DNA of 64,000 nucleotides from Pseudoflavitalea sp. G-6-1-2 (lineage in GTDB: Bacteria; Bacteroidota; Bacteroidia; Chitinophagales; Chitinophagaceae), in the NCBI RefSeq assembly GCF_012927185.1, contig NZ_JABBGB010000001.1, positions 1,426,001-1,490,000 on the forward strand. The letters run 5' to 3'. The notes beneath the pieces are model-generated. The model worked only from the letters and a program-made list of their open reading frames with translations, had not been told where the DNA came from and did no database searches. Positions within the stretch are counted from its first letter, which is position 1, and every line of letters starts with the position of its first letter. Of the stretch, positions 1 to 64,000 are shown piece by piece. Made by a program: the position numbers and the translations under genes.

Positions 1-754
1 TGTTCTTTCTTTCGGTGATCTCGGTTTCTTTCCGGTAAACATAATTGTTGTTGGAGAATTTAGTTTCGAGTTCAAAAAGATCTTCTTCAAAAACTGTGAA
101 CACAGCAAGTGCGAGGTAGGTGAATTTCCATGGATTGATATGGGAATCGTACCTGCGTTCAAAAGTGAAATAAGTGGTTCTTCTGTTTACTTCAGGTGTT
201 GTTGAATCGGGGCGTTGTACGTTTCCATTCTGGTCGTAATGCCAGGACAGTGTTTTGAAGAAATCCATTTTTTTGTTGGAATAGTATGATCCTGTTACAC
301 GACGGTTATTGTCGTAGAAGTAATAGGTGGTGTCTTTCCAGAGACTTATATCGCCGTTGCCTGTGTAATTGCCTGCAACAAAGGCCAGTCTGTTTTGATT
401 GTCGTAGATATATGTGTAATCTTTAGCACGGTGATAGAGTGTAGTGGAAGGATCACTCTGCGCGTAATAAGCAGCGGATTTAAGTATGCCGTTCACGTAA
501 TTGAAAGTTGCGTACTGGTACATGGTGTCGAGGCCGCCTGCACCGGGTGAAGGCCTTCTGTGAGACTCTACGCGCGTGAGCATTCCGTTTTGGTTATAGG
601 AAAACTGGTGATAGACATTGTTGAGATCGATTTTCTGGAGCTGAATCACCTCCTGTTTGGGTTTGGGAGGTTGTTGCTCATTGCCCGCAGAAGTTTTCTT
701 ACAGGCAGCAGCAATGAGCATAGTACAGATTAAGCAGATGATAGTTTGCTTCAT
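1..754 (-). CDS. Lipoprotein of unknown function, 3' end outside window
   Basis: An open frame of about 251 codons runs leftward off the window edge, starting at the ATG complementary to 752-754. The N-terminus has a basic start, a hydrophobic stretch and a lipobox ending in LIAAAC (Cys18), followed by a Lys/Thr/Gln/Pro-rich linker, so it should be a lipid-anchored envelope protein. The visible body contains repeated Tyr-rich, Asn-rich stretches of the form YxYDxxxR and FSYNxNGxLTRVES, which resemble the beta-strand repeats of RHS-like and DUF4595-like proteins. I do not recognise a specific function. It lies downstream of the heme operon but is separated from hemL by 186 bp containing a terminator. 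Confidence 0.75.
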   Translation of the reverse strand, partial: MKQTIICLICTMLIAAACKKTSAGNEQQPPKPKQEVIQLQKIDLNNVYHQFSYNQNGMLTRVESHRRPSPGAGGLDTMYQYATFNYVNGILKSAAYYAQSDPSTTLYHRAKDYTYIYDNQNRLAFVAGNYTGNGDISLWKDTTYYFYDNNRRVTGSYYSNKKMDFFKTLSWHYDQNGNVQRPDSTTPEVNRRTTYFTFERRYDSHINPWKFTYLALAVFTVFEEDLFELETKFSNNNYVYRKETEITERKN

Positions 755-889
755 GAATCAAATTTTGCTGCAAGTAAGATGACAATCAGCAACTGATAAG
801 ATCATGTGTTTCCGGACTGTAGTTTTATCGAAACAGGCTGTCTGAAAAGCTGGATTTGAAAATTGCCGGGGCAATGTTTACGGCAGAAA

Positions 890-919
890 AAATGCCGGAT
901 CAGTTACGATCCGGCATTT
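890..919 (-). terminator. Rho-independent terminator of the heme operon
   Basis: A perfect 12-bp stem (890-901 with 908-919) encloses a 6-nt loop. On the minus strand the stem is followed by a T-rich run, so it ends leftward transcription 21 bp after the hemL stop codon. Confidence 0.85.
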
Positions 920-940
920 GCAATATCATCAGGTTGTCGA

Positions 941-2230
941 TTATAATATTTCTTTCAGACTCTCTTCGGTTGCTTTGATGGTTGCATCAAGATCCTGCTG
1001 TTGCATGGCATTGTTCAGGAACCAGCTTTCGTATGCAGAAGGCGGAAGATATACGCCGCGTTTTAGCATGGCATGGAAATATTTATTGAACAACGCGTTG
1101 TTCGCTGCTGCTGCACTGGCGAAATCAGTAACTGGCTTGTCGCTGAAATGCACACTGAGCATAGATCCCAGCTGATTGATCACGTAAGGTGTGCCGGAGG
1201 CGCGCAACACTTTATCGAGGCCATCGCGGAGATAGGTTGTTTTTTCGTCGAGTTCTTTGAGGAGATTGGGTTGCTCGTTGAGGATGTTCAGCAAAGTGTA
1301 TCCTGCAATCATGGCAATAGGATTTCCGCTGAGCGTTCCTGCCTGATACACGGCACCCAGCGGAGCAATCATTTCCATGATGGCGCGTTTGCCACCGAAT
1401 GCACCAACGGGCAGACCACCACCAATTACTTTTCCGTAGGTAACGAGGTCGGCATCGATATTCAGTTTTTCCTGTGCACCGCCACGGGCGAGACGGAAGC
1501 CTGTCATTACTTCGTCGAAGATGAAAACGATCTTTTCTGTGTCGCAGATCTTACGGATACCTTCGAGGAATCCGGGTTGTGGAATGATGCATCCCATATT
1601 GCCGGCAACCGGTTCTACGATGATGGCAGCAATCTGATCTTTGTTTTCGGCAACGAGTTTTTCTACACCTGCGAGATCGTTGTAAGAGCAGGTGAGTGTG
1701 TCAGCTGCTGTACACGCTGTAACGCCGGGTACATGCTGAATGCCGAGTGTGGCAACACCGCTTCCTGCTTTTACGAGAAAGGAATCTGCATGGCCGTGGT
1801 AGCAACCTTCGAATTTGATGATCTTGTTGCGGGCTGTGTAGCCACGCGCTAAGCGGATGGCGCTCATGCAGGCTTCAGTACCGCTGCTCACCATGCGGAT
1901 GAGATCTACGTTTGGCGCCATGCTTTTGATCAGCTCCGCCATTTTTATTTCGAGCTCGGTAGGCGCTCCATATGATGTGGAGAACACGGCTTGTTCCTGA
2001 ATGGCTTTCACCAGCGGAGCGTATGCGTGGCCGAGGATCATTGGTCCCCATGAAGCGATGTAGTCGATGTATTTGTTTCCATCGGCATCATAGAGGTAAG
2101 TGCCTTCGGCACGCTGAATGAACAGCGGCGTGCCGCCAACACTTCTGAATGCGCGCACAGGAGAGTTCACTCCACCGGGAATGCTTTCCTGTGCACGGTT
2201 AAAAAGTTCAATGCTTTTTGTGGTCTGCAT
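941..2230 (-). CDS. hemL: Glutamate-1-semialdehyde 2,1-aminomutase
   Basis: This 429-residue cytoplasmic PLP enzyme converts glutamate-1-semialdehyde into 5-aminolevulinate, the second step of the C5 heme route. The sequence shows the family N-terminus SIPGGVNSPVRAF, the phosphate-binding SSGTEA (about 115-120), the IFDEVMTGFR segment with the cofactor-contacting Asp239, and the Schiff-base lysine K267 in TYGKVIGGGLPVGAFGG. Length is normal for the family. It is the last gene of the leftward heme run, 36 bp after hemB, and a strong terminator follows. It differs from generic class III aminotransferases by the HemL-type N-terminal motif and by context. Confidence 0.97.
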   Translation of the reverse strand: MQTTKSIELFNRAQESIPGGVNSPVRAFRSVGGTPLFIQRAEGTYLYDADGNKYIDYIASWGPMILGHAYAPLVKAIQEQAVFSTSYGAPTELEIKMAELIKSMAPNVDLIRMVSSGTEACMSAIRLARGYTARNKIIKFEGCYHGHADSFLVKAGSGVATLGIQHVPGVTACTAADTLTCSYNDLAGVEKLVAENKDQIAAIIVEPVAGNMGCIIPQPGFLEGIRKICDTEKIVFIFDEVMTGFRLARGGAQEKLNIDADLVTYGKVIGGGLPVGAFGGKRAIMEMIAPLGAVYQAGTLSGNPIAMIAGYTLLNILNEQPNLLKELDEKTTYLRDGLDKVLRASGTPYVINQLGSMLSVHFSDKPVTDFASAAAANNALFNKYFHAMLKRGVYLPPSAYESWFLNNAMQQQDLDATIKATEESLKEIL

Positions 2231-2266
2231 ATTGAGAAAGTTGTTTTTTGTTTTTGGCTCGCTGCA

Positions 2267-3241
<975 letters not shown>

Positions 3242-3298
3242 ACCAGATATTTTTAGGGAATTAACGTTAATGTATAATCGATAAGGTTATTCAGCAAA

Positions 3299-3324
3299 CA
3301 ACCCGCAGTGTTGGCTGCGGGTTG
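3299..3324 (-). terminator. Intercistronic hairpin between hemF and hemB
   Basis: A perfect 10-bp stem (3299-3308 with 3315-3324, 6-nt loop) lies in the 98-bp gap after hemF. The tail on the minus strand is only weakly T-rich, so it may attenuate rather than stop transcription into hemB, or may stabilise the 3' end of the upstream message. Confidence 0.5.
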
Positions 3325-3339
3325 CAAGGTAGTGATTTG

Positions 3340-4260
3340 TTACACCCAGTCTTTAGGGCGGAGGCAGACATCGAGCAGTCTGGCTTCCTCGCTTCCCGGT
3401 GTGGGTTGATAATTGTATTCGAATCTTACAGTTGGTGGCAGGCTCATCAGAATGCTTTCGATGCGGCCATTGGTTTTGAGACCGAAGATGGTTCCGCGAT
3501 CGTGCACCAGATTGAACTCGGTGTAGCGTCCGCGACGGATCTCCTGCCAGTGTTTGTGCGCTGCGTTGTATTCCATCCCTTTTCTTTTGTTCACGATATC
3601 TATGTAAGCAGGAATGAATGCATTGCCACAGGCCTGTCCGAAACGGAACCAGAAATCTACATCTTTGAGTGCATCGGGACGTTGGTAATCGTAGAAAATA
3701 CCGCCGATTCCTCTGCGTTCGTCGTTGCGGTGTTTGTTTACGAAGTAGTTGTCGCACTCGCGTTTGAAATTCGGGAATATGGCCGGATCGAATTCATCAC
3801 ACACGTTTTTGTAGGTGCCATGAAAATGAATGGCATCTTCATCGAACAGATAATAAGGCGTAAGGTCGGTGCCGCCACCAAACCAGCGATCGATCACTTC
3901 ATGATTCTTATCGTACAGTTCGAACATGCGGTAGTTGCAGTGAACGGTAGGTACAAAAGGATTTATGGGATGGATCACCAGTGAAAGTCCGCAGGCGAAC
4001 CAGTTATCGCCATCAATTTTCAATTGCGATCGCATGAGATCGGTTACAGGGCCATACACGATGGAGGTGTTTACGCCTCCTTTCTCAAACACTTTGCCGT
4101 TGGCGATCACGCGCGTTTTACCGCCGCCGCCTTCGGGGCGCTGCCATTGGTCTTCGAAGAACTTTGCCTGTCCGTCTGCTTCTTCCAGCGCTGCACAAAT
4201 GCGGTTTTGCAGGTCGTGGATGAATGCAATCCAATTGTCTTTGATGGGGATAGTTTTCAT
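3340..4260 (-). CDS. hemF: Oxygen-dependent coproporphyrinogen III oxidase
   Basis: This 306-residue enzyme decarboxylates two propionate groups of coproporphyrinogen III using O2 and gives protoporphyrinogen IX. Family hallmarks are the glycine-rich GGGGKTRV, the VNTSIVYG stretch, HCNYRMFE, WFGGGTDLTPYY and RRGIGGIFYD blocks, and the C-terminal SLPPTVRFEY segment. Length and order match HemF. It lies 39 bp after hemE. Use of HemF points to aerobic growth; the radical-SAM alternative HemN is not in the window. Confidence 0.97.
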   Translation of the reverse strand: MKTIPIKDNWIAFIHDLQNRICAALEEADGQAKFFEDQWQRPEGGGGKTRVIANGKVFEKGGVNTSIVYGPVTDLMRSQLKIDGDNWFACGLSLVIHPINPFVPTVHCNYRMFELYDKNHEVIDRWFGGGTDLTPYYLFDEDAIHFHGTYKNVCDEFDPAIFPNFKRECDNYFVNKHRNDERRGIGGIFYDYQRPDALKDVDFWFRFGQACGNAFIPAYIDIVNKRKGMEYNAAHKHWQEIRRGRYTEFNLVHDRGTIFGLKTNGRIESILMSLPPTVRFEYNYQPTPGSEEARLLDVCLRPKDWV

Positions 4261-4299
4261 ACGCTTCTATTAAAAATGATTCAGTAAATCTGAGCTATC

Positions 4300-5325
4300 C
4301 TACTTCGCATAATTCTTCACAGCATCCACAAATGCCCTTGCATGATCTACGGGAACATTCGGAAGAATGCCGTGACCGAGATTGGCAATGTGACGATGGC
4401 CGCCGAATTCGCCGAGCATCTTCTTCACTTCTTTTTGAATCTCAGGAATGGGCGACAACAGTTTTGCAGGGTCGAAATTCCCTTGCAGCGTGATGTTGTC
4501 TCCAGCGAGTTTGCGTGCAAAGGCTGGTGTGTTGCACCAGTCGATGCCGAGACCATGAGCGCCGGTGGCAGCCATTCTGTCGAGGCTATGCCATGCGCCT
4601 TTGGCGAAGATGATGGTGAGCACTTCGTCTTTGAGTGCTTCTACGATCTGACGGATATAGCGAAGGCTGTAGGTTTCAAAATCATCCTGACTCAGCAGTC
4701 CGCCCCAGCTGTCGAAGATCTGGATCACGTCTACACCTGCCTGCACTTGTCCTTTCAGATAAGCGATGGTAGTGTCTGTGATCATCTGCAGCAGTTGGTG
4801 TGCTGTTTCAGGTTGGGTATAGCAAAATGCTTTTGCTTCGTCGAAAGTTTTGGAGCCCTTGCCCTGTACCATGTAGCAGAGGAGGGTCCATGGAGCGCCT
4901 GCGAAACCGATGAGGGGAACGCGGCCTGCCAGTGTCTGTTTGGTGAGACGCAGTGCATCGAATACATAACCGAGGCTTTCATTCACATCGGGAATGCGGA
5001 GCCTGCTGAGATCGCTGAATTGTTTGATGGGATCGGGAAGGAATGGTCCTTTGCTCTCTACCATCTGTACTTCCAGTCCCATTGCTTCAGGCACTACAAG
5101 AATGTCTGAGAAAATGATGGCTGCATCCACTCCCACCTGCTCTACCGGTTGAATGGTGATCTCCGTTGCAATTTCGGGTATACGGCAACGTTCGAAGAAA
5201 GAGTACTTGGCTTTCAGCTTCATGTAATCGGGGAGATAGCGGCCTGCCTGGCGCATCATCCATACGGGTGTACGCTCGGTTGCTTCTCCGCGTAATGTTC
5301 TTAATAACAGGTCGTTTTGCAGCAT
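4300..5325 (-). CDS. hemE: Uroporphyrinogen decarboxylase
   Basis: This 341-residue enzyme removes four carboxyl groups from the acetate side chains of uroporphyrinogen III to give coproporphyrinogen III. The signature [15 protein letters not shown] (about 21-35) contains the substrate-binding Arg residues, and the second signature [18 protein letters not shown] and the FDSWGGLLS block are present. The start codon is 19 bp after the hemD stop, which supports one transcript. Confidence 0.97.
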
Positions 5326-5344
5326 CTGTATTGTTATTGAGTAT

Positions 5345-6061
5345 TTACTTGTTGATAAAATATTGCGACACCTGGTTCAGCATCGACTGCTGATCGGGCT
5401 GTTCACTGATAATTATTTTGTTGCCGGTATTGGCAGCAAGCGCTTTGGCCGTGGTGTTGCCGATGGCAAAACAAACGGTGGATTCCGGCAGCTGATTGGC
5501 TGAGAAGAAACTGCTCACTGCGCTCGGACTGAAAAAAAGAATACCATCCATTTCTTCTTCGACAATCACCGGTGTTTCGATGGTATCGTAAGTGGTGATC
5601 TCGTGTACCGTGATGGCATTGCTGCCGAGCAGAGCAGGCAGTTCGTCGCGGCGCTGGTTGCTGCAGAAGAAAACGATCCTTTCTACATTTCCTGCGGCGA
5701 TGATCTCTGCAGCCAGTTCGCCTCCGTTGAATACCGATCCTGCCGGTGTGGTATCGAAGAGATGCATCACTGCTTCGCGTGTGGCGCCTGCGAGTGAAAA
5801 GATATTCCAATGAGCGGCGGAGCCATGTTCGCCTGCTACACGTAGTGTGGCGGCTACGATCTCTACTGCATTTCTGCTGGTGAACACCACGGCTGTGCCC
5901 GGCTCGAAAGTGAGTGGCAGTATGGTTTCCAGCGTTTCACTGTTCAGTACGGGTTCTATGCGTATCAGTTCTGTCTCGCGGCAATGGATACCTTGCTTTG
6001 CCAGTACTTTGGCAAGCGAAGGCGTTAGTTTTTTGGTGCTGAGAATACGGTACTGTTTCAT
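5345..6061 (-). CDS. hemD: Uroporphyrinogen-III synthase
   Basis: This 238-residue protein should cyclise hydroxymethylbilane with inversion of ring D. HemD is poorly conserved, but the pattern of two alpha/beta lobes, the [12 protein letters not shown] stretch (lobe 1), [12 protein letters not shown] and the [13 protein letters not shown] stretch (lobe 2) fit the family. I place the start at the ATG complementary to 6059-6061 (MKQYRIL): a longer in-frame extension to 6151 would overlap hemC by 86 bp and lacks homology-like character. With this start, only 4 bp separate it from hemC. Confidence 0.92.
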
Positions 6062-6065
6062 CTGA

Positions 6066-6989
6066 TCAGGCGTTGCGCTGTTTGTGAATACCGTCTGCAA
6101 TTTCCTGACCTCCGAGAGCCAGCAGTTCTTTGGCGAATACAGTGCCTGCATCGCTGGCTTCCGAAACAGGAATGGTTTTATCGATCTCCACTTTGTCTTT
6201 TCCGTCTACCGATAAGATGTTTCCGCGGAATATCACGTTACCATCTTTTACAACAGCGAGTGCACTGATGGGAGTGGAACATCCGCCGAGCAGTGCGCGG
6301 AGAAAATCTCTTTCTATTTTGGTGCAGATCGCTGTGTCGGCATCGTTGAATGCGGCACAGGTTTGCAGTAATTTGTTGTCGTCGGCGCGGCAGGCTACTA
6401 CGATGGCGCCTTGCGCGGGTGCAGGCAGCATCCAGTCCAGTTCTGCGGAGTTATGTGGACGAAGACCGATGCGCTCCAGTCCGGCAGCAGCGAAGATGGC
6501 GCCGTTCCAGTTGCTCTCTTCCACTTTGCGCATGCGTGTGTTCACATTGCCGCGAAGGTTTTCGATGGAGTGATGAGGATAGCGGTTCAGCCATTGCGCT
6601 TTGCGGCGGATGCTGCTGGTAGCAATGATGCAGGCCGACTCGGCGAGTGCTTCATCGAAAATAAATTGCTCGCCTTTGTAGATCAGCAGGTCTTTGTAGG
6701 AGGCGCGTTTCAGCACGGCAGCCTGGGCAATGCCCTGCGGCAGTTGCGTAGGCACATCCTTCATGGAGTGAACCGCGATATCGATCTTGTTATTGAGCAG
6801 TGCGATATCGAGACTTCTGGTGAAGATGCCCTGAACGCCCATTTCGTACAACGGGGTTTTGAGATCGATATCTCCTTCGCTGCGGATGTATACCAGTTCT
6901 GCATCAACACCCTGAGTGGCCAGCAGGTCTTTCACCTGATTTGCCTGCCATACGGCGAGCTGGCTTTCTCTTGTTCCTATTCTGATCAT
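6066..6989 (-). CDS. hemC: Hydroxymethylbilane synthase (porphobilinogen deaminase)
   Basis: This 307-residue enzyme polymerises four porphobilinogens into linear hydroxymethylbilane. It begins with the family motif IRIGTRESQLAVWQA, carries HSMKDVPT (74-81) and SIRRKAQ, and has the dipyrromethane-cofactor cysteine C237 in LLGGCSTPISA. It starts 92 bp after hemA and is tightly followed by hemD, so the two products that handle the unstable bilane are made together. Confidence 0.97.
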   Translation of the reverse strand: MIRIGTRESQLAVWQANQVKDLLATQGVDAELVYIRSEGDIDLKTPLYEMGVQGIFTRSLDIALLNNKIDIAVHSMKDVPTQLPQGIAQAAVLKRASYKDLLIYKGEQFIFDEALAESACIIATSSIRRKAQWLNRYPHHSIENLRGNVNTRMRKVEESNWNGAIFAAAGLERIGLRPHNSAELDWMLPAPAQGAIVVACRADDNKLLQTCAAFNDADTAICTKIERDFLRALLGGCSTPISALAVVKDGNVIFRGNILSVDGKDKVEIDKTIPVSEASDAGTVFAKELLALGGQEIADGIHKQRNA

Positions 6990-7081
6990 AATATTATTTC
7001 AATTGATGTCACGGCAAAGTTACCGGTGTACGGCATTGGCCGGGCATTGTTACCCTGCTATGACAACTGGTTGTTGGCAAA

Positions 7082-8323
7082 TTAATTCCTACCCGTAGCA
7101 ATAAACTCGTTGATAGCCTCGATGTACTGGCATCCACGCTGGTTTTGCGTGCGCATCTTACTGGCCATGCCATTGATCACTCTCTGGATCTTCAGATCGG
7201 AATCGGTACTGCATGCGGTTACTTCGCCCGGACAAAGTTGAATATATGAGGGGAAGGTTTGAATTTCTTTCAGTTTGGTTTTTACTGCTTTCAGAACGGG
7301 AACATGCTTGCGCATTTCGTACCATTCGATGAATTCAGCAATATGTTCTTCAATGATGGCGAAGGCTTTGGGCACTTCTGCTTCCCGCTTTTGAAGGGTG
7401 GCATCATTGATCTTCGACAGTTCGTCTACATTCACGAGCTGTACATTAGGCAGCTGGCGCGCGCTTTCTTCTACGTTGGTAGGAATGGAAAGATCGATCA
7501 CCAGTTTCTGGCCCTGGCCTTCCAGGTGAGAGGCAAGGATGGTAGGCGTAGCTGCATTGGTAGCTACGATGATGATATCAGACTGACTGATATGCTGAGT
7601 AAGCAAATCGGCAGGAACATATTGTACACCCAGTTCAAAAGCCAGCTCTGCTGCTTTCTCCTGCGTGCGGTTGATGAGGGTAATATTGGTGGTACCCAGA
7701 TAGTCGATGATATTTTTGCAGGTAGATCTTCCGATCTTTCCTGTACCCAGCAGCAGGATCTGCTTGTTGGAAATATCCTGAATATGTTCTCTGATATATT
7801 GAATGGCAGCGAAAGAAACTGAAACAGTTCCGCCGCTGAGCGATGTATTGTTCTTGATGGCTTTGGACGATTGCAGTACTGCATTCACCAGCCTTTCGAG
7901 GAATGTTCCGATAAATTCTTTCTCGCGTGCAAACTTCACGGCCAGTTTGAGCTGACCTACAATTTCGTAATCACCGAGAATCTGAGAGTCGATACCGGCG
8001 CCAACCGAGAAGAGGTGTTGAATGGCGCTGATGCCACTTTTTACATATGCCAGTTGAGAAAAGGTATCGGAGCTTCCTTCGGTTTCGCTGCAGAGGAGTT
8101 CGATCAGCTGTTCGGGCTGTTCGGCAATTCCGTAAATTTCTGTTCTGTTACAGGTGGAAAGAATGAATAATTCAGTGAGGCCATAAGAAGGTGCCAGTGA
8201 AAGGAGGGAAGCGTATTGGTCGTTATTGATGGCAAATTTCCCTCTGATGGCAGCGTCTGTCTTCTTATAGTTGATCCCGGCAATAAAAAACTTCGATATG
8301 TCTTTGCTACTCTGTCCTGGCAT
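7082..8323 (-). CDS. hemA: Glutamyl-tRNA reductase
   Basis: This 413-residue NADPH-dependent enzyme reduces glutamyl-tRNA to glutamate-1-semialdehyde, the committed step of the C5 pathway. The catalytic cysteine is C58 in ILSTCNRTEIYG. The NADP-binding stretch ILLLGTGKIGRSTCKNI follows in the middle and an alpha-helical dimerisation region at the C-terminus. It is the promoter-proximal gene of the leftward heme run, with a -7 element 26 bp upstream of the ATG, so its expression should set flux. Confidence 0.97.
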   Translation of the reverse strand: MPGQSSKDISKFFIAGINYKKTDAAIRGKFAINNDQYASLLSLAPSYGLTELFILSTCNRTEIYGIAEQPEQLIELLCSETEGSSDTFSQLAYVKSGISAIQHLFSVGAGIDSQILGDYEIVGQLKLAVKFAREKEFIGTFLERLVNAVLQSSKAIKNNTSLSGGTVSVSFAAIQYIREHIQDISNKQILLLGTGKIGRSTCKNIIDYLGTTNITLINRTQEKAAELAFELGVQYVPADLLTQHISQSDIIIVATNAATPTILASHLEGQGQKLVIDLSIPTNVEESARQLPNVQLVNVDELSKINDATLQKREAEVPKAFAIIEEHIAEFIEWYEMRKHVPVLKAVKTKLKEIQTFPSYIQLCPGEVTACSTDSDLKIQRVINGMASKMRTQNQRGCQYIEAINEFIATGRN

Positions 8324-8347
8324 GAAAGTAAATTTCTAAATCACTGC

Positions 8348-8356
8348 GCAAAAGTA
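8348..8356 (-). promoter_or_regulatory. -7 promoter element of the hemA operon
   Basis: Read on the minus strand the bases are TACTTTTGC, an exact match to the Bacteroidota -7 consensus TAnnTTTG followed by C, 25 bp from the hemA start codon. No clear -33 TTTG at the usual spacing was seen. Confidence 0.65.
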
Positions 8357-8559
8357 CCGTAGGAACCTTCAATCACCTAATCCGTCTGTCATTGGTTTGT
8401 CATTTTACTGTATGATAAAGGTCACATAAATGCCTGACAAGTATCAGCATTGCGGCCAAATGCGCGTCTGTATGAGTTTTACGAAGAAATGGTGAGGGTG
8501 GGTTGCCTTACTTGCAGAGGAATCATGGATCAACCTGAATTTTTCTTCCAATTCAAAGT

Positions 8560-8568
8560 TACTTTTGC
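8560..8568 (+). promoter_or_regulatory. -7 promoter element of hemH
   Basis: TACTTTTGC matches TAnnTTTG exactly and lies 19 bp before the chosen hemH ATG at 8588. The same nine bases serve hemA on the other strand at 8348-8356. The element lies inside the N-terminal extension of the longer open frame, which argues for the downstream start. Confidence 0.65.
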
Positions 8569-8587
8569 AAATTCAATCAAACAGGCA

Positions 8588-9607
8588 ATGGCAAAAAAAG
8601 GAATAGTACTGATGAACCTTGGGAGCCCCGACTCCACAGAGGTAAAGGATGTGCGGAGATATCTGGATGAGTTTCTGATGGATGGGCGCGTGCTCGATAC
8701 GCCGGTATTGTGGAGAGCGCTGCTGGTGAAAGGTATCATTGTGCCTTTCAGAGCGCCGAAATCTGCGGAGGCGTACAAAAGTATCTGGACGAAAGAAGGA
8801 TCTCCCCTTATCGTGATCAGCGAACAGCAACGTGATGCACTTCAGGCGCTGGTGGACGAACCGGTGGTGATAGCCATGCGTTACGGAAACCCTACGCCCT
8901 GGGCGGCATTTGATGAGCTGATGCAAAAATCGCCTGATCTGGAAGAAGTGGTGGTGGTGCCGATGTATCCTCATTATGCGATGAGCAGCTACGAAACGGC
9001 GGTGGAGTACGCCAAAAAGGTGCATAAGGAGAAGAAATATCCCTTCAAACTAACTTTTGTTCCTCCATTTTATAATGAACCGGGGTATATCGATGCGCTT
9101 ACCGAAAGCATTCGTCCGTATCTGAATGAAGAGTACGATCAGATTGTGTTCAGCTACCACGGAATTCCTGAAAGGCATGTTCATAAGACGGATCCATCCG
9201 GTAAGCATTGTTTGGGTAATGCCAACTGTTGTATGCAGGATAATCCGGCGCATGCTTTTTGTTACCGTCATCAGATCATCACCACTACCCGTTTGGTAGC
9301 GGAGAAACTGAATATCCCGAAAGAAAAATACAGCTTCTCATTCCAGAGCCGCCTCGGCAGGGACGAATGGCTGAAACCTTATACAGCAGTGCGTTTGGGC
9401 GAAATGCCGAAGGAAGGGATAAAGAAACTGCTGGTGGTTTGTCCGGCATTCGTGGCCGATTGCCTGGAGACGCTGGAAGAAATGGCGGAGGAAGGAAAGG
9501 AGATTTTCTTACACGCGGGCGGAGAGAAATTTACGCTGATCCCCTGCATGAACAGTCAGGCTGCCTGGATCGGGGCACTGAAGAACCTGTTGCAGACCGC
9601 GAAATAA
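8588..9607 (+). CDS. hemH: Ferrochelatase
   Basis: This 339-residue enzyme inserts Fe(II) into protoporphyrin IX. The catalytic histidine H191 sits in FSYHGIPERH, the N-terminus has the family stretch GIVLMNLGSPDS, and the C-terminal ETLEEMAEEG block holds the conserved acidic residues. The open frame extends upstream to 8450, but those 46 codons lack similarity to the family and contain the -7 promoter, so I start at the ATG 8588. It is divergent from hemA and is followed after 20 bp by hemJ. Confidence 0.96.
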   Translation: MAKKGIVLMNLGSPDSTEVKDVRRYLDEFLMDGRVLDTPVLWRALLVKGIIVPFRAPKSAEAYKSIWTKEGSPLIVISEQQRDALQALVDEPVVIAMRYGNPTPWAAFDELMQKSPDLEEVVVVPMYPHYAMSSYETAVEYAKKVHKEKKYPFKLTFVPPFYNEPGYIDALTESIRPYLNEEYDQIVFSYHGIPERHVHKTDPSGKHCLGNANCCMQDNPAHAFCYRHQIITTTRLVAEKLNIPKEKYSFSFQSRLGRDEWLKPYTAVRLGEMPKEGIKKLLVVCPAFVADCLETLEEMAEEGKEIFLHAGGEKFTLIPCMNSQAAWIGALKNLLQTAK

Positions 9608-9627
9608 ACCTTATCTAACCAATAACT

Positions 9628-10164
9628 ATGTATCTCTACATCAAGGCATTACACGTAATATTCATTGTCACCTGGTTTGCGGGGCTGTTCTACATGCCCC
9701 GTCTGATGGTGTACAATGCGGAGGCGGGAACGCAACCCGAACCGGCGAAGACCATTCTGAGAAATCAGTATGGAATTATGATGAAAAGGCTTTGGTTTGG
9801 GATCACCTGGCCGTCGGCGGTATTGACGTTGATACTTGGATTAAGTACCTGGCACCTTCTTGGGGCGTTTCCGGATTGGCTGAAGATCAAATTGCTATTT
9901 GTGATTGGGTTGTTTGTTTATCACGGTACGCTTCATGCGATAGCGAGGCAGCAGTGGAAAGGAAATTTCCGGTACAGCGGGCAGCAATTGAGGATCTGGA
10001 ATGAGGTGGCCACAATATTTTTGGTAGCGATAGTGATGCTGGTGGTAGTGAAAGAAAATATGAGTTGGGTGTGGGGATTACTGGGACTGATTTTATTTGT
10101 GGTGGTGCTGATGAGTGCGATCAAAATTTACAAACTGGTGCGTACAAAAAAGCAGAATGGGTAG
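9628..10164 (+). CDS. hemJ: Protoporphyrinogen IX oxidase, HemJ type
   Basis: This 178-residue membrane protein has four to five hydrophobic segments. The N-terminus YIKALHVIFIVTWFAGLFY with His9 and the following MPRLMVYN match the HemJ (UPF0093/CopD-like) family, which oxidises protoporphyrinogen IX to protoporphyrin IX. It sits 20 bp after ferrochelatase, which uses its product. No hemG or hemY homologue occurs in the window, so HemJ probably supplies this step. The C-terminus is Lys/Arg-rich. Confidence 0.93.
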   Translation: MYLYIKALHVIFIVTWFAGLFYMPRLMVYNAEAGTQPEPAKTILRNQYGIMMKRLWFGITWPSAVLTLILGLSTWHLLGAFPDWLKIKLLFVIGLFVYHGTLHAIARQQWKGNFRYSGQQLRIWNEVATIFLVAIVMLVVVKENMSWVWGLLGLILFVVVLMSAIKIYKLVRTKKQNG

Positions 10165-10224
10165 AAAAAGCAACAAATGATTACCCATACCGGGGATGTG
10201 CAACCGGAAATGGACAAAAATAAA

Positions 10225-10258
10225 AAGAGGGCGTTCCGATTTGAAGGAACGCCCTCTT
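10225..10258 (-). terminator. Strong hairpin, terminator on the minus strand
   Basis: A perfect 13-bp stem (10225-10237 with 10246-10258) with an 8-nt loop. T-rich tails occur only on the minus strand, so it would end a leftward transcript arising inside the gene-poor region. As read rightward it could still define the 3' end of hemJ mRNA. Confidence 0.7.
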
Positions 10259-10447
10259 CAATTGTATGAGGAAAGCCTTGATTTTCAGGGAGCCGACATT
10301 TAGCTTTTGGAGGGCCAGAATGCACGTGTGTGCTGAATCTCAGGCTTTTCTAAGATAGTAGTGATATCAGAGATTAAAAACGGGAACTCGTAATTGGGAA
10401 AGGCATAAAAAAAGAAAACCTTTTCTGTTTTTTAGAGTTTTTAAAGG

Positions 10448-10475
10448 AAAGGGGAGCAGGAATACTCCCCTTTTT
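10448..10475 (+). terminator. Rho-independent terminator, rightward
   Basis: Nine-base-pair stem (10448-10456 with 10465-10473), 8-nt loop and a T tail. It could end the hemH-hemJ transcript or a short RNA lying between 10260 and 10448. Confidence 0.7.
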
Positions 10476-10990
10476 AACCCCTAAACCCTAAACCGTAGAA
10501 AAGGTTTTCATATAATGAGTTCAGAATAATAAAGAGCTGGATTTCATTGTTGCAACTACTGTTTTCGTGAGCAACATTGATATAGTTTCATAAACTGTGC
10601 CAAACGTTTTAATTGTGTAAAAAACTGCGGCAAAAATGATGAAACTACAGATCGTTTTAATGCGGTTTTAACATCGCTTATCCTGAACTGTTGGCTGTTA
10701 TGGTTAACCGCACTGAAAGGGGCGAAAACCTAAACAAACCAGACCATGAACAAGACGGTTCAAACGATCGAATCTGACCATACTATGACAAAAAAACTGT
10801 GCTACTAAAATTTCTCACGAAGTGAGAAGAGATTCCTGAATTAGAATAACGTGTACCGTTAGAAATTTGTCCTTACTTAAAGCTACAGAACTTCATCTAA
10901 TTCTTTAGGATCGGTGGAGAGCTTAACCAGAGAATAACCCAATCTCAGGGATTGGAAGCCTTTGCAGGCGCGTTTCAGAGTTACTTACGA

Positions 10991-11012
10991 GAAAGCATCG
11001 CTTTCGGTTTTT
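10991..11012 (+). terminator. Rho-independent terminator, rightward
   Basis: Six-base-pair stem (10991-10996 with 11000-11005), 3-nt loop, then GG and five T. No upstream protein gene explains it, which suggests a non-coding transcript in the preceding few hundred bases. Confidence 0.5.
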
Positions 11013-11397
11013 CAAATATCAGATATTTTTTGAAACTGCGATATTAAATTCTGATATTTTTTTTTAATATAATCTTTCAATGAACCGGTGATGCACAACC
11101 GAACTGCTTTCTGTACCGGAAACACGCTTGTCAAATAGCTGAAAATCTGTGCAGTAGTCGGTTCTGCAAGACTAGCCATTTTGCTCTTTCGTTTCAAGCG
11201 CTGTTTTGTAAATAATTATTGACTGTTTACGGGTGTGTTTTTTAATGGTTAATGAAGCTGTTTTTCGTAGCTGCCTGAGATTGATTTCTTCCCCTGAAAA
11301 TTGTCCTGCCGCGGCATCCTCCCATTCCGGGTTTTCAACCGCTGCTTTCAGGCAGATTTTATAGCCCGACATGCCCCTGATTACCCTGAATTTTCAG

Positions 11398-11406
11398 TAC
11401 CTTTGC
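11398..11406 (+). promoter_or_regulatory. -7 promoter element of ileS
   Basis: TACCTTTGC matches TAnnTTTG exactly, 79 bp upstream of the ileS ATG. The spacing leaves a leader of about 75 nt. Confidence 0.6.
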
Positions 11407-11485
11407 ACACTTTTAAACAACGGATTTTTACCAATCCGGACTGCCTTCCGAGGAAAACGGCCCGGATATTAGCCCGAATAATAAT

Positions 11486-14400
11486 ATGTCAGCCAAATAT
11501 CAGGAATTCTCAAGATTGAACCTGCCCGAAATAGAGCAGGAAGTACTGGCCAAATGGGCTGAGACCCAGGCTTTTGAGCAAAGCATAGCCCTTCGCGAAG
11601 GCGCCCCCCATTTCGTGTTCTACGAAGGCCCCCCCTCCGCCAACGGCATGCCCGGCATTCACCACGTGATCAGCCGTACCCTGAAAGATCTGGTTTGCCG
11701 CTACAAAACCATGCAGGGCTTCCAGGTAAAAAGAAAGGGCGGATGGGATACCCACGGTCTCCCCATCGAACTCGGCGTTGAAAAAGAACTCGGCATCACC
11801 AAAGAAGATATCGGTAAGAAAATTACCGTTGAAGAATATAACCTCAAATGTCGCGAAGCAGTTATGCGCTTCAAAGACAAATGGGACGATATCACCCGTA
11901 AAATGGGTTACTGGGTAGATCTGCAGGATCCCTATATCACTTTCGATAACTCTTATATCGAAACCCTCTGGTGGATATTGCAGCAATTCTACAACAAGGG
12001 GCTGCTCTACGAAAGCGTAAGCATCCAGCCCTATTCTCCTGCAGCAGGTACCGGTCTCAGCTCACACGAACTGAACATGCCCGGCACCTACAAAAATGTA
12101 AAAGATACTTCGGCTGTGGCCATGTTCAAGGCCATCGAGAACGACCGTACAAAGTTCCTCTTCGAAAAGGCCAGGGCTAACGGAACCACCGAACCGGAGA
12201 TCTTCTTCATGGCATGGACCACCACACCATGGACCCTCCCTTCCAACCTCGGTCTCACCGTTGGGCCCAATATCAACTACGTACTGGTGCACACCGTGAA
12301 TCCATACACGCATATTCCGGTTTACGTTGTACTGGCGAAAGACCTGCTGGGCAAGTATTTCAAGCCCGAAGGCGAGAACATTCCCGTAGGCGAGTACAAA
12401 GAAGGCGACAAACTGCTTCCATGGACCATCCTTGAGACGTTCAAAGGATCAGCTATCGAAGAAGCCCGTTACGAACAACTGCTTCCCTACGAAGCCAATA
12501 CCCCTGAAATTGCAGGTGGCGATCCGTTCCGCGTTATCGTCGGCGATTTCGTTACCACTGAAGATGGTACCGGTATCGTACACACGGCTCCTGCCTTCGG
12601 TGCAGATGACTATAAAGTGGGCAAGAAGTATGGCATCGGTATTCTGGTAATGGTCGACAAGCAGGGCAAGTTTGTGGACGGCCTCGGCGAGTTCAGCAAC
12701 CGTTACGTGAAGAACTACAAAGACGAGAAGGATTATGTGGATGTGAACGTAGACATCTCCGTGAAACTGAAAAAAGAGAACCGCGCCTTCAAAGTAGAAA
12801 AATACGAACACAATTACCCGCACTGCTGGCGTACTGATAAACCAGTGCTCTACTATCCGCTCGAAGCATGGTTCATCAAAACCACTGCGCTCCGCGAGAG
12901 AATGGTGGAACTGAACAAAACCATCAATTGGAAACCGAAGTCAACCGGCGAAGGCCGCTTCGGCAACTGGCTCGAGAACATGGTGGACTGGAACCTCAGC
13001 CGCAGCCGTTTCTGGGGAACTCCGCTTCCCATCTGGAAAACAGAAGGAGAGGAGAATATCGAATTCAAGTGCATCGGTTCTATCGAAGAACTGAACAATG
13101 AGATCCGCAAAGCCAATGAAGTGCTGGGCGGTGATGTGAATAAACATTATCTCCACGAAGGCATCCTCGATCTGCACAAACCTTATGTGGATGAGATTGT
13201 ACTGGTAAGCCCTTCGGGCCGTGCCATGAAACGTGTACCAGATCTGATCGACGTTTGGTTCGATTCAGGCGCCATGCCATTTGCACAATGGGGCCTCGAC
13301 TACGATAAGCTGAAAGCCGGCGACCCACGTCCTTTCAAAGCTCCGTTCGGCACCAACTACCCCGCAGACTATATCGCGGAAGGTGTTGACCAAACCCGCG
13401 GATGGTTCTATACCCTGCATGCGATCTCTGCCCTGCTCTACGATTCAGTAGCCTACAAAACCTGCGTGAGCAATGGTCTGGTGCTGGATAAAGACGGCAA
13501 CAAAATGAGCAAGCGCCTGGGTAACGTAGTGGATCCGTTCAAAACAATCGGTGAATTCGGAGCCGATGCAACCCGCTGGTACCTCGTAACCAATGCTTCT
13601 CCCTGGGACAATATGAAGTTCGACCTGGAAGGCATCCGCGAAGTGCAGCGTAAATTCTTCGGTACCTTATTTAATACTTACCAGTTCTTTGCGCTGTACG
13701 CCAATGTAGACGGGTTCAGTTTCAAAGAAAAATACATTCCGTTGGCGGAGCGTCCGGAGATCGATCGCTGGATCTTGTCTTCCCTCAATACATTGGTGGC
13801 GAAGGTGCAGGCGAGTCTGGACGATTACGAGCCAACACAGGCAGGCCGTGCTATTGAAGAATTTGTAGGCGAGCAACTGAGCAACTGGTATGTGCGCCTC
13901 TGCCGTCGTCGTTTCTGGAAAGGAGAATATGAGCACGACAAGATCTGCGCGTATCAGACCCTGTATGAGTGCCTGGAGAAAGTGAGCATACTGATGGCTC
14001 CGATCTCTCCGTTCTTCAGTGACAGACTCTTCAATGCCCTGAACGATGTAACTGGTCAGCGCAAAGAAAAATCCGTACACCATGTGCTGTTCCCTGTGAG
14101 CGACAATACAGCAATCGATGCGCTGCTCGAAGAAAGAATGCAACTGGCGCAGGATGTTTCTTCACTGGTACTGAGCCTCCGTAAGAAGGTCAACATCAAG
14201 GTTCGTCAACCATTGCAAAAAGTGCTGATCCCTGTGCTGAACCCCGGCATGAAGGAGCAGATAATGAAGGTGGAAGACCTCATCATGAGCGAAGTGAATG
14301 TGAAGGAACTGCAATACCTGACCGAAGCAGACAGCGGGTTCATCAAAAAGAAGATCAAGCCGAACTACATTGCATTAGGTAAGAAACTGGGTGGAAAAAT

Positions 14401-14869
14401 GAAGGCGGTTGCGGCTGCGCTTGGCAGTTTTACACAGGAAGATATCAGAACGTTAGAAAAAGAAGGGTCAATTTCATTGTTAATTGATAACGAACCCTTA
14501 ATATTACAGGCTAATGAAGCTGACATTACCAGTGAGGATATCCCCGGCTGGATGGTAGCTAACAAAGACTCTCTGACAGTAGCACTCGATATCACCGTAA
14601 CCCCTGAACTGGTAAGCGAGGGTAATGCCCGCGAACTGGTTAACAGAATCCAGAAGATCCGGAAAGACAATGGTTATGAACTAACGGACAGGATCAAGGT
14701 TCAGTTGACCGACCACCAGGAATTGAAAGGTTCAATCGACCAATTTAGTACCTATATTTGCGCGGAAATTTTGGCAGATAAACTGGAATTAGTCCCTGAA
14801 TTGCCTGATGGCACTGAAATTGAGGTGAATGATATTCCATTAAAAGTGTTTGTCACTAAAAAAGCCTAA
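11486..14869 (+). CDS. ileS: Isoleucyl-tRNA synthetase, long (IleRS2-like) type with GIHH signature
   Basis: This 1127-residue class I synthetase charges tRNA-Ile. It contains the CP1 editing domain with the Thr-rich WTTTPWTLPSN and GTGIVHTAPAFGADD motifs, the KMSKR loop at 673-677, and an anticodon-binding C-terminal region. There is no C-terminal CxxC zinc motif and the length is that of the eukaryote-like IleRS2 group. The class I signature normally reading HxGH after Pro is G57-I58-H59-H60 (PSANGMPGIHHV), i.e. first and third positions exchanged. The four codons at 11654-11665 are unambiguous. It is followed by a DksA-like gene after 4 bp. Confidence 0.97.
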   Translation: MSAKYQEFSRLNLPEIEQEVLAKWAETQAFEQSIALREGAPHFVFYEGPPSANGMPGIHHVISRTLKDLVCRYKTMQGFQVKRKGGWDTHGLPIELGVEKELGITKEDIGKKITVEEYNLKCREAVMRFKDKWDDITRKMGYWVDLQDPYITFDNSYIETLWWILQQFYNKGLLYESVSIQPYSPAAGTGLSSHELNMPGTYKNVKDTSAVAMFKAIENDRTKFLFEKARANGTTEPEIFFMAWTTTPWTLPSNLGLTVGPNINYVLVHTVNPYTHIPVYVVLAKDLLGKYFKPEGENIPVGEYKEGDKLLPWTILETFKGSAIEEARYEQLLPYEANTPEIAGGDPFRVIVGDFVTTEDGTGIVHTAPAFGADDYKVGKKYGIGILVMVDKQGKFVDGLGEFSNRYVKNYKDEKDYVDVNVDISVKLKKENRAFKVEKYEHNYPHCWRTDKPVLYYPLEAWFIKTTALRERMVELNKTINWKPKSTGEGRFGNWLENMVDWNLSRSRFWGTPLPIWKTEGEENIEFKCIGSIEELNNEIRKANEVLGGDVNKHYLHEGILDLHKPYVDEIVLVSPSGRAMKRVPDLIDVWFDSGAMPFAQWGLDYDKLKAGDPRPFKAPFGTNYPADYIAEGVDQTRGWFYTLHAISALLYDSVAYKTCVSNGLVLDKDGNKMSKRLGNVVDPFKTIGEFGADATRWYLVTNASPWDNMKFDLEGIREVQRKFFGTLFNTYQFFALYANVDGFSFKEKYIPLAERPEIDRWILSSLNTLVAKVQASLDDYEPTQAGRAIEEFVGEQLSNWYVRLCRRRFWKGEYEHDKICAYQTLYECLEKVSILMAPISPFFSDRLFNALNDVTGQRKEKSVHHVLFPVSDNTAIDALLEERMQLAQDVSSLVLSLRKKVNIKVRQPLQKVLIPVLNPGMKEQIMKVEDLIMSEVNVKELQYLTEADSGFIKKKIKPNYIALGKKLGGKMKAVAAALGSFTQEDIRTLEKEGSISLLIDNEPLILQANEADITSEDIPGWMVANKDSLTVALDITVTPELVSEGNARELVNRIQKIRKDNGYELTDRIKVQLTDHQELKGSIDQFSTYICAEILADKLELVPELPDGTEIEVNDIPLKVFVTKKA

Positions 14870-14873
14870 CAGT

Positions 14874-15791
14874 ATGGCAACCAAGAAGAAAGCAGCCAAG
14901 CCAGCAAAAAAGGCCGTCGCTCCGAAAAAAGCGGCGCCGGCCAAAAAGCCTGCTGCCAAACCTGCTGCTGTCAAGAAACCTATTGCTAAGCCTGCTCCTA
15001 AAAAAGCAGCAAAGCCTGCACCGGCAAAAGCTGCTGCAGCGAAGAAGCCTGCGACAGCGCCGGCGAAAACAGCAGTGGCCAAAAAGCCAGCGGCGAAGCC
15101 CGCTCCTGCTCCTGTTAAAGCTGTTGCCAAACCGGAAGCTAAAAAAGCAGTGGCTGCTGCCCCTGTGAAAACTGCAGTGAAAGCGCCGGAAGTAAAGAAA
15201 GCAGTTGAGGTAAAGCCCGAAGTAAAGAAGCCCGAAGTAAAAGAAGTTAAGAAACCGGAGCCCGTTGCTCCCCCGCCCATTCCGAAGAAAACCCCAGCGC
15301 CTCCCCCGAAACCAGTGAAAGTGGTAATTCCGGAACTGAAAACAAAATCTGTTCGGAAGTACGAGCCGGATTTTACCAAATCTGTATTAGATCAACCTGA
15401 AAACATACAAACGGGACCTACCATGAGATACAGCGACAGTGAATTACAAGAATTCAAAGACCTGATCCTGAAAAAACTGGAACAGGCCAAGAAAGAACTG
15501 ACTTACCTGCAGGGACTCATTACGCGTAAGGATGAAATGGGTGGCGATGAAAATGAGAATCGCTATATGACCATGGAAGACGGCAGCATGAGCATGGAAC
15601 GCGAACAACTCGCGCAAATGGCCAGCCGCCAGATCAATTATATCGATCACCTGGAAAAAGCCCTGATGCGAATCGAGAACAAAACCTACGGTATCTGCCG
15701 TGTCACAGGTAAACTCATCGATAAAGCACGCCTCCGTGCAGTGCCTCATGCTACATTGAGCATCGAAGCCAAACAGATGATGAACAAATAA
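14874..15791 (+). CDS. DksA/TraR-like protein with Lys/Ala/Pro-rich histone-H1-like tail
   Basis: The 305-residue product has two parts. Residues 1 to about 150 are Lys, Ala and Pro in PAKKA-like repeats, as in histone H1 and AlgP tails, which should bind nucleic acid. Residues about 184-305 resemble the DksA/TraR family: a coiled coil (DSELQEFKDLILKKLEQAKKEL and a second helix near 240-265) and the C-terminal YGICRVTGKLIDKARLRAVP. Of the four zinc cysteines usual in the family only Cys275 remains, so zinc is probably not bound. I start at ATG 14874 (MATKKK), 4 bp after ileS, rather than the earlier in-frame ATG at 14850 inside ileS. Such a gene next to ileS is usual in Bacteroidota. Binding of RNA polymerase is inferred only from the family. 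Confidence 0.85.
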   Translation: MATKKKAAKPAKKAVAPKKAAPAKKPAAKPAAVKKPIAKPAPKKAAKPAPAKAAAAKKPATAPAKTAVAKKPAAKPAPAPVKAVAKPEAKKAVAAAPVKTAVKAPEVKKAVEVKPEVKKPEVKEVKKPEPVAPPPIPKKTPAPPPKPVKVVIPELKTKSVRKYEPDFTKSVLDQPENIQTGPTMRYSDSELQEFKDLILKKLEQAKKELTYLQGLITRKDEMGGDENENRYMTMEDGSMSMEREQLAQMASRQINYIDHLEKALMRIENKTYGICRVTGKLIDKARLRAVPHATLSIEAKQMMNK

Positions 15792-15810
15792 GCGTATTTA
15801 ACTTTATAAA

Positions 15811-15850
15811 AAGCAGAAGGCCGGCTGAATAAGCTGGCCTTCTGCTTTTT
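15811..15850 (+). terminator. Terminator after the DksA-like gene
   Basis: Sixteen-base-pair stem with one G-T pair (15811-15826 with 15832-15847), 5-nt loop and T tail. Confidence 0.9.
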
Positions 15851-15940
15851 GATGCTATGGATCAAAATATGATAGCTGTTTCCTGCAGATGCCGCGAAGC
15901 AGGTTCAGGGTTACCGGCAATTACATCGTTGCAATAAAAA

Positions 15941-15964
15941 AGCCGTTCTGGTAAAAGAACGGCT
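15941..15964 (-). terminator. Terminator of the DPP-IV-like gene
   Basis: Perfect 9-bp stem (15941-15949 with 15956-15964) with a T run on the minus strand, just beyond the stop codon at 15992. Confidence 0.85.
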
Positions 15965-15991
15965 TCTTCATTATTCCAATTAATTACTGGC

Positions 15992-18094
15992 TTATTTAAA
16001 CGCAGCAGGAACAGGCTTTCCAAGCAGATTCTCGTACCAGAATCTTGCCTCTTCAGCCATTCTGTGTGCACGTTTTTTGCCACTGTTGCCGCCGATATTG
16101 TGGCGCTCACCGGGATAGGCCATGAACTCGAAATGTTTGCCCAGTTCCTCCATTTTATCGATCAGCACAAGGCTGTTCTGAAAATGCACGTTATCGTCGG
16201 ATGTTCCATGCACAATACGGATCAGTCCTTTGTACTTGTTCGCATAGGCCATCACTGCAGTATTCTTGTAACCTTCAGCATTATCCTGAGGTGTATCCAT
16301 GAAACGCTCCGTGTAATGTGTATCGTAGAACTGCCAGTCGGTTACCGATGCATTGGCGATTCCGAAATCATACACATCAGATCCGTAGGTCATGGCCATG
16401 CAGGTCATGTATCCGCCGAAGCTGCCGCCGGTCATGGCGAGTTTGTTGGCATCAGCCCAGGGTTGGCTTTTCAGCCAACGGCCCGCTGCCATGAAATCTT
16501 CGATCTCATATTTGCCGAGCTGACGATAGATATAGTTCAGTCCATTCTTTCCGAAGTGACCGCTGGCGCGGTTGTCGATCGCTACCTGAACCAATCCTTC
16601 CTGTGCCCACCATTGTGTGTAGCCGCCGATGTTTTTCCAGCGATCGTACACAGTTCCTGCATCTGGTCCACCATAGATGCTCACCAGAATAGGATATTTT
16701 TTTGCGGGATCGAAGTTGATCGGGTAAGTGATGGTTACAGGCAATTCAAACAAACCATCAGCAGATTTCACGCGAACCAGTTCGGTGCGTGGAATAGCGT
16801 AGTTGTCGAACTCTGTTCCTTTGGTATCGCCCAGCATGCGCACCGTTTTTCCTTTTCCGTCTACCAGTGCCATGGCGTATGGAGTAGAAAGATTGGAATA
16901 AGTGGTGATGAAGTATTTGCCGGTTGGAGATACATTGATCATGTCGTGAGAGAAATCTCCGAAACTCAGTCTGGTAAGGCCTTTGCCGTTCAGTCCGATT
17001 TTGTAGAGATCATATCTTGCAGAATTCTCTTTGCGTGCTTTGATGAAAAGTGTGCTGCTTTTTTCATCGAATTTCAGCACTTCTGTTTTCCAGAAATTTC
17101 CGGTGGTGATCTGATTGATCAGCTTTCCGGTGATATCGTGATAGTAAAGGTTTTCCCAGCCGTCTTTATCGCTCTTCACGATAAAGCCTTTGTTGTTGGG
17201 AAGAAACTCAACGCGATCGTCGCCTTCGAGTACGATCCATGTTTTCTGTTGTTCTTCGTAAACAACATTCTTAGCGCCTGTATTGAGATCAATATTGTAC
17301 AATTTCAGATCGTTCTGATCGCGGTTCATCCATTGCACCCAGCATTGGCCGTTGGGCGACCAGATAGGAGCGCCGAAGTACTGATCGTCTTTCTGATTGA
17401 AGTCGGCCCATGTGGTGTTGCCGCTTTCAACGTTCACGATTCCGATCTTCACTTCAGGATTCTTTTCGCCTGCTTTAGGATAGCGGGTATTTTCGAGATA
17501 GCCGTCTTGTCCGCTGATCACATAGATCGGGAAAACGGGCACCATCGATTCGTCTGAACGCATGAAGCAGAGTTGCTTACTGTTGGGGCTCCACCAGAAA
17601 GCGCGGTAGTTGCTGGCTCTTCCGAGGATCTCTTCGTAATACACCCAGCTGGCGTAACCGTTGAGAATGGTGGTAGAACCATCGGTAGTGAGTTGCTTTT
17701 CTAATCCTCCCAATATTTCTCTTACGTAGAGGTTGTTATCAGCTTTGGTGTAGGCCACCAGTTTGCCATCGGGTGATGCTGTGATATTGCGTGCTCCCTC
17801 GATCTTGCCGATCGGTGGAACAGTTTTCTCCGCAGGAGCTGTGTAGGGAACGGCCTTTCCGGACTTCACATCCACAGAAACAGTAGTGGCCTCGCCGGAG
17901 GCGTTGCGCTGCACTTCGATGTAATGTTCATCGTCCACCCATCCACGGATGGTGGGCAATGGTTTGGTGATATTGGCAGGCAGATTGTTTTTCAGCAGTT
18001 GCTCAGAACTGAACTGCTTTTTTTGTGCTGCCACGGGCAATGACAGGGTTACCAGCAGAAAACATGCGGCAGCCGACAGTATTTTCTTATTCAT
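15992..18094 (-). CDS. S9 family peptidase, dipeptidyl-peptidase IV type, exported
   Basis: The 700-residue product starts with a signal peptide (MNKKILSAAACFLLV, cleavage after about AAQ). An N-terminal beta-propeller (DPPIV_N, about 90-460) is followed by an alpha/beta-hydrolase domain with the triad: Ser in GGSFGGYM (about residue 555), Asp in HGTSDDNVH, His in PGERHN. The propeller carries YEEILGR, matching the Glu-Glu pair by which DPP-IV holds the substrate N-terminus, so release of dipeptides from periplasmic peptides is likely. The open frame reaches 18178, but the start at 18094 puts the signal peptide at the N-terminus. It stands alone, with its own terminator. Confidence 0.92.
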   Translation of the reverse strand: MNKKILSAAACFLLVTLSLPVAAQKKQFSSEQLLKNNLPANITKPLPTIRGWVDDEHYIEVQRNASGEATTVSVDVKSGKAVPYTAPAEKTVPPIGKIEGARNITASPDGKLVAYTKADNNLYVREILGGLEKQLTTDGSTTILNGYASWVYYEEILGRASNYRAFWWSPNSKQLCFMRSDESMVPVFPIYVISGQDGYLENTRYPKAGEKNPEVKIGIVNVESGNTTWADFNQKDDQYFGAPIWSPNGQCWVQWMNRDQNDLKLYNIDLNTGAKNVVYEEQQKTWIVLEGDDRVEFLPNNKGFIVKSDKDGWENLYYHDITGKLINQITTGNFWKTEVLKFDEKSSTLFIKARKENSARYDLYKIGLNGKGLTRLSFGDFSHDMINVSPTGKYFITTYSNLSTPYAMALVDGKGKTVRMLGDTKGTEFDNYAIPRTELVRVKSADGLFELPVTITYPINFDPAKKYPILVSIYGGPDAGTVYDRWKNIGGYTQWWAQEGLVQVAIDNRASGHFGKNGLNYIYRQLGKYEIEDFMAAGRWLKSQPWADANKLAMTGGSFGGYMTCMAMTYGSDVYDFGIANASVTDWQFYDTHYTERFMDTPQDNAEGYKNTAVMAYANKYKGLIRIVHGTSDDNVHFQNSLVLIDKMEELGKHFEFMAYPGERHNIGGNSGKKRAHRMAEEARFWYENLLGKPVPAAFK

Positions 18095-18266
18095 GCAAAA
18101 AATAATTAGGGAGTGAATGTACGAAATCACCGGCCAAAACCGGTAAATGCACCTGAATTGGACAAGCATTGTTGCCAATACAGCTATATCTGCTGCGAAC
18201 TGCCTGTGAAGTACAGACGCTTGCGGGAACGGGAGCAGGGCTCGAATTCATGAATCAGGTCGTGCT

Positions 18267-18320
18267 ATCATAAAATTGAAAGGGCCGGCTTCAACAAGCC
18301 AGCCCTTTCAATTTTATGAT
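18267..18320 (-). terminator. Long inverted repeat, terminator after the ABC exporter gene
   Basis: Two 24-nt arms (18267-18290 and 18297-18320) pair with one mismatch around a 6-nt loop, one of the longest hairpins in the window. It lies 10 bp beyond the stop of the leftward ABC gene. The A/T-rich ends supply T tracts on both strands. Confidence 0.85.
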
Positions 18321-18329
18321 AACCTTCGA

Positions 18330-20162
18330 TTATTTCACTTCCTGCATCTTCACCAGCTTGTTGTAGAAGCCTTCGAGTGCAATCAGCTGATCGTGTGTGC
18401 CACGTTCAACGATCTTTCCACGCTGCAGTACAATGATCTCATCTGCGTGGCGGATAGTGCTGAGCCTGTGTGCGATCACGATGCTGGTTCTGTTGGCCAT
18501 CATTTTGTTGATGGCATCCTGCACCAGTCTTTCGCTTTCAGTATCGAGCGAAGAAGTGGCTTCGTCGAGAATGAGTATCGGCGGATTTTTCAGTACAGCT
18601 CTTGCGATGGTAAGCCTTTGCCTTTCACCACCACTGAGTTTGCTGCCGCGGTCGCCGATATTGGTTTGATAGTTCTCGTCTTTCTTCATGATGAAGTCAT
18701 GTGCATTGGCGATGCGCGCCGCATGCTCGATCTCATCGATGGTAGCCACCGGATTACCCAGGGCAATATTGCTGGCGATGGTATCATTGAAGAGGATAGG
18801 CTCCTGCGTTACGATACCGATCTGGTCTCTGAGTGAGAGCAGAGAAATGTCTTTGATATTTACACCATCGATCAGCAGTTCGCCGCTGCTCACATCGTGG
18901 AAGCGTGGTACCAGATCGGCAAGCGTAGACTTACCGGCGCCGGATGATCCAACCAATGCAATGGTTTTTCCTTTTTCGATGGTGAGATTGATATCGTCGA
19001 GAATGGTTACATCTTCATACTTGAAGCTTACATTCCTGAATTCGATGCTGTTGTTGAAGGTCTGCATCGTAACAGGGTTTGCTGCTTCTTCCACCACAAC
19101 CGGGGCTTTCAGGATCTCTTCCACACGTGCAATGGCTGCGCTTCCGCGTTGTGCATTGTAGAAGGCAGTGGAAAGCGATTTTGCCGGGTTGATGATCTGC
19201 GTAAAGAAAACGATGTAAGTGATGAATGCACCCGGCGCGAGTACAGAAGGATTTGCTTCAGTACCATTCAGTACAAGCTGACCACCGAACCAAAGAATAG
19301 CACTCAATATCACAATGCCGAGGAACTCGGATAAAGGAGAAGCGAGATCGCGGCGGAAAGCCATCTTTACGCGAAGCGAATGCAGGTTGTTGCTGGTTTT
19401 TAGAAAACGGCTGCCCAGGATTTTTTCTGCGTTGAACGATTTCACTACGCGGAGACCGGTAATGGTTTCGTCGAGTATCGACAACAAGATGCCCTGCTCT
19501 TCCTGTGCTGCGCCGGATTGTTTTTTCAGCTTGCGGCTAACACGACCGATAATGAAACCGGTAGCTGGCAGCAGTATCAGCAGGAACAAGCTCAGTGCGG
19601 GACTAAGAAACACCAGTGCAAACAGAATGATGATGATATTGAGCGGATCGCGGATCAGCCCTTCGAGCGTACTCATGATGCTCCACTCGATCTCATTGAG
19701 ATCATTGCTCATGCGGCTCATGATATCGCCTTTGCGCTGCTCGGTAAAGAAGCCGATAGGAAGCTTGAGTATTTTAGTGTAGAGGTCTTCTCTGAACTGC
19801 GTCATTACATTGTTGCGGAGAGGGATCATCATGCGCAACGCCATATAGATACAGAGGTTCTTCAGCAGAATGGAAACGATCAGCGTGATGCAGATCGCTG
19901 CCAGCGCCCATACTTTATTGTGCTCTTTGATGATCTCTGCCAGGCCATATCTCAGGTATTCCATCAGGCTGGATGAGCTGAAGCTCAGTACCGGTTTGGC
20001 TATAGGCTGCATGGGCGGCTCGAATATCATTTGCAGAAACGGTGCCAGCAAACCCAGAGAAATGAGGGAGAATATGATAGATAACAGGGTAAACAGCAGG
20101 TACAGGAAGATTTTTCCTTTCTGGTTCTTCAGGTAAGAGAGAATCGTTGAAAATCGCTTCAT
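18330..20162 (-). CDS. ABC exporter, fused permease and ATPase (MsbA-like)
   Basis: The 610-residue protein has an N-terminal six-helix membrane domain (first helix about 15-40, the last ending near 300) and a C-terminal nucleotide-binding domain: Walker A GSSGAGKST (about 400), signature LSGGERQR, Walker B ILILDEATSSLD and the switch His in IVIAHRLST. Homodimeric exporters of this type flip lipids (MsbA), peptides or drugs. Sequence alone does not fix the substrate; an MsbA-like lipid flippase is the commonest assignment in Bacteroidota. It is divergent from rbfA. Confidence 0.92.
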   Translation of the reverse strand: MKRFSTILSYLKNQKGKIFLYLLFTLLSIIFSLISLGLLAPFLQMIFEPPMQPIAKPVLSFSSSSLMEYLRYGLAEIIKEHNKVWALAAICITLIVSILLKNLCIYMALRMMIPLRNNVMTQFREDLYTKILKLPIGFFTEQRKGDIMSRMSNDLNEIEWSIMSTLEGLIRDPLNIIIILFALVFLSPALSLFLLILLPATGFIIGRVSRKLKKQSGAAQEEQGILLSILDETITGLRVVKSFNAEKILGSRFLKTSNNLHSLRVKMAFRRDLASPLSEFLGIVILSAILWFGGQLVLNGTEANPSVLAPGAFITYIVFFTQIINPAKSLSTAFYNAQRGSAAIARVEEILKAPVVVEEAANPVTMQTFNNSIEFRNVSFKYEDVTILDDINLTIEKGKTIALVGSSGAGKSTLADLVPRFHDVSSGELLIDGVNIKDISLLSLRDQIGIVTQEPILFNDTIASNIALGNPVATIDEIEHAARIANAHDFIMKKDENYQTNIGDRGSKLSGGERQRLTIARAVLKNPPILILDEATSSLDTESERLVQDAINKMMANRTSIVIAHRLSTIRHADEIIVLQRGKIVERGTHDQLIALEGFYNKLVKMQEVK

Positions 20163-20226
20163 GGAACTTAAATATAGATAAACAGCGCAAAGTAACTAAT
20201 TTTACAACGATTAATCAGTTAAAGAG

Positions 20227-20598
20227 ATGCAAGAAGGTAAAAGACAAAAACAGATAGCCGGCCTCCTGAATGAGGAGCTGAACGATATTTTCCAAAGACT
20301 GGGCCTCAGCATGCTCGACGGGGGAATGGTGTCCATTTCAGGCGTAAAAATCACCCCCGATCTGCTGGAAGCCCGGATCTACCTGAGTTTCTTTCAGGTG
20401 AAGGATGCCGCCGCCGCCCTCAAAAAAGTGGAAGACAGAAGCTGGGAAATCAAAAAAGAACTCACCGCCCGCGTAGCAAAACAGCTCCGCAGGATGCCCG
20501 AACTGAGATTTTATACCGACGATACCCTCGATCACGTATTCAAAATGGAGGATCTTTTCCGCCAGATCAAGAAAGACGAGGAAGGATCTGCCCAGTAA
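20227..20598 (+). CDS. rbfA: Ribosome-binding factor A
   Basis: The 123-residue protein has the KH-like fold of RbfA, which binds the 30S subunit and helps mature 16S rRNA. Recognisable parts are the N-terminal RQKQIAGLLNEELNDIFQR helix, the SISGVKITPDLLEARIYLS strand pair and LRRMPELRFYTDDTLDH near the C-terminus. It is the first gene of a probable rbfA-permease pair, 32 bp apart, an arrangement common in Bacteroidota. Confidence 0.95.
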   Translation: MQEGKRQKQIAGLLNEELNDIFQRLGLSMLDGGMVSISGVKITPDLLEARIYLSFFQVKDAAAALKKVEDRSWEIKKELTARVAKQLRRMPELRFYTDDTLDHVFKMEDLFRQIKKDEEGSAQ

Positions 20599-20630
20599 TT
20601 CCGGCTTTTACCTCACATAAACCCTTTGAT

Positions 20631-21857
20631 GTGAATTTTCTCTTCGCCTGGCGCTACTTCAAAGCAAAGAAATCTACCAATGCCATCAATGTGATTGCGT
20701 GGGTGAGCATGATTGCCATCATGTGCATCACGTTCGCTTTTATTGTGGTGCTGAGTGTATTCAACGGTTTTGAAGGATTGGTGAAATCGCTGTATTCATC
20801 ATTCTACACCGATATACGCATTTCGCCGGTTAAGGGAAAACTGATCAACCTCAGCGAGGCACAACTGCAACAGTTCCGCAGTAACCCGGCCATTGCGCAT
20901 TTCTCCCTGCTGGCAGAAGAGAAGGCATTGCTGCTGAACGGCGATGTGCAGGTGATTGCAGACATCAAAGGAGTGGATGAACATTATCCCGAAGTATCCG
21001 GCGTTCCGCAGAAAATGTTCCGTGGAAGCTTCAATACCGGCAGCACCGATTATCCCAATCTGATACTCGGCAATGGCGTTGAAAATGCATTGGGACTCGA
21101 AGCTGATAAGAATATCTATCCGCTTACGGTGTATATTTTCAAACGCGGAGCGGCAGTGAATACGAACGATCCCTATCAATCTGCTTCAGCTGCGAATATC
21201 AATACAGCAGGTACATTTCTGATTCAGGCAGATATCGACAACAAGTATGCGCTCACCAATCTCAGTTTCATGAAAACCATGATGGGACTGAAAGAGGATG
21301 AGTACAGCGCTGTAGAAATTGCACTGAAAGAAAATGCCAAACCCGACGATGTGCAACGCGCCCTGCGTAGCATGTTAGGCAGCAACTACAAAGTAGAAAC
21401 GAAATACGAACAGAACCAAAGCCTCTACAGTGTTATGACGATGGAGAAATGGGCCACTTACGGCATTCTCACGCTGATGCTGATTGTAGCGGCATTCACC
21501 ATGATCGGTGGATTGACCATGCTGGTACTGGAAAAACAAAAAGATATCCAGGCGCTGAAAGCGATGGGAGCTGATAACGGTCTGGTACAAAAAATTTTCC
21601 TGAGTGAAGGCATACTGCTGGCCGGCATCGGAGCCGGAGCGGGCATTGTGCTGGCGCTGATCTTCTGCTGGATGCAGGTGAAGTTTCACCTGATACCGCT
21701 CGAAGGAGGAACATTTCTGATCGATTATTACCCTGTGCAGATAATGCCTGCAGATTTTATTTTGATACTGGTTACAGTGGTGCTGGTGGCGGTACTGGCT
21801 TCGTGGTTCCCTTCCCGTAAGGCGGCATTGCAGCCGATAGAGTTGAAGACTTCCTGA
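20631..21857 (+). CDS. FtsX-like ABC transporter permease (LolC/LolE-like)
   Basis: The 408-residue membrane protein has an N-terminal helix after the typical NFLFAWRYFKAKKSTNAINVI start, a large periplasmic domain (about 50-265), and three C-terminal helices (about 270-300, 320-345, 372-398) with the FtsX-type AxTMIGGLTMLVLEKQKDIQALKAMG stretch. It is thus a lipoprotein-releasing-type permease. The matching ATPase is not adjacent. Translation must begin at GTG 20631, since no ATG is available in frame. Confidence 0.88.
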   Translation: MNFLFAWRYFKAKKSTNAINVIAWVSMIAIMCITFAFIVVLSVFNGFEGLVKSLYSSFYTDIRISPVKGKLINLSEAQLQQFRSNPAIAHFSLLAEEKALLLNGDVQVIADIKGVDEHYPEVSGVPQKMFRGSFNTGSTDYPNLILGNGVENALGLEADKNIYPLTVYIFKRGAAVNTNDPYQSASAANINTAGTFLIQADIDNKYALTNLSFMKTMMGLKEDEYSAVEIALKENAKPDDVQRALRSMLGSNYKVETKYEQNQSLYSVMTMEKWATYGILTLMLIVAAFTMIGGLTMLVLEKQKDIQALKAMGADNGLVQKIFLSEGILLAGIGAGAGIVLALIFCWMQVKFHLIPLEGGTFLIDYYPVQIMPADFILILVTVVLVAVLASWFPSRKAALQPIELKTS

Positions 21858-21882
21858 TTGCTCAACCCCTAAATACGCAACC

Positions 21883-22392
21883 TTGAACCTGATTCCTTAC
21901 ACAAGCTTCCGGCTCAAAACGGAACTGTCTGCACAACAGATCGAAGAAAAACTTACAGCTGCCACAGGCGATCTCGATAATCTTGGAACGTTGGATCACC
22001 TTGCTGCGAATACTTTCAATACAAGCTTCGGCGATCATGAATTTCTGCTGAAAAAAACGCCGCCAAACAGGTGGAAGACTACGCCAGTTGGCAGGGTGAA
22101 AATAACGGAAACGTCTGCTTATACAGTTTTGCAGATAAACATTCGCAACTCCTGGCTGAGTATCATTCTTAATCTGTTGTTTCTTGGATATTTCTTATAC
22201 CAGATCGTTAAGCTGGTAATTGGAATAGCCACGGAACCTTCATTAGGATGGGCGGCCTTTGCAGTTGCATTTTTCTTTATAGTTTTTGTGGGCCTGGCTT
22301 TCCTGATTTCCGAATCCCTGTTTGCGTTATATGTGCAGGATTACCGGAGGTTTCTCGAAAAAGAGATACAGGCAAAGAAGCTTATCTCATAA
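21883..22392 (+). CDS. Small membrane protein of unknown function
   Basis: A 169-residue product with two predicted transmembrane helices (about 93-113 and 120-145) and a mostly hydrophilic N-terminal half that begins NLIPYTSFRLKT. The only in-frame start is TTG at 21883, 25 bp after the permease. I do not recognise a named domain. The position suggests cotranscription with the permease, but the function cannot be inferred. Confidence 0.7.
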   Translation: MNLIPYTSFRLKTELSAQQIEEKLTAATGDLDNLGTLDHLAANTFNTSFGDHEFLLKKTPPNRWKTTPVGRVKITETSAYTVLQINIRNSWLSIILNLLFLGYFLYQIVKLVIGIATEPSLGWAAFAVAFFFIVFVGLAFLISESLFALYVQDYRRFLEKEIQAKKLIS

Positions 22393-22395
22393 AAA

Positions 22396-22417
22396 ATCCC
22401 GGCTGGATGGCCGGGAT
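22396..22417 (-). terminator. Terminator of the transketolase gene
   Basis: Perfect 8-bp stem (22396-22403 with 22410-22417), 6-nt loop, T run on the minus strand. Confidence 0.8.
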
Positions 22418-22441
22418 CGTATTGATTTAAGATGATCTTTC

Positions 22442-23281
22442 TTAGTAATCGCCGAGTGTTTCGGGCAATTGAGCGAGGGCTTTGGCCAGTTGCTCGTCGT
22501 TGGGAGCAATGCCATGCCATTCGTGGCTGCCCTGCATGAAGTCTACACCTGCGCCCATGGCGGTTTTCATCAGCACAACAATTGGTTTGCCTTTTCCTAC
22601 GAAGGTTTTGGCTTTTTCCAGTGCTGCTACCACTTCGTCTACATCGTTTCCTTTATCGAGGTGAACTACTTCCCATCCGAAGGCGTCGAATTTGGCGCCG
22701 AGGTCTCCGAGTTTCATTACTTTATCGGTAGGTCCGTCGATCTGTTGTCCATTCCAGTCTACAGTTGCAATGAAATTGTCCACTTTCTTGGCCCCTGCGA
22801 ACATGATGGCTTCCCAGTTCTGGCCTTCGTCCAACTCACCGTCACCACAAAGCGAAAACACTACATTGCTTTCTCCGTTGAGTTTTTTGGTGAGGGCTGC
22901 GCCGATGGCAACGCTCATTCCCTGGCCCAATGAGCCGGAGGCGATGCGAACGCCGGGGAGATGTTCGTGCGTTGTGGGGTGACCCTGCAGGCGGGAATTG
23001 AGTTTGCGGAAGGTGGCCAGTTCTTTGATATCGAAATACCCGGATCTGGCCAGGGTTGAATAGAAAACCGGGCTAATGTGTCCGTTAGACAGGATAAAGA
23101 CATCTTCATTTGGGGCATCCATCTGAAAAGGTGTGGGGTTGTGCTTCATTACTTTAAAATATAACGCTGTAAAGTAATCTGTACAACCAAGTGAACCACC
23201 GGGGTGGCCGCTTGCGGCACCATGAACCATTCTGACAATATCCCTGCGGATCTGAGAAGCGATGTCTTTTAATGCTGGCAT
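22442..23281 (-). CDS. Transketolase, N-terminal (TPP-binding) subunit
   Basis: The 279-residue protein corresponds to the first third of a full transketolase: GAASGHPGGSLGCTDYF near the N-terminus, and the thiamine diphosphate/Mg motif GDGELDEGQNWEA followed by VDWNGQQIDG. Split transketolases need a second polypeptide carrying the pyrimidine-binding and C-terminal domains. That gene is often adjacent in Bacteroidota but is not in this window, so the partner must lie elsewhere. A matching -7 promoter lies 25 bp upstream. Confidence 0.93.
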   Translation of the reverse strand: MPALKDIASQIRRDIVRMVHGAASGHPGGSLGCTDYFTALYFKVMKHNPTPFQMDAPNEDVFILSNGHISPVFYSTLARSGYFDIKELATFRKLNSRLQGHPTTHEHLPGVRIASGSLGQGMSVAIGAALTKKLNGESNVVFSLCGDGELDEGQNWEAIMFAGAKKVDNFIATVDWNGQQIDGPTDKVMKLGDLGAKFDAFGWEVVHLDKGNDVDEVVAALEKAKTFVGKGKPIVVLMKTAMGAGVDFMQGSHEWHGIAPNDEQLAKALAQLPETLGDY

Positions 23282-23305
23282 AATCGGTCTTTAAAAATAT
23301 GGAAG

Positions 23306-23314
23306 GCAAAACTA
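23306..23314 (-). promoter_or_regulatory. -7 promoter element of the transketolase gene
   Basis: On the minus strand the bases read TAGTTTTGC, an exact TAnnTTTG match followed by C, 24 bp upstream of the start codon. Confidence 0.6.
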
Positions 23315-23451
23315 CAAGAAATTGTAGACCAAGTGATGAACTCTATTAAACTTTTCTTTACTTTTGAATTCCAAATTGCCCGCCTTAAACAATAAAGTTG
23401 CCTGAATTGAAGTTCAATATAGCGAATGTGCTGTATTTGTGACTCCGGCAC

Positions 23452-23460
23452 TAAATTTGC
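23452..23460 (+). promoter_or_regulatory. -7 promoter element of the WecA-like gene
   Basis: TAAATTTGC matches TAnnTTTG exactly and leaves a leader of roughly 65 nt before ATG 23531. Confidence 0.6.
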
Positions 23461-23530
23461 CCCTACCGGCCAGATTAGCAGCACGTAGATATTAAACAGA
23501 CAAATATTTAGGAAACCAAAACCAGGGCTG

Positions 23531-24664
23531 ATGTTTGATGTATTACTTTCGATAGCTATTTCATTTACCGTCACCTTTCTAGCTATCCCTGTAATTATTA
23601 CAGTGGCCGAGAGAAAAAAGTTGTACGATATTCCTGATGAAAGGAAGATCCATGAAGTACCTATTCCATCCCTTGGGGGATTGGGTATTTTTGCAGGCTT
23701 TGTTCTCGCCTGTCTTGTGGCCATGCAATTTCAGAAGTCAACAGAAATGCAGTACTTCCTCGCTGCAGCTTTTGTGATCTTCTTCCTCGGATTAAAAGAC
23801 GACATTCTCGTTATATCTCCCATCAAGAAATTTATCGGTCAGGTACTGGCTGCATTCCTCATCATATATAAAGGAGGTGTTCAGATCACCAGCATGCATG
23901 GATTCCTGGGAATTCATGAACTGCCCGAATCTTTCAGCCTGCTCCTTACGTATTTTACTGTGATCGTGATCATCAATTCGTTCAATCTGATCGATGGTAT
24001 CGATGGGCTGGCGGGCAGTCTGGGACTGATGACGTCCATTATTTTCGGATTCTATTTCCTGCAAAATAACCTGATCGGCTATGCGATCCTTGCCTTTGCA
24101 CTCGCGGGCAGTGTGGCTGCATTCCTGATCTTCAATTTTCAACCGGCCAAAGTATTCATGGGCGATACCGGCTCCTTATTGTTGGGGCTGATCACTTCCA
24201 TACTGGCCATCAAATTCATCGATGCGGCCAATGCTACCGATGTGGCCTATCCGCTGGCAGCATCTCCAGCACTGGCATTCACTATTCTGATGATCCCGCT
24301 GCTGGATACATTAAGAGTATTTGCCATCCGTATCGTAAATCGTCGCTCCCCCTTCAGTCCCGATAGAAACCATATCCACCACATGCTTCTGGACAGAGGC
24401 CTCAGCCACAGGAATATTGCCCTTGGCCTGGTTGCTGTTAACCTGCTGTTTGTGGTACTGGCCTATAGCCTCCGTAATGTAGGATGCACCTGGATCATCC
24501 TCGGCGTAATCGGATTTTTCTTTTCCGGTATCGCCGCACTTTATTACACAAGACCCCAACCGCGCCTTTTCGTTGCCAGATCTGTTGAAAGAGAAGGAAA
24601 AGAGAAAGGCACCACTAAAATTGTCCCCCTTACCAAGGATACCATCTTAGAACACAAAAATTGA
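23531..24664 (+). CDS. Polyprenyl-phosphate phosphoglycosyltransferase (WecA/MraY family)
   Basis: This 377-residue polytopic membrane protein (about ten or eleven helices) transfers a sugar-1-phosphate from a UDP-sugar to undecaprenyl phosphate and so starts a surface glycan. It has the family blocks DERKIHEVPIPSLGGLGIF, LGLKDDILVISPIKKFIGQ with the Asp pair, NSFNLIDGIDGLAG, MGDTGSLLLG and the cytoplasmic NHIHHMLLDRGLSHR. The His-rich loop favours WecA-like GlcNAc-1-phosphate transferase over MraY. The C-terminal tail is charged. A hairpin follows. Confidence 0.92.
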   Translation: MFDVLLSIAISFTVTFLAIPVIITVAERKKLYDIPDERKIHEVPIPSLGGLGIFAGFVLACLVAMQFQKSTEMQYFLAAAFVIFFLGLKDDILVISPIKKFIGQVLAAFLIIYKGGVQITSMHGFLGIHELPESFSLLLTYFTVIVIINSFNLIDGIDGLAGSLGLMTSIIFGFYFLQNNLIGYAILAFALAGSVAAFLIFNFQPAKVFMGDTGSLLLGLITSILAIKFIDAANATDVAYPLAASPALAFTILMIPLLDTLRVFAIRIVNRRSPFSPDRNHIHHMLLDRGLSHRNIALGLVAVNLLFVVLAYSLRNVGCTWIILGVIGFFFSGIAALYYTRPQPRLFVARSVEREGKEKGTTKIVPLTKDTILEHKN

Positions 24665-24684
24665 GTCCCTTCACATAAATCTCA

Positions 24685-24721
24685 AGGGTCTTTTACGTTC
24701 TTCTGAATTGTAAAAGACCCT
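24685..24721 (+). terminator. Hairpin after the WecA-like gene
   Basis: Perfect 12-bp stem (24685-24696 with 24710-24721) with a 13-nt loop and an A/T-rich but not T-only tail. Confidence 0.65.
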
Positions 24722-24746
24722 GATTTATTAAATTCCTGTCCCAATC

Positions 24747-24780
24747 TTTGTGCAATTTTTCCGATTTGACGTAGGTTTGC
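24747..24780 (+). promoter_or_regulatory. Promoter of frr with -33 and -7 elements
   Basis: TTTG at 24747-24750 is followed after 21 bp by TAGGTTTGC at 24772-24780. This is the most complete Bacteroidota-type promoter seen here. The leader would be about 18 nt. Confidence 0.7.
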
Positions 24781-24803
24781 AAAGCACTTAATTCATTTTA
24801 ATT

Positions 24804-25373
24804 ATGTCAGACGAGTTAAATATTGATGTTATCATCGATCAGGCGCAGGAAGCCATGGAAAAGGCTATTAACCACCTCGAAGCCGAATTGATCAAAGTAC
24901 GTGCAGGAAAGGCTAACCCAAATCTGGTAGACGGCTTGGTAGTTGACTATTACGGAACCCCCACGCTGATCAGCCAGGTAGGTAACGTAACCGTAGCAGA
25001 TGCAAGAACACTGTCCATTCAGCCCTGGGAAAGAAATATGCTGCAACCGATCGAGCGCGCTATCATCAACGCCAATATCGGCGTTACTCCTCAGAACGAT
25101 GGCGTAATCATCCGTCTCTTTATGCCGCCACTCACCGAAGAGCGTCGTAAAGAACTGGTGAAACGTGCACAGGGCGAAGGCGAACATTCAAAAGTGGCCA
25201 TCCGCAATATCCGCCGCGATGCCATCGAGAAGATCAAAAAGCTTCAAAAGAACGGCCTCAGCGAAGACGTGAGCAAAGACGCAGAGAAAAATGTGCAGGA
25301 TACCACCGACAAATTCATTGCCCTGGTGGAGAAACACCTCGCGGCAAAAGAAAAAGAAATCATGACTGTTTAA
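24804..25373 (+). CDS. frr: Ribosome recycling factor
   Basis: The 189-residue protein splits post-termination ribosomes together with EF-G. Characteristic stretches are KVRAGKANPNLVDGL, the VADARTLSIQPWE segment, MLQPIERAIINANIGVTPQNDG and LTEERRKELVKRAQ with a long C-terminal helical region. Length is typical. It is a single gene with its own promoter and terminator. Confidence 0.98.
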   Translation: MSDELNIDVIIDQAQEAMEKAINHLEAELIKVRAGKANPNLVDGLVVDYYGTPTLISQVGNVTVADARTLSIQPWERNMLQPIERAIINANIGVTPQNDGVIIRLFMPPLTEERRKELVKRAQGEGEHSKVAIRNIRRDAIEKIKKLQKNGLSEDVSKDAEKNVQDTTDKFIALVEKHLAAKEKEIMTV

Positions 25374-25394
25374 GTACAGCACTGCAATATTGCT

Positions 25395-25428
25395 GAAGGC
25401 TGTCTCCCGGAGACAGCCTTCTTTTTTT
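25395..25428 (+). terminator. Terminator of frr
   Basis: Perfect 11-bp stem (25395-25405 with 25411-25421), 5-nt loop, then seven T. Confidence 0.92.
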
Positions 25429-25502
25429 CAAACAGCCCTTCAACAAAAAGGGACATTCCTGTTCGGAAAAAATGCTATACCTTAAATCAATTAAATGCAG
25501 GT

Positions 25503-26252
25503 ATGGGAAAAATTACACTATCCTCCATCAGTACACGCGCACCGAAAGAACTGGATAAGCAGGAAACGAAAGCCAAAACAGAAGCGATTCTCCAGAAACT
25601 GGATGATCTGCAGAACCTGCTCTACGCCGAATCGAAACATTCCATTCTGATTGTAATTCAGGGTATGGATGCCAGTGGAAAGGATGGCGTTATCCGCAAT
25701 GTATTCGGAAAACTCAATCCGCAGGGAGTAACCGTGCGGTCTTTCAAAGTGCCCACTGCAGAAGAGCTGTCGCACGATTTTCTCTGGCGCATTCATCACG
25801 CAGCACCCGCCAAAGGCGTGATCCAGATCTTCAACCGTTCGCATTACGAAGATGTATTGGTTACACGCGTACACAACCTGATCGATGATGCTACTGCAAA
25901 GAAACGCATGAAGGCCATCAACGACTTTGAACAGCTGCTTGCCGAACACAACAGCACACAGATACTGAAATTCTACCTGCATATCTCACCCGAAGAGCAG
26001 CAGGAGCGCCTCAACGAACGCATTGAAGACCCCGCCAAACAATGGAAATACAATGCCCAGGATTTCGAGGAAGCCAAAAAATGGAATACATACATGAAAG
26101 CATATGAAGATGCTTTCGAACACTGCGATAATATCCCCTGGACCATCGTACCAGCCGATCAGAACTGGTACAAAGAACACGTAATCGCATCAACGCTCCT
26201 GAAAACCTTGCAGGGGCTGAACATGAAATACCCCGGACTGAAGAAAGATTAA
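25503..26252 (+). CDS. Polyphosphate kinase 2 family protein
   Basis: The 249-residue protein has the PPK2 fold: Walker A GMDASGKDG (54-62), the IFNRSHYEDVLVTRVH block with the Walker B region, and a lid region rich in Arg and Lys (LHISPEEQQERLNERIEDPAKQWKY). PPK2 enzymes move phosphate between polyphosphate and nucleotides. The RSHYEDVL wording is that of the class III enzymes, which can phosphorylate both AMP and ADP, as opposed to RSWYNRA of class I; this subclass call is from memory of the family and is tentative. Confidence 0.92.
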   Translation: MGKITLSSISTRAPKELDKQETKAKTEAILQKLDDLQNLLYAESKHSILIVIQGMDASGKDGVIRNVFGKLNPQGVTVRSFKVPTAEELSHDFLWRIHHAAPAKGVIQIFNRSHYEDVLVTRVHNLIDDATAKKRMKAINDFEQLLAEHNSTQILKFYLHISPEEQQERLNERIEDPAKQWKYNAQDFEEAKKWNTYMKAYEDAFEHCDNIPWTIVPADQNWYKEHVIASTLLKTLQGLNMKYPGLKKD

Positions 26253-26311
26253 TCGTCTAACGGAAATCCACATCGTGGAAATCAATATATGGCTGGCAAT
26301 TATATATTATA

Positions 26312-26319
26312 TAGTTTTG
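26312..26319 (+). promoter_or_regulatory. -7 promoter element of mscL
   Basis: TAGTTTTG, an exact TAnnTTTG match followed by C, 38 bp upstream of the mscL ATG. Confidence 0.6.
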
Positions 26320-26357
26320 CCATGGTTTTTATTCATTCAAACTAAAACCTCATCAAT

Positions 26358-26729
26358 ATGGGAATGCTTAAAGACTTTAAAGAGTTTGCACTGAAAGGAA
26401 ATGTAGTTGATCTTGCTGTTGCAGTGATCATCGGTGGTGCATTTGGTGCTATCGTTTCATCACTCGTTGATGATGTGATCACTCCATTGTTGCTGAATCC
26501 TGCACTGAAAGCGGCTAACGCTGAAAACATCGATTCGCTTTCATGGGGTGCCGTGAAATACGGAAAGTTCCTTTCTGCTGTGATCAAGTTCCTGATCATT
26601 GCATTTATTCTGTTCCTGATTGTTCGTTTCATGAAGAAACTCATGAAAGAGAAACCCGCCGCACCTGCCGGCCCTACACCTACAGAGCAATTGCTCACAG
26701 AGATCAGAGATGAGCTGAAGAAAAAGTAA
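26358..26729 (+). CDS. mscL: Large-conductance mechanosensitive channel
   Basis: The 123-residue protein forms a pentameric pore in the inner membrane that opens under tension and releases solutes during osmotic downshock. Hallmarks: KEFALKGNVVDLAVAVIIGGAFG (amphipathic N-helix and TM1), IVSSLVDDVITPLL, a short periplasmic loop, a hydrophobic TM2 (about 73-95) and the cytoplasmic C-terminal helix TEQLLTEIRDELKKK. The next gene starts 21 bp downstream. Confidence 0.97.
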   Translation: MGMLKDFKEFALKGNVVDLAVAVIIGGAFGAIVSSLVDDVITPLLLNPALKAANAENIDSLSWGAVKYGKFLSAVIKFLIIAFILFLIVRFMKKLMKEKPAAPAGPTPTEQLLTEIRDELKKK

Positions 26730-26750
26730 CCTAACTATTATTTATATTTT

Positions 26751-27800
26751 ATGATGCGAAAAATCTTGCTCTTTTGCGCATGCACTTTGTCATTGTATAG
26801 CCTCAAGGCTCAGACGCCCAGCGTAAAAGAAATGAAAGCCGCTACCGAAAAACCTGTTGCTATCGATACTGCGCATAAAGCCGGATGGAGAAAAGGCGGA
26901 CTCTTCTCTCTCAACTTCGGCCAGGGCAGCAGCAAGAACTGGGCTGCCGGTGCGGAAAAATTCTCTTTCACAGTTGCCAGTACCATGAACCTCTTCGCCA
27001 ATTACCGCGATGGAAAATTCTACTGGAACAATACACTCGATCTCGGATATGCCATTGTGAATACCACCTCATTGGGTAGCCGCAAAACAGATGATAAGAT
27101 CGACTATTTCGGAAAAGTAGGGCATGATCTCACAAAAACACTCAGTCTGTCAGGCGTTGTGAACTTCCGTTCACAATTCACCGACGGGTTCGATTATACC
27201 TATCTCGGGAAGGATACTTACAAACGAAAAACATCGAGTTTCTTTGCTCCTGCCTACCTGATCGTGGCGCCGGGTCTCGACTGGCACCCTGTTCCATATT
27301 TCAGTCTCTTCGTTTCTCCGATCTCTGCCCGTATGGTGTTCGTAACAAACCCATGGAGCTACTACTTCCCTGATGGTGTTATTCCTCCCGGAGATGGCGG
27401 TGGTTTTGAAAAACCCCTCGCTACCCTCTACGGAGTAGACCCTAATCAGAAAGTTAGAACCGAGCTCGGTGGATTCGCCTCCGCCAACTTCGTAAAAGAA
27501 GTGGTGAAGAATGTGACCTTCAAAAGCCGTCTCGATCTGTACTCCAACTACCTGAGCACCTACCGCTATACTCCCATTGGTACCCGCCAGGTGCTCAAGG
27601 AGAAGCTCAAAGCCAAGCCACAGAACATAGACGTATTCTGGACCAACCTCATTTCCATGAAAGTGAATAAGTTCCTGAATGTTACGTATAATTTCGATCT
27701 GATATACGACGATGATGTGCGTCAATTCGGCCCGGATAACAAATCTGCCGGAACGCAGCTCAGATCACTGCTGAGTGTGGGTTTTTCAGCTAAATTCTAA
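26751..27800 (+). CDS. DUF3078 outer-membrane beta-barrel protein
   Basis: The 349-residue product has a signal peptide (MMRKILLFCACTLSLYSLKAQ). The mature part has alternating strands rich in aromatic residues and Asn, such as NFGQGSSKNWAAGAEK, FYWNNTLDLGYA, FKSRLDLYSNY, VTYNFDLIYDDD, and a C-terminal strand ending in Phe (LLSVGFSAKF), as in outer-membrane barrels. It matches the Bacteroidota DUF3078 family, whose role is unknown. It lies 21 bp after mscL and may share its transcript. Confidence 0.85.
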   Translation: MMRKILLFCACTLSLYSLKAQTPSVKEMKAATEKPVAIDTAHKAGWRKGGLFSLNFGQGSSKNWAAGAEKFSFTVASTMNLFANYRDGKFYWNNTLDLGYAIVNTTSLGSRKTDDKIDYFGKVGHDLTKTLSLSGVVNFRSQFTDGFDYTYLGKDTYKRKTSSFFAPAYLIVAPGLDWHPVPYFSLFVSPISARMVFVTNPWSYYFPDGVIPPGDGGGFEKPLATLYGVDPNQKVRTELGGFASANFVKEVVKNVTFKSRLDLYSNYLSTYRYTPIGTRQVLKEKLKAKPQNIDVFWTNLISMKVNKFLNVTYNFDLIYDDDVRQFGPDNKSAGTQLRSLLSVGFSAKF

Positions 27801-27813
27801 GCAGGATATTTCA

Positions 27814-27822
27814 TACATTTGT
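27814..27822 (+). promoter_or_regulatory. -7 promoter element upstream of scpA
   Basis: TACATTTGT matches TAnnTTTG. It lies directly before the hairpin at 27823-27852, so that hairpin may be the first element of the scpA leader rather than a terminator. Confidence 0.5.
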
Positions 27823-27852
27823 CGCCTGCCATCCCCGCAAAGGTGGCAGGCG
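27823..27852 (+). terminator. Hairpin between DUF3078 gene and scpA
   Basis: Perfect 9-bp GC-rich stem (27823-27831 with 27844-27852) and a 12-nt loop; the downstream tail GCTTTATTT is only moderately T-rich. Terminator or 5' leader hairpin. Confidence 0.6.
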
Positions 27853-27932
27853 GCTTTATTTCCGGGCATTTCAATCAGTGTGTGAATCTTGAGAAACTAG
27901 TTGAAAATCCGGTAAGTATCCAAAAAAACAGC

Positions 27933-29039
27933 ATGCTAAATCAGTCTCAGTACCAGATCAAATTGCCTCAGTTCGAGGGGCCTTTCGACCTCCTTCTCTT
28001 CTTTATCGAGCGGGATGAGCTGGACATTTACAATATTCCCATTACCGAGATCATCAAAGAGTTCCTCGGATACATCCACGCACAGGAGAAACTGAACATA
28101 GAGCTGAGCAGCGAGTTCATCCTCTTTGTGAGCACCCTTATGCGTATCAAAGCAAAAATGCTGCTTCCCCGGAAGGAGCTCGATGCACAGGGTAATGAGA
28201 TCGATCCCCGTCAGGAACTGGTAGATAAAGTTCTTGAATACAAACGCTACAAAGAAGCTGCCGTTCAGATGGCCGAACTGGAAGCAACACGTATGCTGAT
28301 GGTTCGCCGTGGTAACCTCGCTAAGGAAATGTCTACCATCGGTGAAGATTCCGGTGAGGGAACCGAGATCCAATCTATCACACTCTTCAAGCTGATGAAG
28401 ACCTTCGAGCGTGTGATGAAACGCCTCGAGCAGCGCAACAACAAACCTGTTCACACTGTGGTGCGCTACAACTACACCATGGAAGAAAGCCGTGAACATA
28501 TGGTGTCTACGCTGCGCAGAGAAAAGACTGTGCCGTTTGAAAAAATCTTCGACAAGGCCAATGACCGCATCCAGGCGATCTTCTTATTTCTGAGCATGCT
28601 CGAACTGGTGCAGCTGAAATACCTCACCATCATGGTGGGCGAAGGCAGAAACAACTTTATCATCGAATACAATGAGGATAGAGAAGATGATGAGTTTGGT
28701 TTGGATATCAATGCTGCTGTGAATGCCTCCGGTATTGCAGCAGAGAAGACTTTGAGTGACGATGAGGATGCGTTTATGGCTGAAGCTTTGAGCAGTGAAG
28801 AAGAGGAAGAATTTGTAGAAGAAGAAAGTGGTGATGAAATTGTAAGCGAAGGGGCAAATGCCGATGCAGAGGAAGAAGAAAGTGAAGATGGAGAAGATGA
28901 CGACGACGAAGAAGAAGAAGATGATGATGAAAGTGAAGAGGAGGACGAAGATGATGAAGACGACGACGATGAAGACGAAGAAGATGAGGACGAAGAAGAT
29001 GAGGATAATGATGAAGAAGACACCGCTAAGAAAAACTAA
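27933..29039 (+). CDS. scpA: Segregation and condensation protein A with extended acidic tail
   Basis: ScpA is the kleisin of the Smc-ScpAB condensin. Residues 1 to about 245 show the family: YQIKLPQFEGPFDLLLFFIE with the following DELDIYNIPI, the LSSEFILFVSTLMRIKAKMLLP helix, and a C-terminal winged region (IQAIFLFLSMLELVQLKYL). I start at ATG 27933 because the frame upstream to 27819 runs through the hairpin and promoter. The protein is 368 residues, about 120 longer than usual: residues about 246-368 are acidic, and the last 80 are almost only Asp and Glu, ending TAKKN. The tail's DNA is a GAA/GAT/GAC/GAG array. Confidence 0.93.
   Translation: MLNQSQYQIKLPQFEGPFDLLLFFIERDELDIYNIPITEIIKEFLGYIHAQEKLNIELSSEFILFVSTLMRIKAKMLLPRKELDAQGNEIDPRQELVDKVLEYKRYKEAAVQMAELEATRMLMVRRGNLAKEMSTIGEDSGEGTEIQSITLFKLMKTFERVMKRLEQRNNKPVHTVVRYNYTMEESREHMVSTLRREKTVPFEKIFDKANDRIQAIFLFLSMLELVQLKYLTIMVGEGRNNFIIEYNEDREDDEFGLDINAAVNASGIAAEKTLSDDEDAFMAEALSSEEEEEFVEEESGDEIVSEGANADAEEEESEDGEDDDDEEEEDDDESEEEDEDDEDDDDEDEEDEDEEDEDNDEEDTAKKN
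28864..29023 (+). repeat. Low-complexity GAN trinucleotide tract in scpA
   Basis: About 160 bp of nearly uninterrupted GAA, GAG, GAT and GAC codons encode the Asp/Glu tail of ScpA. Such tracts can change length by slippage. The opposite strand gives a poly-serine frame that is not a gene. Confidence 0.85.
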
Positions 29040-29054
29040 TTTTGAACATATTCA

Positions 29055-29082
29055 AGCCTGAGCACCACGCTCAGGCTTTTTC
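29055..29082. terminator. Terminator between convergent scpA and transpeptidase genes
   Basis: Perfect 9-bp stem (29055-29063 with 29069-29077), 5-nt loop and a T-rich tail on the plus strand; it stops scpA and may also serve the convergent minus-strand gene. Confidence 0.85.
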
Positions 29083-29087
29083 TTTTC

Positions 29088-29723
29088 CTACTCATAGATC
29101 TGCAGCAGCACCGGCTTCTCCGAACTATCCAGAATGCCTGCGAGCTTTTTCAAAAATGGTTTGGACACTGTAGGGCATCCATCACTCTGGCAAATTGGAT
29201 AAGGATCTACTTCGGTATTCGGAACGCATCCATGCGAATGCAGCACAACAAACCTCTTGAACGCATTGCTGTTGGTATTGTCCAATCCGAACAACTTATA
29301 GGCAAGTCCGAATCTGCCCTGATAGGGGTTTCCGATCTTGTACTTCCCAAGCGATGTACAACCGCATCCCGGCTCATTTCCATACTTCCTTCCGTTCAGC
29401 CATCTTTCATTGCAGCGCCCGTGTGTAACCAGGCTGGCATCTAATACAGAATCGCGCTTCATATCATAAATGAAGAATCGGTTTTTGCCCGATTCGATTT
29501 TCATATCTATGAGAAAACAAATGCTTGTATTGCACTGGTTGGCTTTGGCGTAGGCAAGTAATCCATCTGCCTTTGAATGGAGTTCCTTAATGAGCGTGGA
29601 ATTCACAGAACGGGCTACATTCCTTTTGGACGGTGTAGCCTTCATTTTGTAATAGTACCAGCCTGCGCTGGCCAGTACAAACGTGAGTATCAGGGCGAGG
29701 CTGATCAGCAAAGCTTTCTTCAT
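29088..29723 (-). CDS. Murein L,D-transpeptidase catalytic-domain (YkuD_2-like) protein
   Basis: The 211-residue product has an N-terminal membrane anchor (about 5-25) and a catalytic domain with HSHGCVPN and SDGCPTVS; the latter holds the nucleophile cysteine of the YkuD-related family (PF13645-type). Such proteins act in the periplasm on peptidoglycan cross-links. GCGCTSLGKYKIG is also typical. It follows dxs after 86 bp and converges on scpA. Confidence 0.85.
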   Translation of the reverse strand: MKKALLISLALILTFVLASAGWYYYKMKATPSKRNVARSVNSTLIKELHSKADGLLAYAKANQCNTSICFLIDMKIESGKNRFFIYDMKRDSVLDASLVTHGRCNERWLNGRKYGNEPGCGCTSLGKYKIGNPYQGRFGLAYKLFGLDNTNSNAFKRFVVLHSHGCVPNTEVDPYPICQSDGCPTVSKPFLKKLAGILDSSEKPVLLQIYE

Positions 29724-29809
29724 GATATGGGTTTGATGGGGCAGCGGATTACTGCCAGCGGCTTTGATGCAGCTGTGAGGAGCACTCCATAAAAATTACA
29801 ACGTGAGGA

Positions 29810-31738
29810 TTACAATTTAACATTTGTAAGAACCTGCTCGCCCACCATCGTCCGTACCGCTGCTGCAATGCCTGTTGCATCATAGCCGCATTCGCGGTAA
29901 AGCTCTTTGAGGCTGCCGTGCTCAACAATTCTGTCGGGGATGCCCAGCATCTTCACATCAGCCTTGTAGTTATGGGCTGCCATGAATTCGAGGATCGCGC
30001 TTCCGAATCCACCTACAATTGTTCCGTCTTCAACAGTTACAATTTTGTTGTACCTGCCGAATACTTCGTGCAGCAGTTCTTCATCGATCGGTTTCACAAA
30101 ACGAATGTCGTAATGTGCAGGATCGATGCCTTCTGTGCGAAGTTCGCGGATGGCTGTGGTGGCAAAATTGCCGGGATGGCCGAAGCTCAGAATGGCGATG
30201 TCTTTTCCATCTTTCAGCTTTCTTCCTTTGCCGATGGTGATTTCCTCGAATGGTGTTCTCCATTCGGGCATAACACCTTCGCCACGTGGATAGCGGATGG
30301 AGAAAGGAGTCTGGTTCTTTTCGAGCTGAGCCGTGTACATGAGGTTGCGGAGTTCGCTCTCGTTCATTGGAGCGCTCACCACCATATTGGGGATGCAACG
30401 GAAATACGCGATGTCGTAAGCACCATGGTGTGTTGGTCCGTCTTCTCCTACCAGTCCACCTCTGTCTAAGCAGAAGATCACCGGAAGGTTCTGGATCGCT
30501 ACATCATGGATCACCTGATCATACGCGCGTTGCATGAAAGAAGAATAGATATTGCAGAACACGCGCATGCCCTGTGTGGCCATACCGGCGCTGAGGGTTA
30601 CTGCATGCTGCTCGCAGATGCCTACATCGAAAGCGCGGTGCGGCATTTTCTCCATCATAAATTTGAGAGAGCTGCCTGAAGGCATTGCGGGTGTGATACC
30701 AAGGATCTTATCGTTCTGTTCTGCCAGTTCGATGATGGAATGGCCGAATACATCCTGATACTTGGGTGGCTGCGGAACTTCAAAACTCTTCTTGTAGATC
30801 TCTCCGGTGATCTTATCGAAAAGACCGGGTGCATGCCAGCGGGTCTGGTCTTTCTCTGCGAGTGAATAACCTTTTCCTTTTACTGTTACAATGTGCAGCA
30901 GTTTGGGACCGGGGATATTCTTCAGATCGTGAAGGGTATCTGTGAGCTTTGAAATATTATGTCCGTCGATAGGTCCGAAATAGCGGAGCTTGAGCGCTTC
31001 GAAGAGATTGCTGTTCTTGTTGAGGAATCCTTTGATGCTGTGATCGAGCTTGCTGGCCATTTCGCGTGTGAAGTTCTTTCCTACGGGAAGTTTGCCGAGC
31101 GCTTTCCAGATATCGTCTTTGAATTTGTTGTAGGTCTGTGAAGTGGAGATATCGGTGAGATATTCCTTGAGCGCGCCCACATTGGGGTCGATGCTCATGC
31201 AGTTGTCGTTGAGAATGATCAGTACATCAGCATCGGCAACACCTGCATGGTTCATGCCTTCGAAGGCAAGGCCTGCAGTGAGTGCGCCATCGCCGATCAC
31301 GGCAACTGCTTTTCTGTTCTCTCCTTTGTACTTCGCGGCCATTGCCATGCCGAGTGCACCGGAGATGGAAGTAGAAGAGTGCCCTACGCCGAAAGTATCG
31401 TACTCGCTTTCGTGACGGTTGGGAAATCCGCTGAGACCATGGTATTTTCTGTTGGTAGGAAATGCATCGCGGCGACCGGTGAGTATCTTATGTCCGTACG
31501 CCTGATGGCCTACATCCCATACCAGCTGATCGTATGGCGTATTGTAAATGTAATGCAGTGCTACAGAAAGTTCCACTACCCCAAGGCTGGCAGCAAAATG
31601 CCCGCCATGCACACTCACCACATCGATGATGTACTGGCGCAGTTCGTCACAAACCTGGTGCAATTGTTCCCGGCTCAGTTGTTTGAGATCGGCGGGAGAA
31701 TTGATCATGCTGAGTAGTGGGCCTGGGGCAATGTTCAT
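29810..31738 (-). CDS. dxs: 1-Deoxy-D-xylulose-5-phosphate synthase
   Basis: The 642-residue TPP enzyme joins pyruvate and glyceraldehyde-3-phosphate, the first step of the MEP isoprenoid route. Seen are VVSVHGGHFAASLGVVELSVALHY (split here: VHGGHFAASLG), the VWDVGHQAYGHKIL block, TPP motif GDGALTAGLAFEGMNHAG, the DRGGLVGEDGPTHHGAYD block and VEDGTIVGGFGSAI near the C-terminus. Length is typical. A -7 promoter is close upstream. Product feeds undecaprenyl phosphate and quinones. Confidence 0.97.
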   Translation of the reverse strand: MNIAPGPLLSMINSPADLKQLSREQLHQVCDELRQYIIDVVSVHGGHFAASLGVVELSVALHYIYNTPYDQLVWDVGHQAYGHKILTGRRDAFPTNRKYHGLSGFPNRHESEYDTFGVGHSSTSISGALGMAMAAKYKGENRKAVAVIGDGALTAGLAFEGMNHAGVADADVLIILNDNCMSIDPNVGALKEYLTDISTSQTYNKFKDDIWKALGKLPVGKNFTREMASKLDHSIKGFLNKNSNLFEALKLRYFGPIDGHNISKLTDTLHDLKNIPGPKLLHIVTVKGKGYSLAEKDQTRWHAPGLFDKITGEIYKKSFEVPQPPKYQDVFGHSIIELAEQNDKILGITPAMPSGSSLKFMMEKMPHRAFDVGICEQHAVTLSAGMATQGMRVFCNIYSSFMQRAYDQVIHDVAIQNLPVIFCLDRGGLVGEDGPTHHGAYDIAYFRCIPNMVVSAPMNESELRNLMYTAQLEKNQTPFSIRYPRGEGVMPEWRTPFEEITIGKGRKLKDGKDIAILSFGHPGNFATTAIRELRTEGIDPAHYDIRFVKPIDEELLHEVFGRYNKIVTVEDGTIVGGFGSAILEFMAAHNYKADVKMLGIPDRIVEHGSLKELYRECGYDATGIAAAVRTMVGEQVLTNVKL

Positions 31739-31756
31739 TCCTTACTGTTTAATGGT

Positions 31757-31764
31757 CAAAAATA
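31757..31764 (-). promoter_or_regulatory. -7 promoter element of dxs
   Basis: On the minus strand the bases read TATTTTTG, an exact TAnnTTTG match, 18 bp upstream of the dxs ATG. Confidence 0.6.
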
Positions 31765-31939
31765 CGGTGAATTTTCCAGCTTTGCCCCATTCTGTGGCGG
31801 GGTTTTCCGCTGGGATTTTCATACAGGAAACTTTAACAGATTCTGTCGTTTTTCTAGACAAATACCCTACATTGACATGCCGATAAGCTAGTTATTCGGC
31901 CATATATCCCAAATAGACGGGGTTGCATACCCAAAAACG

Positions 31940-31948
31940 TAGATTTGC
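31940..31948 (+). promoter_or_regulatory. -7 promoter element of the LytS-type kinase gene
   Basis: TAGATTTGC matches TAnnTTTG exactly; the ATG follows 13 bp later, so the leader is under 10 nt. Confidence 0.6.
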
Positions 31949-31961
31949 TTAGTTCCGATTT

Positions 31962-33017
31962 ATGACCATGCGAAAGAAAATATCTTATTACTGGCTCTGC
32001 CAGATCTTGGGCTGGAGTGCGTTCATACTGGTGTATACGTTCTTCTATCTCACCCTCCGTTCCCGTGAAACACCATTTTTCTACGAAGTGCTGTTTCTGG
32101 AGGCTGCCGTTGGTTTTATCATCACCCATGTGATGAGAATGTTCATCCAGCGGTTCAAGCTGGTGGATAAACCCATCAATGAGCAGGGATTCTACATCTT
32201 CTTCGTTTCCTTTGTGTTCGCGTTCATTTATGCAGCTGTTGGCACTACGCTGGAAAGGATCCTGGGCATCGAGCCGCCAAAATATTCCACTGTTCCGCTG
32301 ATCAATCAAATCATGCGCGCGGCGATGGGATGTTTTTTGTTCATCCTAATCTGGAACCTGATCTACTTTGCTTATCACTATATCATCCGTGCAAGACAGG
32401 CACAGCTGGATCGTGTTCGTCTTCAGGCGCTGGTAAAAGAGCTGGAACTGAAGACCATCAAGGCACATATCAATCCTCACTTCATATTCAATGCCCTCAA
32501 CAGCATCCGTGCGCTGATCGACGAAAATCCCAATCGCGCCCGCAATGCCATTACCGAACTGAGCAATATCCTGCGAAGCAGCATGCAATCCGAGAAACTG
32601 GAAACTGTTCCGTTCGAGAAAGAGCTCAGCATCGTAAAAGACTATCTGGCGCTGGAATACATCCGCTTCGAAGACCGTCTTCGTGTAGAATACCAGATCG
32701 ATGAAGATACCCTCGATCAGCCAGTACCGCCCATGATGCTGCAAACCCTCGTGGAGAATGCCATCAAACACGGTATCGGCAAACAGATCAGCGGAGGTGT
32801 GGTGAAAGTGATCTCCGATTTCCGGAACAATTTCCTCGAACTGATTGTACAGAATACCGGCCACCTCAATGGATATGTGAATGGCGATGGGTTCGGCCTC
32901 AGCAGCACCCGCAACCGCCTGCAACTATTATTTGGTGAAAAAGCTAACTTTGAAATAAGGCAGGTAGACAGCGGACTGGTAGAAGCCCGCATATCGATCC
33001 CTGTTGAAACTATATAA
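31962..33017 (+). CDS. LytS-type sensor histidine kinase
   Basis: The 351-residue protein has four N-terminal transmembrane helices (about 8-30, 42-62, 75-97, 118-140), a short coiled linker, and the His_kinase domain of the LytS/YehU type: KAHINPHFIFNALNSIR with the phospho-accepting His173, then an ATPase domain with VENAIKHGIG and GFGLSSTRNRL. There is no separate sensor domain, so the membrane bundle itself must sense. It is followed after 8 bp by its likely partner regulator. An ATG two codons downstream (31968) is an alternative start. Confidence 0.92.
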   Translation: MTMRKKISYYWLCQILGWSAFILVYTFFYLTLRSRETPFFYEVLFLEAAVGFIITHVMRMFIQRFKLVDKPINEQGFYIFFVSFVFAFIYAAVGTTLERILGIEPPKYSTVPLINQIMRAAMGCFLFILIWNLIYFAYHYIIRARQAQLDRVRLQALVKELELKTIKAHINPHFIFNALNSIRALIDENPNRARNAITELSNILRSSMQSEKLETVPFEKELSIVKDYLALEYIRFEDRLRVEYQIDEDTLDQPVPPMMLQTLVENAIKHGIGKQISGGVVKVISDFRNNFLELIVQNTGHLNGYVNGDGFGLSSTRNRLQLLFGEKANFEIRQVDSGLVEARISIPVETI

Positions 33018-33025
33018 TCAGGTAT

Positions 33026-33760
33026 ATGATCAGAGCCATCATTATAGACGACGAGCGCCTCGCGAGAAACGAACTGAAAAAACTGCTGACCGAATTTCCC
33101 GAAATCGAAGTAGTGGCCGAAGCTGCCAATGCCGGTGAGGGAATCGAGAAAATTGAGAACATCAATCCCGACCTCGTTTTTCTGGATATCTCCATGCCGG
33201 GCAAAACCGGTTTCGATATGCTGTCCGAACTGGACCGCATCCCCAACGTAATTTTCACTACCGCATACGATGAGTTCGCACTTCGTGCATTTGAAGTGAA
33301 TGCACTCGATTATCTGCTGAAGCCTGTAGAGCCCAAACGGCTGGCCGATGCCATTCAGAAACTGCATTCGCACGAAGACCGCGATCAGCTTCCTGTGAAC
33401 CCTGCCAACGTTAATCATTCCGTATTGAGCGAGAACGATCAGGTATTTGTGAAAGACGGAGAACGTTGCTGGTTTGTGAAGCTGTCTGAGATCCGTCTCT
33501 TCGAAAGTGTGGGCAACTATGCCAAAGTGTATTTCGGGCCAAACAAACCTCTGATCCTGAAATCACTCAACGCACTGGAAGAAAGACTGGATGAGAAAAC
33601 ATTCTTCCGCGCCAACCGCAAACATATCGTAAACCTCCGCCTGATCGATAAGATCGAGCCCTACTTCAACGGAGGATTGCTGCTCGAACTGAAAGGAGGA
33701 GAGAAGATCGAAGTGAGCCGCCGCCAGACAGTGAAGTTCAAAGAAATGATGAGCCTTTAA
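33026..33760 (+). CDS. LytTR-family response regulator
   Basis: The 244-residue protein has a receiver domain (1-120) with the acidic pocket DDE (8-10), phospho-acceptor Asp54 in LVFLDISMPG, Thr in FTTAYDEFALRAFE and Lys in LLKPV, then a LytTR DNA-binding domain (about 140-244) with FFRANRKHIVNL and the C-terminal VSRRQTVKFKEMM. It should bind DNA direct repeats when phosphorylated by the preceding kinase. Confidence 0.95.
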   Translation: MIRAIIIDDERLARNELKKLLTEFPEIEVVAEAANAGEGIEKIENINPDLVFLDISMPGKTGFDMLSELDRIPNVIFTTAYDEFALRAFEVNALDYLLKPVEPKRLADAIQKLHSHEDRDQLPVNPANVNHSVLSENDQVFVKDGERCWFVKLSEIRLFESVGNYAKVYFGPNKPLILKSLNALEERLDEKTFFRANRKHIVNLRLIDKIEPYFNGGLLLELKGGEKIEVSRRQTVKFKEMMSL

Positions 33761-33793
33761 CACCCGGTAATAAAACAAACCTACTACATAACC

Positions 33794-35077
33794 ATGCAGA
33801 AAATTCTCTCTCTGATTGGCCTGCTTGCCATTGGGCAAACCAGCATTGCACAATCAATAGACAAGATCATCAATGCCACAGAAGTTGAACGCATCGAAAG
33901 AACGCTTTCAGCGGATGATATGGAAGGCCGCCGCACTTTCACCAAAGGCATCGACAAAGCAGCTGATTTCATTGCAGCCGAATTCAAAAAGGCAGGCATT
34001 CAGCCGGTAAAAGGCGATTCTTATTTTCAGGAATTTGCTATGCTGAAAGGAAAGTTCCTCAATGCAAAAGCCACTATCAATGGCAAGAGCATCGAAGAAA
34101 AAAATATCGTAGCTCTCACTGCCGCTACCAACCTGAAAGCCGATCAGAATGCCGGATACGAGAAAGTAAGGATCGAAAGCCGTCAGGAATTTTACAGCAC
34201 TATCACCCGCCTGCTGGATACGGATAAGAATTACCTGCTCACCGTAAATGATACGCTGGGCCGCATGTTCAATCAACTCAAACGTTTGCGCGAAAGTTTC
34301 TTTGAATCGCGCGGAAATGTAATTGCAGTGCTCACCAATGAAAAACCTGATACCTACTCTGTAGAGTTCAATCAGGAAATCAGCCGCTCTCCGCTGAAGA
34401 ATGTGGTGGGCATGATCCCCGGAAAAAAGAAAAAGGACGAGTATGTGATCTTCTCCGGACACTACGATCACCTCGGTATCGGCAAACCTAACGAAGCCGG
34501 CGACTCCATCTATAACGGAGCCAACGACGACGCTTCCGGCGTTACTGCCGTAATTATGCTGGCTAACTATTATGCACAGCTGAAGAACAACGATCGCACC
34601 ATCATCTTCGCCGCCTTCACTGCAGAAGAAGTTGGTGGATTCGGTTCACAGTATTTCTCCAAACAATTCGATCCGTCTAAAGTGATGGCCATGTTCAATA
34701 TCGAAATGATTGGTACAGACAGCAAATGGGGTAACAATTCTGCGTTCATTACCGGATACGAAAAAACCGATATGGGTAAAATTCTGGAGAAGAATCTCGA
34801 AGGTTCTGCTTTCAAATTCTATCCTGATCCATATCCCGACCAGCAGCTGTTCTATCGTTCGGACAACGCAACACTGGCCAGACAAGGCGTTCCGGCGCAT
34901 ACCATCTCTACTTCCAAAATGGATAGCGAGAAATTCTACCACACACTGGATGATGAGATCGAAACACTGGATATGAAGAATATGGCGGAGATCATCAAGT
35001 CGATTGCAGTGAGTGCAAAATCGATCATTGCCGGAAAAGATACTCCTTCGAGAGTGGATACCAAAGACCTGAGATAA
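33794..35077 (+). CDS. M28 family metallopeptidase, exported
   Basis: The 427-residue product has a signal peptide (MQKILSLIGLLAIGQTSIAQ) and the M28 zinc aminopeptidase motifs: H223 and D225 in FSGHYDHLGIG, the bridging Asp in NGANDDASGV, catalytic Glu pair in FTAEEVGGFGS, Asp in FNIEMIGTD and His in FYHTLDDE. It should remove N-terminal residues from peptides in the periplasm or outside. The gene starts 33 bp after the response regulator and is probably cotranscribed. Confidence 0.9.
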   Translation: MQKILSLIGLLAIGQTSIAQSIDKIINATEVERIERTLSADDMEGRRTFTKGIDKAADFIAAEFKKAGIQPVKGDSYFQEFAMLKGKFLNAKATINGKSIEEKNIVALTAATNLKADQNAGYEKVRIESRQEFYSTITRLLDTDKNYLLTVNDTLGRMFNQLKRLRESFFESRGNVIAVLTNEKPDTYSVEFNQEISRSPLKNVVGMIPGKKKKDEYVIFSGHYDHLGIGKPNEAGDSIYNGANDDASGVTAVIMLANYYAQLKNNDRTIIFAAFTAEEVGGFGSQYFSKQFDPSKVMAMFNIEMIGTDSKWGNNSAFITGYEKTDMGKILEKNLEGSAFKFYPDPYPDQQLFYRSDNATLARQGVPAHTISTSKMDSEKFYHTLDDEIETLDMKNMAEIIKSIAVSAKSIIAGKDTPSRVDTKDLR

Positions 35078-35091
35078 TTTCAGAAGATATA

Positions 35092-35132
35092 AAAGCGAAG
35101 GCCTGCATGTAGAATGCAGGCCTTCGCTTTTT
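35092..35132. terminator. Bidirectional terminator between the M28 gene and argH
   Basis: Perfect 17-bp stem (35092-35108 with 35114-35130), 5-nt loop, A tract before and T tract after, between two convergent genes. Confidence 0.92.
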
Positions 35133-35145
35133 ATTGTAATCAGGT

Positions 35146-36447
35146 TTATTTGAAATTGCTGAGAACTTTGTTCATTTCGGCAACAATCTTATCGTTGCAG
35201 AGATTGCCGAGACTGCCTTCGTGCGTATGATGCAATTGCTTTTTGTAATTGAAATTGAACTTTCCTTCTTCGATATCATTTCCCACCTGCTTGTATGCTT
35301 CGCGGAAAGGAATGCCTTTGTTCACCAGTTCATTCACGGCTTCCACACTGAAGAGATACCTGTATTTTTCGTCGTCGAGAATGCCTTCTTTCACGGTCAT
35401 ATTGCTTAACATCAGCTGCATCATTTCGAGACAGGCTTTCAGTTCTTCGATGGCAGGGAAGAGCACTTCCTTGGTGAGCTGCAGATCGCGATGGTAGCCC
35501 GATGGCAGATTGTTCACCAGCAAAATCAGTTCATTGGGAACGGACTGAATGCGGTTGCATTTGGCGCGGATCAGTTCAAATACATCGGGATTCTTTTTGT
35601 GCGGCATGATGCTGCTGCCTGTGGTGAGCTCCGACGGAAAAGAAATGAATCCAAAATTCTGATTGATGTAGAGGCAGCAGTCCATCGCCAGTCTGCTGAG
35701 GGTTGCAGCGATATTGCCGATACCCTGACCAACGATGCGTTCTGTTTTTCCGCGGCTCATCTGCGCATACACTGCGTTCCAGTTGAGTGTGCCGAAATTC
35801 AGCAGCTCCGTGGTGCGTGTACGGTTGAGCGGAAAAGAACTGCCGTATCCGGCGCCGCTTCCCAGCGGGTTTTTGTTGGCAACGTAGTAAGCTGATGCCA
35901 GGCAATCCATATCATCCACCAAACCTTCAGCATAGGCTCCTAACCAGAGACCAAATGATGAGGGCATGGCAATCTGGAGATGGGTATAACCCGGCAGTAA
36001 AACGTTCTTATGTTTTTCGCTGAGTGTTATCAGCAGGTCGAATAATTTTTTTGTCTGATCTTTTATAGCAAGCACTTCGGAGCGGAGATAGAGTTTGATG
36101 TCTACGGCCACCTGATCGTTGCGGCTGCGGCCGCTGTGGATCATTTTGCCGGCTTCGCCGATGCGTTGGGTGAGCATCAGTTCTACCTGCGAATGCACAT
36201 CTTCCACATGCTCTTCGATGCGGAACTGGCCTTCGTTGATCTCTTTGAGAATGCCTTCCAGTCCACGTACGGCGAGTGCTGCTTCTTCTTTGCTCATGAG
36301 GCCAACTTCGCCGAGCATGGTCACATGCGCGATGGAGCCCTGCACATCAAAAGGAGCAAGCAACAGGTCGAATTCTTTATCACGACCTACAGTGAATCGT
36401 TCGATCTGTTCAGACATGGAAGTGTTTTCTTTCTGCCACAGTTTCAT
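35146..36447 (-). CDS. argH: Argininosuccinate lyase
   Basis: The 433-residue enzyme splits argininosuccinate into arginine and fumarate, the last step of the pathway. Motifs: VEDVHSQVE, SGRSRNDQVA, PGYTHLQIAMPSSFG, and the catalytic-loop signature GSSIMPHKKNPD. The start codon overlaps the stop of the preceding M20 gene by 4 bp (ATGA), so translation is coupled. It is the last gene of the arginine operon. Confidence 0.96.
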   Translation of the reverse strand: MKLWQKENTSMSEQIERFTVGRDKEFDLLLAPFDVQGSIAHVTMLGEVGLMSKEEAALAVRGLEGILKEINEGQFRIEEHVEDVHSQVELMLTQRIGEAGKMIHSGRSRNDQVAVDIKLYLRSEVLAIKDQTKKLFDLLITLSEKHKNVLLPGYTHLQIAMPSSFGLWLGAYAEGLVDDMDCLASAYYVANKNPLGSGAGYGSSFPLNRTRTTELLNFGTLNWNAVYAQMSRGKTERIVGQGIGNIAATLSRLAMDCCLYINQNFGFISFPSELTTGSSIMPHKKNPDVFELIRAKCNRIQSVPNELILLVNNLPSGYHRDLQLTKEVLFPAIEELKACLEMMQLMLSNMTVKEGILDDEKYRYLFSVEAVNELVNKGIPFREAYKQVGNDIEEGKFNFNYKKQLHHTHEGSLGNLCNDKIVAEMNKVLSNFK

Positions 36448-37514
36448 AATACCTGGTTTAAGAGATCAATGTATAAGGCTATGCCTGATTCTATTTCTTC
36501 GATGTAAATGAATTCATCCGCAGTATGGCTGCGTGCTGAATCTCCGGGACCCATCTTCAGTGCCTGAAACGGCATGAGGGCTTTGTCCGAAGTGGTGGGT
36601 GATCCGTAATAAGTTCTGCCCAATGTTATGCCGGCTTTCACCAATGGATGATCCAACGCAATGCTGGTAGAACGGAGGCGTGTGCTGCGCGGTGTTACTT
36701 CGCTCTGCACATTGGCGCGGATCACTTCGAGGATCTCTTCGAAAGTGTACAGTTCGTTCACGCGAACATCCACTACAAACTTGCATTGTGCAGGCACTAC
36801 GTTGTGTGCTTTGTTATCGGTTTCGATCACGGTAACGGAAGTTTTAACCGGACCAAGCAGATCGGATACTTTCGGGAATTTGTATGTGCTGAACCACTCG
36901 ATATCGCGAAGCGCTTTGTAGATGGCGTTGTCGCCTTCTTCGCGGGCTGCGTGGCCTGCGCGTCCGTGTGAAATGGCATCGAGCACCATCAAGCCGCGTT
37001 CCGCAACTGCCATCTGCATTTGTGTTGGTTCACCAACGATTGCAGCAGCAATGGGAGGAAGTTGCGGCAGCAGAATTTCAACACCATCCTTCCCGCTGAT
37101 CTCTTCTTCTGCCGTGGCTGCGAAGAGCAGGTTGTGCGAAAGATCAGCGCGATCGTAGAAATGCAGAAAGGTGGCGAGCAGTGATACCAGCGGTCCGCCT
37201 GCATCGTTGCTGCCGAGTCCGAACAGTTTGCCTGCGTTTTCGATGGGCGAGAACGGATCGAGCGTATAGCCTTTGTTGGGCTTCACCGTATCATGATGCG
37301 AGTTCAGCAGAATAGTTGGCTTTGCACTATCGAAATGTTTGTTGGTTGCCCACACATTGTATTTGAACTGCTGTGCGGCAATGCCACGTTCTTCGAGAAA
37401 TATTTTGATGAGTGCCGCAGTGCTCTCTTCCTCCTTGCTGAAAGAAGGAGTAGCGATCAGTTGCTTCAGCAAACCGATCACAGACTGCTGCAATGTTGCG
37501 AGATTATTATTCAT
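36444..37514 (-). CDS. argE: M20 deacylase, probable N-acylornithine deacetylase
   Basis: The 356-residue protein is an M20 zinc hydrolase: NSHHDTVKPNKGYTLDPF with first zinc ligands, GSNDAGGP with the bridging Asp, and AATAEEEISG with the catalytic Glu pair. In this operon it should remove the acyl group from acylcitrulline (or acylornithine), the step after the ArgF'-type enzyme. I use the start MNNNLATLQ at 37514, overlapping argB by 8 bp; a longer frame begins at 37535. Whether the acyl group is acetyl or succinyl is not settled by sequence. Confidence 0.87.
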   Translation of the reverse strand: MNNNLATLQQSVIGLLKQLIATPSFSKEEESTAALIKIFLEERGIAAQQFKYNVWATNKHFDSAKPTILLNSHHDTVKPNKGYTLDPFSPIENAGKLFGLGSNDAGGPLVSLLATFLHFYDRADLSHNLLFAATAEEEISGKDGVEILLPQLPPIAAAIVGEPTQMQMAVAERGLMVLDAISHGRAGHAAREEGDNAIYKALRDIEWFSTYKFPKVSDLLGPVKTSVTVIETDNKAHNVVPAQCKFVVDVRVNELYTFEEILEVIRANVQSEVTPRSTRLRSTSIALDHPLVKAGITLGRTYYGSPTTSDKALMPFQALKMGPGDSARSHTADEFIYIEEIESGIALYIDLLNQVL

Positions 37515-38292
37515 GTACGATGCTTGTGCCGGCACTTCCGGCGATCAGTTGATGCAGCTGTTCGGCCTTGCCTATGATTACTTTTTCTACGCCACTGCGA
37601 ACGGCTGCAAAGGCATTATCCAGTTTTGGGATCATGCCTGCGAATATTTTTTCAGATGCTTTGAGTTCTTCGTAATACGCAGGATGGATGCTGGGTATCA
37701 CGGTGCTGTCGTCGTTGGCATCGAGCAGTACGCCGCTCTTCTCGAAGGAGTAGATCAGTTGTACGTTGTACAGTTTGCTCAATCCTTTCGCGGTTTCCTG
37801 TGCAATGGTATCGGCATTGGTGTTGAGCAGTTGCGCTTTTCCATTGTGCGTGATAGGGGCAAGTACTACTGTGAGACCGAGTTTGAGCAATCCACTGAGC
37901 AGGTTGGCATTCACCTGATCAACATCACCTGCGAAACCATAATCGATGCCGCCTTTCTCGCGCTTGTGTGCGAGAATGGCGTTGCCATCTGCGCCGGTGA
38001 GGCCGATGGCATTGCATCCATGCGATTGCAATGTGGCCACCACGCGTTTGTTGATATCGCCGGCATACACCATCGTAACGATCTTCAGTGTGTCGGCATC
38101 GGTGATTCTTCTGCCGTCTACCATCTGCTGAGGCACATTCATTTGCTCTGCCAGTTGAGTGGCCAGCTTGCCTCCTCCATGCACCAGAATCTTCTTGCCG
38201 GGCAAAGCTGCAAATGATTGCAGGAAGTCCGCGAGCTTGGCTTCATGGTCGATAATGTTTCCTCCGATCTTAACTACGTACAGTGTCTCCAC
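37507..38292 (-). CDS. argB: Acetylglutamate kinase
   Basis: The 261-residue amino-acid kinase phosphorylates the gamma-carboxyl of N-acylglutamate. Seen are VVKIGGNIID at the N-terminus, the glycine-rich ILVHGGGKLATQLAEQM, and LTGADGNAILAHK in the middle. The C-terminal GTSIVHE is shortened relative to arginine-inhibited hexameric enzymes, which carry an N-terminal extra helix that is also missing here, so feedback inhibition by arginine may be weak. Six bp follow argF'. Confidence 0.95.
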   Translation of the reverse strand: METLYVVKIGGNIIDHEAKLADFLQSFAALPGKKILVHGGGKLATQLAEQMNVPQQMVDGRRITDADTLKIVTMVYAGDINKRVVATLQSHGCNAIGLTGADGNAILAHKREKGGIDYGFAGDVDQVNANLLSGLLKLGLTVVLAPITHNGKAQLLNTNADTIAQETAKGLSKLYNVQLIYSFEKSGVLLDANDDSTVIPSIHPAYYEELKASEKIFAGMIPKLDNAFAAVRSGVEKVIIGKAEQLHQLIAGSAGTSIVHE

Positions 38293-38298
38293 GTTGGC

Positions 38299-39270
38299 TT
38301 ATTTCGATTGTAAGATGTTTGACAGTACAGCCTGTGCTGCCCATACGCGGTTGGATGCCTGTTGTGTTACCACGCTGTTTGGTCCGTCGAGGATCTCATC
38401 GCTCAGTTCTACATTTCTTCTTACGGGCAGGCAGTGCATCACGCGCGCATTGTTGGTGCGGCTGAGTTTGGCGTTGGTGAGCATCCATGCAGGATCGTTG
38501 CAATAGATCTTGCCGTACTCATTGTTGAACGTGCTCCAGTTTTTTACGTACACGAAATCTGCATCCTTCAATGCTTCTTCCTGATTGTGTGTGATGGTGG
38601 CTCCGTTGGTGAACTGGGTATCGAGTTCGTAATCTTCGGGATGCGTGATCACGAAATCAGCTTCGCCCCATGCATTCACCCACTGCGAGAAGCTGTTGGC
38701 CACGCATTGCGGCAGCGGCTTCACGTGTGGCGCCCATGTGAGCACAATCTTGGGTTTGCGACCCGCCGGAAGCGGATTGGCTTTGAGACATTCATTGATA
38801 GTGATGATGTCTGTGAGGCTCTGCAATGGATGCAGCGTTGCACTCTCCAGGCTCACTACAGGAATGCCTGCGTATTTGATGAACTGACGGATGAACAGCT
38901 CGCTGTAATCATCCTCACGATTTTTTAGTGATGGGAATGTGCGGATGGCCAGCACATCGAAGTATTGTCCCATGATCGGCGCTGCATCTTTCACGTGCTC
39001 TACAGTACTGCCGCTCATGATGGCTTCTTCTTCGAATTCAAGCGCCCATCCTTCCTGACCAACATTGAACACAATGGCTTCCATACCGAGGTTCTGTGCT
39101 GCAATCTGCGTGCTCAGTCTGGTACGCATGCTGGGATTCAGAAAGAGTAAACCAATGCGCTTGTGCTGACCAAGCGTTTTGTGCAGAAGTGGATGCTGCT
39201 TGTATTCCAGTGCCTGGCTTACCAATGCCTGAATATCGTTTACGTCTGCTGCTGAAATGAATTGTTTCAT
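38299..39270 (-). CDS. argF': N-acylornithine carbamoyltransferase (ArgF' type)
   Basis: The 323-residue enzyme carbamoylates an N-acylated ornithine, as known for Bacteroidota and Xanthomonas, and not free ornithine. Carbamoyl-phosphate binding is seen in FLNPSMRTRLS and HPLQSLTD, and the C-terminus has the MHCLPVRRNVELSDE block. In the specificity loop the sequence is SGSTVEH (86-92): Val90 stands where the Bacteroides fragilis succinylornithine enzyme has Pro90 and the Xanthomonas acetylornithine enzyme has Glu92. Loss of that Glu favours succinylornithine. Four bp separate it from argD. Confidence 0.93.
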   Translation of the reverse strand: MKQFISAADVNDIQALVSQALEYKQHPLLHKTLGQHKRIGLLFLNPSMRTRLSTQIAAQNLGMEAIVFNVGQEGWALEFEEEAIMSGSTVEHVKDAAPIMGQYFDVLAIRTFPSLKNREDDYSELFIRQFIKYAGIPVVSLESATLHPLQSLTDIITINECLKANPLPAGRKPKIVLTWAPHVKPLPQCVANSFSQWVNAWGEADFVITHPEDYELDTQFTNGATITHNQEEALKDADFVYVKNWSTFNNEYGKIYCNDPAWMLTNAKLSRTNNARVMHCLPVRRNVELSDEILDGPNSVVTQQASNRVWAAQAVLSNILQSK

Positions 39271-39274
39271 CTTT

Positions 39275-40435
39275 TTAGTGTACCGGGTTTGTTGATGGAA
39301 CCATAGAGGCGATGGTGGCTTTGATCTCCTGAATAAACTGTGCCGCTTCTGCTTTTGTAAGCGCCAGTGAAGGAAGCAGACGTATTACGTTTGGCTTTGC
39401 TTCACCGGTGAATATTTTCTTTTCCCAGAGCAGGTTCTTGCGGAGGTCTTTGAGCTGTTCAGGAACGTCGAAGCCGATCATCAGTCCATATCCGCGTACA
39501 TTGCTCAGTTCGGGAATTTGTTTCAGCTCATCCATGAGGTAGTTGCCTACTTCGGCGGCATTGCTCATGAGGTTTTCTTTCTCCATCACTTCCACTACTG
39601 CGAGTGCAGCTGCACAGGCGAGGTGGTTGCCTCCGAATGTGGTGCCGAGCATGGAATGTTTTGCCTGAAAAGATGGAGCGATCATGATGCCGGCAACAGG
39701 AAATCCATTGCCCATGCCTTTTGCCATGGAGTAGATATCTGCATTTACTCCTGCGAAATCATGAGAGAAGAATTTGCCGCTGCGTCCGTATCCGCACTGG
39801 ATGCCGTCTGCGATGTAGGCTGCGCCGTACTCTGTGCAGAGGCTGCGGATCTTGCGGAGGAAAGATGGTGCAGCTATATTGATGCCGCCCACTCCCTGTA
39901 TGCCTTCGATGATCACCGAAGAGATCTCGCTGCCCTGCGCTTTAAAGCAGGCTTCGAGTGCAGCTTCGTCGTTGAAAGGCAGGAAGATGATATTGGGATT
40001 CTGGTTAACCGGTGCAACGATAGACGGATTGTCTGTAGCTGCAACAGCCAGAGATGTTCTTCCGTGGAATGCTTTTTTGAAAGCGATTATTTTCTTGCGG
40101 CCATTGGCGAAGGAGGCGAGCTTCAGCGCGTTCTCGTTGGCTTCTGCACCGGAATTGCAAAGGAACAATTGGTAATCTTCCTTGCCGGAGAGCTTGCCGA
40201 GTTTGGTGGCCAGTTCTTCCTGCAAAGGAATGCGGATGGAGTTGGAATAGAAACCTACGCGGTTCAGCTGCTCAGTGAGTCGTTCCACATAGTGAGGATG
40301 TGTGTGTCCTATGGAGATCACGGCATGGCCGCCATACATATCGAGGTATTGCGTCCCTTTGTCATCCCATACATTGGAGCCTTTGGCTTTAACGATGGTG
40401 ATGTCGTTGATGGGATAAACGTCGAAAAGTTTCAT
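39275..40435 (-). CDS. argD: Acylornithine aminotransferase
   Basis: The 386-residue class III PLP aminotransferase converts N-acylglutamate semialdehyde into N-acylornithine. Motifs: FLCNSGAEANENALKLA, the cofactor region AYIADGIQCGYGRSGKFF, and the Schiff-base Lys in YSMAKGMGNGFPVAG. Position between argC and argF' fixes the pathway role. Confidence 0.95.
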   Translation of the reverse strand: MKLFDVYPINDITIVKAKGSNVWDDKGTQYLDMYGGHAVISIGHTHPHYVERLTEQLNRVGFYSNSIRIPLQEELATKLGKLSGKEDYQLFLCNSGAEANENALKLASFANGRKKIIAFKKAFHGRTSLAVAATDNPSIVAPVNQNPNIIFLPFNDEAALEACFKAQGSEISSVIIEGIQGVGGINIAAPSFLRKIRSLCTEYGAAYIADGIQCGYGRSGKFFSHDFAGVNADIYSMAKGMGNGFPVAGIMIAPSFQAKHSMLGTTFGGNHLACAAALAVVEVMEKENLMSNAAEVGNYLMDELKQIPELSNVRGYGLMIGFDVPEQLKDLRKNLLWEKKIFTGEAKPNVIRLLPSLALTKAEAAQFIQEIKATIASMVPSTNPVH

Positions 40436-40457
40436 GTTGCTAATTGGTTTCCTTTGT

Positions 40458-41468
40458 CTAAAAATAATTTGCTTTCAGTCTGAGTCCGGCACATTCGTCG
40501 AGGCCGAAGATCAGGTTCATGTTCTGTACTGCCTGTCCGGATGCGCCTTTCAGCAGGTTGTCTATCACCGAATGAACCACCAGTTTGCTGCCTACTTTCT
40601 CCAGCTGAATCACACATTTGTTGTTGTTCACAGCCTGTTTGAGAAATACGGGTTCTTTGCTGATTACGGTGAAGGGGGCATCCTGGTAGAAATCTTCATA
40701 CATCGCCTGCAGTTCGGTTTCGCTCAGGTCGCAATCGATCTGCGAGCTGATGAAGATGCCGCGGGTAAAATCTCCGCGCCAGGGAATAAAGTTGAGTTCG
40801 CTGGTGGTTTTGCCACTCGCATCTGCTTCTCCGAAACCGGATTGCAGTTGCTTCAGCGATTGTGAAATTTCTTTCACGTGCTGATGCGTGAGCGTTTTGT
40901 ACGCCTGAATATTGTTGGCGCGCCAGCTGAAATGAGAAGTTGTGCTCAGCCCCTGTCCGGCTCCGGTAGATCCGGTGATGCCGGTGGTATGCACATGCTC
41001 CAGCAATCCTGCTTTTGCAAGCGGCAGCAATCCAAGCTGGATAGCCGTAGCAAAACAGCCTGGATTGGCGATATTGTTCGCTTTGCGGATGGCCTCCTTG
41101 TTGAGTTCGGGAAGGCCATATACGAATGATCTGTTGTCGATGGTGGTATTGGGTTGCAGGCGGAAATCCTGTGACAGATCGATGATCTTCACGTTTGGTG
41201 CGATGGTATTCTCCTGCAGAAATTTCCTCGCTTCTCCATGGCCAACGCAGAGGAAGAGCACATCGATATCGTTGCTGAGTTCAGCTGCGAAAGTGAGTGG
41301 TGTTTCTCCTACGAGATCCTGATGAATGGAGCTTACGGGTTTTCCGGCATTGCTGCGGCTATGGATGAATGTTATGTTCGCATAGGGGTGATTGATCAGC
41401 AAACGGATCAGTTCACCGCCGGTGTATCCGGCTCCGCCAACAATACCGATGGATATTTTGGGTGTCAT
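40458..41468 (-). CDS. argC: N-acetyl-gamma-glutamyl-phosphate reductase
   Basis: The 336-residue NADPH enzyme reduces N-acylglutamyl phosphate to the semialdehyde. It has the Rossmann start IGIVGGAGYTGGELIRLL, the catalytic Cys in IANPGCFATAIQLGLLPL and the GQGLSTTSHFSWRANN block. It starts 2 bp after the argG stop, hence tight coupling. Confidence 0.96.
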   Translation of the reverse strand: MTPKISIGIVGGAGYTGGELIRLLINHPYANITFIHSRSNAGKPVSSIHQDLVGETPLTFAAELSNDIDVLFLCVGHGEARKFLQENTIAPNVKIIDLSQDFRLQPNTTIDNRSFVYGLPELNKEAIRKANNIANPGCFATAIQLGLLPLAKAGLLEHVHTTGITGSTGAGQGLSTTSHFSWRANNIQAYKTLTHQHVKEISQSLKQLQSGFGEADASGKTTSELNFIPWRGDFTRGIFISSQIDCDLSETELQAMYEDFYQDAPFTVISKEPVFLKQAVNNNKCVIQLEKVGSKLVVHSVIDNLLKGASGQAVQNMNLIFGLDECAGLRLKANYF

Positions 41469-41470
41469 TG

Positions 41471-42667
41471 TTATTTGTTTTCTTCGTTCACTGCATTCCA
41501 GATAGCGGTCTGGTTACCGAAGATCTTGGAGAAGCCGCGAACGTCGTCACCGCTCCATCCGTTGTTCATTTCTCCGTACTTGCCGAATTTGCTGCTCATG
41601 AGATCGAACTTCGATTCGATGCCGATCACCTGGAAGCGATAAGGCTGAAGGTGAACGAATACATCGCCGGTTACGTTCTGCTGTGCGTTCTGGAGGAATG
41701 CCTCGATGTCGCGCATTACAGGATCCAGAATCTGACCTTCATGGAGCCAGTTGCCGTAGAACTGTGCAAGCTGGTCTTTCCAGTTGAGCTGCCATTTGGT
41801 GAGTACGTGTTTTTCGAGTGCGTGGTGCGCTTTAAGAATTACCATCGGAGCAGCTGCTTCGAATCCTACGCGGCCTTTGATGCCGATGATGGTGTCACCT
41901 ACGTGAATATCACGGCCTACGCCATAAGCGCCGGCAATGCTTTGCAGGTATTGGATGGCTTCTGCAGGATGTGCGAATGATTTTCCGTCAACTGCTTTCA
42001 GCTCGCCCTTTTCAAATGTGAGTTTTACTTCACGGTCTTCTTTGGCGGTAACCTGCGTAGGCCATGCTTCTTCGGGGAGCATGCCTTTGGAGTTGAGGGT
42101 TTCTTTTCCTCCCACAGATGTTCCCCAGAGTCCTTTATTGATGGAGTACATGGCTTTGCTGAAGTTCATGTCCACACCTTTGTTGGTAAGGTATTCGATC
42201 TCTGCTTCGCGGCTCAGTTTGAGATCGCGGATGGGAGTAAGGATTTCCACGTTGGGGATCATGATGTGGAAGATCATGTCGAAGCGAACCTGATCGTTGC
42301 CTGCGCCGGTAGATCCGTGTGCAACTGCGTCGGCATTCAGCTTCTGTGCGTGTTCTGCGATGTGCAATGCCTGAATGAGGCGTTCAGCACTCACACTCAG
42401 CGGGTAAGTATTGTTCTTGAGCACATTTCCGTAGATGAGAAAACGGATAATGCGGTCGTAGTAAGATTTCACTGCATCGATAGTGGTATGTGTTTTCACT
42501 CCCAGTTTGTATGCATGTGCTTCGATCTGTTTCAGTTCTTCTTCACTGAAACCACCGGTATTCACAATGATGCTATGCACATCATATCCTAAATCTTCAC
42601 CGAGATACTTTACGCAATACGACGTATCGAGGCCGCCGCTGAATCCGAGTACAATTTTCTTTGCCAT
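41471..42667 (-). CDS. argG: Argininosuccinate synthase
   Basis: The 398-residue enzyme joins citrulline and aspartate using ATP. The P-loop is LGFSGGLDTSYC at the N-terminus; AHGSTGAGNDQVRFD and the GVDMNFSKAMYSINKGLWG block are further signatures. Second gene of the operon, 21 bp after the GNAT gene. Confidence 0.96.
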   Translation of the reverse strand: MAKKIVLGFSGGLDTSYCVKYLGEDLGYDVHSIIVNTGGFSEEELKQIEAHAYKLGVKTHTTIDAVKSYYDRIIRFLIYGNVLKNNTYPLSVSAERLIQALHIAEHAQKLNADAVAHGSTGAGNDQVRFDMIFHIMIPNVEILTPIRDLKLSREAEIEYLTNKGVDMNFSKAMYSINKGLWGTSVGGKETLNSKGMLPEEAWPTQVTAKEDREVKLTFEKGELKAVDGKSFAHPAEAIQYLQSIAGAYGVGRDIHVGDTIIGIKGRVGFEAAAPMVILKAHHALEKHVLTKWQLNWKDQLAQFYGNWLHEGQILDPVMRDIEAFLQNAQQNVTGDVFVHLQPYRFQVIGIESKFDLMSSKFGKYGEMNNGWSGDDVRGFSKIFGNQTAIWNAVNEENK

Positions 42668-42688
42668 CGCTTTATTCTGAAAAAATGT

Positions 42689-43402
42689 TTAAAAATTAAA
42701 GAGCTGTGCAAACAGCTTTTTGTTTTTGGTAGCTGGTTTCTGGTCTTTTTCTTTTTTGAGAAAGGGTTGCAAAAACTTCCATTGCTTGATGCGGATCAGT
42801 CTTTCGAAAATGCTTTTCTTCTGTTCAAAGAATTCTTTCGTTTCCTGAGGCTCGTAGTGATCTTTTGGATCGTAGAGCATGGCAGTGCAGAGGCAGTTCT
42901 TCCTTTCTTTGCTCATGAGGATCTCGTAGTTGATGCAGCTTTTGCAGCCTGCCCAGAAGGTATCATCCTGTGTGAGTTCGGAATAGGTAACAGGTTCGTA
43001 GCCGAGATCGCTGTTGATCTTCATTACGGCGAGGCCGGTAGTGAGACCGAAGATCTTGGCATCGGGGTATTTCTGTCTGCTGAGATCGAAGATTTTGCGT
43101 TTGATGGCCTTTGCAAGCCCTCCTTTTCTGAAATTGGGAGAAACGATGAGGCCTGAGTTGGCAACATATTCGCCGTGGCTCCATGTTTCGATGTAGCAGA
43201 AGCCTGCCCATACACCCTCCTTGTTGAAGGCGATCACGGCTTTGCCTTCACGAATTTTCAATTGGATATATTCCGGGGATCTTTTGGCAATGCCGGTACC
43301 TCTGGCTTTGGCAGATGAGGCCATTTCATCACAAATGATCTGTGCGAAGCCCAGATGAGATTCATCGGCAATCAGAACCTGGAATTGTTGTTGAGTTTCC
43401 AT
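42689..43402 (-). CDS. GNAT acyltransferase, candidate N-acylglutamate synthase
   Basis: The 237-residue protein is a GNAT fold: AVIAFNKEGVWAGFCYIETW, then the acyl-CoA loop VSPNFRKGGLAKAIKRKIF (motif A) and LGYEPVTYSEL. A C-terminal extension (about 160-237) holds a cluster of Cys residues (AGCKSCINYE, KNCLCTAMLYDPKD) and a Lys-rich tail. It leads the arginine operon, which lacks argA and argJ, so it most likely makes N-acetyl- or N-succinylglutamate. The identity of the acyl donor is not visible. The four cysteines could bind a metal. Confidence 0.82.
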   Translation of the reverse strand: METQQQFQVLIADESHLGFAQIICDEMASSAKARGTGIAKRSPEYIQLKIREGKAVIAFNKEGVWAGFCYIETWSHGEYVANSGLIVSPNFRKGGLAKAIKRKIFDLSRQKYPDAKIFGLTTGLAVMKINSDLGYEPVTYSELTQDDTFWAGCKSCINYEILMSKERKNCLCTAMLYDPKDHYEPQETKEFFEQKKSIFERLIRIKQWKFLQPFLKKEKDQKPATKNKKLFAQLFNF

Positions 43403-43706
43403 TTTATGGCTCTACAATAAAAGGTGAACAATTACTAAGACATTTCGGGAGTGGAACGCAGGAATACCCGCCAAAGGCCGGGGCTGCATAGTGTTCCAGT
43501 AATAATCAGGGGGACTCTATGGTAATTGAGTATCAACGTCGCACCTGAACGGGGACGGGCTGTGGATGAAAAACTGTACGGAGCTGTACAGGAAAAATCC
43601 CACGCAAGATAGAGCTGGCAGTTAATGCCATCACTTCTGCGAGTTTATGGAGATTTTTTTGCATTTCTCTAGTGGATGTACTTTGTACTCAATTTTGTTT
43701 AACCCT
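43403..43706 (-). other. Structured leader of the arginine operon
   Basis: About 300 bp separate the likely transcription start from the GNAT start codon and hold no gene. Two hairpins are clear: arms of 6 bp at 43574-43579 and 43586-43591, and a compound stem at 43453-43498 made of GGAAC/GTTCC plus GCAG/CTGC enclosing a GCC-TTT-GGC core. A leader of this size before a biosynthetic operon could control its expression. I see no leader peptide rich in Arg codons. Confidence 0.45.
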
Positions 43707-43715
43707 ACAAATGTA
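43707..43715 (-). promoter_or_regulatory. -7 promoter element of the arginine operon
   Basis: On the minus strand the bases read TACATTTGT, an exact TAnnTTTG match. It is the only such match on this strand between the GNAT gene and the next gene, about 300 bp upstream. Confidence 0.5.
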
Positions 43716-43768
43716 AATACGAATTTTGGTATACAGGGATTTTTTACTGTAAAATTTTCGTTTACAAT

Positions 43769-43786
43769 TTCAGCCCCAAAGCTGAA
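43769..43786 (-). terminator. Weak hairpin after the GGGP synthase gene
   Basis: Six-base-pair stem (43769-43774 with 43781-43786), 6-nt loop, A/T-rich minus-strand tail. Confidence 0.4.
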
Positions 43787-43819
43787 GGGGCCGAAACAAT
43801 AAGTTAAAAAGGCAGTTGA

Positions 43820-44578
43820 TTATCTGCTGATAAGGGGAACCGAGTGGATAGCAGCGCTCATTTCGCGGATCAGACCGGCATCTTTCTCGATGGCGTTTCC
43901 GATTACGATAACGTCGGCGCCAGCCTTGCAGTTGCGGTAAGCTTTCTCCGGATCGGTGATTCCGCCTCCGATTACGAGGGGGGCCTCGATCACCTGACTC
44001 ACTTTTTCGATCATGCTTTCGGTAATGGGGCGTTTGGCGCCGCTTCCGGCATCCATGTAAATCACCTTCATGCCCAGCATTTCGCCGGCCATGGCGGTAC
44101 ACATGGCAATTTCATTCTTGTCTGCCGGGATGGGCGTAGCATTGCTGATATAGCTCACGGTGGTGGGTGCTCCGCCATCGATAACCATATAGCCGGTGGA
44201 GATGATCTCAAGTCCGCTCTGTTTCACCTGCGGTGCCGAGATCACATGCTGGCCGATCAGCAGTTCGGGATTTCTGCCTGAAATAAGAGAAAGGTACAGC
44301 AATGCGTCTGCATGTCTGGACAATTGGGAGGGGGAACCCGGGAACAATACAACCGGGATGTTACATTCTTTTTTAACCTGCATCACCACTTCGTCGAGGT
44401 GATTGGATACAACCAGACTTCCTCCGATGAGGAGATAGTCGACGGATGCGTCCATTGCCAGGGTAGTCAGTTCAGTGATCTTTTCTACGGTCACTTTATC
44501 CGGATCAATGAGAACGGCAAACGATTTATGTCCTTTCGCTTTCTGTAAGACTAGTGATTGGTAAATACGATTCGTCAT
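43820..44578 (-). CDS. Geranylgeranylglyceryl-phosphate synthase family (PcrB-like)
   Basis: The 252-residue TIM-barrel protein belongs to the GGGPS/PcrB family, which links sn-glycerol-1-phosphate to a polyprenyl diphosphate through an ether bond. Motifs: FAVLIDPDKV, DYLLIGGSLV, VVLFPGSPSQLS, YMDAGSGAKRPI and the phosphate-binding APLVIGGGITDPEKA near GADVIVIGNAIEKD. Length fits group II enzymes, as described from Chitinophaga pinensis and archaea. The lipid made in Bacteroidota is not known. A CATTTTTGC sequence on the minus strand at 44599-44607 resembles a -7 element. Confidence 0.92.
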   Translation of the reverse strand: MTNRIYQSLVLQKAKGHKSFAVLIDPDKVTVEKITELTTLAMDASVDYLLIGGSLVVSNHLDEVVMQVKKECNIPVVLFPGSPSQLSRHADALLYLSLISGRNPELLIGQHVISAPQVKQSGLEIISTGYMVIDGGAPTTVSYISNATPIPADKNEIAMCTAMAGEMLGMKVIYMDAGSGAKRPITESMIEKVSQVIEAPLVIGGGITDPEKAYRNCKAGADVIVIGNAIEKDAGLIREMSAAIHSVPLISR

Positions 44579-44660
44579 GCCTGTGCTATTGGATCATTGC
44601 AAAAATGCGAAAAGTTTTTTGGATGGCCTTATGTATTTCAGAATGTGGAAAATAGGTGGG

Positions 44661-44921
44661 GTAACGGGAGGGAAGAGACTAGCGCTGATGGACAGGTGAA
44701 TATGGGTTGGTTTGTTTGCCGGGCGGTGGTTTGGGATCAGCCTTTCAGGGACGCCAAACAGGCCGGGCAGAGTAGAATGAGGGATCGGCAAAGGGATGTA
44801 GGATAGGGCTTTTTGTACGCTGGCCGGGCTTTTGCGCAACCTGTTCGAAGGCCCTGAAAGGCTGATCCCAAACCACCGCCGGTAACCGCCGGATGTGCAG
44901 CTGAAGTTTCCCGCCCGTTAC
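44661..44921. repeat. Nested inverted repeat, MITE-like element
   Basis: Perfect 27-bp arms at 44724-44750 and 44852-44878 flank a 101-bp spacer, with weaker pairing continuing inward (AAACAGG near 44756-44762 against CCTGTT near 44840-44845). A second, outer pair of 14-bp arms with one mismatch lies at 44661-44674 and 44908-44921. No transposase is present. The structure fits a non-autonomous palindromic repeat rather than a terminator. Confidence 0.7.
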
Positions 44922-45733
44922 GGGTGAGGTGGGGATGAGGGGAGGGTGCACGAGGTAGCGGTAGAATGACGTGGTTGAAATTGACCGGATTCGGGGATGG
45001 AGGCAGGCAAAGGGATGAGCGCTTCAACTATTGATTGCCCGGTACAGCGCATATATGATAAGGTAATATTGGTGAGGTATGGCTGCTGTTCCATAAAGTG
45101 GTGGAAGCACAAAGAAGTATTTGGGTTTGCGGGTGTGCTTTGGGTTGAGAATCTTTATTATGACTACACTCAGAAAAACCTGCACATGCAGCGGGCCCTG
45201 ATGCCTGAGAGGGGGTATGGAAATCCTGTCCTTAAAATATGTTGCACAGAAGCTGACAGTTGTTCCAGGCTTCCATCCTGCGTACATAAAGTTGATCGGA
45301 GATACAACACTGCCGGGCATATTTTTCAGACGGATTTTCATACCCCCGTCGAAGGCCGTTGTGATGAAATTGTTATGCAGGTGTTTCTTCAAAAAAGGAA
45401 ATGTATTTTCATCCGGCCGCTTACGATTAAAATGATTTTAATTTTCGATTGTTGATATACGTTAGTGTATTTTTCTGGTATCAGATTTGAAGTAAAAACG
45501 ATGCCCGAAAATTTGTTTCCGCATCGCGCGAACAAAATTCTGATGAGCTTGTAATTCAATTTGCTTCAGGCAGTTGGTTCCCTTACAACCGGCATGGGCG
45601 TTGAATTAGTGCGAAATAGATAATATAAAAAATTATGATGAAAAACAAAAAAAGTTTGTCGGAGAATTGTCAGGGAATGTGCAAAAATCCACAAACCTAC
45701 TGCCAGTAAGCAACAGGGAATTCCCATAGCTCC

Positions 45734-45742
45734 TTATCCACA
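45734..45742 (+). promoter_or_regulatory. DnaA-box-like sequence upstream of nrdJ
   Basis: TTATCCACA is identical to the strongest Escherichia coli DnaA box. A weaker relative, AAATCCACA, lies at 45685-45693. They are 96 and 145 bp upstream of the nrdJ ATG. Confidence 0.4.
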
Positions 45743-45837
45743 TGCTGTGCATATTTCCAATCTTGAAATTTCACATTCAAAAGATATTTTCGTTTTCCTC
45801 CTTCACTATTTAATTTATTGATCTAATTTCTAACCTT

Positions 45838-48800
45838 ATGACTAAAAAGCAATCTGCCAGAGGTCTGCAGTTCAGTCGCCGCTTCACCGCCGAAGACAAG
45901 AGCGTGTTCGAACTGTTTGAGTATGATTACCGTACCTCCATAATCCGTAATCCAAGCGGAGAAGTGGTGTTTGAAATGAACAATGTAGAGGTACCAAAAC
46001 AGTGGTCGCAGATTGCAACAGATATTCTCGCCCAGAAGTATTTCCGCAAAGCAGGTGTTCCACAGGCCGACGGTTCCACAGGCCGCGAAACATCCATTAA
46101 ACAGGTTGCCCATCGTATGGCCAACTGCTGGAGAGTATGGGGCGAACGCAATGGATACTTCGCTTCTGAAAAAGACGCACAGATATTTTATGAAGAGCTG
46201 GTGTATTGCATCCTCAACCAAAGCTGCACACCCAACTCACCCCAGTGGTTCAATACCGGCCTCTACGAGAGCTATGGCATCAAAGGCAAACCACAGGGCC
46301 ACTACTTTGTAGATGCGCAGGACGGAAAGCTGAAGAAATCAACTTCCGCTTATGAACGCCCACAGCCTCATGCCTGCTTTATCCTCTCCGTAGATGATGA
46401 TCTGGTGAACGAAGGCGGTATCATGGACCTGTGGATGCGCGAAGCCCGCATCTTCAAATACGGCAGCGGCGTAGGAACCAATTTCTCCCATATCCGCGGA
46501 GAAGGAGAAAAACTCAGTGGTGGCGGTACTTCCAGCGGCCTCATGAGCTTCCTCAAAATCGGCGACCGCGCAGCAGGTGCCATCAAGTCCGGAGGCACTA
46601 CCCGCCGCGCAGCGAAAATGGTCTGCCTCGATCTCGATCACCCCGAAGTGCTCGATTTCATCAACTGGAAAATGGAAGAAGAGAAAAAAGTAGGAGCCCT
46701 CATCGCCGCCGGTTACCCCAGCGATTATGAAGGCGAAGCATACCGCACCGTAAGCGGACAAAACTCCAACAACTCCGTTCGCATTCCCAACGAGTTCTTC
46801 ACCAAACTGGAGAACGACGAAGACTGGGAACTCAAAGCTCGCACAGACGGCCGCGTAATGAAACGCCTGCCTGCCCGTGAAGTCTGGAATCAGATCGCTT
46901 ACGCCGCATGGCGTTGCGCCGATCCCGGTACACAGTACGATACCACTATCAATGAGTGGCATACATCTCCCAAAGGTGGCCGCATCAATGCATCCAACCC
47001 TTGCAGCGAGTATATGTTCCTCGACAATACAGCCTGCAACCTGGCATCTGCCAACCTCCGCAAATTCTACGACGAGAAAACAAACACCTTCGATGTGGAA
47101 GGTTTTGAATATACCTGCCGCCTCTGGACTACCGTGCTGGAGATCTCCGTGCTGATGGCGCAGTTCCCTTCCAAAGAAGTGGCTCAGCTGAGCTACGATT
47201 ATCGTACTCTCGGTTTGGGTTATGCCAACCTCGGCTCCATGCTGATGGTAATGGGCATCGCATACGACAGTGAAGAAGCACGCGGCATCGCCGGCGCTAT
47301 CACTGCTATCATGACCGGCATCTCCTACAAAACATCTGCTGAACTGGCCGGCATTCTCGGACCCTTCGCACGTTATCAGGAAAATGCTGAAGATATGATG
47401 CGCGTGATGCGCAATCACCGCCTCGCTGCTTACGATGCAGATGAGTATGAAGGACTGAGTGTAAAACCTGTTGGCATCAAAGCCAAGTATTGTCCTGATT
47501 ATCTGCTCAAAGCCGCTACCAAGGCCTGGGACGAAGCAGTTCAACTCGGCGAGCAATACGGATACCGCAATGCGCAAACAACCGTGATCGCTCCCACCGG
47601 AACCATCGGTCTGGTGATGGATTGCGATACCACTGGTGTTGAACCGGATTTCGCACTGGTGAAATTCAAAAAATTGAGCGGTGGCGGTTACTTCAAAATC
47701 ATCAATCAGTCCGTTCCTGCTGCATTGAAAAATCTCGGATACAAATCGAAAGAGATCGATGCCATTGTGAAATATGCAGTAGGGGCCGGCAGCTTCGCTG
47801 GCGCTCCGCATATCAATCACCAAACGTTGAGCGAAAAGGGATTCATCGCCGAAGAGATCAAAAAACTCGATACTGCCGTTACATCCGCTTTCGAAATCGG
47901 ATTCGTATTCAACGTATACACGCTCGGCGAAGAATGTCTCCAGCGTCTCGGATTTAAACCCGAACAATATTTCAACTTCGAATGGAGCCTGCTCGAAGCG
48001 CTCGGCTTCACCGACGAAGAGATCGAAGCTGCCAACGATTACGTTTGCGGTACCATGACTGTTGAAGGTGCACCACATCTGAAAGCAGAACATCTCCCCG
48101 TATTCGATTGTGCCAACAAATGCGGCAACAAAGGTGAGCGCTACATCCATGCACACGGACATATCCGCATGATGGCAAGCGCACAACCTTTCCTCAGCGG
48201 CGCTATCTCGAAGACCATCAACCTTCCGAACGAAGCGAAGATCGAAGAGATCGCCGATGCTTACCTCATGAGCTGGCAACTGGGTCTCAAAGCCTGCGCA
48301 CTTTATCGCGACGGAAGCAAACTCAGTCAGCCACTCAGCAATAAGAGCGATAAGAAAAAGAAAACTGAGGATGATGCCACAGCAACAGCGGAACAACCCG
48401 CTGCAGAACAGCAGCCCGAAACACTGATTGTCGATCTCGGCAAACTCACTATTCAGGAACTGCTGGATGAAGTACAGAAACGTGTACAGGCATCTCCCGA
48501 TACCAAACTGAAAAGACAGCTGGCACGGATCGTAGAGCACAGAACATTGCCTGCGAAACGAAGAGGTTATACGCAGAAGGCCAAGATAAACGGACAAACC
48601 ATCTTCCTCCGAACCGGCGAATACAACGACGGGACAGTGGGTGAGATCTTCATCGATATGGCCAAAGAAGGAGCAACCATGCGCAGCATGCTGAACTGCT
48701 TCGCAATTGCAGTGTCCATCGGTCTGCAATACGGCGTGCCACTCGAAGAGTTTGTAGATAAGTTCGTGTTCACGCGCTTCGAACCGGCGGGCATGGTAGA

Positions 48801-49218
48801 TCACCCGAATATCAAGAGCACCACTTCCATTGTAGACTTCATTTTCCGTGCACTCGCATACGAATACCTCAAGCGTTCAGACCTGGTGCATGTGCTCGAC
48901 AGACCCGAAGTAATGAATACCGGCTCGGACGATTGGGACGAAATCCCCACTTCGCTTGAGTACGATAAAAAAACACCCGAATTGAGTGATGTGCGTGTAG
49001 TGGCTGCAAAATCCGGTCATAAAGCGCCGGATGCCGAAGCGAGTAAGACCAATCGTGCAACAGTGAAAGCAGAAACCGGAGGGCTCGATGCATTGAATGC
49101 AGCCGCGAAAAGCATGCAAAGCGATGCACCCGCCTGCAATACCTGCGGACATATCACCATCCGAAGCGGCACCTGCTACAAATGCCTGAACTGTGGCAAT
49201 AGCATGGGCTGCAGCTAA
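45838..49218 (+). CDS. nrdJ: Adenosylcobalamin-dependent ribonucleotide reductase (class II)
   Basis: The 1126-residue enzyme reduces ribonucleotides to deoxyribonucleotides using coenzyme B12. The barrel holds Cys180 (HACFILSVDDD), the radical motif NPCSE with Cys389 and Glu391, NTACNLASANL and PTGTIGLVMDCDTTG. After the reductase domain come an Ala/Gln/Pro/Glu-rich linker (about 835-870), a TSCPD-like region (FLRTGEYNDGTVGEIFIDMA) and a zinc-ribbon-like C-terminus (ACNTCGH then CYKCLNCGNSMGCS) whose cysteines probably reduce the active site. No cobalamin riboswitch was recognised upstream. Confidence 0.97.
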   Translation: MTKKQSARGLQFSRRFTAEDKSVFELFEYDYRTSIIRNPSGEVVFEMNNVEVPKQWSQIATDILAQKYFRKAGVPQADGSTGRETSIKQVAHRMANCWRVWGERNGYFASEKDAQIFYEELVYCILNQSCTPNSPQWFNTGLYESYGIKGKPQGHYFVDAQDGKLKKSTSAYERPQPHACFILSVDDDLVNEGGIMDLWMREARIFKYGSGVGTNFSHIRGEGEKLSGGGTSSGLMSFLKIGDRAAGAIKSGGTTRRAAKMVCLDLDHPEVLDFINWKMEEEKKVGALIAAGYPSDYEGEAYRTVSGQNSNNSVRIPNEFFTKLENDEDWELKARTDGRVMKRLPAREVWNQIAYAAWRCADPGTQYDTTINEWHTSPKGGRINASNPCSEYMFLDNTACNLASANLRKFYDEKTNTFDVEGFEYTCRLWTTVLEISVLMAQFPSKEVAQLSYDYRTLGLGYANLGSMLMVMGIAYDSEEARGIAGAITAIMTGISYKTSAELAGILGPFARYQENAEDMMRVMRNHRLAAYDADEYEGLSVKPVGIKAKYCPDYLLKAATKAWDEAVQLGEQYGYRNAQTTVIAPTGTIGLVMDCDTTGVEPDFALVKFKKLSGGGYFKIINQSVPAALKNLGYKSKEIDAIVKYAVGAGSFAGAPHINHQTLSEKGFIAEEIKKLDTAVTSAFEIGFVFNVYTLGEECLQRLGFKPEQYFNFEWSLLEALGFTDEEIEAANDYVCGTMTVEGAPHLKAEHLPVFDCANKCGNKGERYIHAHGHIRMMASAQPFLSGAISKTINLPNEAKIEEIADAYLMSWQLGLKACALYRDGSKLSQPLSNKSDKKKKTEDDATATAEQPAAEQQPETLIVDLGKLTIQELLDEVQKRVQASPDTKLKRQLARIVEHRTLPAKRRGYTQKAKINGQTIFLRTGEYNDGTVGEIFIDMAKEGATMRSMLNCFAIAVSIGLQYGVPLEEFVDKFVFTRFEPAGMVDHPNIKSTTSIVDFIFRALAYEYLKRSDLVHVLDRPEVMNTGSDDWDEIPTSLEYDKKTPELSDVRVVAAKSGHKAPDAEASKTNRATVKAETGGLDALNAAAKSMQSDAPACNTCGHITIRSGTCYKCLNCGNSMGCS

Positions 49219-49245
49219 AAATGTGTTTGATTTGATCTGAAATAG

Positions 49246-49278
49246 AACCCCGCTGGTAGTACTGGCGGGGTTATTTTT
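49246..49278 (+). terminator. Terminator of nrdJ
   Basis: Perfect 8-bp GC-rich stem (49246-49253 with 49265-49272), 11-nt loop, then ATTTTTA. Confidence 0.8.
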
Positions 49279-49308
49279 AATATTGAAAATCAGTCACTTA
49301 GCTGTGTT

Positions 49309-49422
49309 GAGCCGATTAATCCTCCTATTCGGCTCATGTTTTTCTGATAGTTGAGCTGAATAATCTTCTATTTGGCTCATAATTTAATTAAATTTGAGCC
49401 GAATAATAATCCTAATCGGCTC
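49309..49422 (+). promoter_or_regulatory. Three phased inverted repeats (operator array) before fic
   Basis: Three copies of a 26-27 bp inverted repeat lie at 49309-49335, 49353-49378 and 49396-49422. Each has arms of the form GAGCCGAWTA facing the reverse complement; the middle copy has GAGCTGAATA and a matching TTGGCTC arm. Start-to-start distances are 44 and 43 bp, about four helical turns, so all three would face the same side of the DNA. The last copy ends on the base before the fic ATG. Confidence 0.8.
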
Positions 49423-50526
49423 ATGACCTACAATTGGCAACAATCTACCTGGCCGGAATTCAGCTACAATCTGGCTGCTGTTGATGATGTGCTCCTTCAG
49501 TTTGCACAGGAAACAGGCGATGTGAGTGGCATGCTTCGTGCCCTGCCCGATTCCGCAGCACAGGAAACCATCACCGGATTGCTGATTGCTGAGGCCATCA
49601 AAACTTCTGCCATTGAAGGAGAGTTTTTCAGCAGACAGGATGTAGTGTCTTCCATCAGAAACAGATTGGGACTTAATTCCACTCCCGAAAATGTAAAAGA
49701 CAAAAAAGCGCAGGGAGCAGCCGAGCTTGTAGTGGATGTGCGCAACAGCTTTGCAGAACCACTAACTGAAGAAAAATTATTCGAGTGGCATAGGGCACTG
49801 CTGAAGCAAAGCCGGAATATCAATACGGGTGCATGGAGAAAAGATGAAGCGCCCATGCAGGTGATCTCGGGAACCATCGGAAGAGAAACCATTCATTTCG
49901 AAGCTCCGCCATCTGCACGTGTTCCCGAAGAAATGAAACGATTCATTCAGTGGTTCAACGACACTGCTCCGGGTGGCGCAAAAGAAATCAAAAAAGCTCC
50001 CGTTCGTTCTGCCATTGCGCATTTATATTTCGAGAGCATACATCCGTTTGAAGATGGCAATGGCCGTATCGGAAGGGCCATTGCGGAAAAGGCATTATCG
50101 CAAACCATCGGAAGGCCTGTGATACTGAGCCTTTCAGCCACCATCGAAAAAAATAAAAGCGATTATTATGCAGCGCTCTCCGCTGCACAGAAAACAAACG
50201 AGATCACTCACTGGCTTATCTATTTCACACAAACAGTATTGCAATCGCAGCGCGAAGCAAAACAAATGGTGGAGCTCACTTTGCAGAAAACGAAATTCTT
50301 CGACAAGCATAAAGAGCAGCTGAACGAGCGTCAGCTGAAAGCCATCAACAAAATGCTCGATGCACTTCCCGAAGGTTTCGATGGGGGAATGACGGCAAAG
50401 AAATACATGAGCATCACACGCGCCTCCAAAGCCACTGCCACCCGCGATTTGCAGGAGCTGACAGAAATGGGCGCGATTGTTTCAGAAGGAGGAGGAAGAA
50501 GCGTGCATTATAATCTCAATTTGTAA
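49423..50526 (+). CDS. Fic family protein with DUF4172 N-terminus and C-terminal winged helix
   Basis: The 367-residue protein has an N-terminal DUF4172-like segment (YNWQQSTWPEFSYN), an inhibitory helix with TSAIEGE (61-67) whose Glu would block ATP as in class II Fic proteins, the Fic core with catalytic HPFEDGNGRIGR (207-218), and a C-terminal helix-turn-helix/winged domain (about 310-367, MTAKKYMSITRASKATATRDL). Fic enzymes usually AMPylate a protein target. I start at ATG 49423, where the third inverted repeat ends; a longer frame begins at 49372 within the repeats. The DNA-binding C-terminus suggests self-regulation. Confidence 0.92.
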   Translation: MTYNWQQSTWPEFSYNLAAVDDVLLQFAQETGDVSGMLRALPDSAAQETITGLLIAEAIKTSAIEGEFFSRQDVVSSIRNRLGLNSTPENVKDKKAQGAAELVVDVRNSFAEPLTEEKLFEWHRALLKQSRNINTGAWRKDEAPMQVISGTIGRETIHFEAPPSARVPEEMKRFIQWFNDTAPGGAKEIKKAPVRSAIAHLYFESIHPFEDGNGRIGRAIAEKALSQTIGRPVILSLSATIEKNKSDYYAALSAAQKTNEITHWLIYFTQTVLQSQREAKQMVELTLQKTKFFDKHKEQLNERQLKAINKMLDALPEGFDGGMTAKKYMSITRASKATATRDLQELTEMGAIVSEGGGRSVHYNLNL

Positions 50527-50535
50527 ATACTCCTT

Positions 50536-51270
50536 ATGACCCCACTTGATCAATTTAAGATCTTCGCCGGAAAAGAATACCAGAACGAAGATGGAGAGTC
50601 CCATCGTGTGAAAGTTGAACCAGGATTTACTGAAGATGAAATTGAGGACCTGGCGCAAATTTTTCCTGAAATGCGCATTCCGGACGACATCATGGAATTG
50701 ATGAAATATGCTTCCGGTTTTAAATTTGATTTCTTTGAACCTTTTTCCTTTAACACAATCGGGTGGTTTGGTTTAGAAAATATTTTCCCTGCACAGGTGC
50801 AGCTTACCGGAGATGGGTTAGGTAACTTCTGGATAATAGACATCAAACAAAATGGAGATTGGGGAGAAGTGTTTTTTGCCTGCCACGACCCGGCAGTAAT
50901 GGTGAAGCAAGCTGATAATCTCACCGAGTTTCTGCAACAGCTACAGGAGTATGGCGAAAAACATGAGCATTCTGTATTTCACCGGATTTATGAAGAGGAA
51001 AGGTTTAACGCCTGGGAGCAACCTGATGCAGGTCTCATCGATCTGGAGGTTGCGCGAAATTCCAATGATCCCGCACTGAAGCAGTTTTCACTAATCCTTC
51101 CGGAAGGTTGCAAAATTGCCGACTTGCGAAAAGAATCAAACGGATCTGGATTTTATTGGGGTATCAGAGGCTTTGATTTAGACAATGTAATTCGTAATAA
51201 TGATGAGTTACTATGGGCCTTTGTTCCAACAGAAAAAAAGAGTTTCTGGAGCCGGCTCTTCGGCCGCTGA
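50536..51270 (+). CDS. SMI1/KNR4 (SUKH) family protein
   Basis: The 244-residue cytoplasmic protein shows the SUKH fold signs: helix IPDDIMELMKYASGFKF, a strand with GDGLGNFWIIDI and the VFFACHDPAVMVKQADNLTEFL stretch. SUKH proteins are often immunity proteins of toxin systems, but many are stand-alone. A C-terminal extension (about 165-244) has Trp/Phe-rich strands and ends SFWSRLFGR. It begins 9 bp after fic, so the two are probably cotranscribed. Confidence 0.8.
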   Translation: MTPLDQFKIFAGKEYQNEDGESHRVKVEPGFTEDEIEDLAQIFPEMRIPDDIMELMKYASGFKFDFFEPFSFNTIGWFGLENIFPAQVQLTGDGLGNFWIIDIKQNGDWGEVFFACHDPAVMVKQADNLTEFLQQLQEYGEKHEHSVFHRIYEEERFNAWEQPDAGLIDLEVARNSNDPALKQFSLILPEGCKIADLRKESNGSGFYWGIRGFDLDNVIRNNDELLWAFVPTEKKSFWSRLFGR

Positions 51271-51279
51271 TAAAATAAA

Positions 51280-51303
51280 AAAGGCCCGGAACTCCGGGCC
51301 TTT
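51280..51303. terminator. Terminator between the SUKH gene and the SGNH-like gene
   Basis: Perfect 10-bp stem (51280-51289 with 51294-51303), 4-nt loop, A tract before and T tract after, shared by convergent transcripts. Confidence 0.85.
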
Positions 51304-51320
51304 AATCGTATATCTAAACT

Positions 51321-52259
51321 TTACTTTGCCGACTGCTTAGTCAGATATTCTTCAATGAATTTTTTTGTTGCGAGCTCTGCTCCTTTCTTATTCAGGTGCC
51401 CCTTGGTTCCGAAATACTCGAACTGATAGTTCAGGTAATCTCCGAGATAATAAAACTCCATTCCCTGTTTTTTGCAATACGCATTGAAATCAGCCAGATG
51501 TTGTTTTGCCTGCGCTGATGTATCAGCTCTTCCCAATGGCAATGTGAACAACACAGGTGTGATCTGATTCTTTTTGCATACTTCCAGGATCTTTCTGAAA
51601 TACTTGTATTCAGTTTCGGACTTATCGAGCTGGAAATCGAGGCTCACCGTCATGGTATCGGTATTGTCGTAACGATTGCCGTAGTCGTATCGTGAGCCGG
51701 AAGCCGTATCGAAATCAGGCTTCATGAAATTGCCCCAGGTGTTGGAAAAGACATGCGGTCCCCAGTAATAATTGTACTCTGCATATTTCCACAGCGGCAT
51801 ATACCGGTCGAAATACCACTTGATGCCGTATGGTTTGTAAAAGCTGAAAACTTCATCATAGTTGAGATAAGGCATCATGCGGCCATCAGCGATATCTGCG
51901 AGTTCATTTGTGTTGATGGCACTGGGATTATCGATGCAGAAAAAGAACCGTTTTGTTTTGTTCTGATTGCGGTTGAAGAAAAGATCTGCCAGTACACTCT
52001 GTGTGCCGATGAGGCTGCCATCGAGTGAAATATTGATGCCTTTCTCGTGCAGTATGCTATCGGCCATCGCCACATCAAAACCAACATACGCGTGTGATGC
52101 TCCGAGCACCACATAATCGTATTGCTGCTTTTCTTTCTGCAATATCCATTGTGTTTTGTACTGCATGGTGCTTTTGTACCTGCTCTCCAGCCAATAATGC
52201 AGTACGAACGCTATCAGCGCAAGCGTAACTAATCCTGTGATTACATATTTAGGTCTCAT
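51321..52259 (-). CDS. Membrane-anchored SGNH/DltD-like protein
   Basis: The 312-residue protein has one N-terminal transmembrane anchor (about 5-22) and an extracytoplasmic domain with YVVLGASHAYVGFD (nucleophile candidate Ser55) and HLNKKGAELA near the C-terminus, the histidine of SGNH-type acyl-transfer enzymes. The usual DxxH has Thr (TKGH) in place of Asp, so a Ser-His dyad is possible. It lies 9 bp after the MBOAT gene. By analogy with DltD or AlgJ/AlgX it would pass an acyl group on to a glycan. Confidence 0.75.
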   Translation of the reverse strand: MRPKYVITGLVTLALIAFVLHYWLESRYKSTMQYKTQWILQKEKQQYDYVVLGASHAYVGFDVAMADSILHEKGINISLDGSLIGTQSVLADLFFNRNQNKTKRFFFCIDNPSAINTNELADIADGRMMPYLNYDEVFSFYKPYGIKWYFDRYMPLWKYAEYNYYWGPHVFSNTWGNFMKPDFDTASGSRYDYGNRYDNTDTMTVSLDFQLDKSETEYKYFRKILEVCKKNQITPVLFTLPLGRADTSAQAKQHLADFNAYCKKQGMEFYYLGDYLNYQFEYFGTKGHLNKKGAELATKKFIEEYLTKQSAK

Positions 52260-52268
52260 ACCGGTGGC

Positions 52269-53711
52269 TTAGAATTGAAAGTAAATAAAGCTCTGTGCAT
52301 TCTTGAACGATCCGAAGAAAACAAACAGCAGGAACATATATCCGAATACGGCATAGCGAAGGCCTACCGAGCTATCCAGTTTTTTGCTCCACTTTTCGTT
52401 TCTCCAGAATTTTTCAAACACCAGAAAATGCGCCAGCATCAATGCGCCTACCAGCAGTGAATAACGAAGCGCTGCGGTGAATGCCGGAAACTGATCGGGA
52501 AAGTTCTCGTAATTGAAAAGCCCTTTGATCACATTGAATGCTGTATGGAACGAATCTGCTCTGAAGAAGATCCAGACAAACTGCAGAAAGAGAAATACGA
52601 TCAGCTGACTCAATGTGTTGTTGAGCCAGACAGGCAGTTTCGAGAATGTTTTCTTTCTCCATTTCTTGGTCATGAACTCGTAGCTCATGGCGATGCCGTG
52701 CAGCACACCCCAGATGATGAAGGGCCAGCCCGCACCATGCCAGAGTCCGCTGATGAAGAAAGTGAAAACCAGTCCGAATACCACAGCCCATTTGCCCCAA
52801 TCGCGCCGATTGATCACAATCGGCGTATAGAGATAATCACTGAACCAGGTGCTCAGCGAAATATGCCATCTTCTCCAGTAATCGGTAATGGTCTTCGCCT
52901 GAAAAGGAAAATTGAAATTCTTCATCAGCGTGAAACCCATTACCCTTGCAGATCCCAGCGCAATGTCGGAGTACCCCGAGAAATCACAATAGATCTGGTA
53001 TGCGAAGAAGAAAGTTCCGATGAATACCCACACTGTGTTGTATCCGTAAGTGCCACTGTACATGGCATCTACCACAATGGACAACCTGTCTGCAATTACG
53101 ATCTTCTTGAATAGTCCCCATGCCATCAGACGCAGGCCACTCATCACACGATCATAATCCCAGGTGAATTTTTCATGGAACTGATGAAGCATGTTCTGCG
53201 GCCTTTCGATTGGCCCTGCCACCAGCTGTGGATAGAACATCACATACAGCGAATAAATTCCGAAATGCCTTTCTGCTTTCTGATTGCCACGATACACTTC
53301 GATGGTGTAGCTCATAGCCTGGAATGTGTGAAAGCTCAGACCGATTGGGAGAATGATATGCAGGTAAGGTATCTGATTGGTGTATCCAAAGAGATTGCAC
53401 AAACCTGTGATATTGTCGTTGATGAAATTGTAGTACTTGAATATTGCCAGCACGCCAATATTGGCAATGAGGCTCATTACCAGAAACCGTTTTCTGGCAG
53501 CCGGGGTTTTGGCAGATTCGATCCAGATCCCTGCATAATAATCTATCACAATGGTGAAGCCCAGGATCAGGATGTACTCTGGTTTAAAGAACATATAAAA
53601 GCCGCAGGATGCAATCAGCAACAGCAGCCACCTGAACTTATGCGGCAGACCGAAATACAGGGTAGTGACGAAAATGAAAAATATCAGGAACTCAATCGAA
53701 TTGAATAACAT
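52269..53711 (-). CDS. MBOAT family acyltransferase (AlgI/DltB-like)
   Basis: The 480-residue polytopic protein has about ten or eleven helices. It carries the MBOAT blocks HTFQAMSYTIEVYRG, YPQLVAGPIERPQNML, the FSGYSDIALGSARVMG and WHISLSTWFSDYLYTP segments, and the catalytic His in FFISGLWHGAGWPFIIWG. MBOAT proteins move acyl groups from a cytoplasmic carrier across the membrane. The acyl carrier protein gene lies 28 bp upstream. Confidence 0.93.
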   Translation of the reverse strand: MLFNSIEFLIFFIFVTTLYFGLPHKFRWLLLLIASCGFYMFFKPEYILILGFTIVIDYYAGIWIESAKTPAARKRFLVMSLIANIGVLAIFKYYNFINDNITGLCNLFGYTNQIPYLHIILPIGLSFHTFQAMSYTIEVYRGNQKAERHFGIYSLYVMFYPQLVAGPIERPQNMLHQFHEKFTWDYDRVMSGLRLMAWGLFKKIVIADRLSIVVDAMYSGTYGYNTVWVFIGTFFFAYQIYCDFSGYSDIALGSARVMGFTLMKNFNFPFQAKTITDYWRRWHISLSTWFSDYLYTPIVINRRDWGKWAVVFGLVFTFFISGLWHGAGWPFIIWGVLHGIAMSYEFMTKKWRKKTFSKLPVWLNNTLSQLIVFLFLQFVWIFFRADSFHTAFNVIKGLFNYENFPDQFPAFTAALRYSLLVGALMLAHFLVFEKFWRNEKWSKKLDSSVGLRYAVFGYMFLLFVFFGSFKNAQSFIYFQF

Positions 53712-53739
53712 TCATCCGGTTTATAAGGGTTTACAGAAA

Positions 53740-53985
53740 CTATGCACCGAGTTTGCTCTTCACAGCATTGGCCATATCTCCTACATTCTTCCAGCTCTGA
53801 ATCTCCGAAGCTGTGAACTTCACTTTGTAATGCTTCTCGATTGCCACCACCAGCTGAATATGATAAAGGCTGTCCCACTCTTCGATATCATTGGCAGTTG
53901 TTGCCTCGGTGAGTTTGATATCGCTGTTGTCAAGCACGTCGATAAATATTTCATTCAGCTGCTCCAAAATCTGTTGCTGTTCCAT
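53740..53985 (-). CDS. Acyl carrier protein, dedicated
   Basis: The 81-residue acidic protein has the four-helix ACP pattern and the phosphopantetheine site Ser39 in EEWDSLYHIQLV. The DSL motif in a WDSL context is that of specialised carriers rather than the fatty-acid AcpP. It starts 6 bp after the FkbH-like gene and precedes the MBOAT gene, which points to a private carrier for this operon. Confidence 0.93.
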   Translation of the reverse strand: MEQQQILEQLNEIFIDVLDNSDIKLTEATTANDIEEWDSLYHIQLVVAIEKHYKVKFTASEIQSWKNVGDMANAVKSKLGA

Positions 53986-53991
53986 TGTTGA

Positions 53992-55731
53992 TTATTTTCT
54001 TTTGATGTAAATGTTTTTATCGTAAGGGTAGTCAGCTACACTGATGGTGTAGTTGTTGGCTTCGGTGGTGGTGAACCCCAGTTTGGGATAATGCTCGCGC
54101 ACCAGTTCATTCTTTTTAGTAGGAAGATATTCTCCCGTTACCTCACTGAAGCCCTGTTCTTTTGCAAGATCGATGATGCTTTTAAGTGTAAGCAGCTCCA
54201 TGCCTCTTTTGAGTACACGGCAGCTCATGATCCAGCTGTCGATGAACAGCGTGTCCGCACTTTTCTTTTCAAGAATGATGAAGGCAATCAGGCCGTAATC
54301 TCCGTAGATATCTTTCAGCGAAAAAGATAACGTGAAATGATCGGGTGATTGTGCAATGCGCCTGATATCATCCTCCGTATATCTTACAGTGCGGAGGTTG
54401 AATTGATTGCTTCGCTGTGATAATTGCGCGATGCGCGGTATGGTGAAATTGTCGAATGGTTTTATCTCGCATTCCATGCCAAGGCTGGCGAGAAATTCTT
54501 CTTCATTGGCAAAGCTTTTCTGAAGAATATTTCTGTTGGCTTCTTCCTGGTATTGTTTGGTGCGTTGCTCATCTTCTTCTGTGAAACTGGCTGTTTCAAA
54601 GAGGTTGAGCGTACGCAGGTAAGGCATGTATTCTGCAGGATCTTCGGGCAGTTCGGGAACGGTGATGTCGGGGATGTTTTGTTTCACCATTTCGCGCTCG
54701 AAAGGGTTGTCGTCGAGGAACACCATGGAGTCGAATCCAATATTGAGGATGCTCTGAATATGCCGGATATTGTCCACCTTGGTTTCCCAGTTGGCCACAA
54801 ACACGGCTATGTCGTCGAGTCTCAGCTTCATATCCGGATGACTGATGAATGGCTCTTTGGCAATGCTCTCCGTGTTCTTGCTGCAAACGGCGATGATGAT
54901 GCCGCGCTTCTTCAGCTCTTTTGCCCAGAGTTGCAGATCGGTGAAAGCCTTGCCCAGACCGAGATCTCCGATCTGAATGCCTTCGAGGCCATCATCTCCG
55001 ATGATGCCTCCCCAGGTGGTATTGTCGAGATCGAGGATCAGGCATTTTTTGAAGCTGCCTGCAATGGCCTGGATCACTTTATGCAGTTGCTCTGCCAGAT
55101 CGGGAAGTATATCGATGCTGAACACCATGTCTGCACTGATGTACATTTTGGCATCGCTGAATTGTGCGTATCCGCGTTGTGCCACCAGCGCCGCGAGATC
55201 TACCAGGAAGAGATTTTTTTCTTCCTGCGCCAGATCCATCAGGCCCATATTGAGTTTGCGCAGCTGATATAAAAATGAAGAAGGGGTTTTGGTGCTGAAG
55301 TTTCCGAACACTGCATCGTTGAGTTCAGGAAAAGTATTGAAGATCACACGGGCTTTCAGCTGGCTGCTGATCTGCTGGTACAGATTTTTCGCATAGGCTG
55401 TTTGGTTAGCTCCGAACTGACTTTTCTCTTCTCCGGACAGTGAATAATATTTCTTCAGCAGTTTTTCCGAGCTGCGGAGAATGATCACATAGTCCGGCTT
55501 GCTTTCATACAACTCGGAACCCGGATCGAACACCTGAAGGTCTATCTGATTGTAATCGGCTTCGAAAATATCATAGTGGATCCCTTCGGAAATGCCGAAT
55601 CCTTTGAGTGCCTGGTGAATAAATTGGGATGCTGAATCTGCAACGATAGCAACACGGATGGATTTCAATCCATCGACGGGCTTTTTGAGGTATTTCTTCA
55701 GCGCTATAAAACTCCGGTTATCAGGTGCCAT
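53992..55731 (-). CDS. FkbH-like HAD-IIIC protein with acyltransferase-like C-terminus
   Basis: The 579-residue protein has an N-terminal SGNH-like segment (about 25-210), a HAD-IIIC domain with LILDLDNTTWGGIIGDDG (nucleophile Asp234 and Asp236), VCSKNTESIA and VFLDDNPFEREMV, and a C-terminal GNAT-like domain (about 400-570) with QRSNQFNLRTVRYTEDDI. FkbH-type enzymes take a glyceryl unit from 1,3-bisphosphoglycerate, dephosphorylate it and load it onto an ACP. An ACP gene follows after 6 bp. Other HAD-IIIC proteins may load different hydroxyacyl groups. Confidence 0.88.
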   Translation of the reverse strand: MAPDNRSFIALKKYLKKPVDGLKSIRVAIVADSASQFIHQALKGFGISEGIHYDIFEADYNQIDLQVFDPGSELYESKPDYVIILRSSEKLLKKYYSLSGEEKSQFGANQTAYAKNLYQQISSQLKARVIFNTFPELNDAVFGNFSTKTPSSFLYQLRKLNMGLMDLAQEEKNLFLVDLAALVAQRGYAQFSDAKMYISADMVFSIDILPDLAEQLHKVIQAIAGSFKKCLILDLDNTTWGGIIGDDGLEGIQIGDLGLGKAFTDLQLWAKELKKRGIIIAVCSKNTESIAKEPFISHPDMKLRLDDIAVFVANWETKVDNIRHIQSILNIGFDSMVFLDDNPFEREMVKQNIPDITVPELPEDPAEYMPYLRTLNLFETASFTEEDEQRTKQYQEEANRNILQKSFANEEEFLASLGMECEIKPFDNFTIPRIAQLSQRSNQFNLRTVRYTEDDIRRIAQSPDHFTLSFSLKDIYGDYGLIAFIILEKKSADTLFIDSWIMSCRVLKRGMELLTLKSIIDLAKEQGFSEVTGEYLPTKKNELVREHYPKLGFTTTEANNYTISVADYPYDKNIYIKRK

Positions 55732-56075
55732 ATGCTATTGTTCAAATAATAAAACTCGATTATTTGTAATATCATCAGGAAGACCCATAAAGGATATTCT
55801 ATGCGCTAACTCAGAAGAGTGCTGAATATTGCAAGATTTAAGAGGCTGCCTGTGATTAGCATTTCATGGTATAGGAGAATAAACAATGGCTATTCTATAG
55901 GCTATCAGCAGGGTGCGAAGATAATGGATAAGATCACAAGGAACAAGAGGCGGTTTGAAATAGGCGGGTCAATGGGTAGTTTTACCTTTTTATCCGGCGG
56001 AGTTTCGGTTTTTCGCAATTGATTATTATTTTAAGTGCCTGATTAGACCTTTACGCAACCAAATTTCCGGACGGT
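55732..56075. other. Spacer between the FkbH operon and a small lipoprotein gene
   Basis: 344 bp that should hold the leftward promoter of the FkbH operon. A 67-codon frame at 55819-56022 has no recognisable features. No exact TAnnTTTG was found on either strand. Confidence 0.4.
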
Positions 56076-56198
56076 ATGAAAAAACTCACCCTGATGGCGC
56101 TCACGGCGCTGGTGATATTATTCGGCTCATGCAGCCGCTACATTACTACTTATGAAGCCGCCAATGGCAAAGCGAAGTGCGGCAAACTGCTACGATAA
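56076..56198 (+). CDS. Forty-residue lipoprotein
   Basis: The frame starts MKKLTLMALTALVILFGSC and ends KCGKLLR. Residues 1-18 form a lipoprotein signal with the lipobox Cys19, leaving a mature peptide of only about 22 residues with a second Cys and several basic residues (SRYITTYEAANGKAKCGK). It has a clear terminator of its own 13 bp after the stop. Similar tiny Cys-ending lipoproteins occur in Chitinophagaceae, but I know no function. Confidence 0.72.
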   Translation: MKKLTLMALTALVILFGSCSRYITTYEAANGKAKCGKLLR

Positions 56199-56211
56199 TC
56201 GTGCTTAAAAC

Positions 56212-56245
56212 AAAGCCGCTCCGAAAAAACGGAGCGGCTTTTTAT
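56212..56245. terminator. Terminator of the small lipoprotein gene
   Basis: Perfect 12-bp stem (56212-56223 with 56230-56241), 6-nt A loop, T tail on the plus strand. It also lies just beyond the convergent 802-residue gene. Confidence 0.88.
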
Positions 56246-56263
56246 TGAAATGTGTCGTAAGTC

Positions 56264-58672
56264 TTATTTTATTCTTCTTACAAAATCGCCCAGATAACTA
56301 CAGGTATTGATTGCCTCCTTAAAGAATGGAGTGGTATTATACTCTTTTGCCAGTGCTGTAAACCTCACCTTATTCGTCATGATCTTCTGCTCATGTTCTT
56401 TCTGCAGTTTGGAGTAAGTATCCCATTCCATGTTCCGTCCCCATTGCGGAACAGGGATTTGCTTCTGCTCACATTTAGCCACCATAAAGAGGCTGCGGGC
56501 TTTGAAGTTCTTATCCTTGCTCAGGTTGAATGCCTGGAGATAATGATCTCTCGATGAAAATACACCGTAGTATTCTTTCTCACCGGGTTTGAGACTTTTG
56601 GTGTCTGATGGTAAACCTTCTCCTCCGCCCCATCCGTATTGGGAGAGAATCCAGCTATTGCCCCAGTAGCTCATGCCATAGAGCCCCTTGGCGATTTCAT
56701 AGTGCAGCTGTGCCTGTTTTTCAGGATCAGTTGCTTTGGCCAGATCCTTCTCCAGTTGCATCATGCGCTGAGTGAACGTGAGCTTGGTGTATTTCTTTGT
56801 ATCCTGTTTGGTAGGAGCGTGCGTGTCTTCAATCAGATCTGCAAAAGGATTGCCGAGCAGATAAGTAGCGTAAGGCTCTTTGGTGTAGTAAGATGCCGGG
56901 ATCTTCGCAAACCATTTTTCTGCTTCTGCATATTTGAATTCGCGGAGCAGTGATGTGCCTGCAACATCATTCACATCGTCTTTGCTGAAAGTGTTATTGC
57001 TCACGATGAATTTCTCGAATGAATTCAGCTTGCTGCTGCTCATCAGATTGATCAGTTGCTGAACCTGCTCAGAAGAGAACTCTGTGCGGAGTGTGCCTAC
57101 TGTGTTGGAATAGAATCCCCATCCTTCATGGATATATTTCTGCTGAATCCATTCGGCTGTACCCTGACAAAGCAGGAACTTAACCTGATCTGCATTCTTC
57201 AGCGCTTTGTAGCGCGGAGCGAGTACGTCGTTGAATACACGGCGATAGAATTGTGCATATTCATTGCGTGCTTCTGCTTTCTTCTGCAGCCATTGCAATG
57301 ATGGATAGATCTGCTCTTCGAATTTCTGATCGATGGTTGGTTGTGTATTGATGGTGAGCAACAGATTGGTCATGCCCCACTGATCCTGCAATTCTGATGA
57401 GAGGTTGAGCTTCTTTGTATCGTCCAGTTGCTTGCGGGCTGATGCAAAATCTCCGCTGATCAGAAATGCATGTGCTGCAGCTACTGAAAGCAGATTTTTA
57501 TTGGCGCCTTTTTGTTTGGATGCATCCTGACAGAATGCTCCGAACTCTTTGGCTTCCGCGCGCCACTGCGCAACTTCCTGTGAGTTCTCACTGATGTTGG
57601 TAGAGTTGAGCGTTACTTCCTCTGAAGACTTCCCTCCCGGAGCGAAGTAATTGTCTTCAAGTTTATTCACTTCACGGATCAGGAGTATTTCAAACATCGG
57701 TGCAGACGGTGCCAGCTTCTGAATTGTTTTGAGCGTATTCAGTTCTGGTTTGAAACTGCCGAGTGCGAAGAGGCCGAGCAGGTTGGCTTTTTCAAGATCG
57801 TTTTTGCAGAGAGCGAGTACCGCTTTGCGATTGGCTTCGTCGAATCTTTTTACAGACCAGTCGAAGCTCATGTAGTTGGATATGCGCTTCACCTGTTCTT
57901 TGCTGAAAAGCTGACTGAAGATATAGGCGGCTTCGTTCTTCTGGCCGGTATGCATCAGAGCGCCGGCTTTGAGTGAAAGACCGAGATCCTGCAGAATGCT
58001 TTTTGTTGGGTTTGGTTTGATCTGCTGATCGTATGCCTGAATGGCTTCGTCATAGCGGCCTGCATAATGTGCGAGGCGGGCTACCTGATAGGCCAGACGC
58101 AGTTTTATGAAATCATTTTTGGCTACTGCATAGAGCTGATTGCCGTTCTTCTGCAGTTTGGCCATTTTATCTTTGTCGCGCTGAATAGGCTCCCATGCAG
58201 TCCAGTCGCCGGTTACATTCGGTTCCACCTGTTTGGCATACATGATGTAGCCGAGCGCTTCCAGATCTTTGTTCTGCATGAAGTAATTGGTCATGCCATT
58301 GTTCTTCACAGAATCGGGAATGCTGAGCGGTTGATTTTTTTCGAGGTGGAAGTAGAGATTGGAGAGATCCTTTCTCGCAAACTTCACCACAAAATCGTTG
58401 GCATCTTTTTTAGAGAAGCTGTTGTTGCCATAGCCTACCCACTCAGCAGAAGTAACGTCGGATGTTTTTACCGGTTCTTCTTCACGATACAGAAACTGCA
58501 CGTTGGTGTAGTAGAATGGCTGATAGCCGGGAACATTGGTATTGTCCTTGGCAAAGAAACTCACATAATAATCATACGGGTCGTCGTCTCCGCCTGCGCA
58601 TCCGATGATGTTGTACGGAAAGCACAACGCAGCGGCATTAATGCAGGCTACTAAGAATAGTTTGCAGTTCAT
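56264..58672 (-). CDS. Large lipoprotein with helical repeats, unknown function
   Basis: The 802-residue product starts with a signal peptide ending in the lipobox NIIGC (Cys25) followed by an acidic GGDDDP stretch. The body is mostly helical with TPR-like segments (LAHYAGRYDEAIQAYDQQ, GALMHTGQKNEAAYIF, REFKYAEAEKWFAKIP, FKARSLFMVAKCEQKQ). I do not recognise a named family. Its start overlaps the end of the preceding gene by 35 bp, so the two are translationally linked and probably work together in the envelope. Confidence 0.85.
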   Translation of the reverse strand: MNCKLFLVACINAAALCFPYNIIGCAGGDDDPYDYYVSFFAKDNTNVPGYQPFYYTNVQFLYREEEPVKTSDVTSAEWVGYGNNSFSKKDANDFVVKFARKDLSNLYFHLEKNQPLSIPDSVKNNGMTNYFMQNKDLEALGYIMYAKQVEPNVTGDWTAWEPIQRDKDKMAKLQKNGNQLYAVAKNDFIKLRLAYQVARLAHYAGRYDEAIQAYDQQIKPNPTKSILQDLGLSLKAGALMHTGQKNEAAYIFSQLFSKEQVKRISNYMSFDWSVKRFDEANRKAVLALCKNDLEKANLLGLFALGSFKPELNTLKTIQKLAPSAPMFEILLIREVNKLEDNYFAPGGKSSEEVTLNSTNISENSQEVAQWRAEAKEFGAFCQDASKQKGANKNLLSVAAAHAFLISGDFASARKQLDDTKKLNLSSELQDQWGMTNLLLTINTQPTIDQKFEEQIYPSLQWLQKKAEARNEYAQFYRRVFNDVLAPRYKALKNADQVKFLLCQGTAEWIQQKYIHEGWGFYSNTVGTLRTEFSSEQVQQLINLMSSSKLNSFEKFIVSNNTFSKDDVNDVAGTSLLREFKYAEAEKWFAKIPASYYTKEPYATYLLGNPFADLIEDTHAPTKQDTKKYTKLTFTQRMMQLEKDLAKATDPEKQAQLHYEIAKGLYGMSYWGNSWILSQYGWGGGEGLPSDTKSLKPGEKEYYGVFSSRDHYLQAFNLSKDKNFKARSLFMVAKCEQKQIPVPQWGRNMEWDTYSKLQKEHEQKIMTNKVRFTALAKEYNTTPFFKEAINTCSYLGDFVRRIK

Positions 58673-59711
58673 AGGTTGTGTAATTATTCAGCGTTAATGA
58701 ATCTAAATGGTATAAAGAAACGGTCAGCTTTTCATTCCTGATCTTAGGTTTGAGTATGCGGGCCGACTTCATAATATCGTCAAAGTTACTATCTTCCTGT
58801 CTTATCAGATCATCTTTGTGCAGCTCATAACCCAATAGTAAAGTGTCTTTGAGCAGGCGATACGTGTTGCCTTTCCTGTTAGTCAATCCCGGTACATCGA
58901 GGGCAGCTGTGGGGAGGTCCTGAATGAGGCCTGTGTATTTATCCTGCCTGAATAAAACCTTCCAGTTGAAAAGAGGGAAAGCTACGTCTAACTCAAGCGG
59001 GTAGCGGTTTAGAGAGGATGTGTACAACTCCAGTTCTTTCGGATCGAGAATGGAATTGGTGGTTGCCGGATCTTTCAGATTTCCCATATTGTAACACATC
59101 AGCAATCCGCGGTCAACGGGTGGAACACCTGTTCTGTGCATGTATTTGCATTGGTATAGTCTGATGGTTGCCGAGAGTGTCTTTCCCTGAATCCAGGGAT
59201 ATTGTTTGATGTGTTGCAGCAGCAGAAAATATTTGTCGCGGGTTTGTGCAGTCCAGTCACAATCAATCTGAACCTCACTGACCGGCGCGTCGGGCAATTG
59301 CTCTTTTGCGGTATTCTCGATCAGGGCAGCTAACCGGGAAGCCAGTAAAACTGTTGTACCGGAATCCAGGTACCGGAGCGTTTCGTTGGTGATGAAAACC
59401 GTGGGGATGATCCTGATCTGGTTTTCAGATAGGAACTGTCTGGACTTTGTTCCGAACTGAACTTTCGCAACCGGACCAGCCTCTTTCCGCTGCGGATCCC
59501 AAACCACATCGAAGAATTTCACATAGAGTTTCTGACTGAGTTTCTTCAGGGTTGCTTCTTCTGTACCATTGAAAACGGCCTGCGATTTCCAGTAATAAAA
59601 GGCAGGTTCGATGGTATGCGGCTTGTTCTCTTCGCCACAGCCGGCTGCGAAAAGGGCTATCAGACCAGCGAAAGCGGTCAGAATGAAGCATTTATTTTTC
59701 CGGAGATTCAT
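58638..59711 (-). CDS. Lipoprotein with TIM-barrel-like features, unknown function
   Basis: The 357-residue product begins at ATG 59709-59711 with a lipoprotein signal (lipobox LFAAGC); the frame extends to 59828 but that part overlaps the divergent gene. The mature domain shows the strand-helix order of a glycoside-hydrolase-like barrel: KLYVKFFDVVW, RIIPTVFITNE, VSEVQIDCDWTAQTRDKYF, TLSATIRLYQ, LLMCYNMGN, LELDVAFPLFNW. Asp in QIDCDW and Glu residues could be catalytic. It is followed by the 802-residue lipoprotein gene. Confidence 0.82.
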   Translation of the reverse strand: MNLRKNKCFILTAFAGLIALFAAGCGEENKPHTIEPAFYYWKSQAVFNGTEEATLKKLSQKLYVKFFDVVWDPQRKEAGPVAKVQFGTKSRQFLSENQIRIIPTVFITNETLRYLDSGTTVLLASRLAALIENTAKEQLPDAPVSEVQIDCDWTAQTRDKYFLLLQHIKQYPWIQGKTLSATIRLYQCKYMHRTGVPPVDRGLLMCYNMGNLKDPATTNSILDPKELELYTSSLNRYPLELDVAFPLFNWKVLFRQDKYTGLIQDLPTAALDVPGLTNRKGNTYRLLKDTLLLGYELHKDDLIRQEDSNFDDIMKSARILKPKIRNEKLTVSLYHLDSLTLNNYTTYELQTILSSLH

Positions 59712-59717
59712 ATCGCC

Positions 59718-59725
59718 CAAAAGTA
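59718..59725 (-). promoter_or_regulatory. -7 promoter element of the lipoprotein gene, leaderless arrangement
   Basis: On the minus strand the bases read TACTTTTG, an exact TAnnTTTG match, only 6 bp upstream of the ATG. Transcription would begin at or next to the start codon. Confidence 0.5.
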
Positions 59726-59782
59726 AATTGTTTTTTGGGTATGGTTTCCTCTCCTTACTTTTACGGCCCTTAAAGTGTGCTA

Positions 59783-60259
59783 ATGACGGTTCAATTTGGC
59801 TATGATAAGAAGCAGGTGATACAGGCATTACGGTATCATTTCCTTTCGAGACCCGAAATAAAGGTACTCCTGATCATCATCAATGTATTTGCGATCCTTT
59901 CCGCGGTACTTTTCGCCTATAAGATTATTCAGCCGATTTCATTTCTGATGTTCTCGCTGCTCTGGTTTGTACTGATGCTGGTGATCTGGCGCATCCTTCC
60001 GGCAAGCATCTACAAAAAATCGAGCACGTTCAAGGACCATTTCATTATGCACTTCGATGAGAGTATCGTAACGCTCGAAACCGAAAGAGGGTCTAAGGAC
60101 TGGAGCTGGAACCAATTCAGCCGTTTCGTGGAGAGCCCGTATTTCTTCCATCTTTACTTCGATGCACGCTCTTTCTTCATCATTCCGAAAGAAGCATTCA
60201 CCGACATTACAGAATTGCAGCAGGCACGCAACTGGATGAAGAACAAGATCGGCAAGTAA
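59783..60259 (+). CDS. YcxB-like membrane protein
   Basis: The 158-residue protein has two transmembrane helices (about 28-45 and 52-72) between a short N-terminal strand region and a C-terminal domain with DESIVTLETERGSKDWSWNQFSRFVESPYFFHLYF and FFIIPKEAF, the pattern of YcxB-like proteins. Function unknown. ATG 59783 is used; a GTG two codons upstream (59777) is possible. It is divergent from the lipoprotein gene and ends 8 bp from gldB. Confidence 0.8.
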   Translation: MTVQFGYDKKQVIQALRYHFLSRPEIKVLLIIINVFAILSAVLFAYKIIQPISFLMFSLLWFVLMLVIWRILPASIYKKSSTFKDHFIMHFDESIVTLETERGSKDWSWNQFSRFVESPYFFHLYFDARSFFIIPKEAFTDITELQQARNWMKNKIGK

Positions 60260-60267
60260 GCCTTTCT

Positions 60268-61314
60268 CTATCCGGGTTTGTATTTGCTTTCTTCAAAGAT
60301 TTTTCTGGGATCTGTCTGCAGCAATTGTTGCAGCGTGAGATCTTTGTGCTTGCTCAGGTATTTTCTGATGATCTGTCTGCCTACCCACATGCCTACAAAT
60401 CCGGGTGAGTTTTTGCCCATGGCCTGCGTGAATGGCGCATCTGAAACATATTCGCGGATCAGGTCCGGTTCTGTTTTGTAGAGCAGGCTATTGGTGAGAA
60501 AGAAGTTCCAGATATCGGCTTCATTGGCTTCGCAGAATTTCAGCTGATTGGCTGTAAAGCCCGTGAGCAGTGAATCTGCCGTGTAAGGGAGAAACATTTC
60601 GAGAGTGTGCAGTCTTTTCCCTTTTTCGATCATCAGCGATACCAGATCGAGGCTGCCGCCTTTTTCGGGATAGATATCATCGATGATGTTTTTCATGCTG
60701 TTCACTGAAATGTATTCGGGTGCGAACCTGCGTGAGATATAGGAGGGGTATAATTGCTGACCGAGTTCCGACTGATACATGGAGAAATTGCTGCCGAGGT
60801 GCAATTGCAGGCCAATGGCCAATCCATCCGGCGTAATCACATCTCCGTATTTTCCCAATGCTGCATCGAATGAAGCATCCATCGGCCCGATGAAAGTGAT
60901 CACCTTTTCAGGCAGCCGGTAATCGGGAAAATAGTATCGCACATACTGCAATCCTTTCCTGATTTCTTTTTCGTAAGGAGAAAAGTCTTTGAATAATTTA
61001 TCTGCTGAGTCTTTGATGGGGCGATAATCTTTGATGAACCTTTTCATGGCTGCCATAGGATCAGCGGGAGCGCCGCCGGCATCCTGAGAACCGATCCCCA
61101 GAATATGATTGGCGAAATCGCTGGTGAATCCGCCATACTTTCCGGTCATTTCATGCATCAGCACGGGCAGACGGTTCGTGTCTGCAGCGAAGAAATCCTG
61201 TTCGTACCGCTGTACGCTGAGGTTTATTTTGATATCGGAAACATCGGGGGCTTTCTTATCCTTACAGGCGTAGAGGCCCGTAGCCAAAAGCAGTACAATA
61301 GCGGTTTTCTTCAT
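60268..61314 (-). CDS. gldB: Gliding motility lipoprotein GldB
   Basis: The 348-residue product has a lipoprotein signal with Cys17 (LYACKDKK) and the GldB pattern: VQRYEQDFFAAD near the N-terminus, FAGDPMAAMKRF-like stretch, PDYRLPEKVITFIGPMDASFDA, DGLAIGLQLHLGSNFSMY, RRFAPEYISVNSMKNIIDDIYP and FTQAMGKNSPGFVGMWVGRQII. GldB is needed for gliding in Flavobacterium and is also kept in non-gliding relatives. The start is ATG 61314. Confidence 0.93.
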   Translation of the reverse strand: MKKTAIVLLLATGLYACKDKKAPDVSDIKINLSVQRYEQDFFAADTNRLPVLMHEMTGKYGGFTSDFANHILGIGSQDAGGAPADPMAAMKRFIKDYRPIKDSADKLFKDFSPYEKEIRKGLQYVRYYFPDYRLPEKVITFIGPMDASFDAALGKYGDVITPDGLAIGLQLHLGSNFSMYQSELGQQLYPSYISRRFAPEYISVNSMKNIIDDIYPEKGGSLDLVSLMIEKGKRLHTLEMFLPYTADSLLTGFTANQLKFCEANEADIWNFFLTNSLLYKTEPDLIREYVSDAPFTQAMGKNSPGFVGMWVGRQIIRKYLSKHKDLTLQQLLQTDPRKIFEESKYKPG

Positions 61315-61332
61315 GCCAGACAAACGTTTGCT

Positions 61333-61341
61333 GCAAAAATA
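61333..61341 (-). promoter_or_regulatory. -7 promoter element of gldB
   Basis: On the minus strand the bases read TATTTTTGC, an exact TAnnTTTG match followed by C, 18 bp upstream of the gldB ATG. Confidence 0.6.
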
Positions 61342-61385
61342 TGTTGTAAAAGGAAATGTAAAATTTAAAATCCCGCAATGGGGCT

Positions 61386-61393
61386 TAAATTTG
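61386..61393 (+). promoter_or_regulatory. -7 promoter element of nadE, leaderless arrangement
   Basis: TAAATTTG, an exact TAnnTTTG match, ends 4 bp before the nadE ATG at 61398, so the transcript would start at or near the AUG. Confidence 0.55.
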
Positions 61394-61397
61394 AGGT

Positions 61398-63122
61398 ATG
61401 AAGATAGCTCTCGCCCAACAAAATTATCATATCGGGAACTTTGAAGACAATACCCGGAAGATCATTGGCGCCATCCAATACGCCAAATCGAGAGGTGCAG
61501 ACCTGGTAGTATTTTCTGAACTGAGCATTTGTGGTTATCCTCCGAGAGACCTGCTAGAGTTCAACGATTTCATCAATGAATGTTATAAAGCCATCGACAT
61601 CATAAAAGAGCATACCGATACAATCGGAGTGATTGTTGGATGTCCGCAGCGCAATCCTGAAAAAGAAGGGAAGGATCTCTTCAATGCAGCATGGTTCCTG
61701 TACGAAAAACAAGTGCTGGGTGTTGCACAGAAAACCTGTTTGCCCAACTACGATGTGTTCGATGAATACAGATATTTCGAGCCTGCTTATCATTGGGAAG
61801 TGATCCGCTTCAAAGGCAAACGAATCGCACTGACCATTTGTGAAGATATCTGGAACCTCGGCGACAATCCGCTTTACCGCATCAGTCCCATGGATAAGCT
61901 GATTGTTCAGCAGCCGGATCTGATGATCAATATTTCCGCATCGCCATTCGATTACGATCACGACGACGACAGGCTCGAAGTGCTCCGCGCCAATGTGCTG
62001 AAGTACAAACTTCCGATGTACTACTGCAACACCATCGGTTCACAAACCGAAGTGGTGTTCGATGGTGGAAGCCTGGTTATGGATGCACAAGGCAGAGTGG
62101 TAAAAGCCATGAAAGTATTTGAAGAAGACTTCGCCATTGTAGATACGGAACAGGAGCAGTCTACGGTAACCACCAAAGCGCCGGCTCCGCTGAAACGCGC
62201 TACAGCCACGCTCGACAAAGAAATGCGTGTGTCGAAGGTAGACGATCCCGATCAGATCATCAACTACCTCACTTCAGAAAAAAATATTGGAGAGATACAT
62301 CAGGCACTGATACTCGGCATACGGGATTATTTCAGAAAGATGGGCTTCTCCAAGGCTATCCTCGGATCGTCCGGAGGTATCGATAGCGCTGTGGCATTGG
62401 CGTTAGCTTGTGAGGCATTGGGAAAAGATAACGTGCGGGCAATTCTGATGCCTTCCCAATATTCGTCCGATCACTCGGTAACAGATGCCGAACAGCTCAG
62501 CAAAAACCTCGGAAATCCATACGATATCGTTCCGATCAAGGATGTGTACAATCAGTTTCTGGATACGCTCAAGCCTGTGTTCAATGATCTTCCTTTCGGA
62601 CTGGCAGAAGAAAATATTCAAAGCCGTTCGCGCGGCAATCTGCTGATGGCCATTGCCAATAAGTTCGGATACATTCTGCTGAATACTTCCAATAAGAGTG
62701 AGTTGGCTACCGGCTATGGTACTCTGTATGGCGATATGGCCGGAGGGCTCAGCGTGCTCGGTGATGTGTATAAGATGCAGGTGTATGCGCTGGCGGAATA
62801 CATCAACCGAAATGGTGTTATCATTCCTGAAAGCATCATTCACAAAGCGCCTTCGGCAGAACTGAGGCCAGAGCAGAAAGACAGTGACAGCCTGCCGGAA
62901 TATACGCTTCTCGATAAAGTGTTGTATCAGTACATCGAGAGAAGGCAGGGACCGAAAGAGATCATCGCAATGGGAATCGACGAAGCCATTGTGAAACGCA
63001 TTTTGAAACTGGTGAACAATGCAGAATACAAAAGAAACCAGTTCTGTCCTATCATTCGCGTAAGCTCAAAAGCATTCGGCATTGGAAGAAGAGTGCCGAT
63101 TGTAGGCAAGTACCTGAGTTGA
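61398..63122 (+). CDS. nadE: Glutamine-dependent NAD+ synthetase
   Basis: The 574-residue enzyme amidates nicotinate adenine dinucleotide to NAD+. An N-terminal nitrilase-type glutaminase domain (1 to about 270) has the triad Glu41 (FSELSICGYPP), Lys112 (QKTCLPNY) and Cys148 (TICEDIW). The C-terminal synthetase domain has the ATP P-loop LGSSGGIDSAVALAL (about 322-336), NTSNKSELATGYGTLYGDMAGG and SAELRPEQKDSDSLPEY. A terminator follows. Confidence 0.96.
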   Translation: MKIALAQQNYHIGNFEDNTRKIIGAIQYAKSRGADLVVFSELSICGYPPRDLLEFNDFINECYKAIDIIKEHTDTIGVIVGCPQRNPEKEGKDLFNAAWFLYEKQVLGVAQKTCLPNYDVFDEYRYFEPAYHWEVIRFKGKRIALTICEDIWNLGDNPLYRISPMDKLIVQQPDLMINISASPFDYDHDDDRLEVLRANVLKYKLPMYYCNTIGSQTEVVFDGGSLVMDAQGRVVKAMKVFEEDFAIVDTEQEQSTVTTKAPAPLKRATATLDKEMRVSKVDDPDQIINYLTSEKNIGEIHQALILGIRDYFRKMGFSKAILGSSGGIDSAVALALACEALGKDNVRAILMPSQYSSDHSVTDAEQLSKNLGNPYDIVPIKDVYNQFLDTLKPVFNDLPFGLAEENIQSRSRGNLLMAIANKFGYILLNTSNKSELATGYGTLYGDMAGGLSVLGDVYKMQVYALAEYINRNGVIIPESIIHKAPSAELRPEQKDSDSLPEYTLLDKVLYQYIERRQGPKEIIAMGIDEAIVKRILKLVNNAEYKRNQFCPIIRVSSKAFGIGRRVPIVGKYLS

Positions 63123-63141
63123 TTACAATTTGTTTCAATAG

Positions 63142-63180
63142 AAAAGCCTGCTGTATTTCTGAAATGCAGCAGGCTTTTTT
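63142..63180. terminator. Bidirectional terminator after nadE
   Basis: Seventeen-base-pair stem with one G-T pair (63142-63158 with 63162-63178) and 3-nt loop; A tract before and T tract after, serving nadE and the convergent lipoprotein gene. Confidence 0.9.
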
Positions 63181-63213
63181 CAATCCTTCCGAAGAAGGTC
63201 AAATGATTTTCGA

Positions 63214-63663
63214 TTACTGACGCGTCAATGTGATGGTGAATTGGGAAGTAACTGGTCCTCCCGTTTGATTCTGTACAGCAATCAGGGTTGTTTTGGTAAG
63301 AGAAATCACTTCATACTTTCCTGCCGAAATAAATGCGTTAGTTCCAATGGTAATGGTGTTTGATTCAAGTTTCCAGGTAGTGATTTCGTCCCGGTCGCAT
63401 TTTTGTCCAAGATCAACAATAGCCATTTCGTTTTTAGCTTTCAGTTGCAGCTGATCATCCTTAACGCAGTCTTTGATGCCAGACATAACGGAGTTGTCGG
63501 CGCCATTGTCTACTTTCAGTTTGGCTTCGGTGAGTTTGTAGTTCCCGATAAGATTTTCAGAAGTTACAGCAAGCTTGTCGTCGTCTTTGTCTTTCTTGCA
63601 CGAAGAGAATGCGAAAAGTGTTACACAGGAGATAAGGGCAAACCTTAGAAGGTTCTTTTTCAT
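63214..63663 (-). CDS. Small lipocalin-like lipoprotein
   Basis: The 149-residue product starts at ATG 63661-63663 with a lipoprotein signal (FAFSSC) and a charged KKDKDDDK linker. The mature part alternates strands as in short lipocalin-like Bacteroidota proteins: ENLIGNYKLTEAKLKVD, CVKDDQLQLKAKNEMAIVDLG, ITTWKLESNTITI, QFTITLTRQ. The NYKLTEA start of the first strand takes the place of the usual GxW. Ligand unknown. The frame extends to 63774, but the upstream part would bury the signal peptide. Confidence 0.8.
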   Translation of the reverse strand: MKKNLLRFALISCVTLFAFSSCKKDKDDDKLAVTSENLIGNYKLTEAKLKVDNGADNSVMSGIKDCVKDDQLQLKAKNEMAIVDLGQKCDRDEITTWKLESNTITIGTNAFISAGKYEVISLTKTTLIAVQNQTGGPVTSQFTITLTRQ

Positions 63664-63841
63664 ATTGGGGGTTATTGGTGAACGGTCTGAACTTCCCAAT
63701 AACAGAACTCCGGGATTTTTATTGTGTAAAGCCGTTTTTCTCTCTTTTCGGGCATCCGTGTGGCAAGTTGGCAAGCATATTGCAACGGCTTTGTTCGTAA
63801 TTTCATATCTTGATATAATTCAATTACGCTAAACCCGGTTT

Positions 63842-64000
63842 ATGGTATTAACAGCCGACGACATAAAACAACTCAACGAAAAGATCCAGCACCACAGCAC
63901 ATTTATCGACAGGCTCCGCGACGAGACTGCCCGTGTGATTGTAGGGCAACATCATATGCTCGACAGATTGCTGATAGGCCTTCTCAGCAATGGTCATATT
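63842..64000 (+). CDS. MoxR-family AAA ATPase, N-terminal fragment
   Basis: The first 53 codons are in the window; the gene runs off the right edge. The stretch RDETARVIVGQHHMLDRLLIGLLSNGHI matches the MoxR N-terminus that precedes Walker A (split here: VIVGQHHMLDRLLIGLLSNG). MoxR ATPases act as chaperones for metal- or VWA-domain partners. Confidence 0.85.
   Translation, partial: MVLTADDIKQLNEKIQHHSTFIDRLRDETARVIVGQHHMLDRLLIGLLSNGHI

Follow-up and report, generated by a model that had tools for sequence, protein, structure and literature searches.

An FkbH-family loader, a private ACP, an MBOAT and an SGNH-like protein in one operon of Pseudoflavitalea sp. G-6-1-2: a candidate carrier-fed system for acylation of an exported polymer

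The window, by which we mean the whole analyzed stretch of 64,000 nucleotides, carries four open reading frames at 51321-55731 on the minus strand. They encode, in operon order, an FkbH-family protein, an acyl carrier protein (ACP), an MBOAT protein and an SGNH-like protein, and are separated by 6 bp (fkbH/ACP), 28 bp (ACP/MBOAT) and 9 bp (MBOAT/SGNH). The features are as follows.

53992..55731, minus strand: FkbH-family loader, 579 aa, with FkbH_N, HAD-IIIC and a C-terminal part (ORF, family models, alignment)
55018..55032, minus strand: DLDNT motif, FkbH residues 234-238 (coordinates computed from the ORF)
53740..53985, minus strand: private ACP, 81 aa, WDSLYH motif with Ser39 (ORF, family models, PDB match)
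52269..53711, minus strand: MBOAT acyltransferase, 480 aa, DltB-like, His325 (ORF, Pfam, alignment)
52272..52289, minus strand: FIYFQF at the MBOAT C-terminus, an FxYxxF acyl-shuttle motif (motif from PMC12148441)
51321..52259, minus strand: probable SGNH/DltD-fold protein, 312 aa, membrane-anchored; Ser55, His288, and Thr at the aspartate of DxxH (ORF, alignment, model)
51280..51303, minus strand: terminator-like hairpin after the last gene, 10 pairs with a T-rich tail, then TTTATTTTAT (hairpin scan)

An earlier note on this DNA had described four leftward genes with these gaps, the DLDNT motif, Ser39 of the ACP, the MBOAT histidine, and Ser55 and the HLNKKG histidine of the SGNH protein. The ORF call bears out the layout, all motifs were located, and the operon is, as claimed, free of an adenylation enzyme, as no adenylation-family ORF is found in 43001-64000 with a profile seeded from one NRPS domain. 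This first observation is thus confirmed in every checkable detail. The absence of adenylation-family ORFs from that range also rules out a PKS/NRPS cluster. The hairpin scan gave 5 terminator-like sites in the region against 4.8 in shuffles, a count not above that of the shuffles, and an Rfam search of 45000-60500 gave no match above the gathering score.

FkbH: The loader matches the curated family model TIGR01686 with 298.8 bits (cut-off 146.65) and FkbH_N with 222.2 bits (cut-off 27), and is present once in the genome. D234, D236 and T238 of DLDNT are invariant in an alignment of 10 sequences, from which L065 was left out. DLDNT and other invariant residues are common to the window protein and two Streptomyces FkbHs, one of which sits in a methoxymalonyl-type cassette. 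In the pathways described in PMC7489565 and PMC8949500, FkbH is assigned to the loading of glyceryl from 1,3-bisphosphoglycerate, in place of adenylation domains. By family membership alone, the window protein is predicted to load glyceryl.

ACP: Ser39 lies within EEWDSLYHIQ, and the protein matches the PP-binding model with 24.9 bits (cut-off 20.8). The best PDB match is 2lml (E 3.5e-20), and the WDSLxH motif is common to both. We take 2lml to be GmACP3, for which the title of the corresponding paper proposes a role in lipopolysaccharide biosynthesis. The DltC model NF003464 reached 18.7 bits, below its cut-off of 68, and other ACP models scored higher.

MBOAT: The protein matches PF03062 with 87.5 bits (cut-off 27) and stays below the cut-off of the DltB equivalog TIGR04091 (140.9 bits against 375). 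His325 lies in SGLWHG, which aligns to GFWHG of DltB. The closing FIYFQF fits FxYxxF, the acyl-shuttle motif of PatA and DltX (PMC12148441); of the 73 related MBOATs with a length of 440 aa or more, 71 end in such a motif. The ORF list shows no separate DltX microprotein, and it is the MBOAT itself that ends in the motif. The genome of 6.1 Mb has 2 MBOAT genes, the second without an FkbH relative nearby.

SGNH: Ser55 (in GAS) and His288 (in HLNKKG) are invariant in an alignment of 32 sequences, and the acid position of the triad is Thr in the window protein and Asp in 22 of the 32. Pfam gave no match above cut-off. The predicted model opens with a helix (residues 3-30), and in a Foldseek comparison with the PDB its ranks 1-10 are all DltD, with E-values of 1.3e-5 to 2.9e-4 and TM-scores, low by query length, of 0.40-0.46. 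A plain Dlt operon was rejected, as neither an adenylating loader nor a separate DltX was found and the DltB and DltC cut-offs are missed.

Next to be considered is the set in relatives, for which 80 FkbH relatives, a sample biased to near kin, were surveyed. An MBOAT lies within 6 kb of FkbH in 67 of them and an ACP is found in 72 of the loci. Both stand within 6 kb in 64/80, and the pair is absent in 16/80, some of which are contig ends. About 0.4% of random genome places lie within 6 kb of an MBOAT, and the recurrence in 64 loci rules out a chance neighbourhood of ACP and MBOAT. The four-gene order is unchanged in 4 genus-mates (a comparison leaving out G248 and L146, whose contig ends just past fkbH), and similar sets occur on replicons of Rhodobacteraceae, Tistrella and S. 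meliloti. The S. meliloti set comprises VOC, MBOAT, a 409-aa protein, ACP and FkbH. The earlier note had named, as a finding that would speak against it, a separate adenylating enzyme in all related operons. With a profile seeded from one NRPS domain, an adenylation-family gene was seen, within the DNA covered at each locus, in 1/80 loci, on the opposite strand, more than 5 kb off and outside the operon.

In an even sample of Bacteroidota, an MBOAT lies within 6 kb in 2 of 19 genomes with an FkbH over the cut-off (weak matches in G101 and G021 and the second of G140 were left aside); hence, FkbH-ACP has other uses. In the other MBOAT-linked locus of this sample (L120), the same strand carries, further downstream, another ACP and an adenylation-family fragment of 122 aa. 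Among the loci without an MBOAT, L124 has an adenylation-family fragment directly behind the ACP, and L123 and L127 have large adenylation-family ORFs. We do not claim that the link to an MBOAT arose only once, as this label has to change 12 times on a tree built from 96 FkbH rows, which includes contig ends and several long branches.

No glycan gene was found around the operon in 43001-64000. Relatives of glycan genes lie near 17 of the 64 loci, and among 82 flanking proteins, hand-picked from 205 candidates, Pfam identified 8 AT3, 5 GT2 and 2 GT61.

Our preferred reading, to which we assign a probability of roughly 0.6, is that the operon encodes a carrier-fed transmembrane acylation system that would transfer D-glyceryl from 1,3-bisphosphoglycerate onto an exported polymer. 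Taking gene content, motifs, fold match and set conservation as observed, we infer the chemistry, the cargo and the acceptor as follows. FkbH, by analogy with its family, would take the acyl group of 1,3-bisphosphoglycerate, drop the phosphate and leave a D-glyceryl thioester on the private ACP. The activation energy would come from the acyl phosphate and, therefore, no adenylating enzyme would be needed. As in PatA and DltB/DltX, the MBOAT would receive glyceryl-ACP on the cytoplasmic side, and its His325 would serve to move the glyceryl group onto the tyrosine of the FIYFQF shuttle at its C-terminus. Ser55 of the SGNH protein would then pick it up for esterification of a hydroxyl on the exported polymer, which would most probably be a polysaccharide of the cell surface. 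The Dlt-like machine with FkbH for DltA, as proposed earlier, agrees with most tests, with the amendment that the shuttle tyrosine sits on the MBOAT itself.

A newly seen feature of the relatives is an either-or insertion of a VOC or a MaoC gene, found in 32 of the 64 ACP + MBOAT loci. VOC is present in 17 (leaving out L061, where the match is a 70-aa fragment on the opposite strand) and MaoC in 15 (taking in L028), mostly also with an SDR. Both together occur in 0/64, even beside FkbHs that are 98% identical. The window operon is the bare set without tailoring genes. Because of these insertions, the cargo is probably not identical in all relatives. The interpretation given in the earlier note is supported in part. 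It may be that a single glyceryl loader supplies several acyl forms that can replace one another. More tentatively, and with odds somewhat below even, we suggest a modular palette of three-carbon hydroxyacids on surface polymers, in which the bare set would give D-glyceryl, VOC L-glyceryl, and MaoC with SDR lactyl. VOC, a relative of methylmalonyl-CoA epimerase and glyoxalase I, would invert the alpha carbon to yield L-glyceryl, the form known from gellan. MaoC and SDR would dehydrate glyceryl-ACP to pyruvyl-ACP and then reduce it to lactyl-ACP. Lineages would thus alter their acyl decoration through exchange of these small genes, while the loader stays almost the same.

The tailoring genes of relatives, which would alter the cargo, also bear on an unlikely alternative, in which the same machine carries another hydroxyacyl such as lactyl and the surface ester is not glyceryl. 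The cargo is fixed by family membership alone, which leaves room for this. However, these genes are absent from the window, its FkbH keeps the residues common to the FkbH of the methoxymalonyl cassette, and the published FkbH pathways, in the parts of the papers examined, all assign glyceryl.

It is distinctly unlikely that two systems stand side by side, with the MBOAT-SGNH pair O-acetylating a polymer from acetyl-CoA like PatAB and FkbH-ACP serving another transferase, e.g., for a cytoplasmic sugar. The loci lacking the pair point this way, as do the Niveispirillum FkbH-ACP, which adjoins a WcbI-type transferase, and the genome's other MBOAT, which stands without the single FkbH. The tight recurrence of ACP with MBOAT, the order kept by genus-mates and the similar sets in other phyla argue for one system. 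A lipid acceptor, or one among small secreted metabolites, would fit the lack of glycan genes in 43001-64000 and the match of the ACP to 2lml, presumably GmACP3 with its proposed lipopolysaccharide role. We consider it very unlikely, as MBOAT-SGNH pairs with FxYxxF act on envelope polymers (PMC12148441) and glycan-gene relatives do occur near other loci.

MBOAT/SGNH systems other than Dlt are said to lack a carrier because acyl-CoA is used (PMC12148441, Discussion), and the window family departs from this generalization. PMC4432689 names glyceryl and lactyl groups among the substituents of exopolysaccharides and cites work of 1986 for L-glycerate in gellan. The titles and abstract openings returned by searches of open-licence literature name no enzyme route attaching such groups, and no described FkbH-MBOAT surface system was listed there. 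In the aeruginosin and suomilide papers with FkbH and MBOAT, as far as their consulted parts go, FkbH is within the NRPS and the MBOAT acylates a sugar; a term search of PMC2824669 and PMC9558356 found nothing relevant. The window family is a concrete candidate route, which would draw on an acyl phosphate of glycolysis and consume no adenylate.

Among known systems, the ACP resembles the GmACP3-type ACP (2lml, as we presume) in overall sequence and in WDSLxH. With the FkbH glyceryl-ACP modules of polyketide and NRPS pathways, the set shares FkbH, a stand-alone ACP and the invariant residues, but no PKS/NRPS gene lies beside it and its likely outlet is a membrane acyltransferase. Dlt (DltA, C, B, D, X) is similar in its carrier, DltB-related MBOAT and FxYxxF motif, and probably in the DltD fold of the SGNH protein. 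In contrast to Dlt, the window has FkbH in the place of DltA, the shuttle forms part of the MBOAT where Dlt has a separate DltX, MBOAT and ACP score under the DltB and DltC model cut-offs, and the host is a Gram-negative member of the Bacteroidota. PatA-PatB and AlgI-AlgX likewise pair an MBOAT that itself ends in FxYxxF with a distinct SGNH protein; they use acyl-CoA donors and no carrier (PMC12148441), whereas the window operon has a private ACP and its loader.

The ORF list confirmed the four-gene operon of the earlier note, including its gaps (6, 28, and 9 bp). The operon and its flanks are as follows:

49372-51270, just downstream of the operon: a Fic/DUF4172 gene and a SUKH-1 gene
51321-55731, minus strand: FkbH, ACP, MBOAT, and SGNH genes
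56264-59828, upstream: genes for an 802-aa TPR-like protein and a 396-aa protein without Pfam match

The end of the upstream gene (56264-58672) is separated from the fkbH start by 532 bp. Terminator-like hairpins are present after both the SGNH stop (10 pairs) and the upstream gene (7 pairs). They favour a single closed transcription unit without proving it, because the number of terminator-like sites in the scan (5) is close to the shuffle mean (4.8). The Fic/DUF4172 and SUKH-1 genes hold the same position in two of four fetched genus-mates (L142, L144), and neither was seen in L143 or L145; hence, the downstream site looks variable. The upstream pair keeps its place in L142-L145, with L142 showing only a short piece of the 396-aa protein.

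FkbH and ACP: The window FkbH matched FkbH_N and the curated FkbH domain (298.8 bits; cut-off 146.65). It keeps C230, D234, D236, T238, S284, K318, D340, and C504 in an alignment of 10 that includes two Streptomyces FkbHs; the gene of one of these (L112) adjoins ACP, acyl-CoA dehydrogenase, and 3-hydroxyacyl-CoA dehydrogenase genes. For OzmB, a glyceryl-cysteine intermediate has reportedly been found. The sole PDB match of FkbH was 3slr (BF1531), named uncharacterized. The best match of the ACP was 2lml (3.5e-20, next match 2.9e-4), and both share the WDSLxH motif.

From a scan of genome contigs that gave 98 FkbH relatives, the 80 best were used; as these were picked by peptide patterns of the window FkbH, they lean to near kin. 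Among them, ACP was found at 72 loci, MBOAT at 67, SGNH (by profile) at 58, and ACP together with MBOAT at 64. The earlier note had seen no adenylation enzyme in the operon, and this held: a profile seeded with a single NRPS adenylation domain found no adenylation-family ORF in window 43001-64000 and matched only one of the 80 loci (L044), on the opposite strand and >5 kb from fkbH. Beyond the 80, it matched at L111, L112, L120, L123, L124, and L127. The match in L120 matters because this locus is MBOAT-linked; past three intervening genes on the same strand, it carries a second ACP and a 122-aa adenylation-family fragment at the end of the stretch. In L124, which has no MBOAT, a 454-aa match lies directly behind the ACP.

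An FkbH match was found in 23 of 247 evenly sampled Bacteroidota genomes, and 19 of the 23 were above the cut-off. MBOAT lay within 6 kb in 2 of these 19 (the window's own genome and L120), with stretches L114 and L123 running off or filling their contig side; by these counts, FkbH is linked to MBOAT in a minority of its uses. ACP of the window type occurred in 9 of the 20 stretches fetched (18 over the cut-off, 2 just under). FkbH-ACP modules without MBOAT were found, e.g., beside a WcbI-type transferase, and the FkbH tree requires the MBOAT label to change 12 times. Within the genus, 6/6 genomes searched carry the FkbH gene versus 4/30 from other genera of the family, and the order FkbH-ACP-MBOAT-SGNH is kept in all four fetched genus-mates. 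MT835480.1, a 75-kb human faeces record labelled Bacteriophage sp., also encodes an FkbH relative near its end (71476-73149; 33.8% identity, 96% query coverage); it could be host DNA.

Outside Bacteroidota, a locus was found in Clostridium tepidiprofundi (L017). Rhodobacteraceae have the order ACP-FkbH-MBOAT-hypothetical-VOC (MBOAT end FIYFNF), and Tistrella has MBOAT, ACP, methyltransferase, and FkbH near each other on two strands (FIYAGF). Sinorhizobium meliloti pSymB has VOC-MBOAT-409 aa-ACP-FkbH (FLYQGF); its FkbH does not match the MSCRV pattern, its ACP has WDSLSN in place of WDSLxH, and the FkbH relative of the 1021 record appears as two ORFs. The SGNH candidates of these three had no Pfam match. 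The S. meliloti 409-aa gene (L154:4227-5456, also L084) between MBOAT and ACP is annotated as a TonB-dependent receptor, a label that fits neither its length nor its place; it has no Pfam match and may be the SGNH partner. On a Paroceanicella plasmid (L147:5492-13526), ACP, FkbH, methyltransferase, and VOC genes precede mprF (lysyl-phosphatidylglycerol flippase/synthetase); one guess is a methylated glyceryl on a lipid.

MBOAT and SGNH: The window MBOAT is DltB-related, falls under the DltB equivalog cut-off, and ends in FIYFQF. FxYxxF ends were present in 71/73 MBOATs of 440 aa or longer (window and the loci collected for this count), the exceptions being L015, which lies at a contig end, and L006 (YYYFKF). 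The window genome has a second MBOAT (L001, G000:C2:718524) with FIYFRF at its end and a 370-aa gene behind it; since the genome's only FkbH relative lies elsewhere, the two may be an ordinary CoA-fed pair. Among 68 MBOATs checked in the 64 loci, 58 have a close-behind partner of 240-430 aa, 51 of which match the SGNH profile; some partners (L026, L030, L037, L041, L042, L045) have a GDSF-type motif instead. The window SGNH protein had no Pfam family above cut-off, and 32 SGNH relatives gave weak links to DUF1574 (10), GDSL (2), and AlgX (1). The best PDB profile match was AlgX (E 0.018). With the AlphaFold model of the window protein (pLDDT 79.3, pTM 0.82), Foldseek ranks 1-10 were all DltD chains (E 1.3e-5 to 2.9e-4; TM 0.40-0.46 by query length), and PatB appeared from rank 21. 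The acid position (n = 32) is Asp in 22, Asn in 5, Glu in 1, Gly in 1, and Thr in the window protein and two near kin. With Thr at this position, the window protein must rely on a Ser-His dyad or on a different acid, or its activity must be low.

Tailoring genes: A VOC gene lies on the FkbH strand in 17/64 loci; in 16 of these it begins no more than 27 bp from the FkbH stop, and in 10 it overlaps this stop (counted from the first start codon). MaoC occurs in 15/64, 13 with SDR and two (L038, L055) with a split transketolase pair instead; 32/64 have neither VOC nor MaoC. No locus of the 64 has both (Fisher p 0.0065, relatedness ignored). This exclusion is not absolute, as L058 (5534-7388), with no MBOAT nearby, has all three of VOC, MaoC, and SDR between its FkbH and ACP. 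The transketolase-type pair (277 and 321 aa; L038:10151-11942, also L055 and L076) lies between MaoC and ACP of FkbH-MBOAT operons, in place of SDR or, in L076, beside it. FkbH, ACP, and MBOAT are 98% (over 579 residues), 94%, and 81% identical between L037 (MaoC and SDR) and L042 (VOC), and 91%, 98%, and 88% between L020 (none) and L024 (MaoC and SDR). In both pairs, the tailoring genes differ while the loader hardly changes; this is the pattern expected if FkbH always supplies glyceryl-ACP.

MaoC keeps D-x-N-x-x-H (15/15) and SDR keeps YxxxK (13/13). MaoC-type dehydration followed by reduction would convert glyceryl to lactyl; such a series is reportedly used for the bryostatin starter. In VOC, H7, E54, H78, and E127 are invariant (n = 7); the nearest NCBIfam model is methylmalonyl-CoA epimerase, below cut-off (3/3 scanned), and the nearest PDB entries of one VOC are named lactoylglutathione lyase and glyoxalase-I. 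VOC may enolise the alpha-carbon to give L-glyceryl, or could instead make lactyl-ACP from a methylglyoxal hemithioacetal. A switchable acyl palette is possible in the relatives.

Acceptor: Glycan neighbours, which the earlier note had proposed to search for, were found in part. GT2, GT4, Wzx, or Wzc relatives lie near at least 17/64 loci in the DNA examined (few seed proteins, hence a lower bound), but window 43001-64000 gave none with these seeds. L014 and L016 have GT2, GT4, and Wzc relatives, L070 and L082 have Wzx and Wzc with GT2, and L120 adjoins sugar-nucleotide-type genes (read by eye). Both glyceryl and lactyl are named as substituents of exopolysaccharides in PMC4432689, which also cites L-glycerate in gellan. 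The most likely acceptor is a surface polysaccharide; LPS, capsule, exopolysaccharide, and peptidoglycan are all candidates.

Known systems: According to PMC12148441, PatA acetylates the tyrosine of its own C-terminal hexapeptide with acetyl-CoA as donor, and PatB is able to use such acetyl-tyrosine. The same paper places the FxYxxF motif of Dlt on the separate DltX, with a carrier protein as donor, and states that other MBOAT/SGNH pathways lack a carrier, evidently owing to acyl-CoA use. FkbH would take the place of DltA in the window operon, as FkbH domains stand in place of adenylation domains in NRPS modules (PMC8949500). Membership in Dlt was rejected: window 43001-64000 has no adenylation-family ORF, the ORF list shows no separate DltX, and the DltB and DltC cut-offs are not reached. 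The operon probably still works like Dlt, as the earlier note proposed. It probably represents a new variant of MBOAT-SGNH acylation with a glycolytic acyl phosphate as the likely energy source, which resembles Dlt in having a carrier protein and PatA in having the shuttle fused to the MBOAT.
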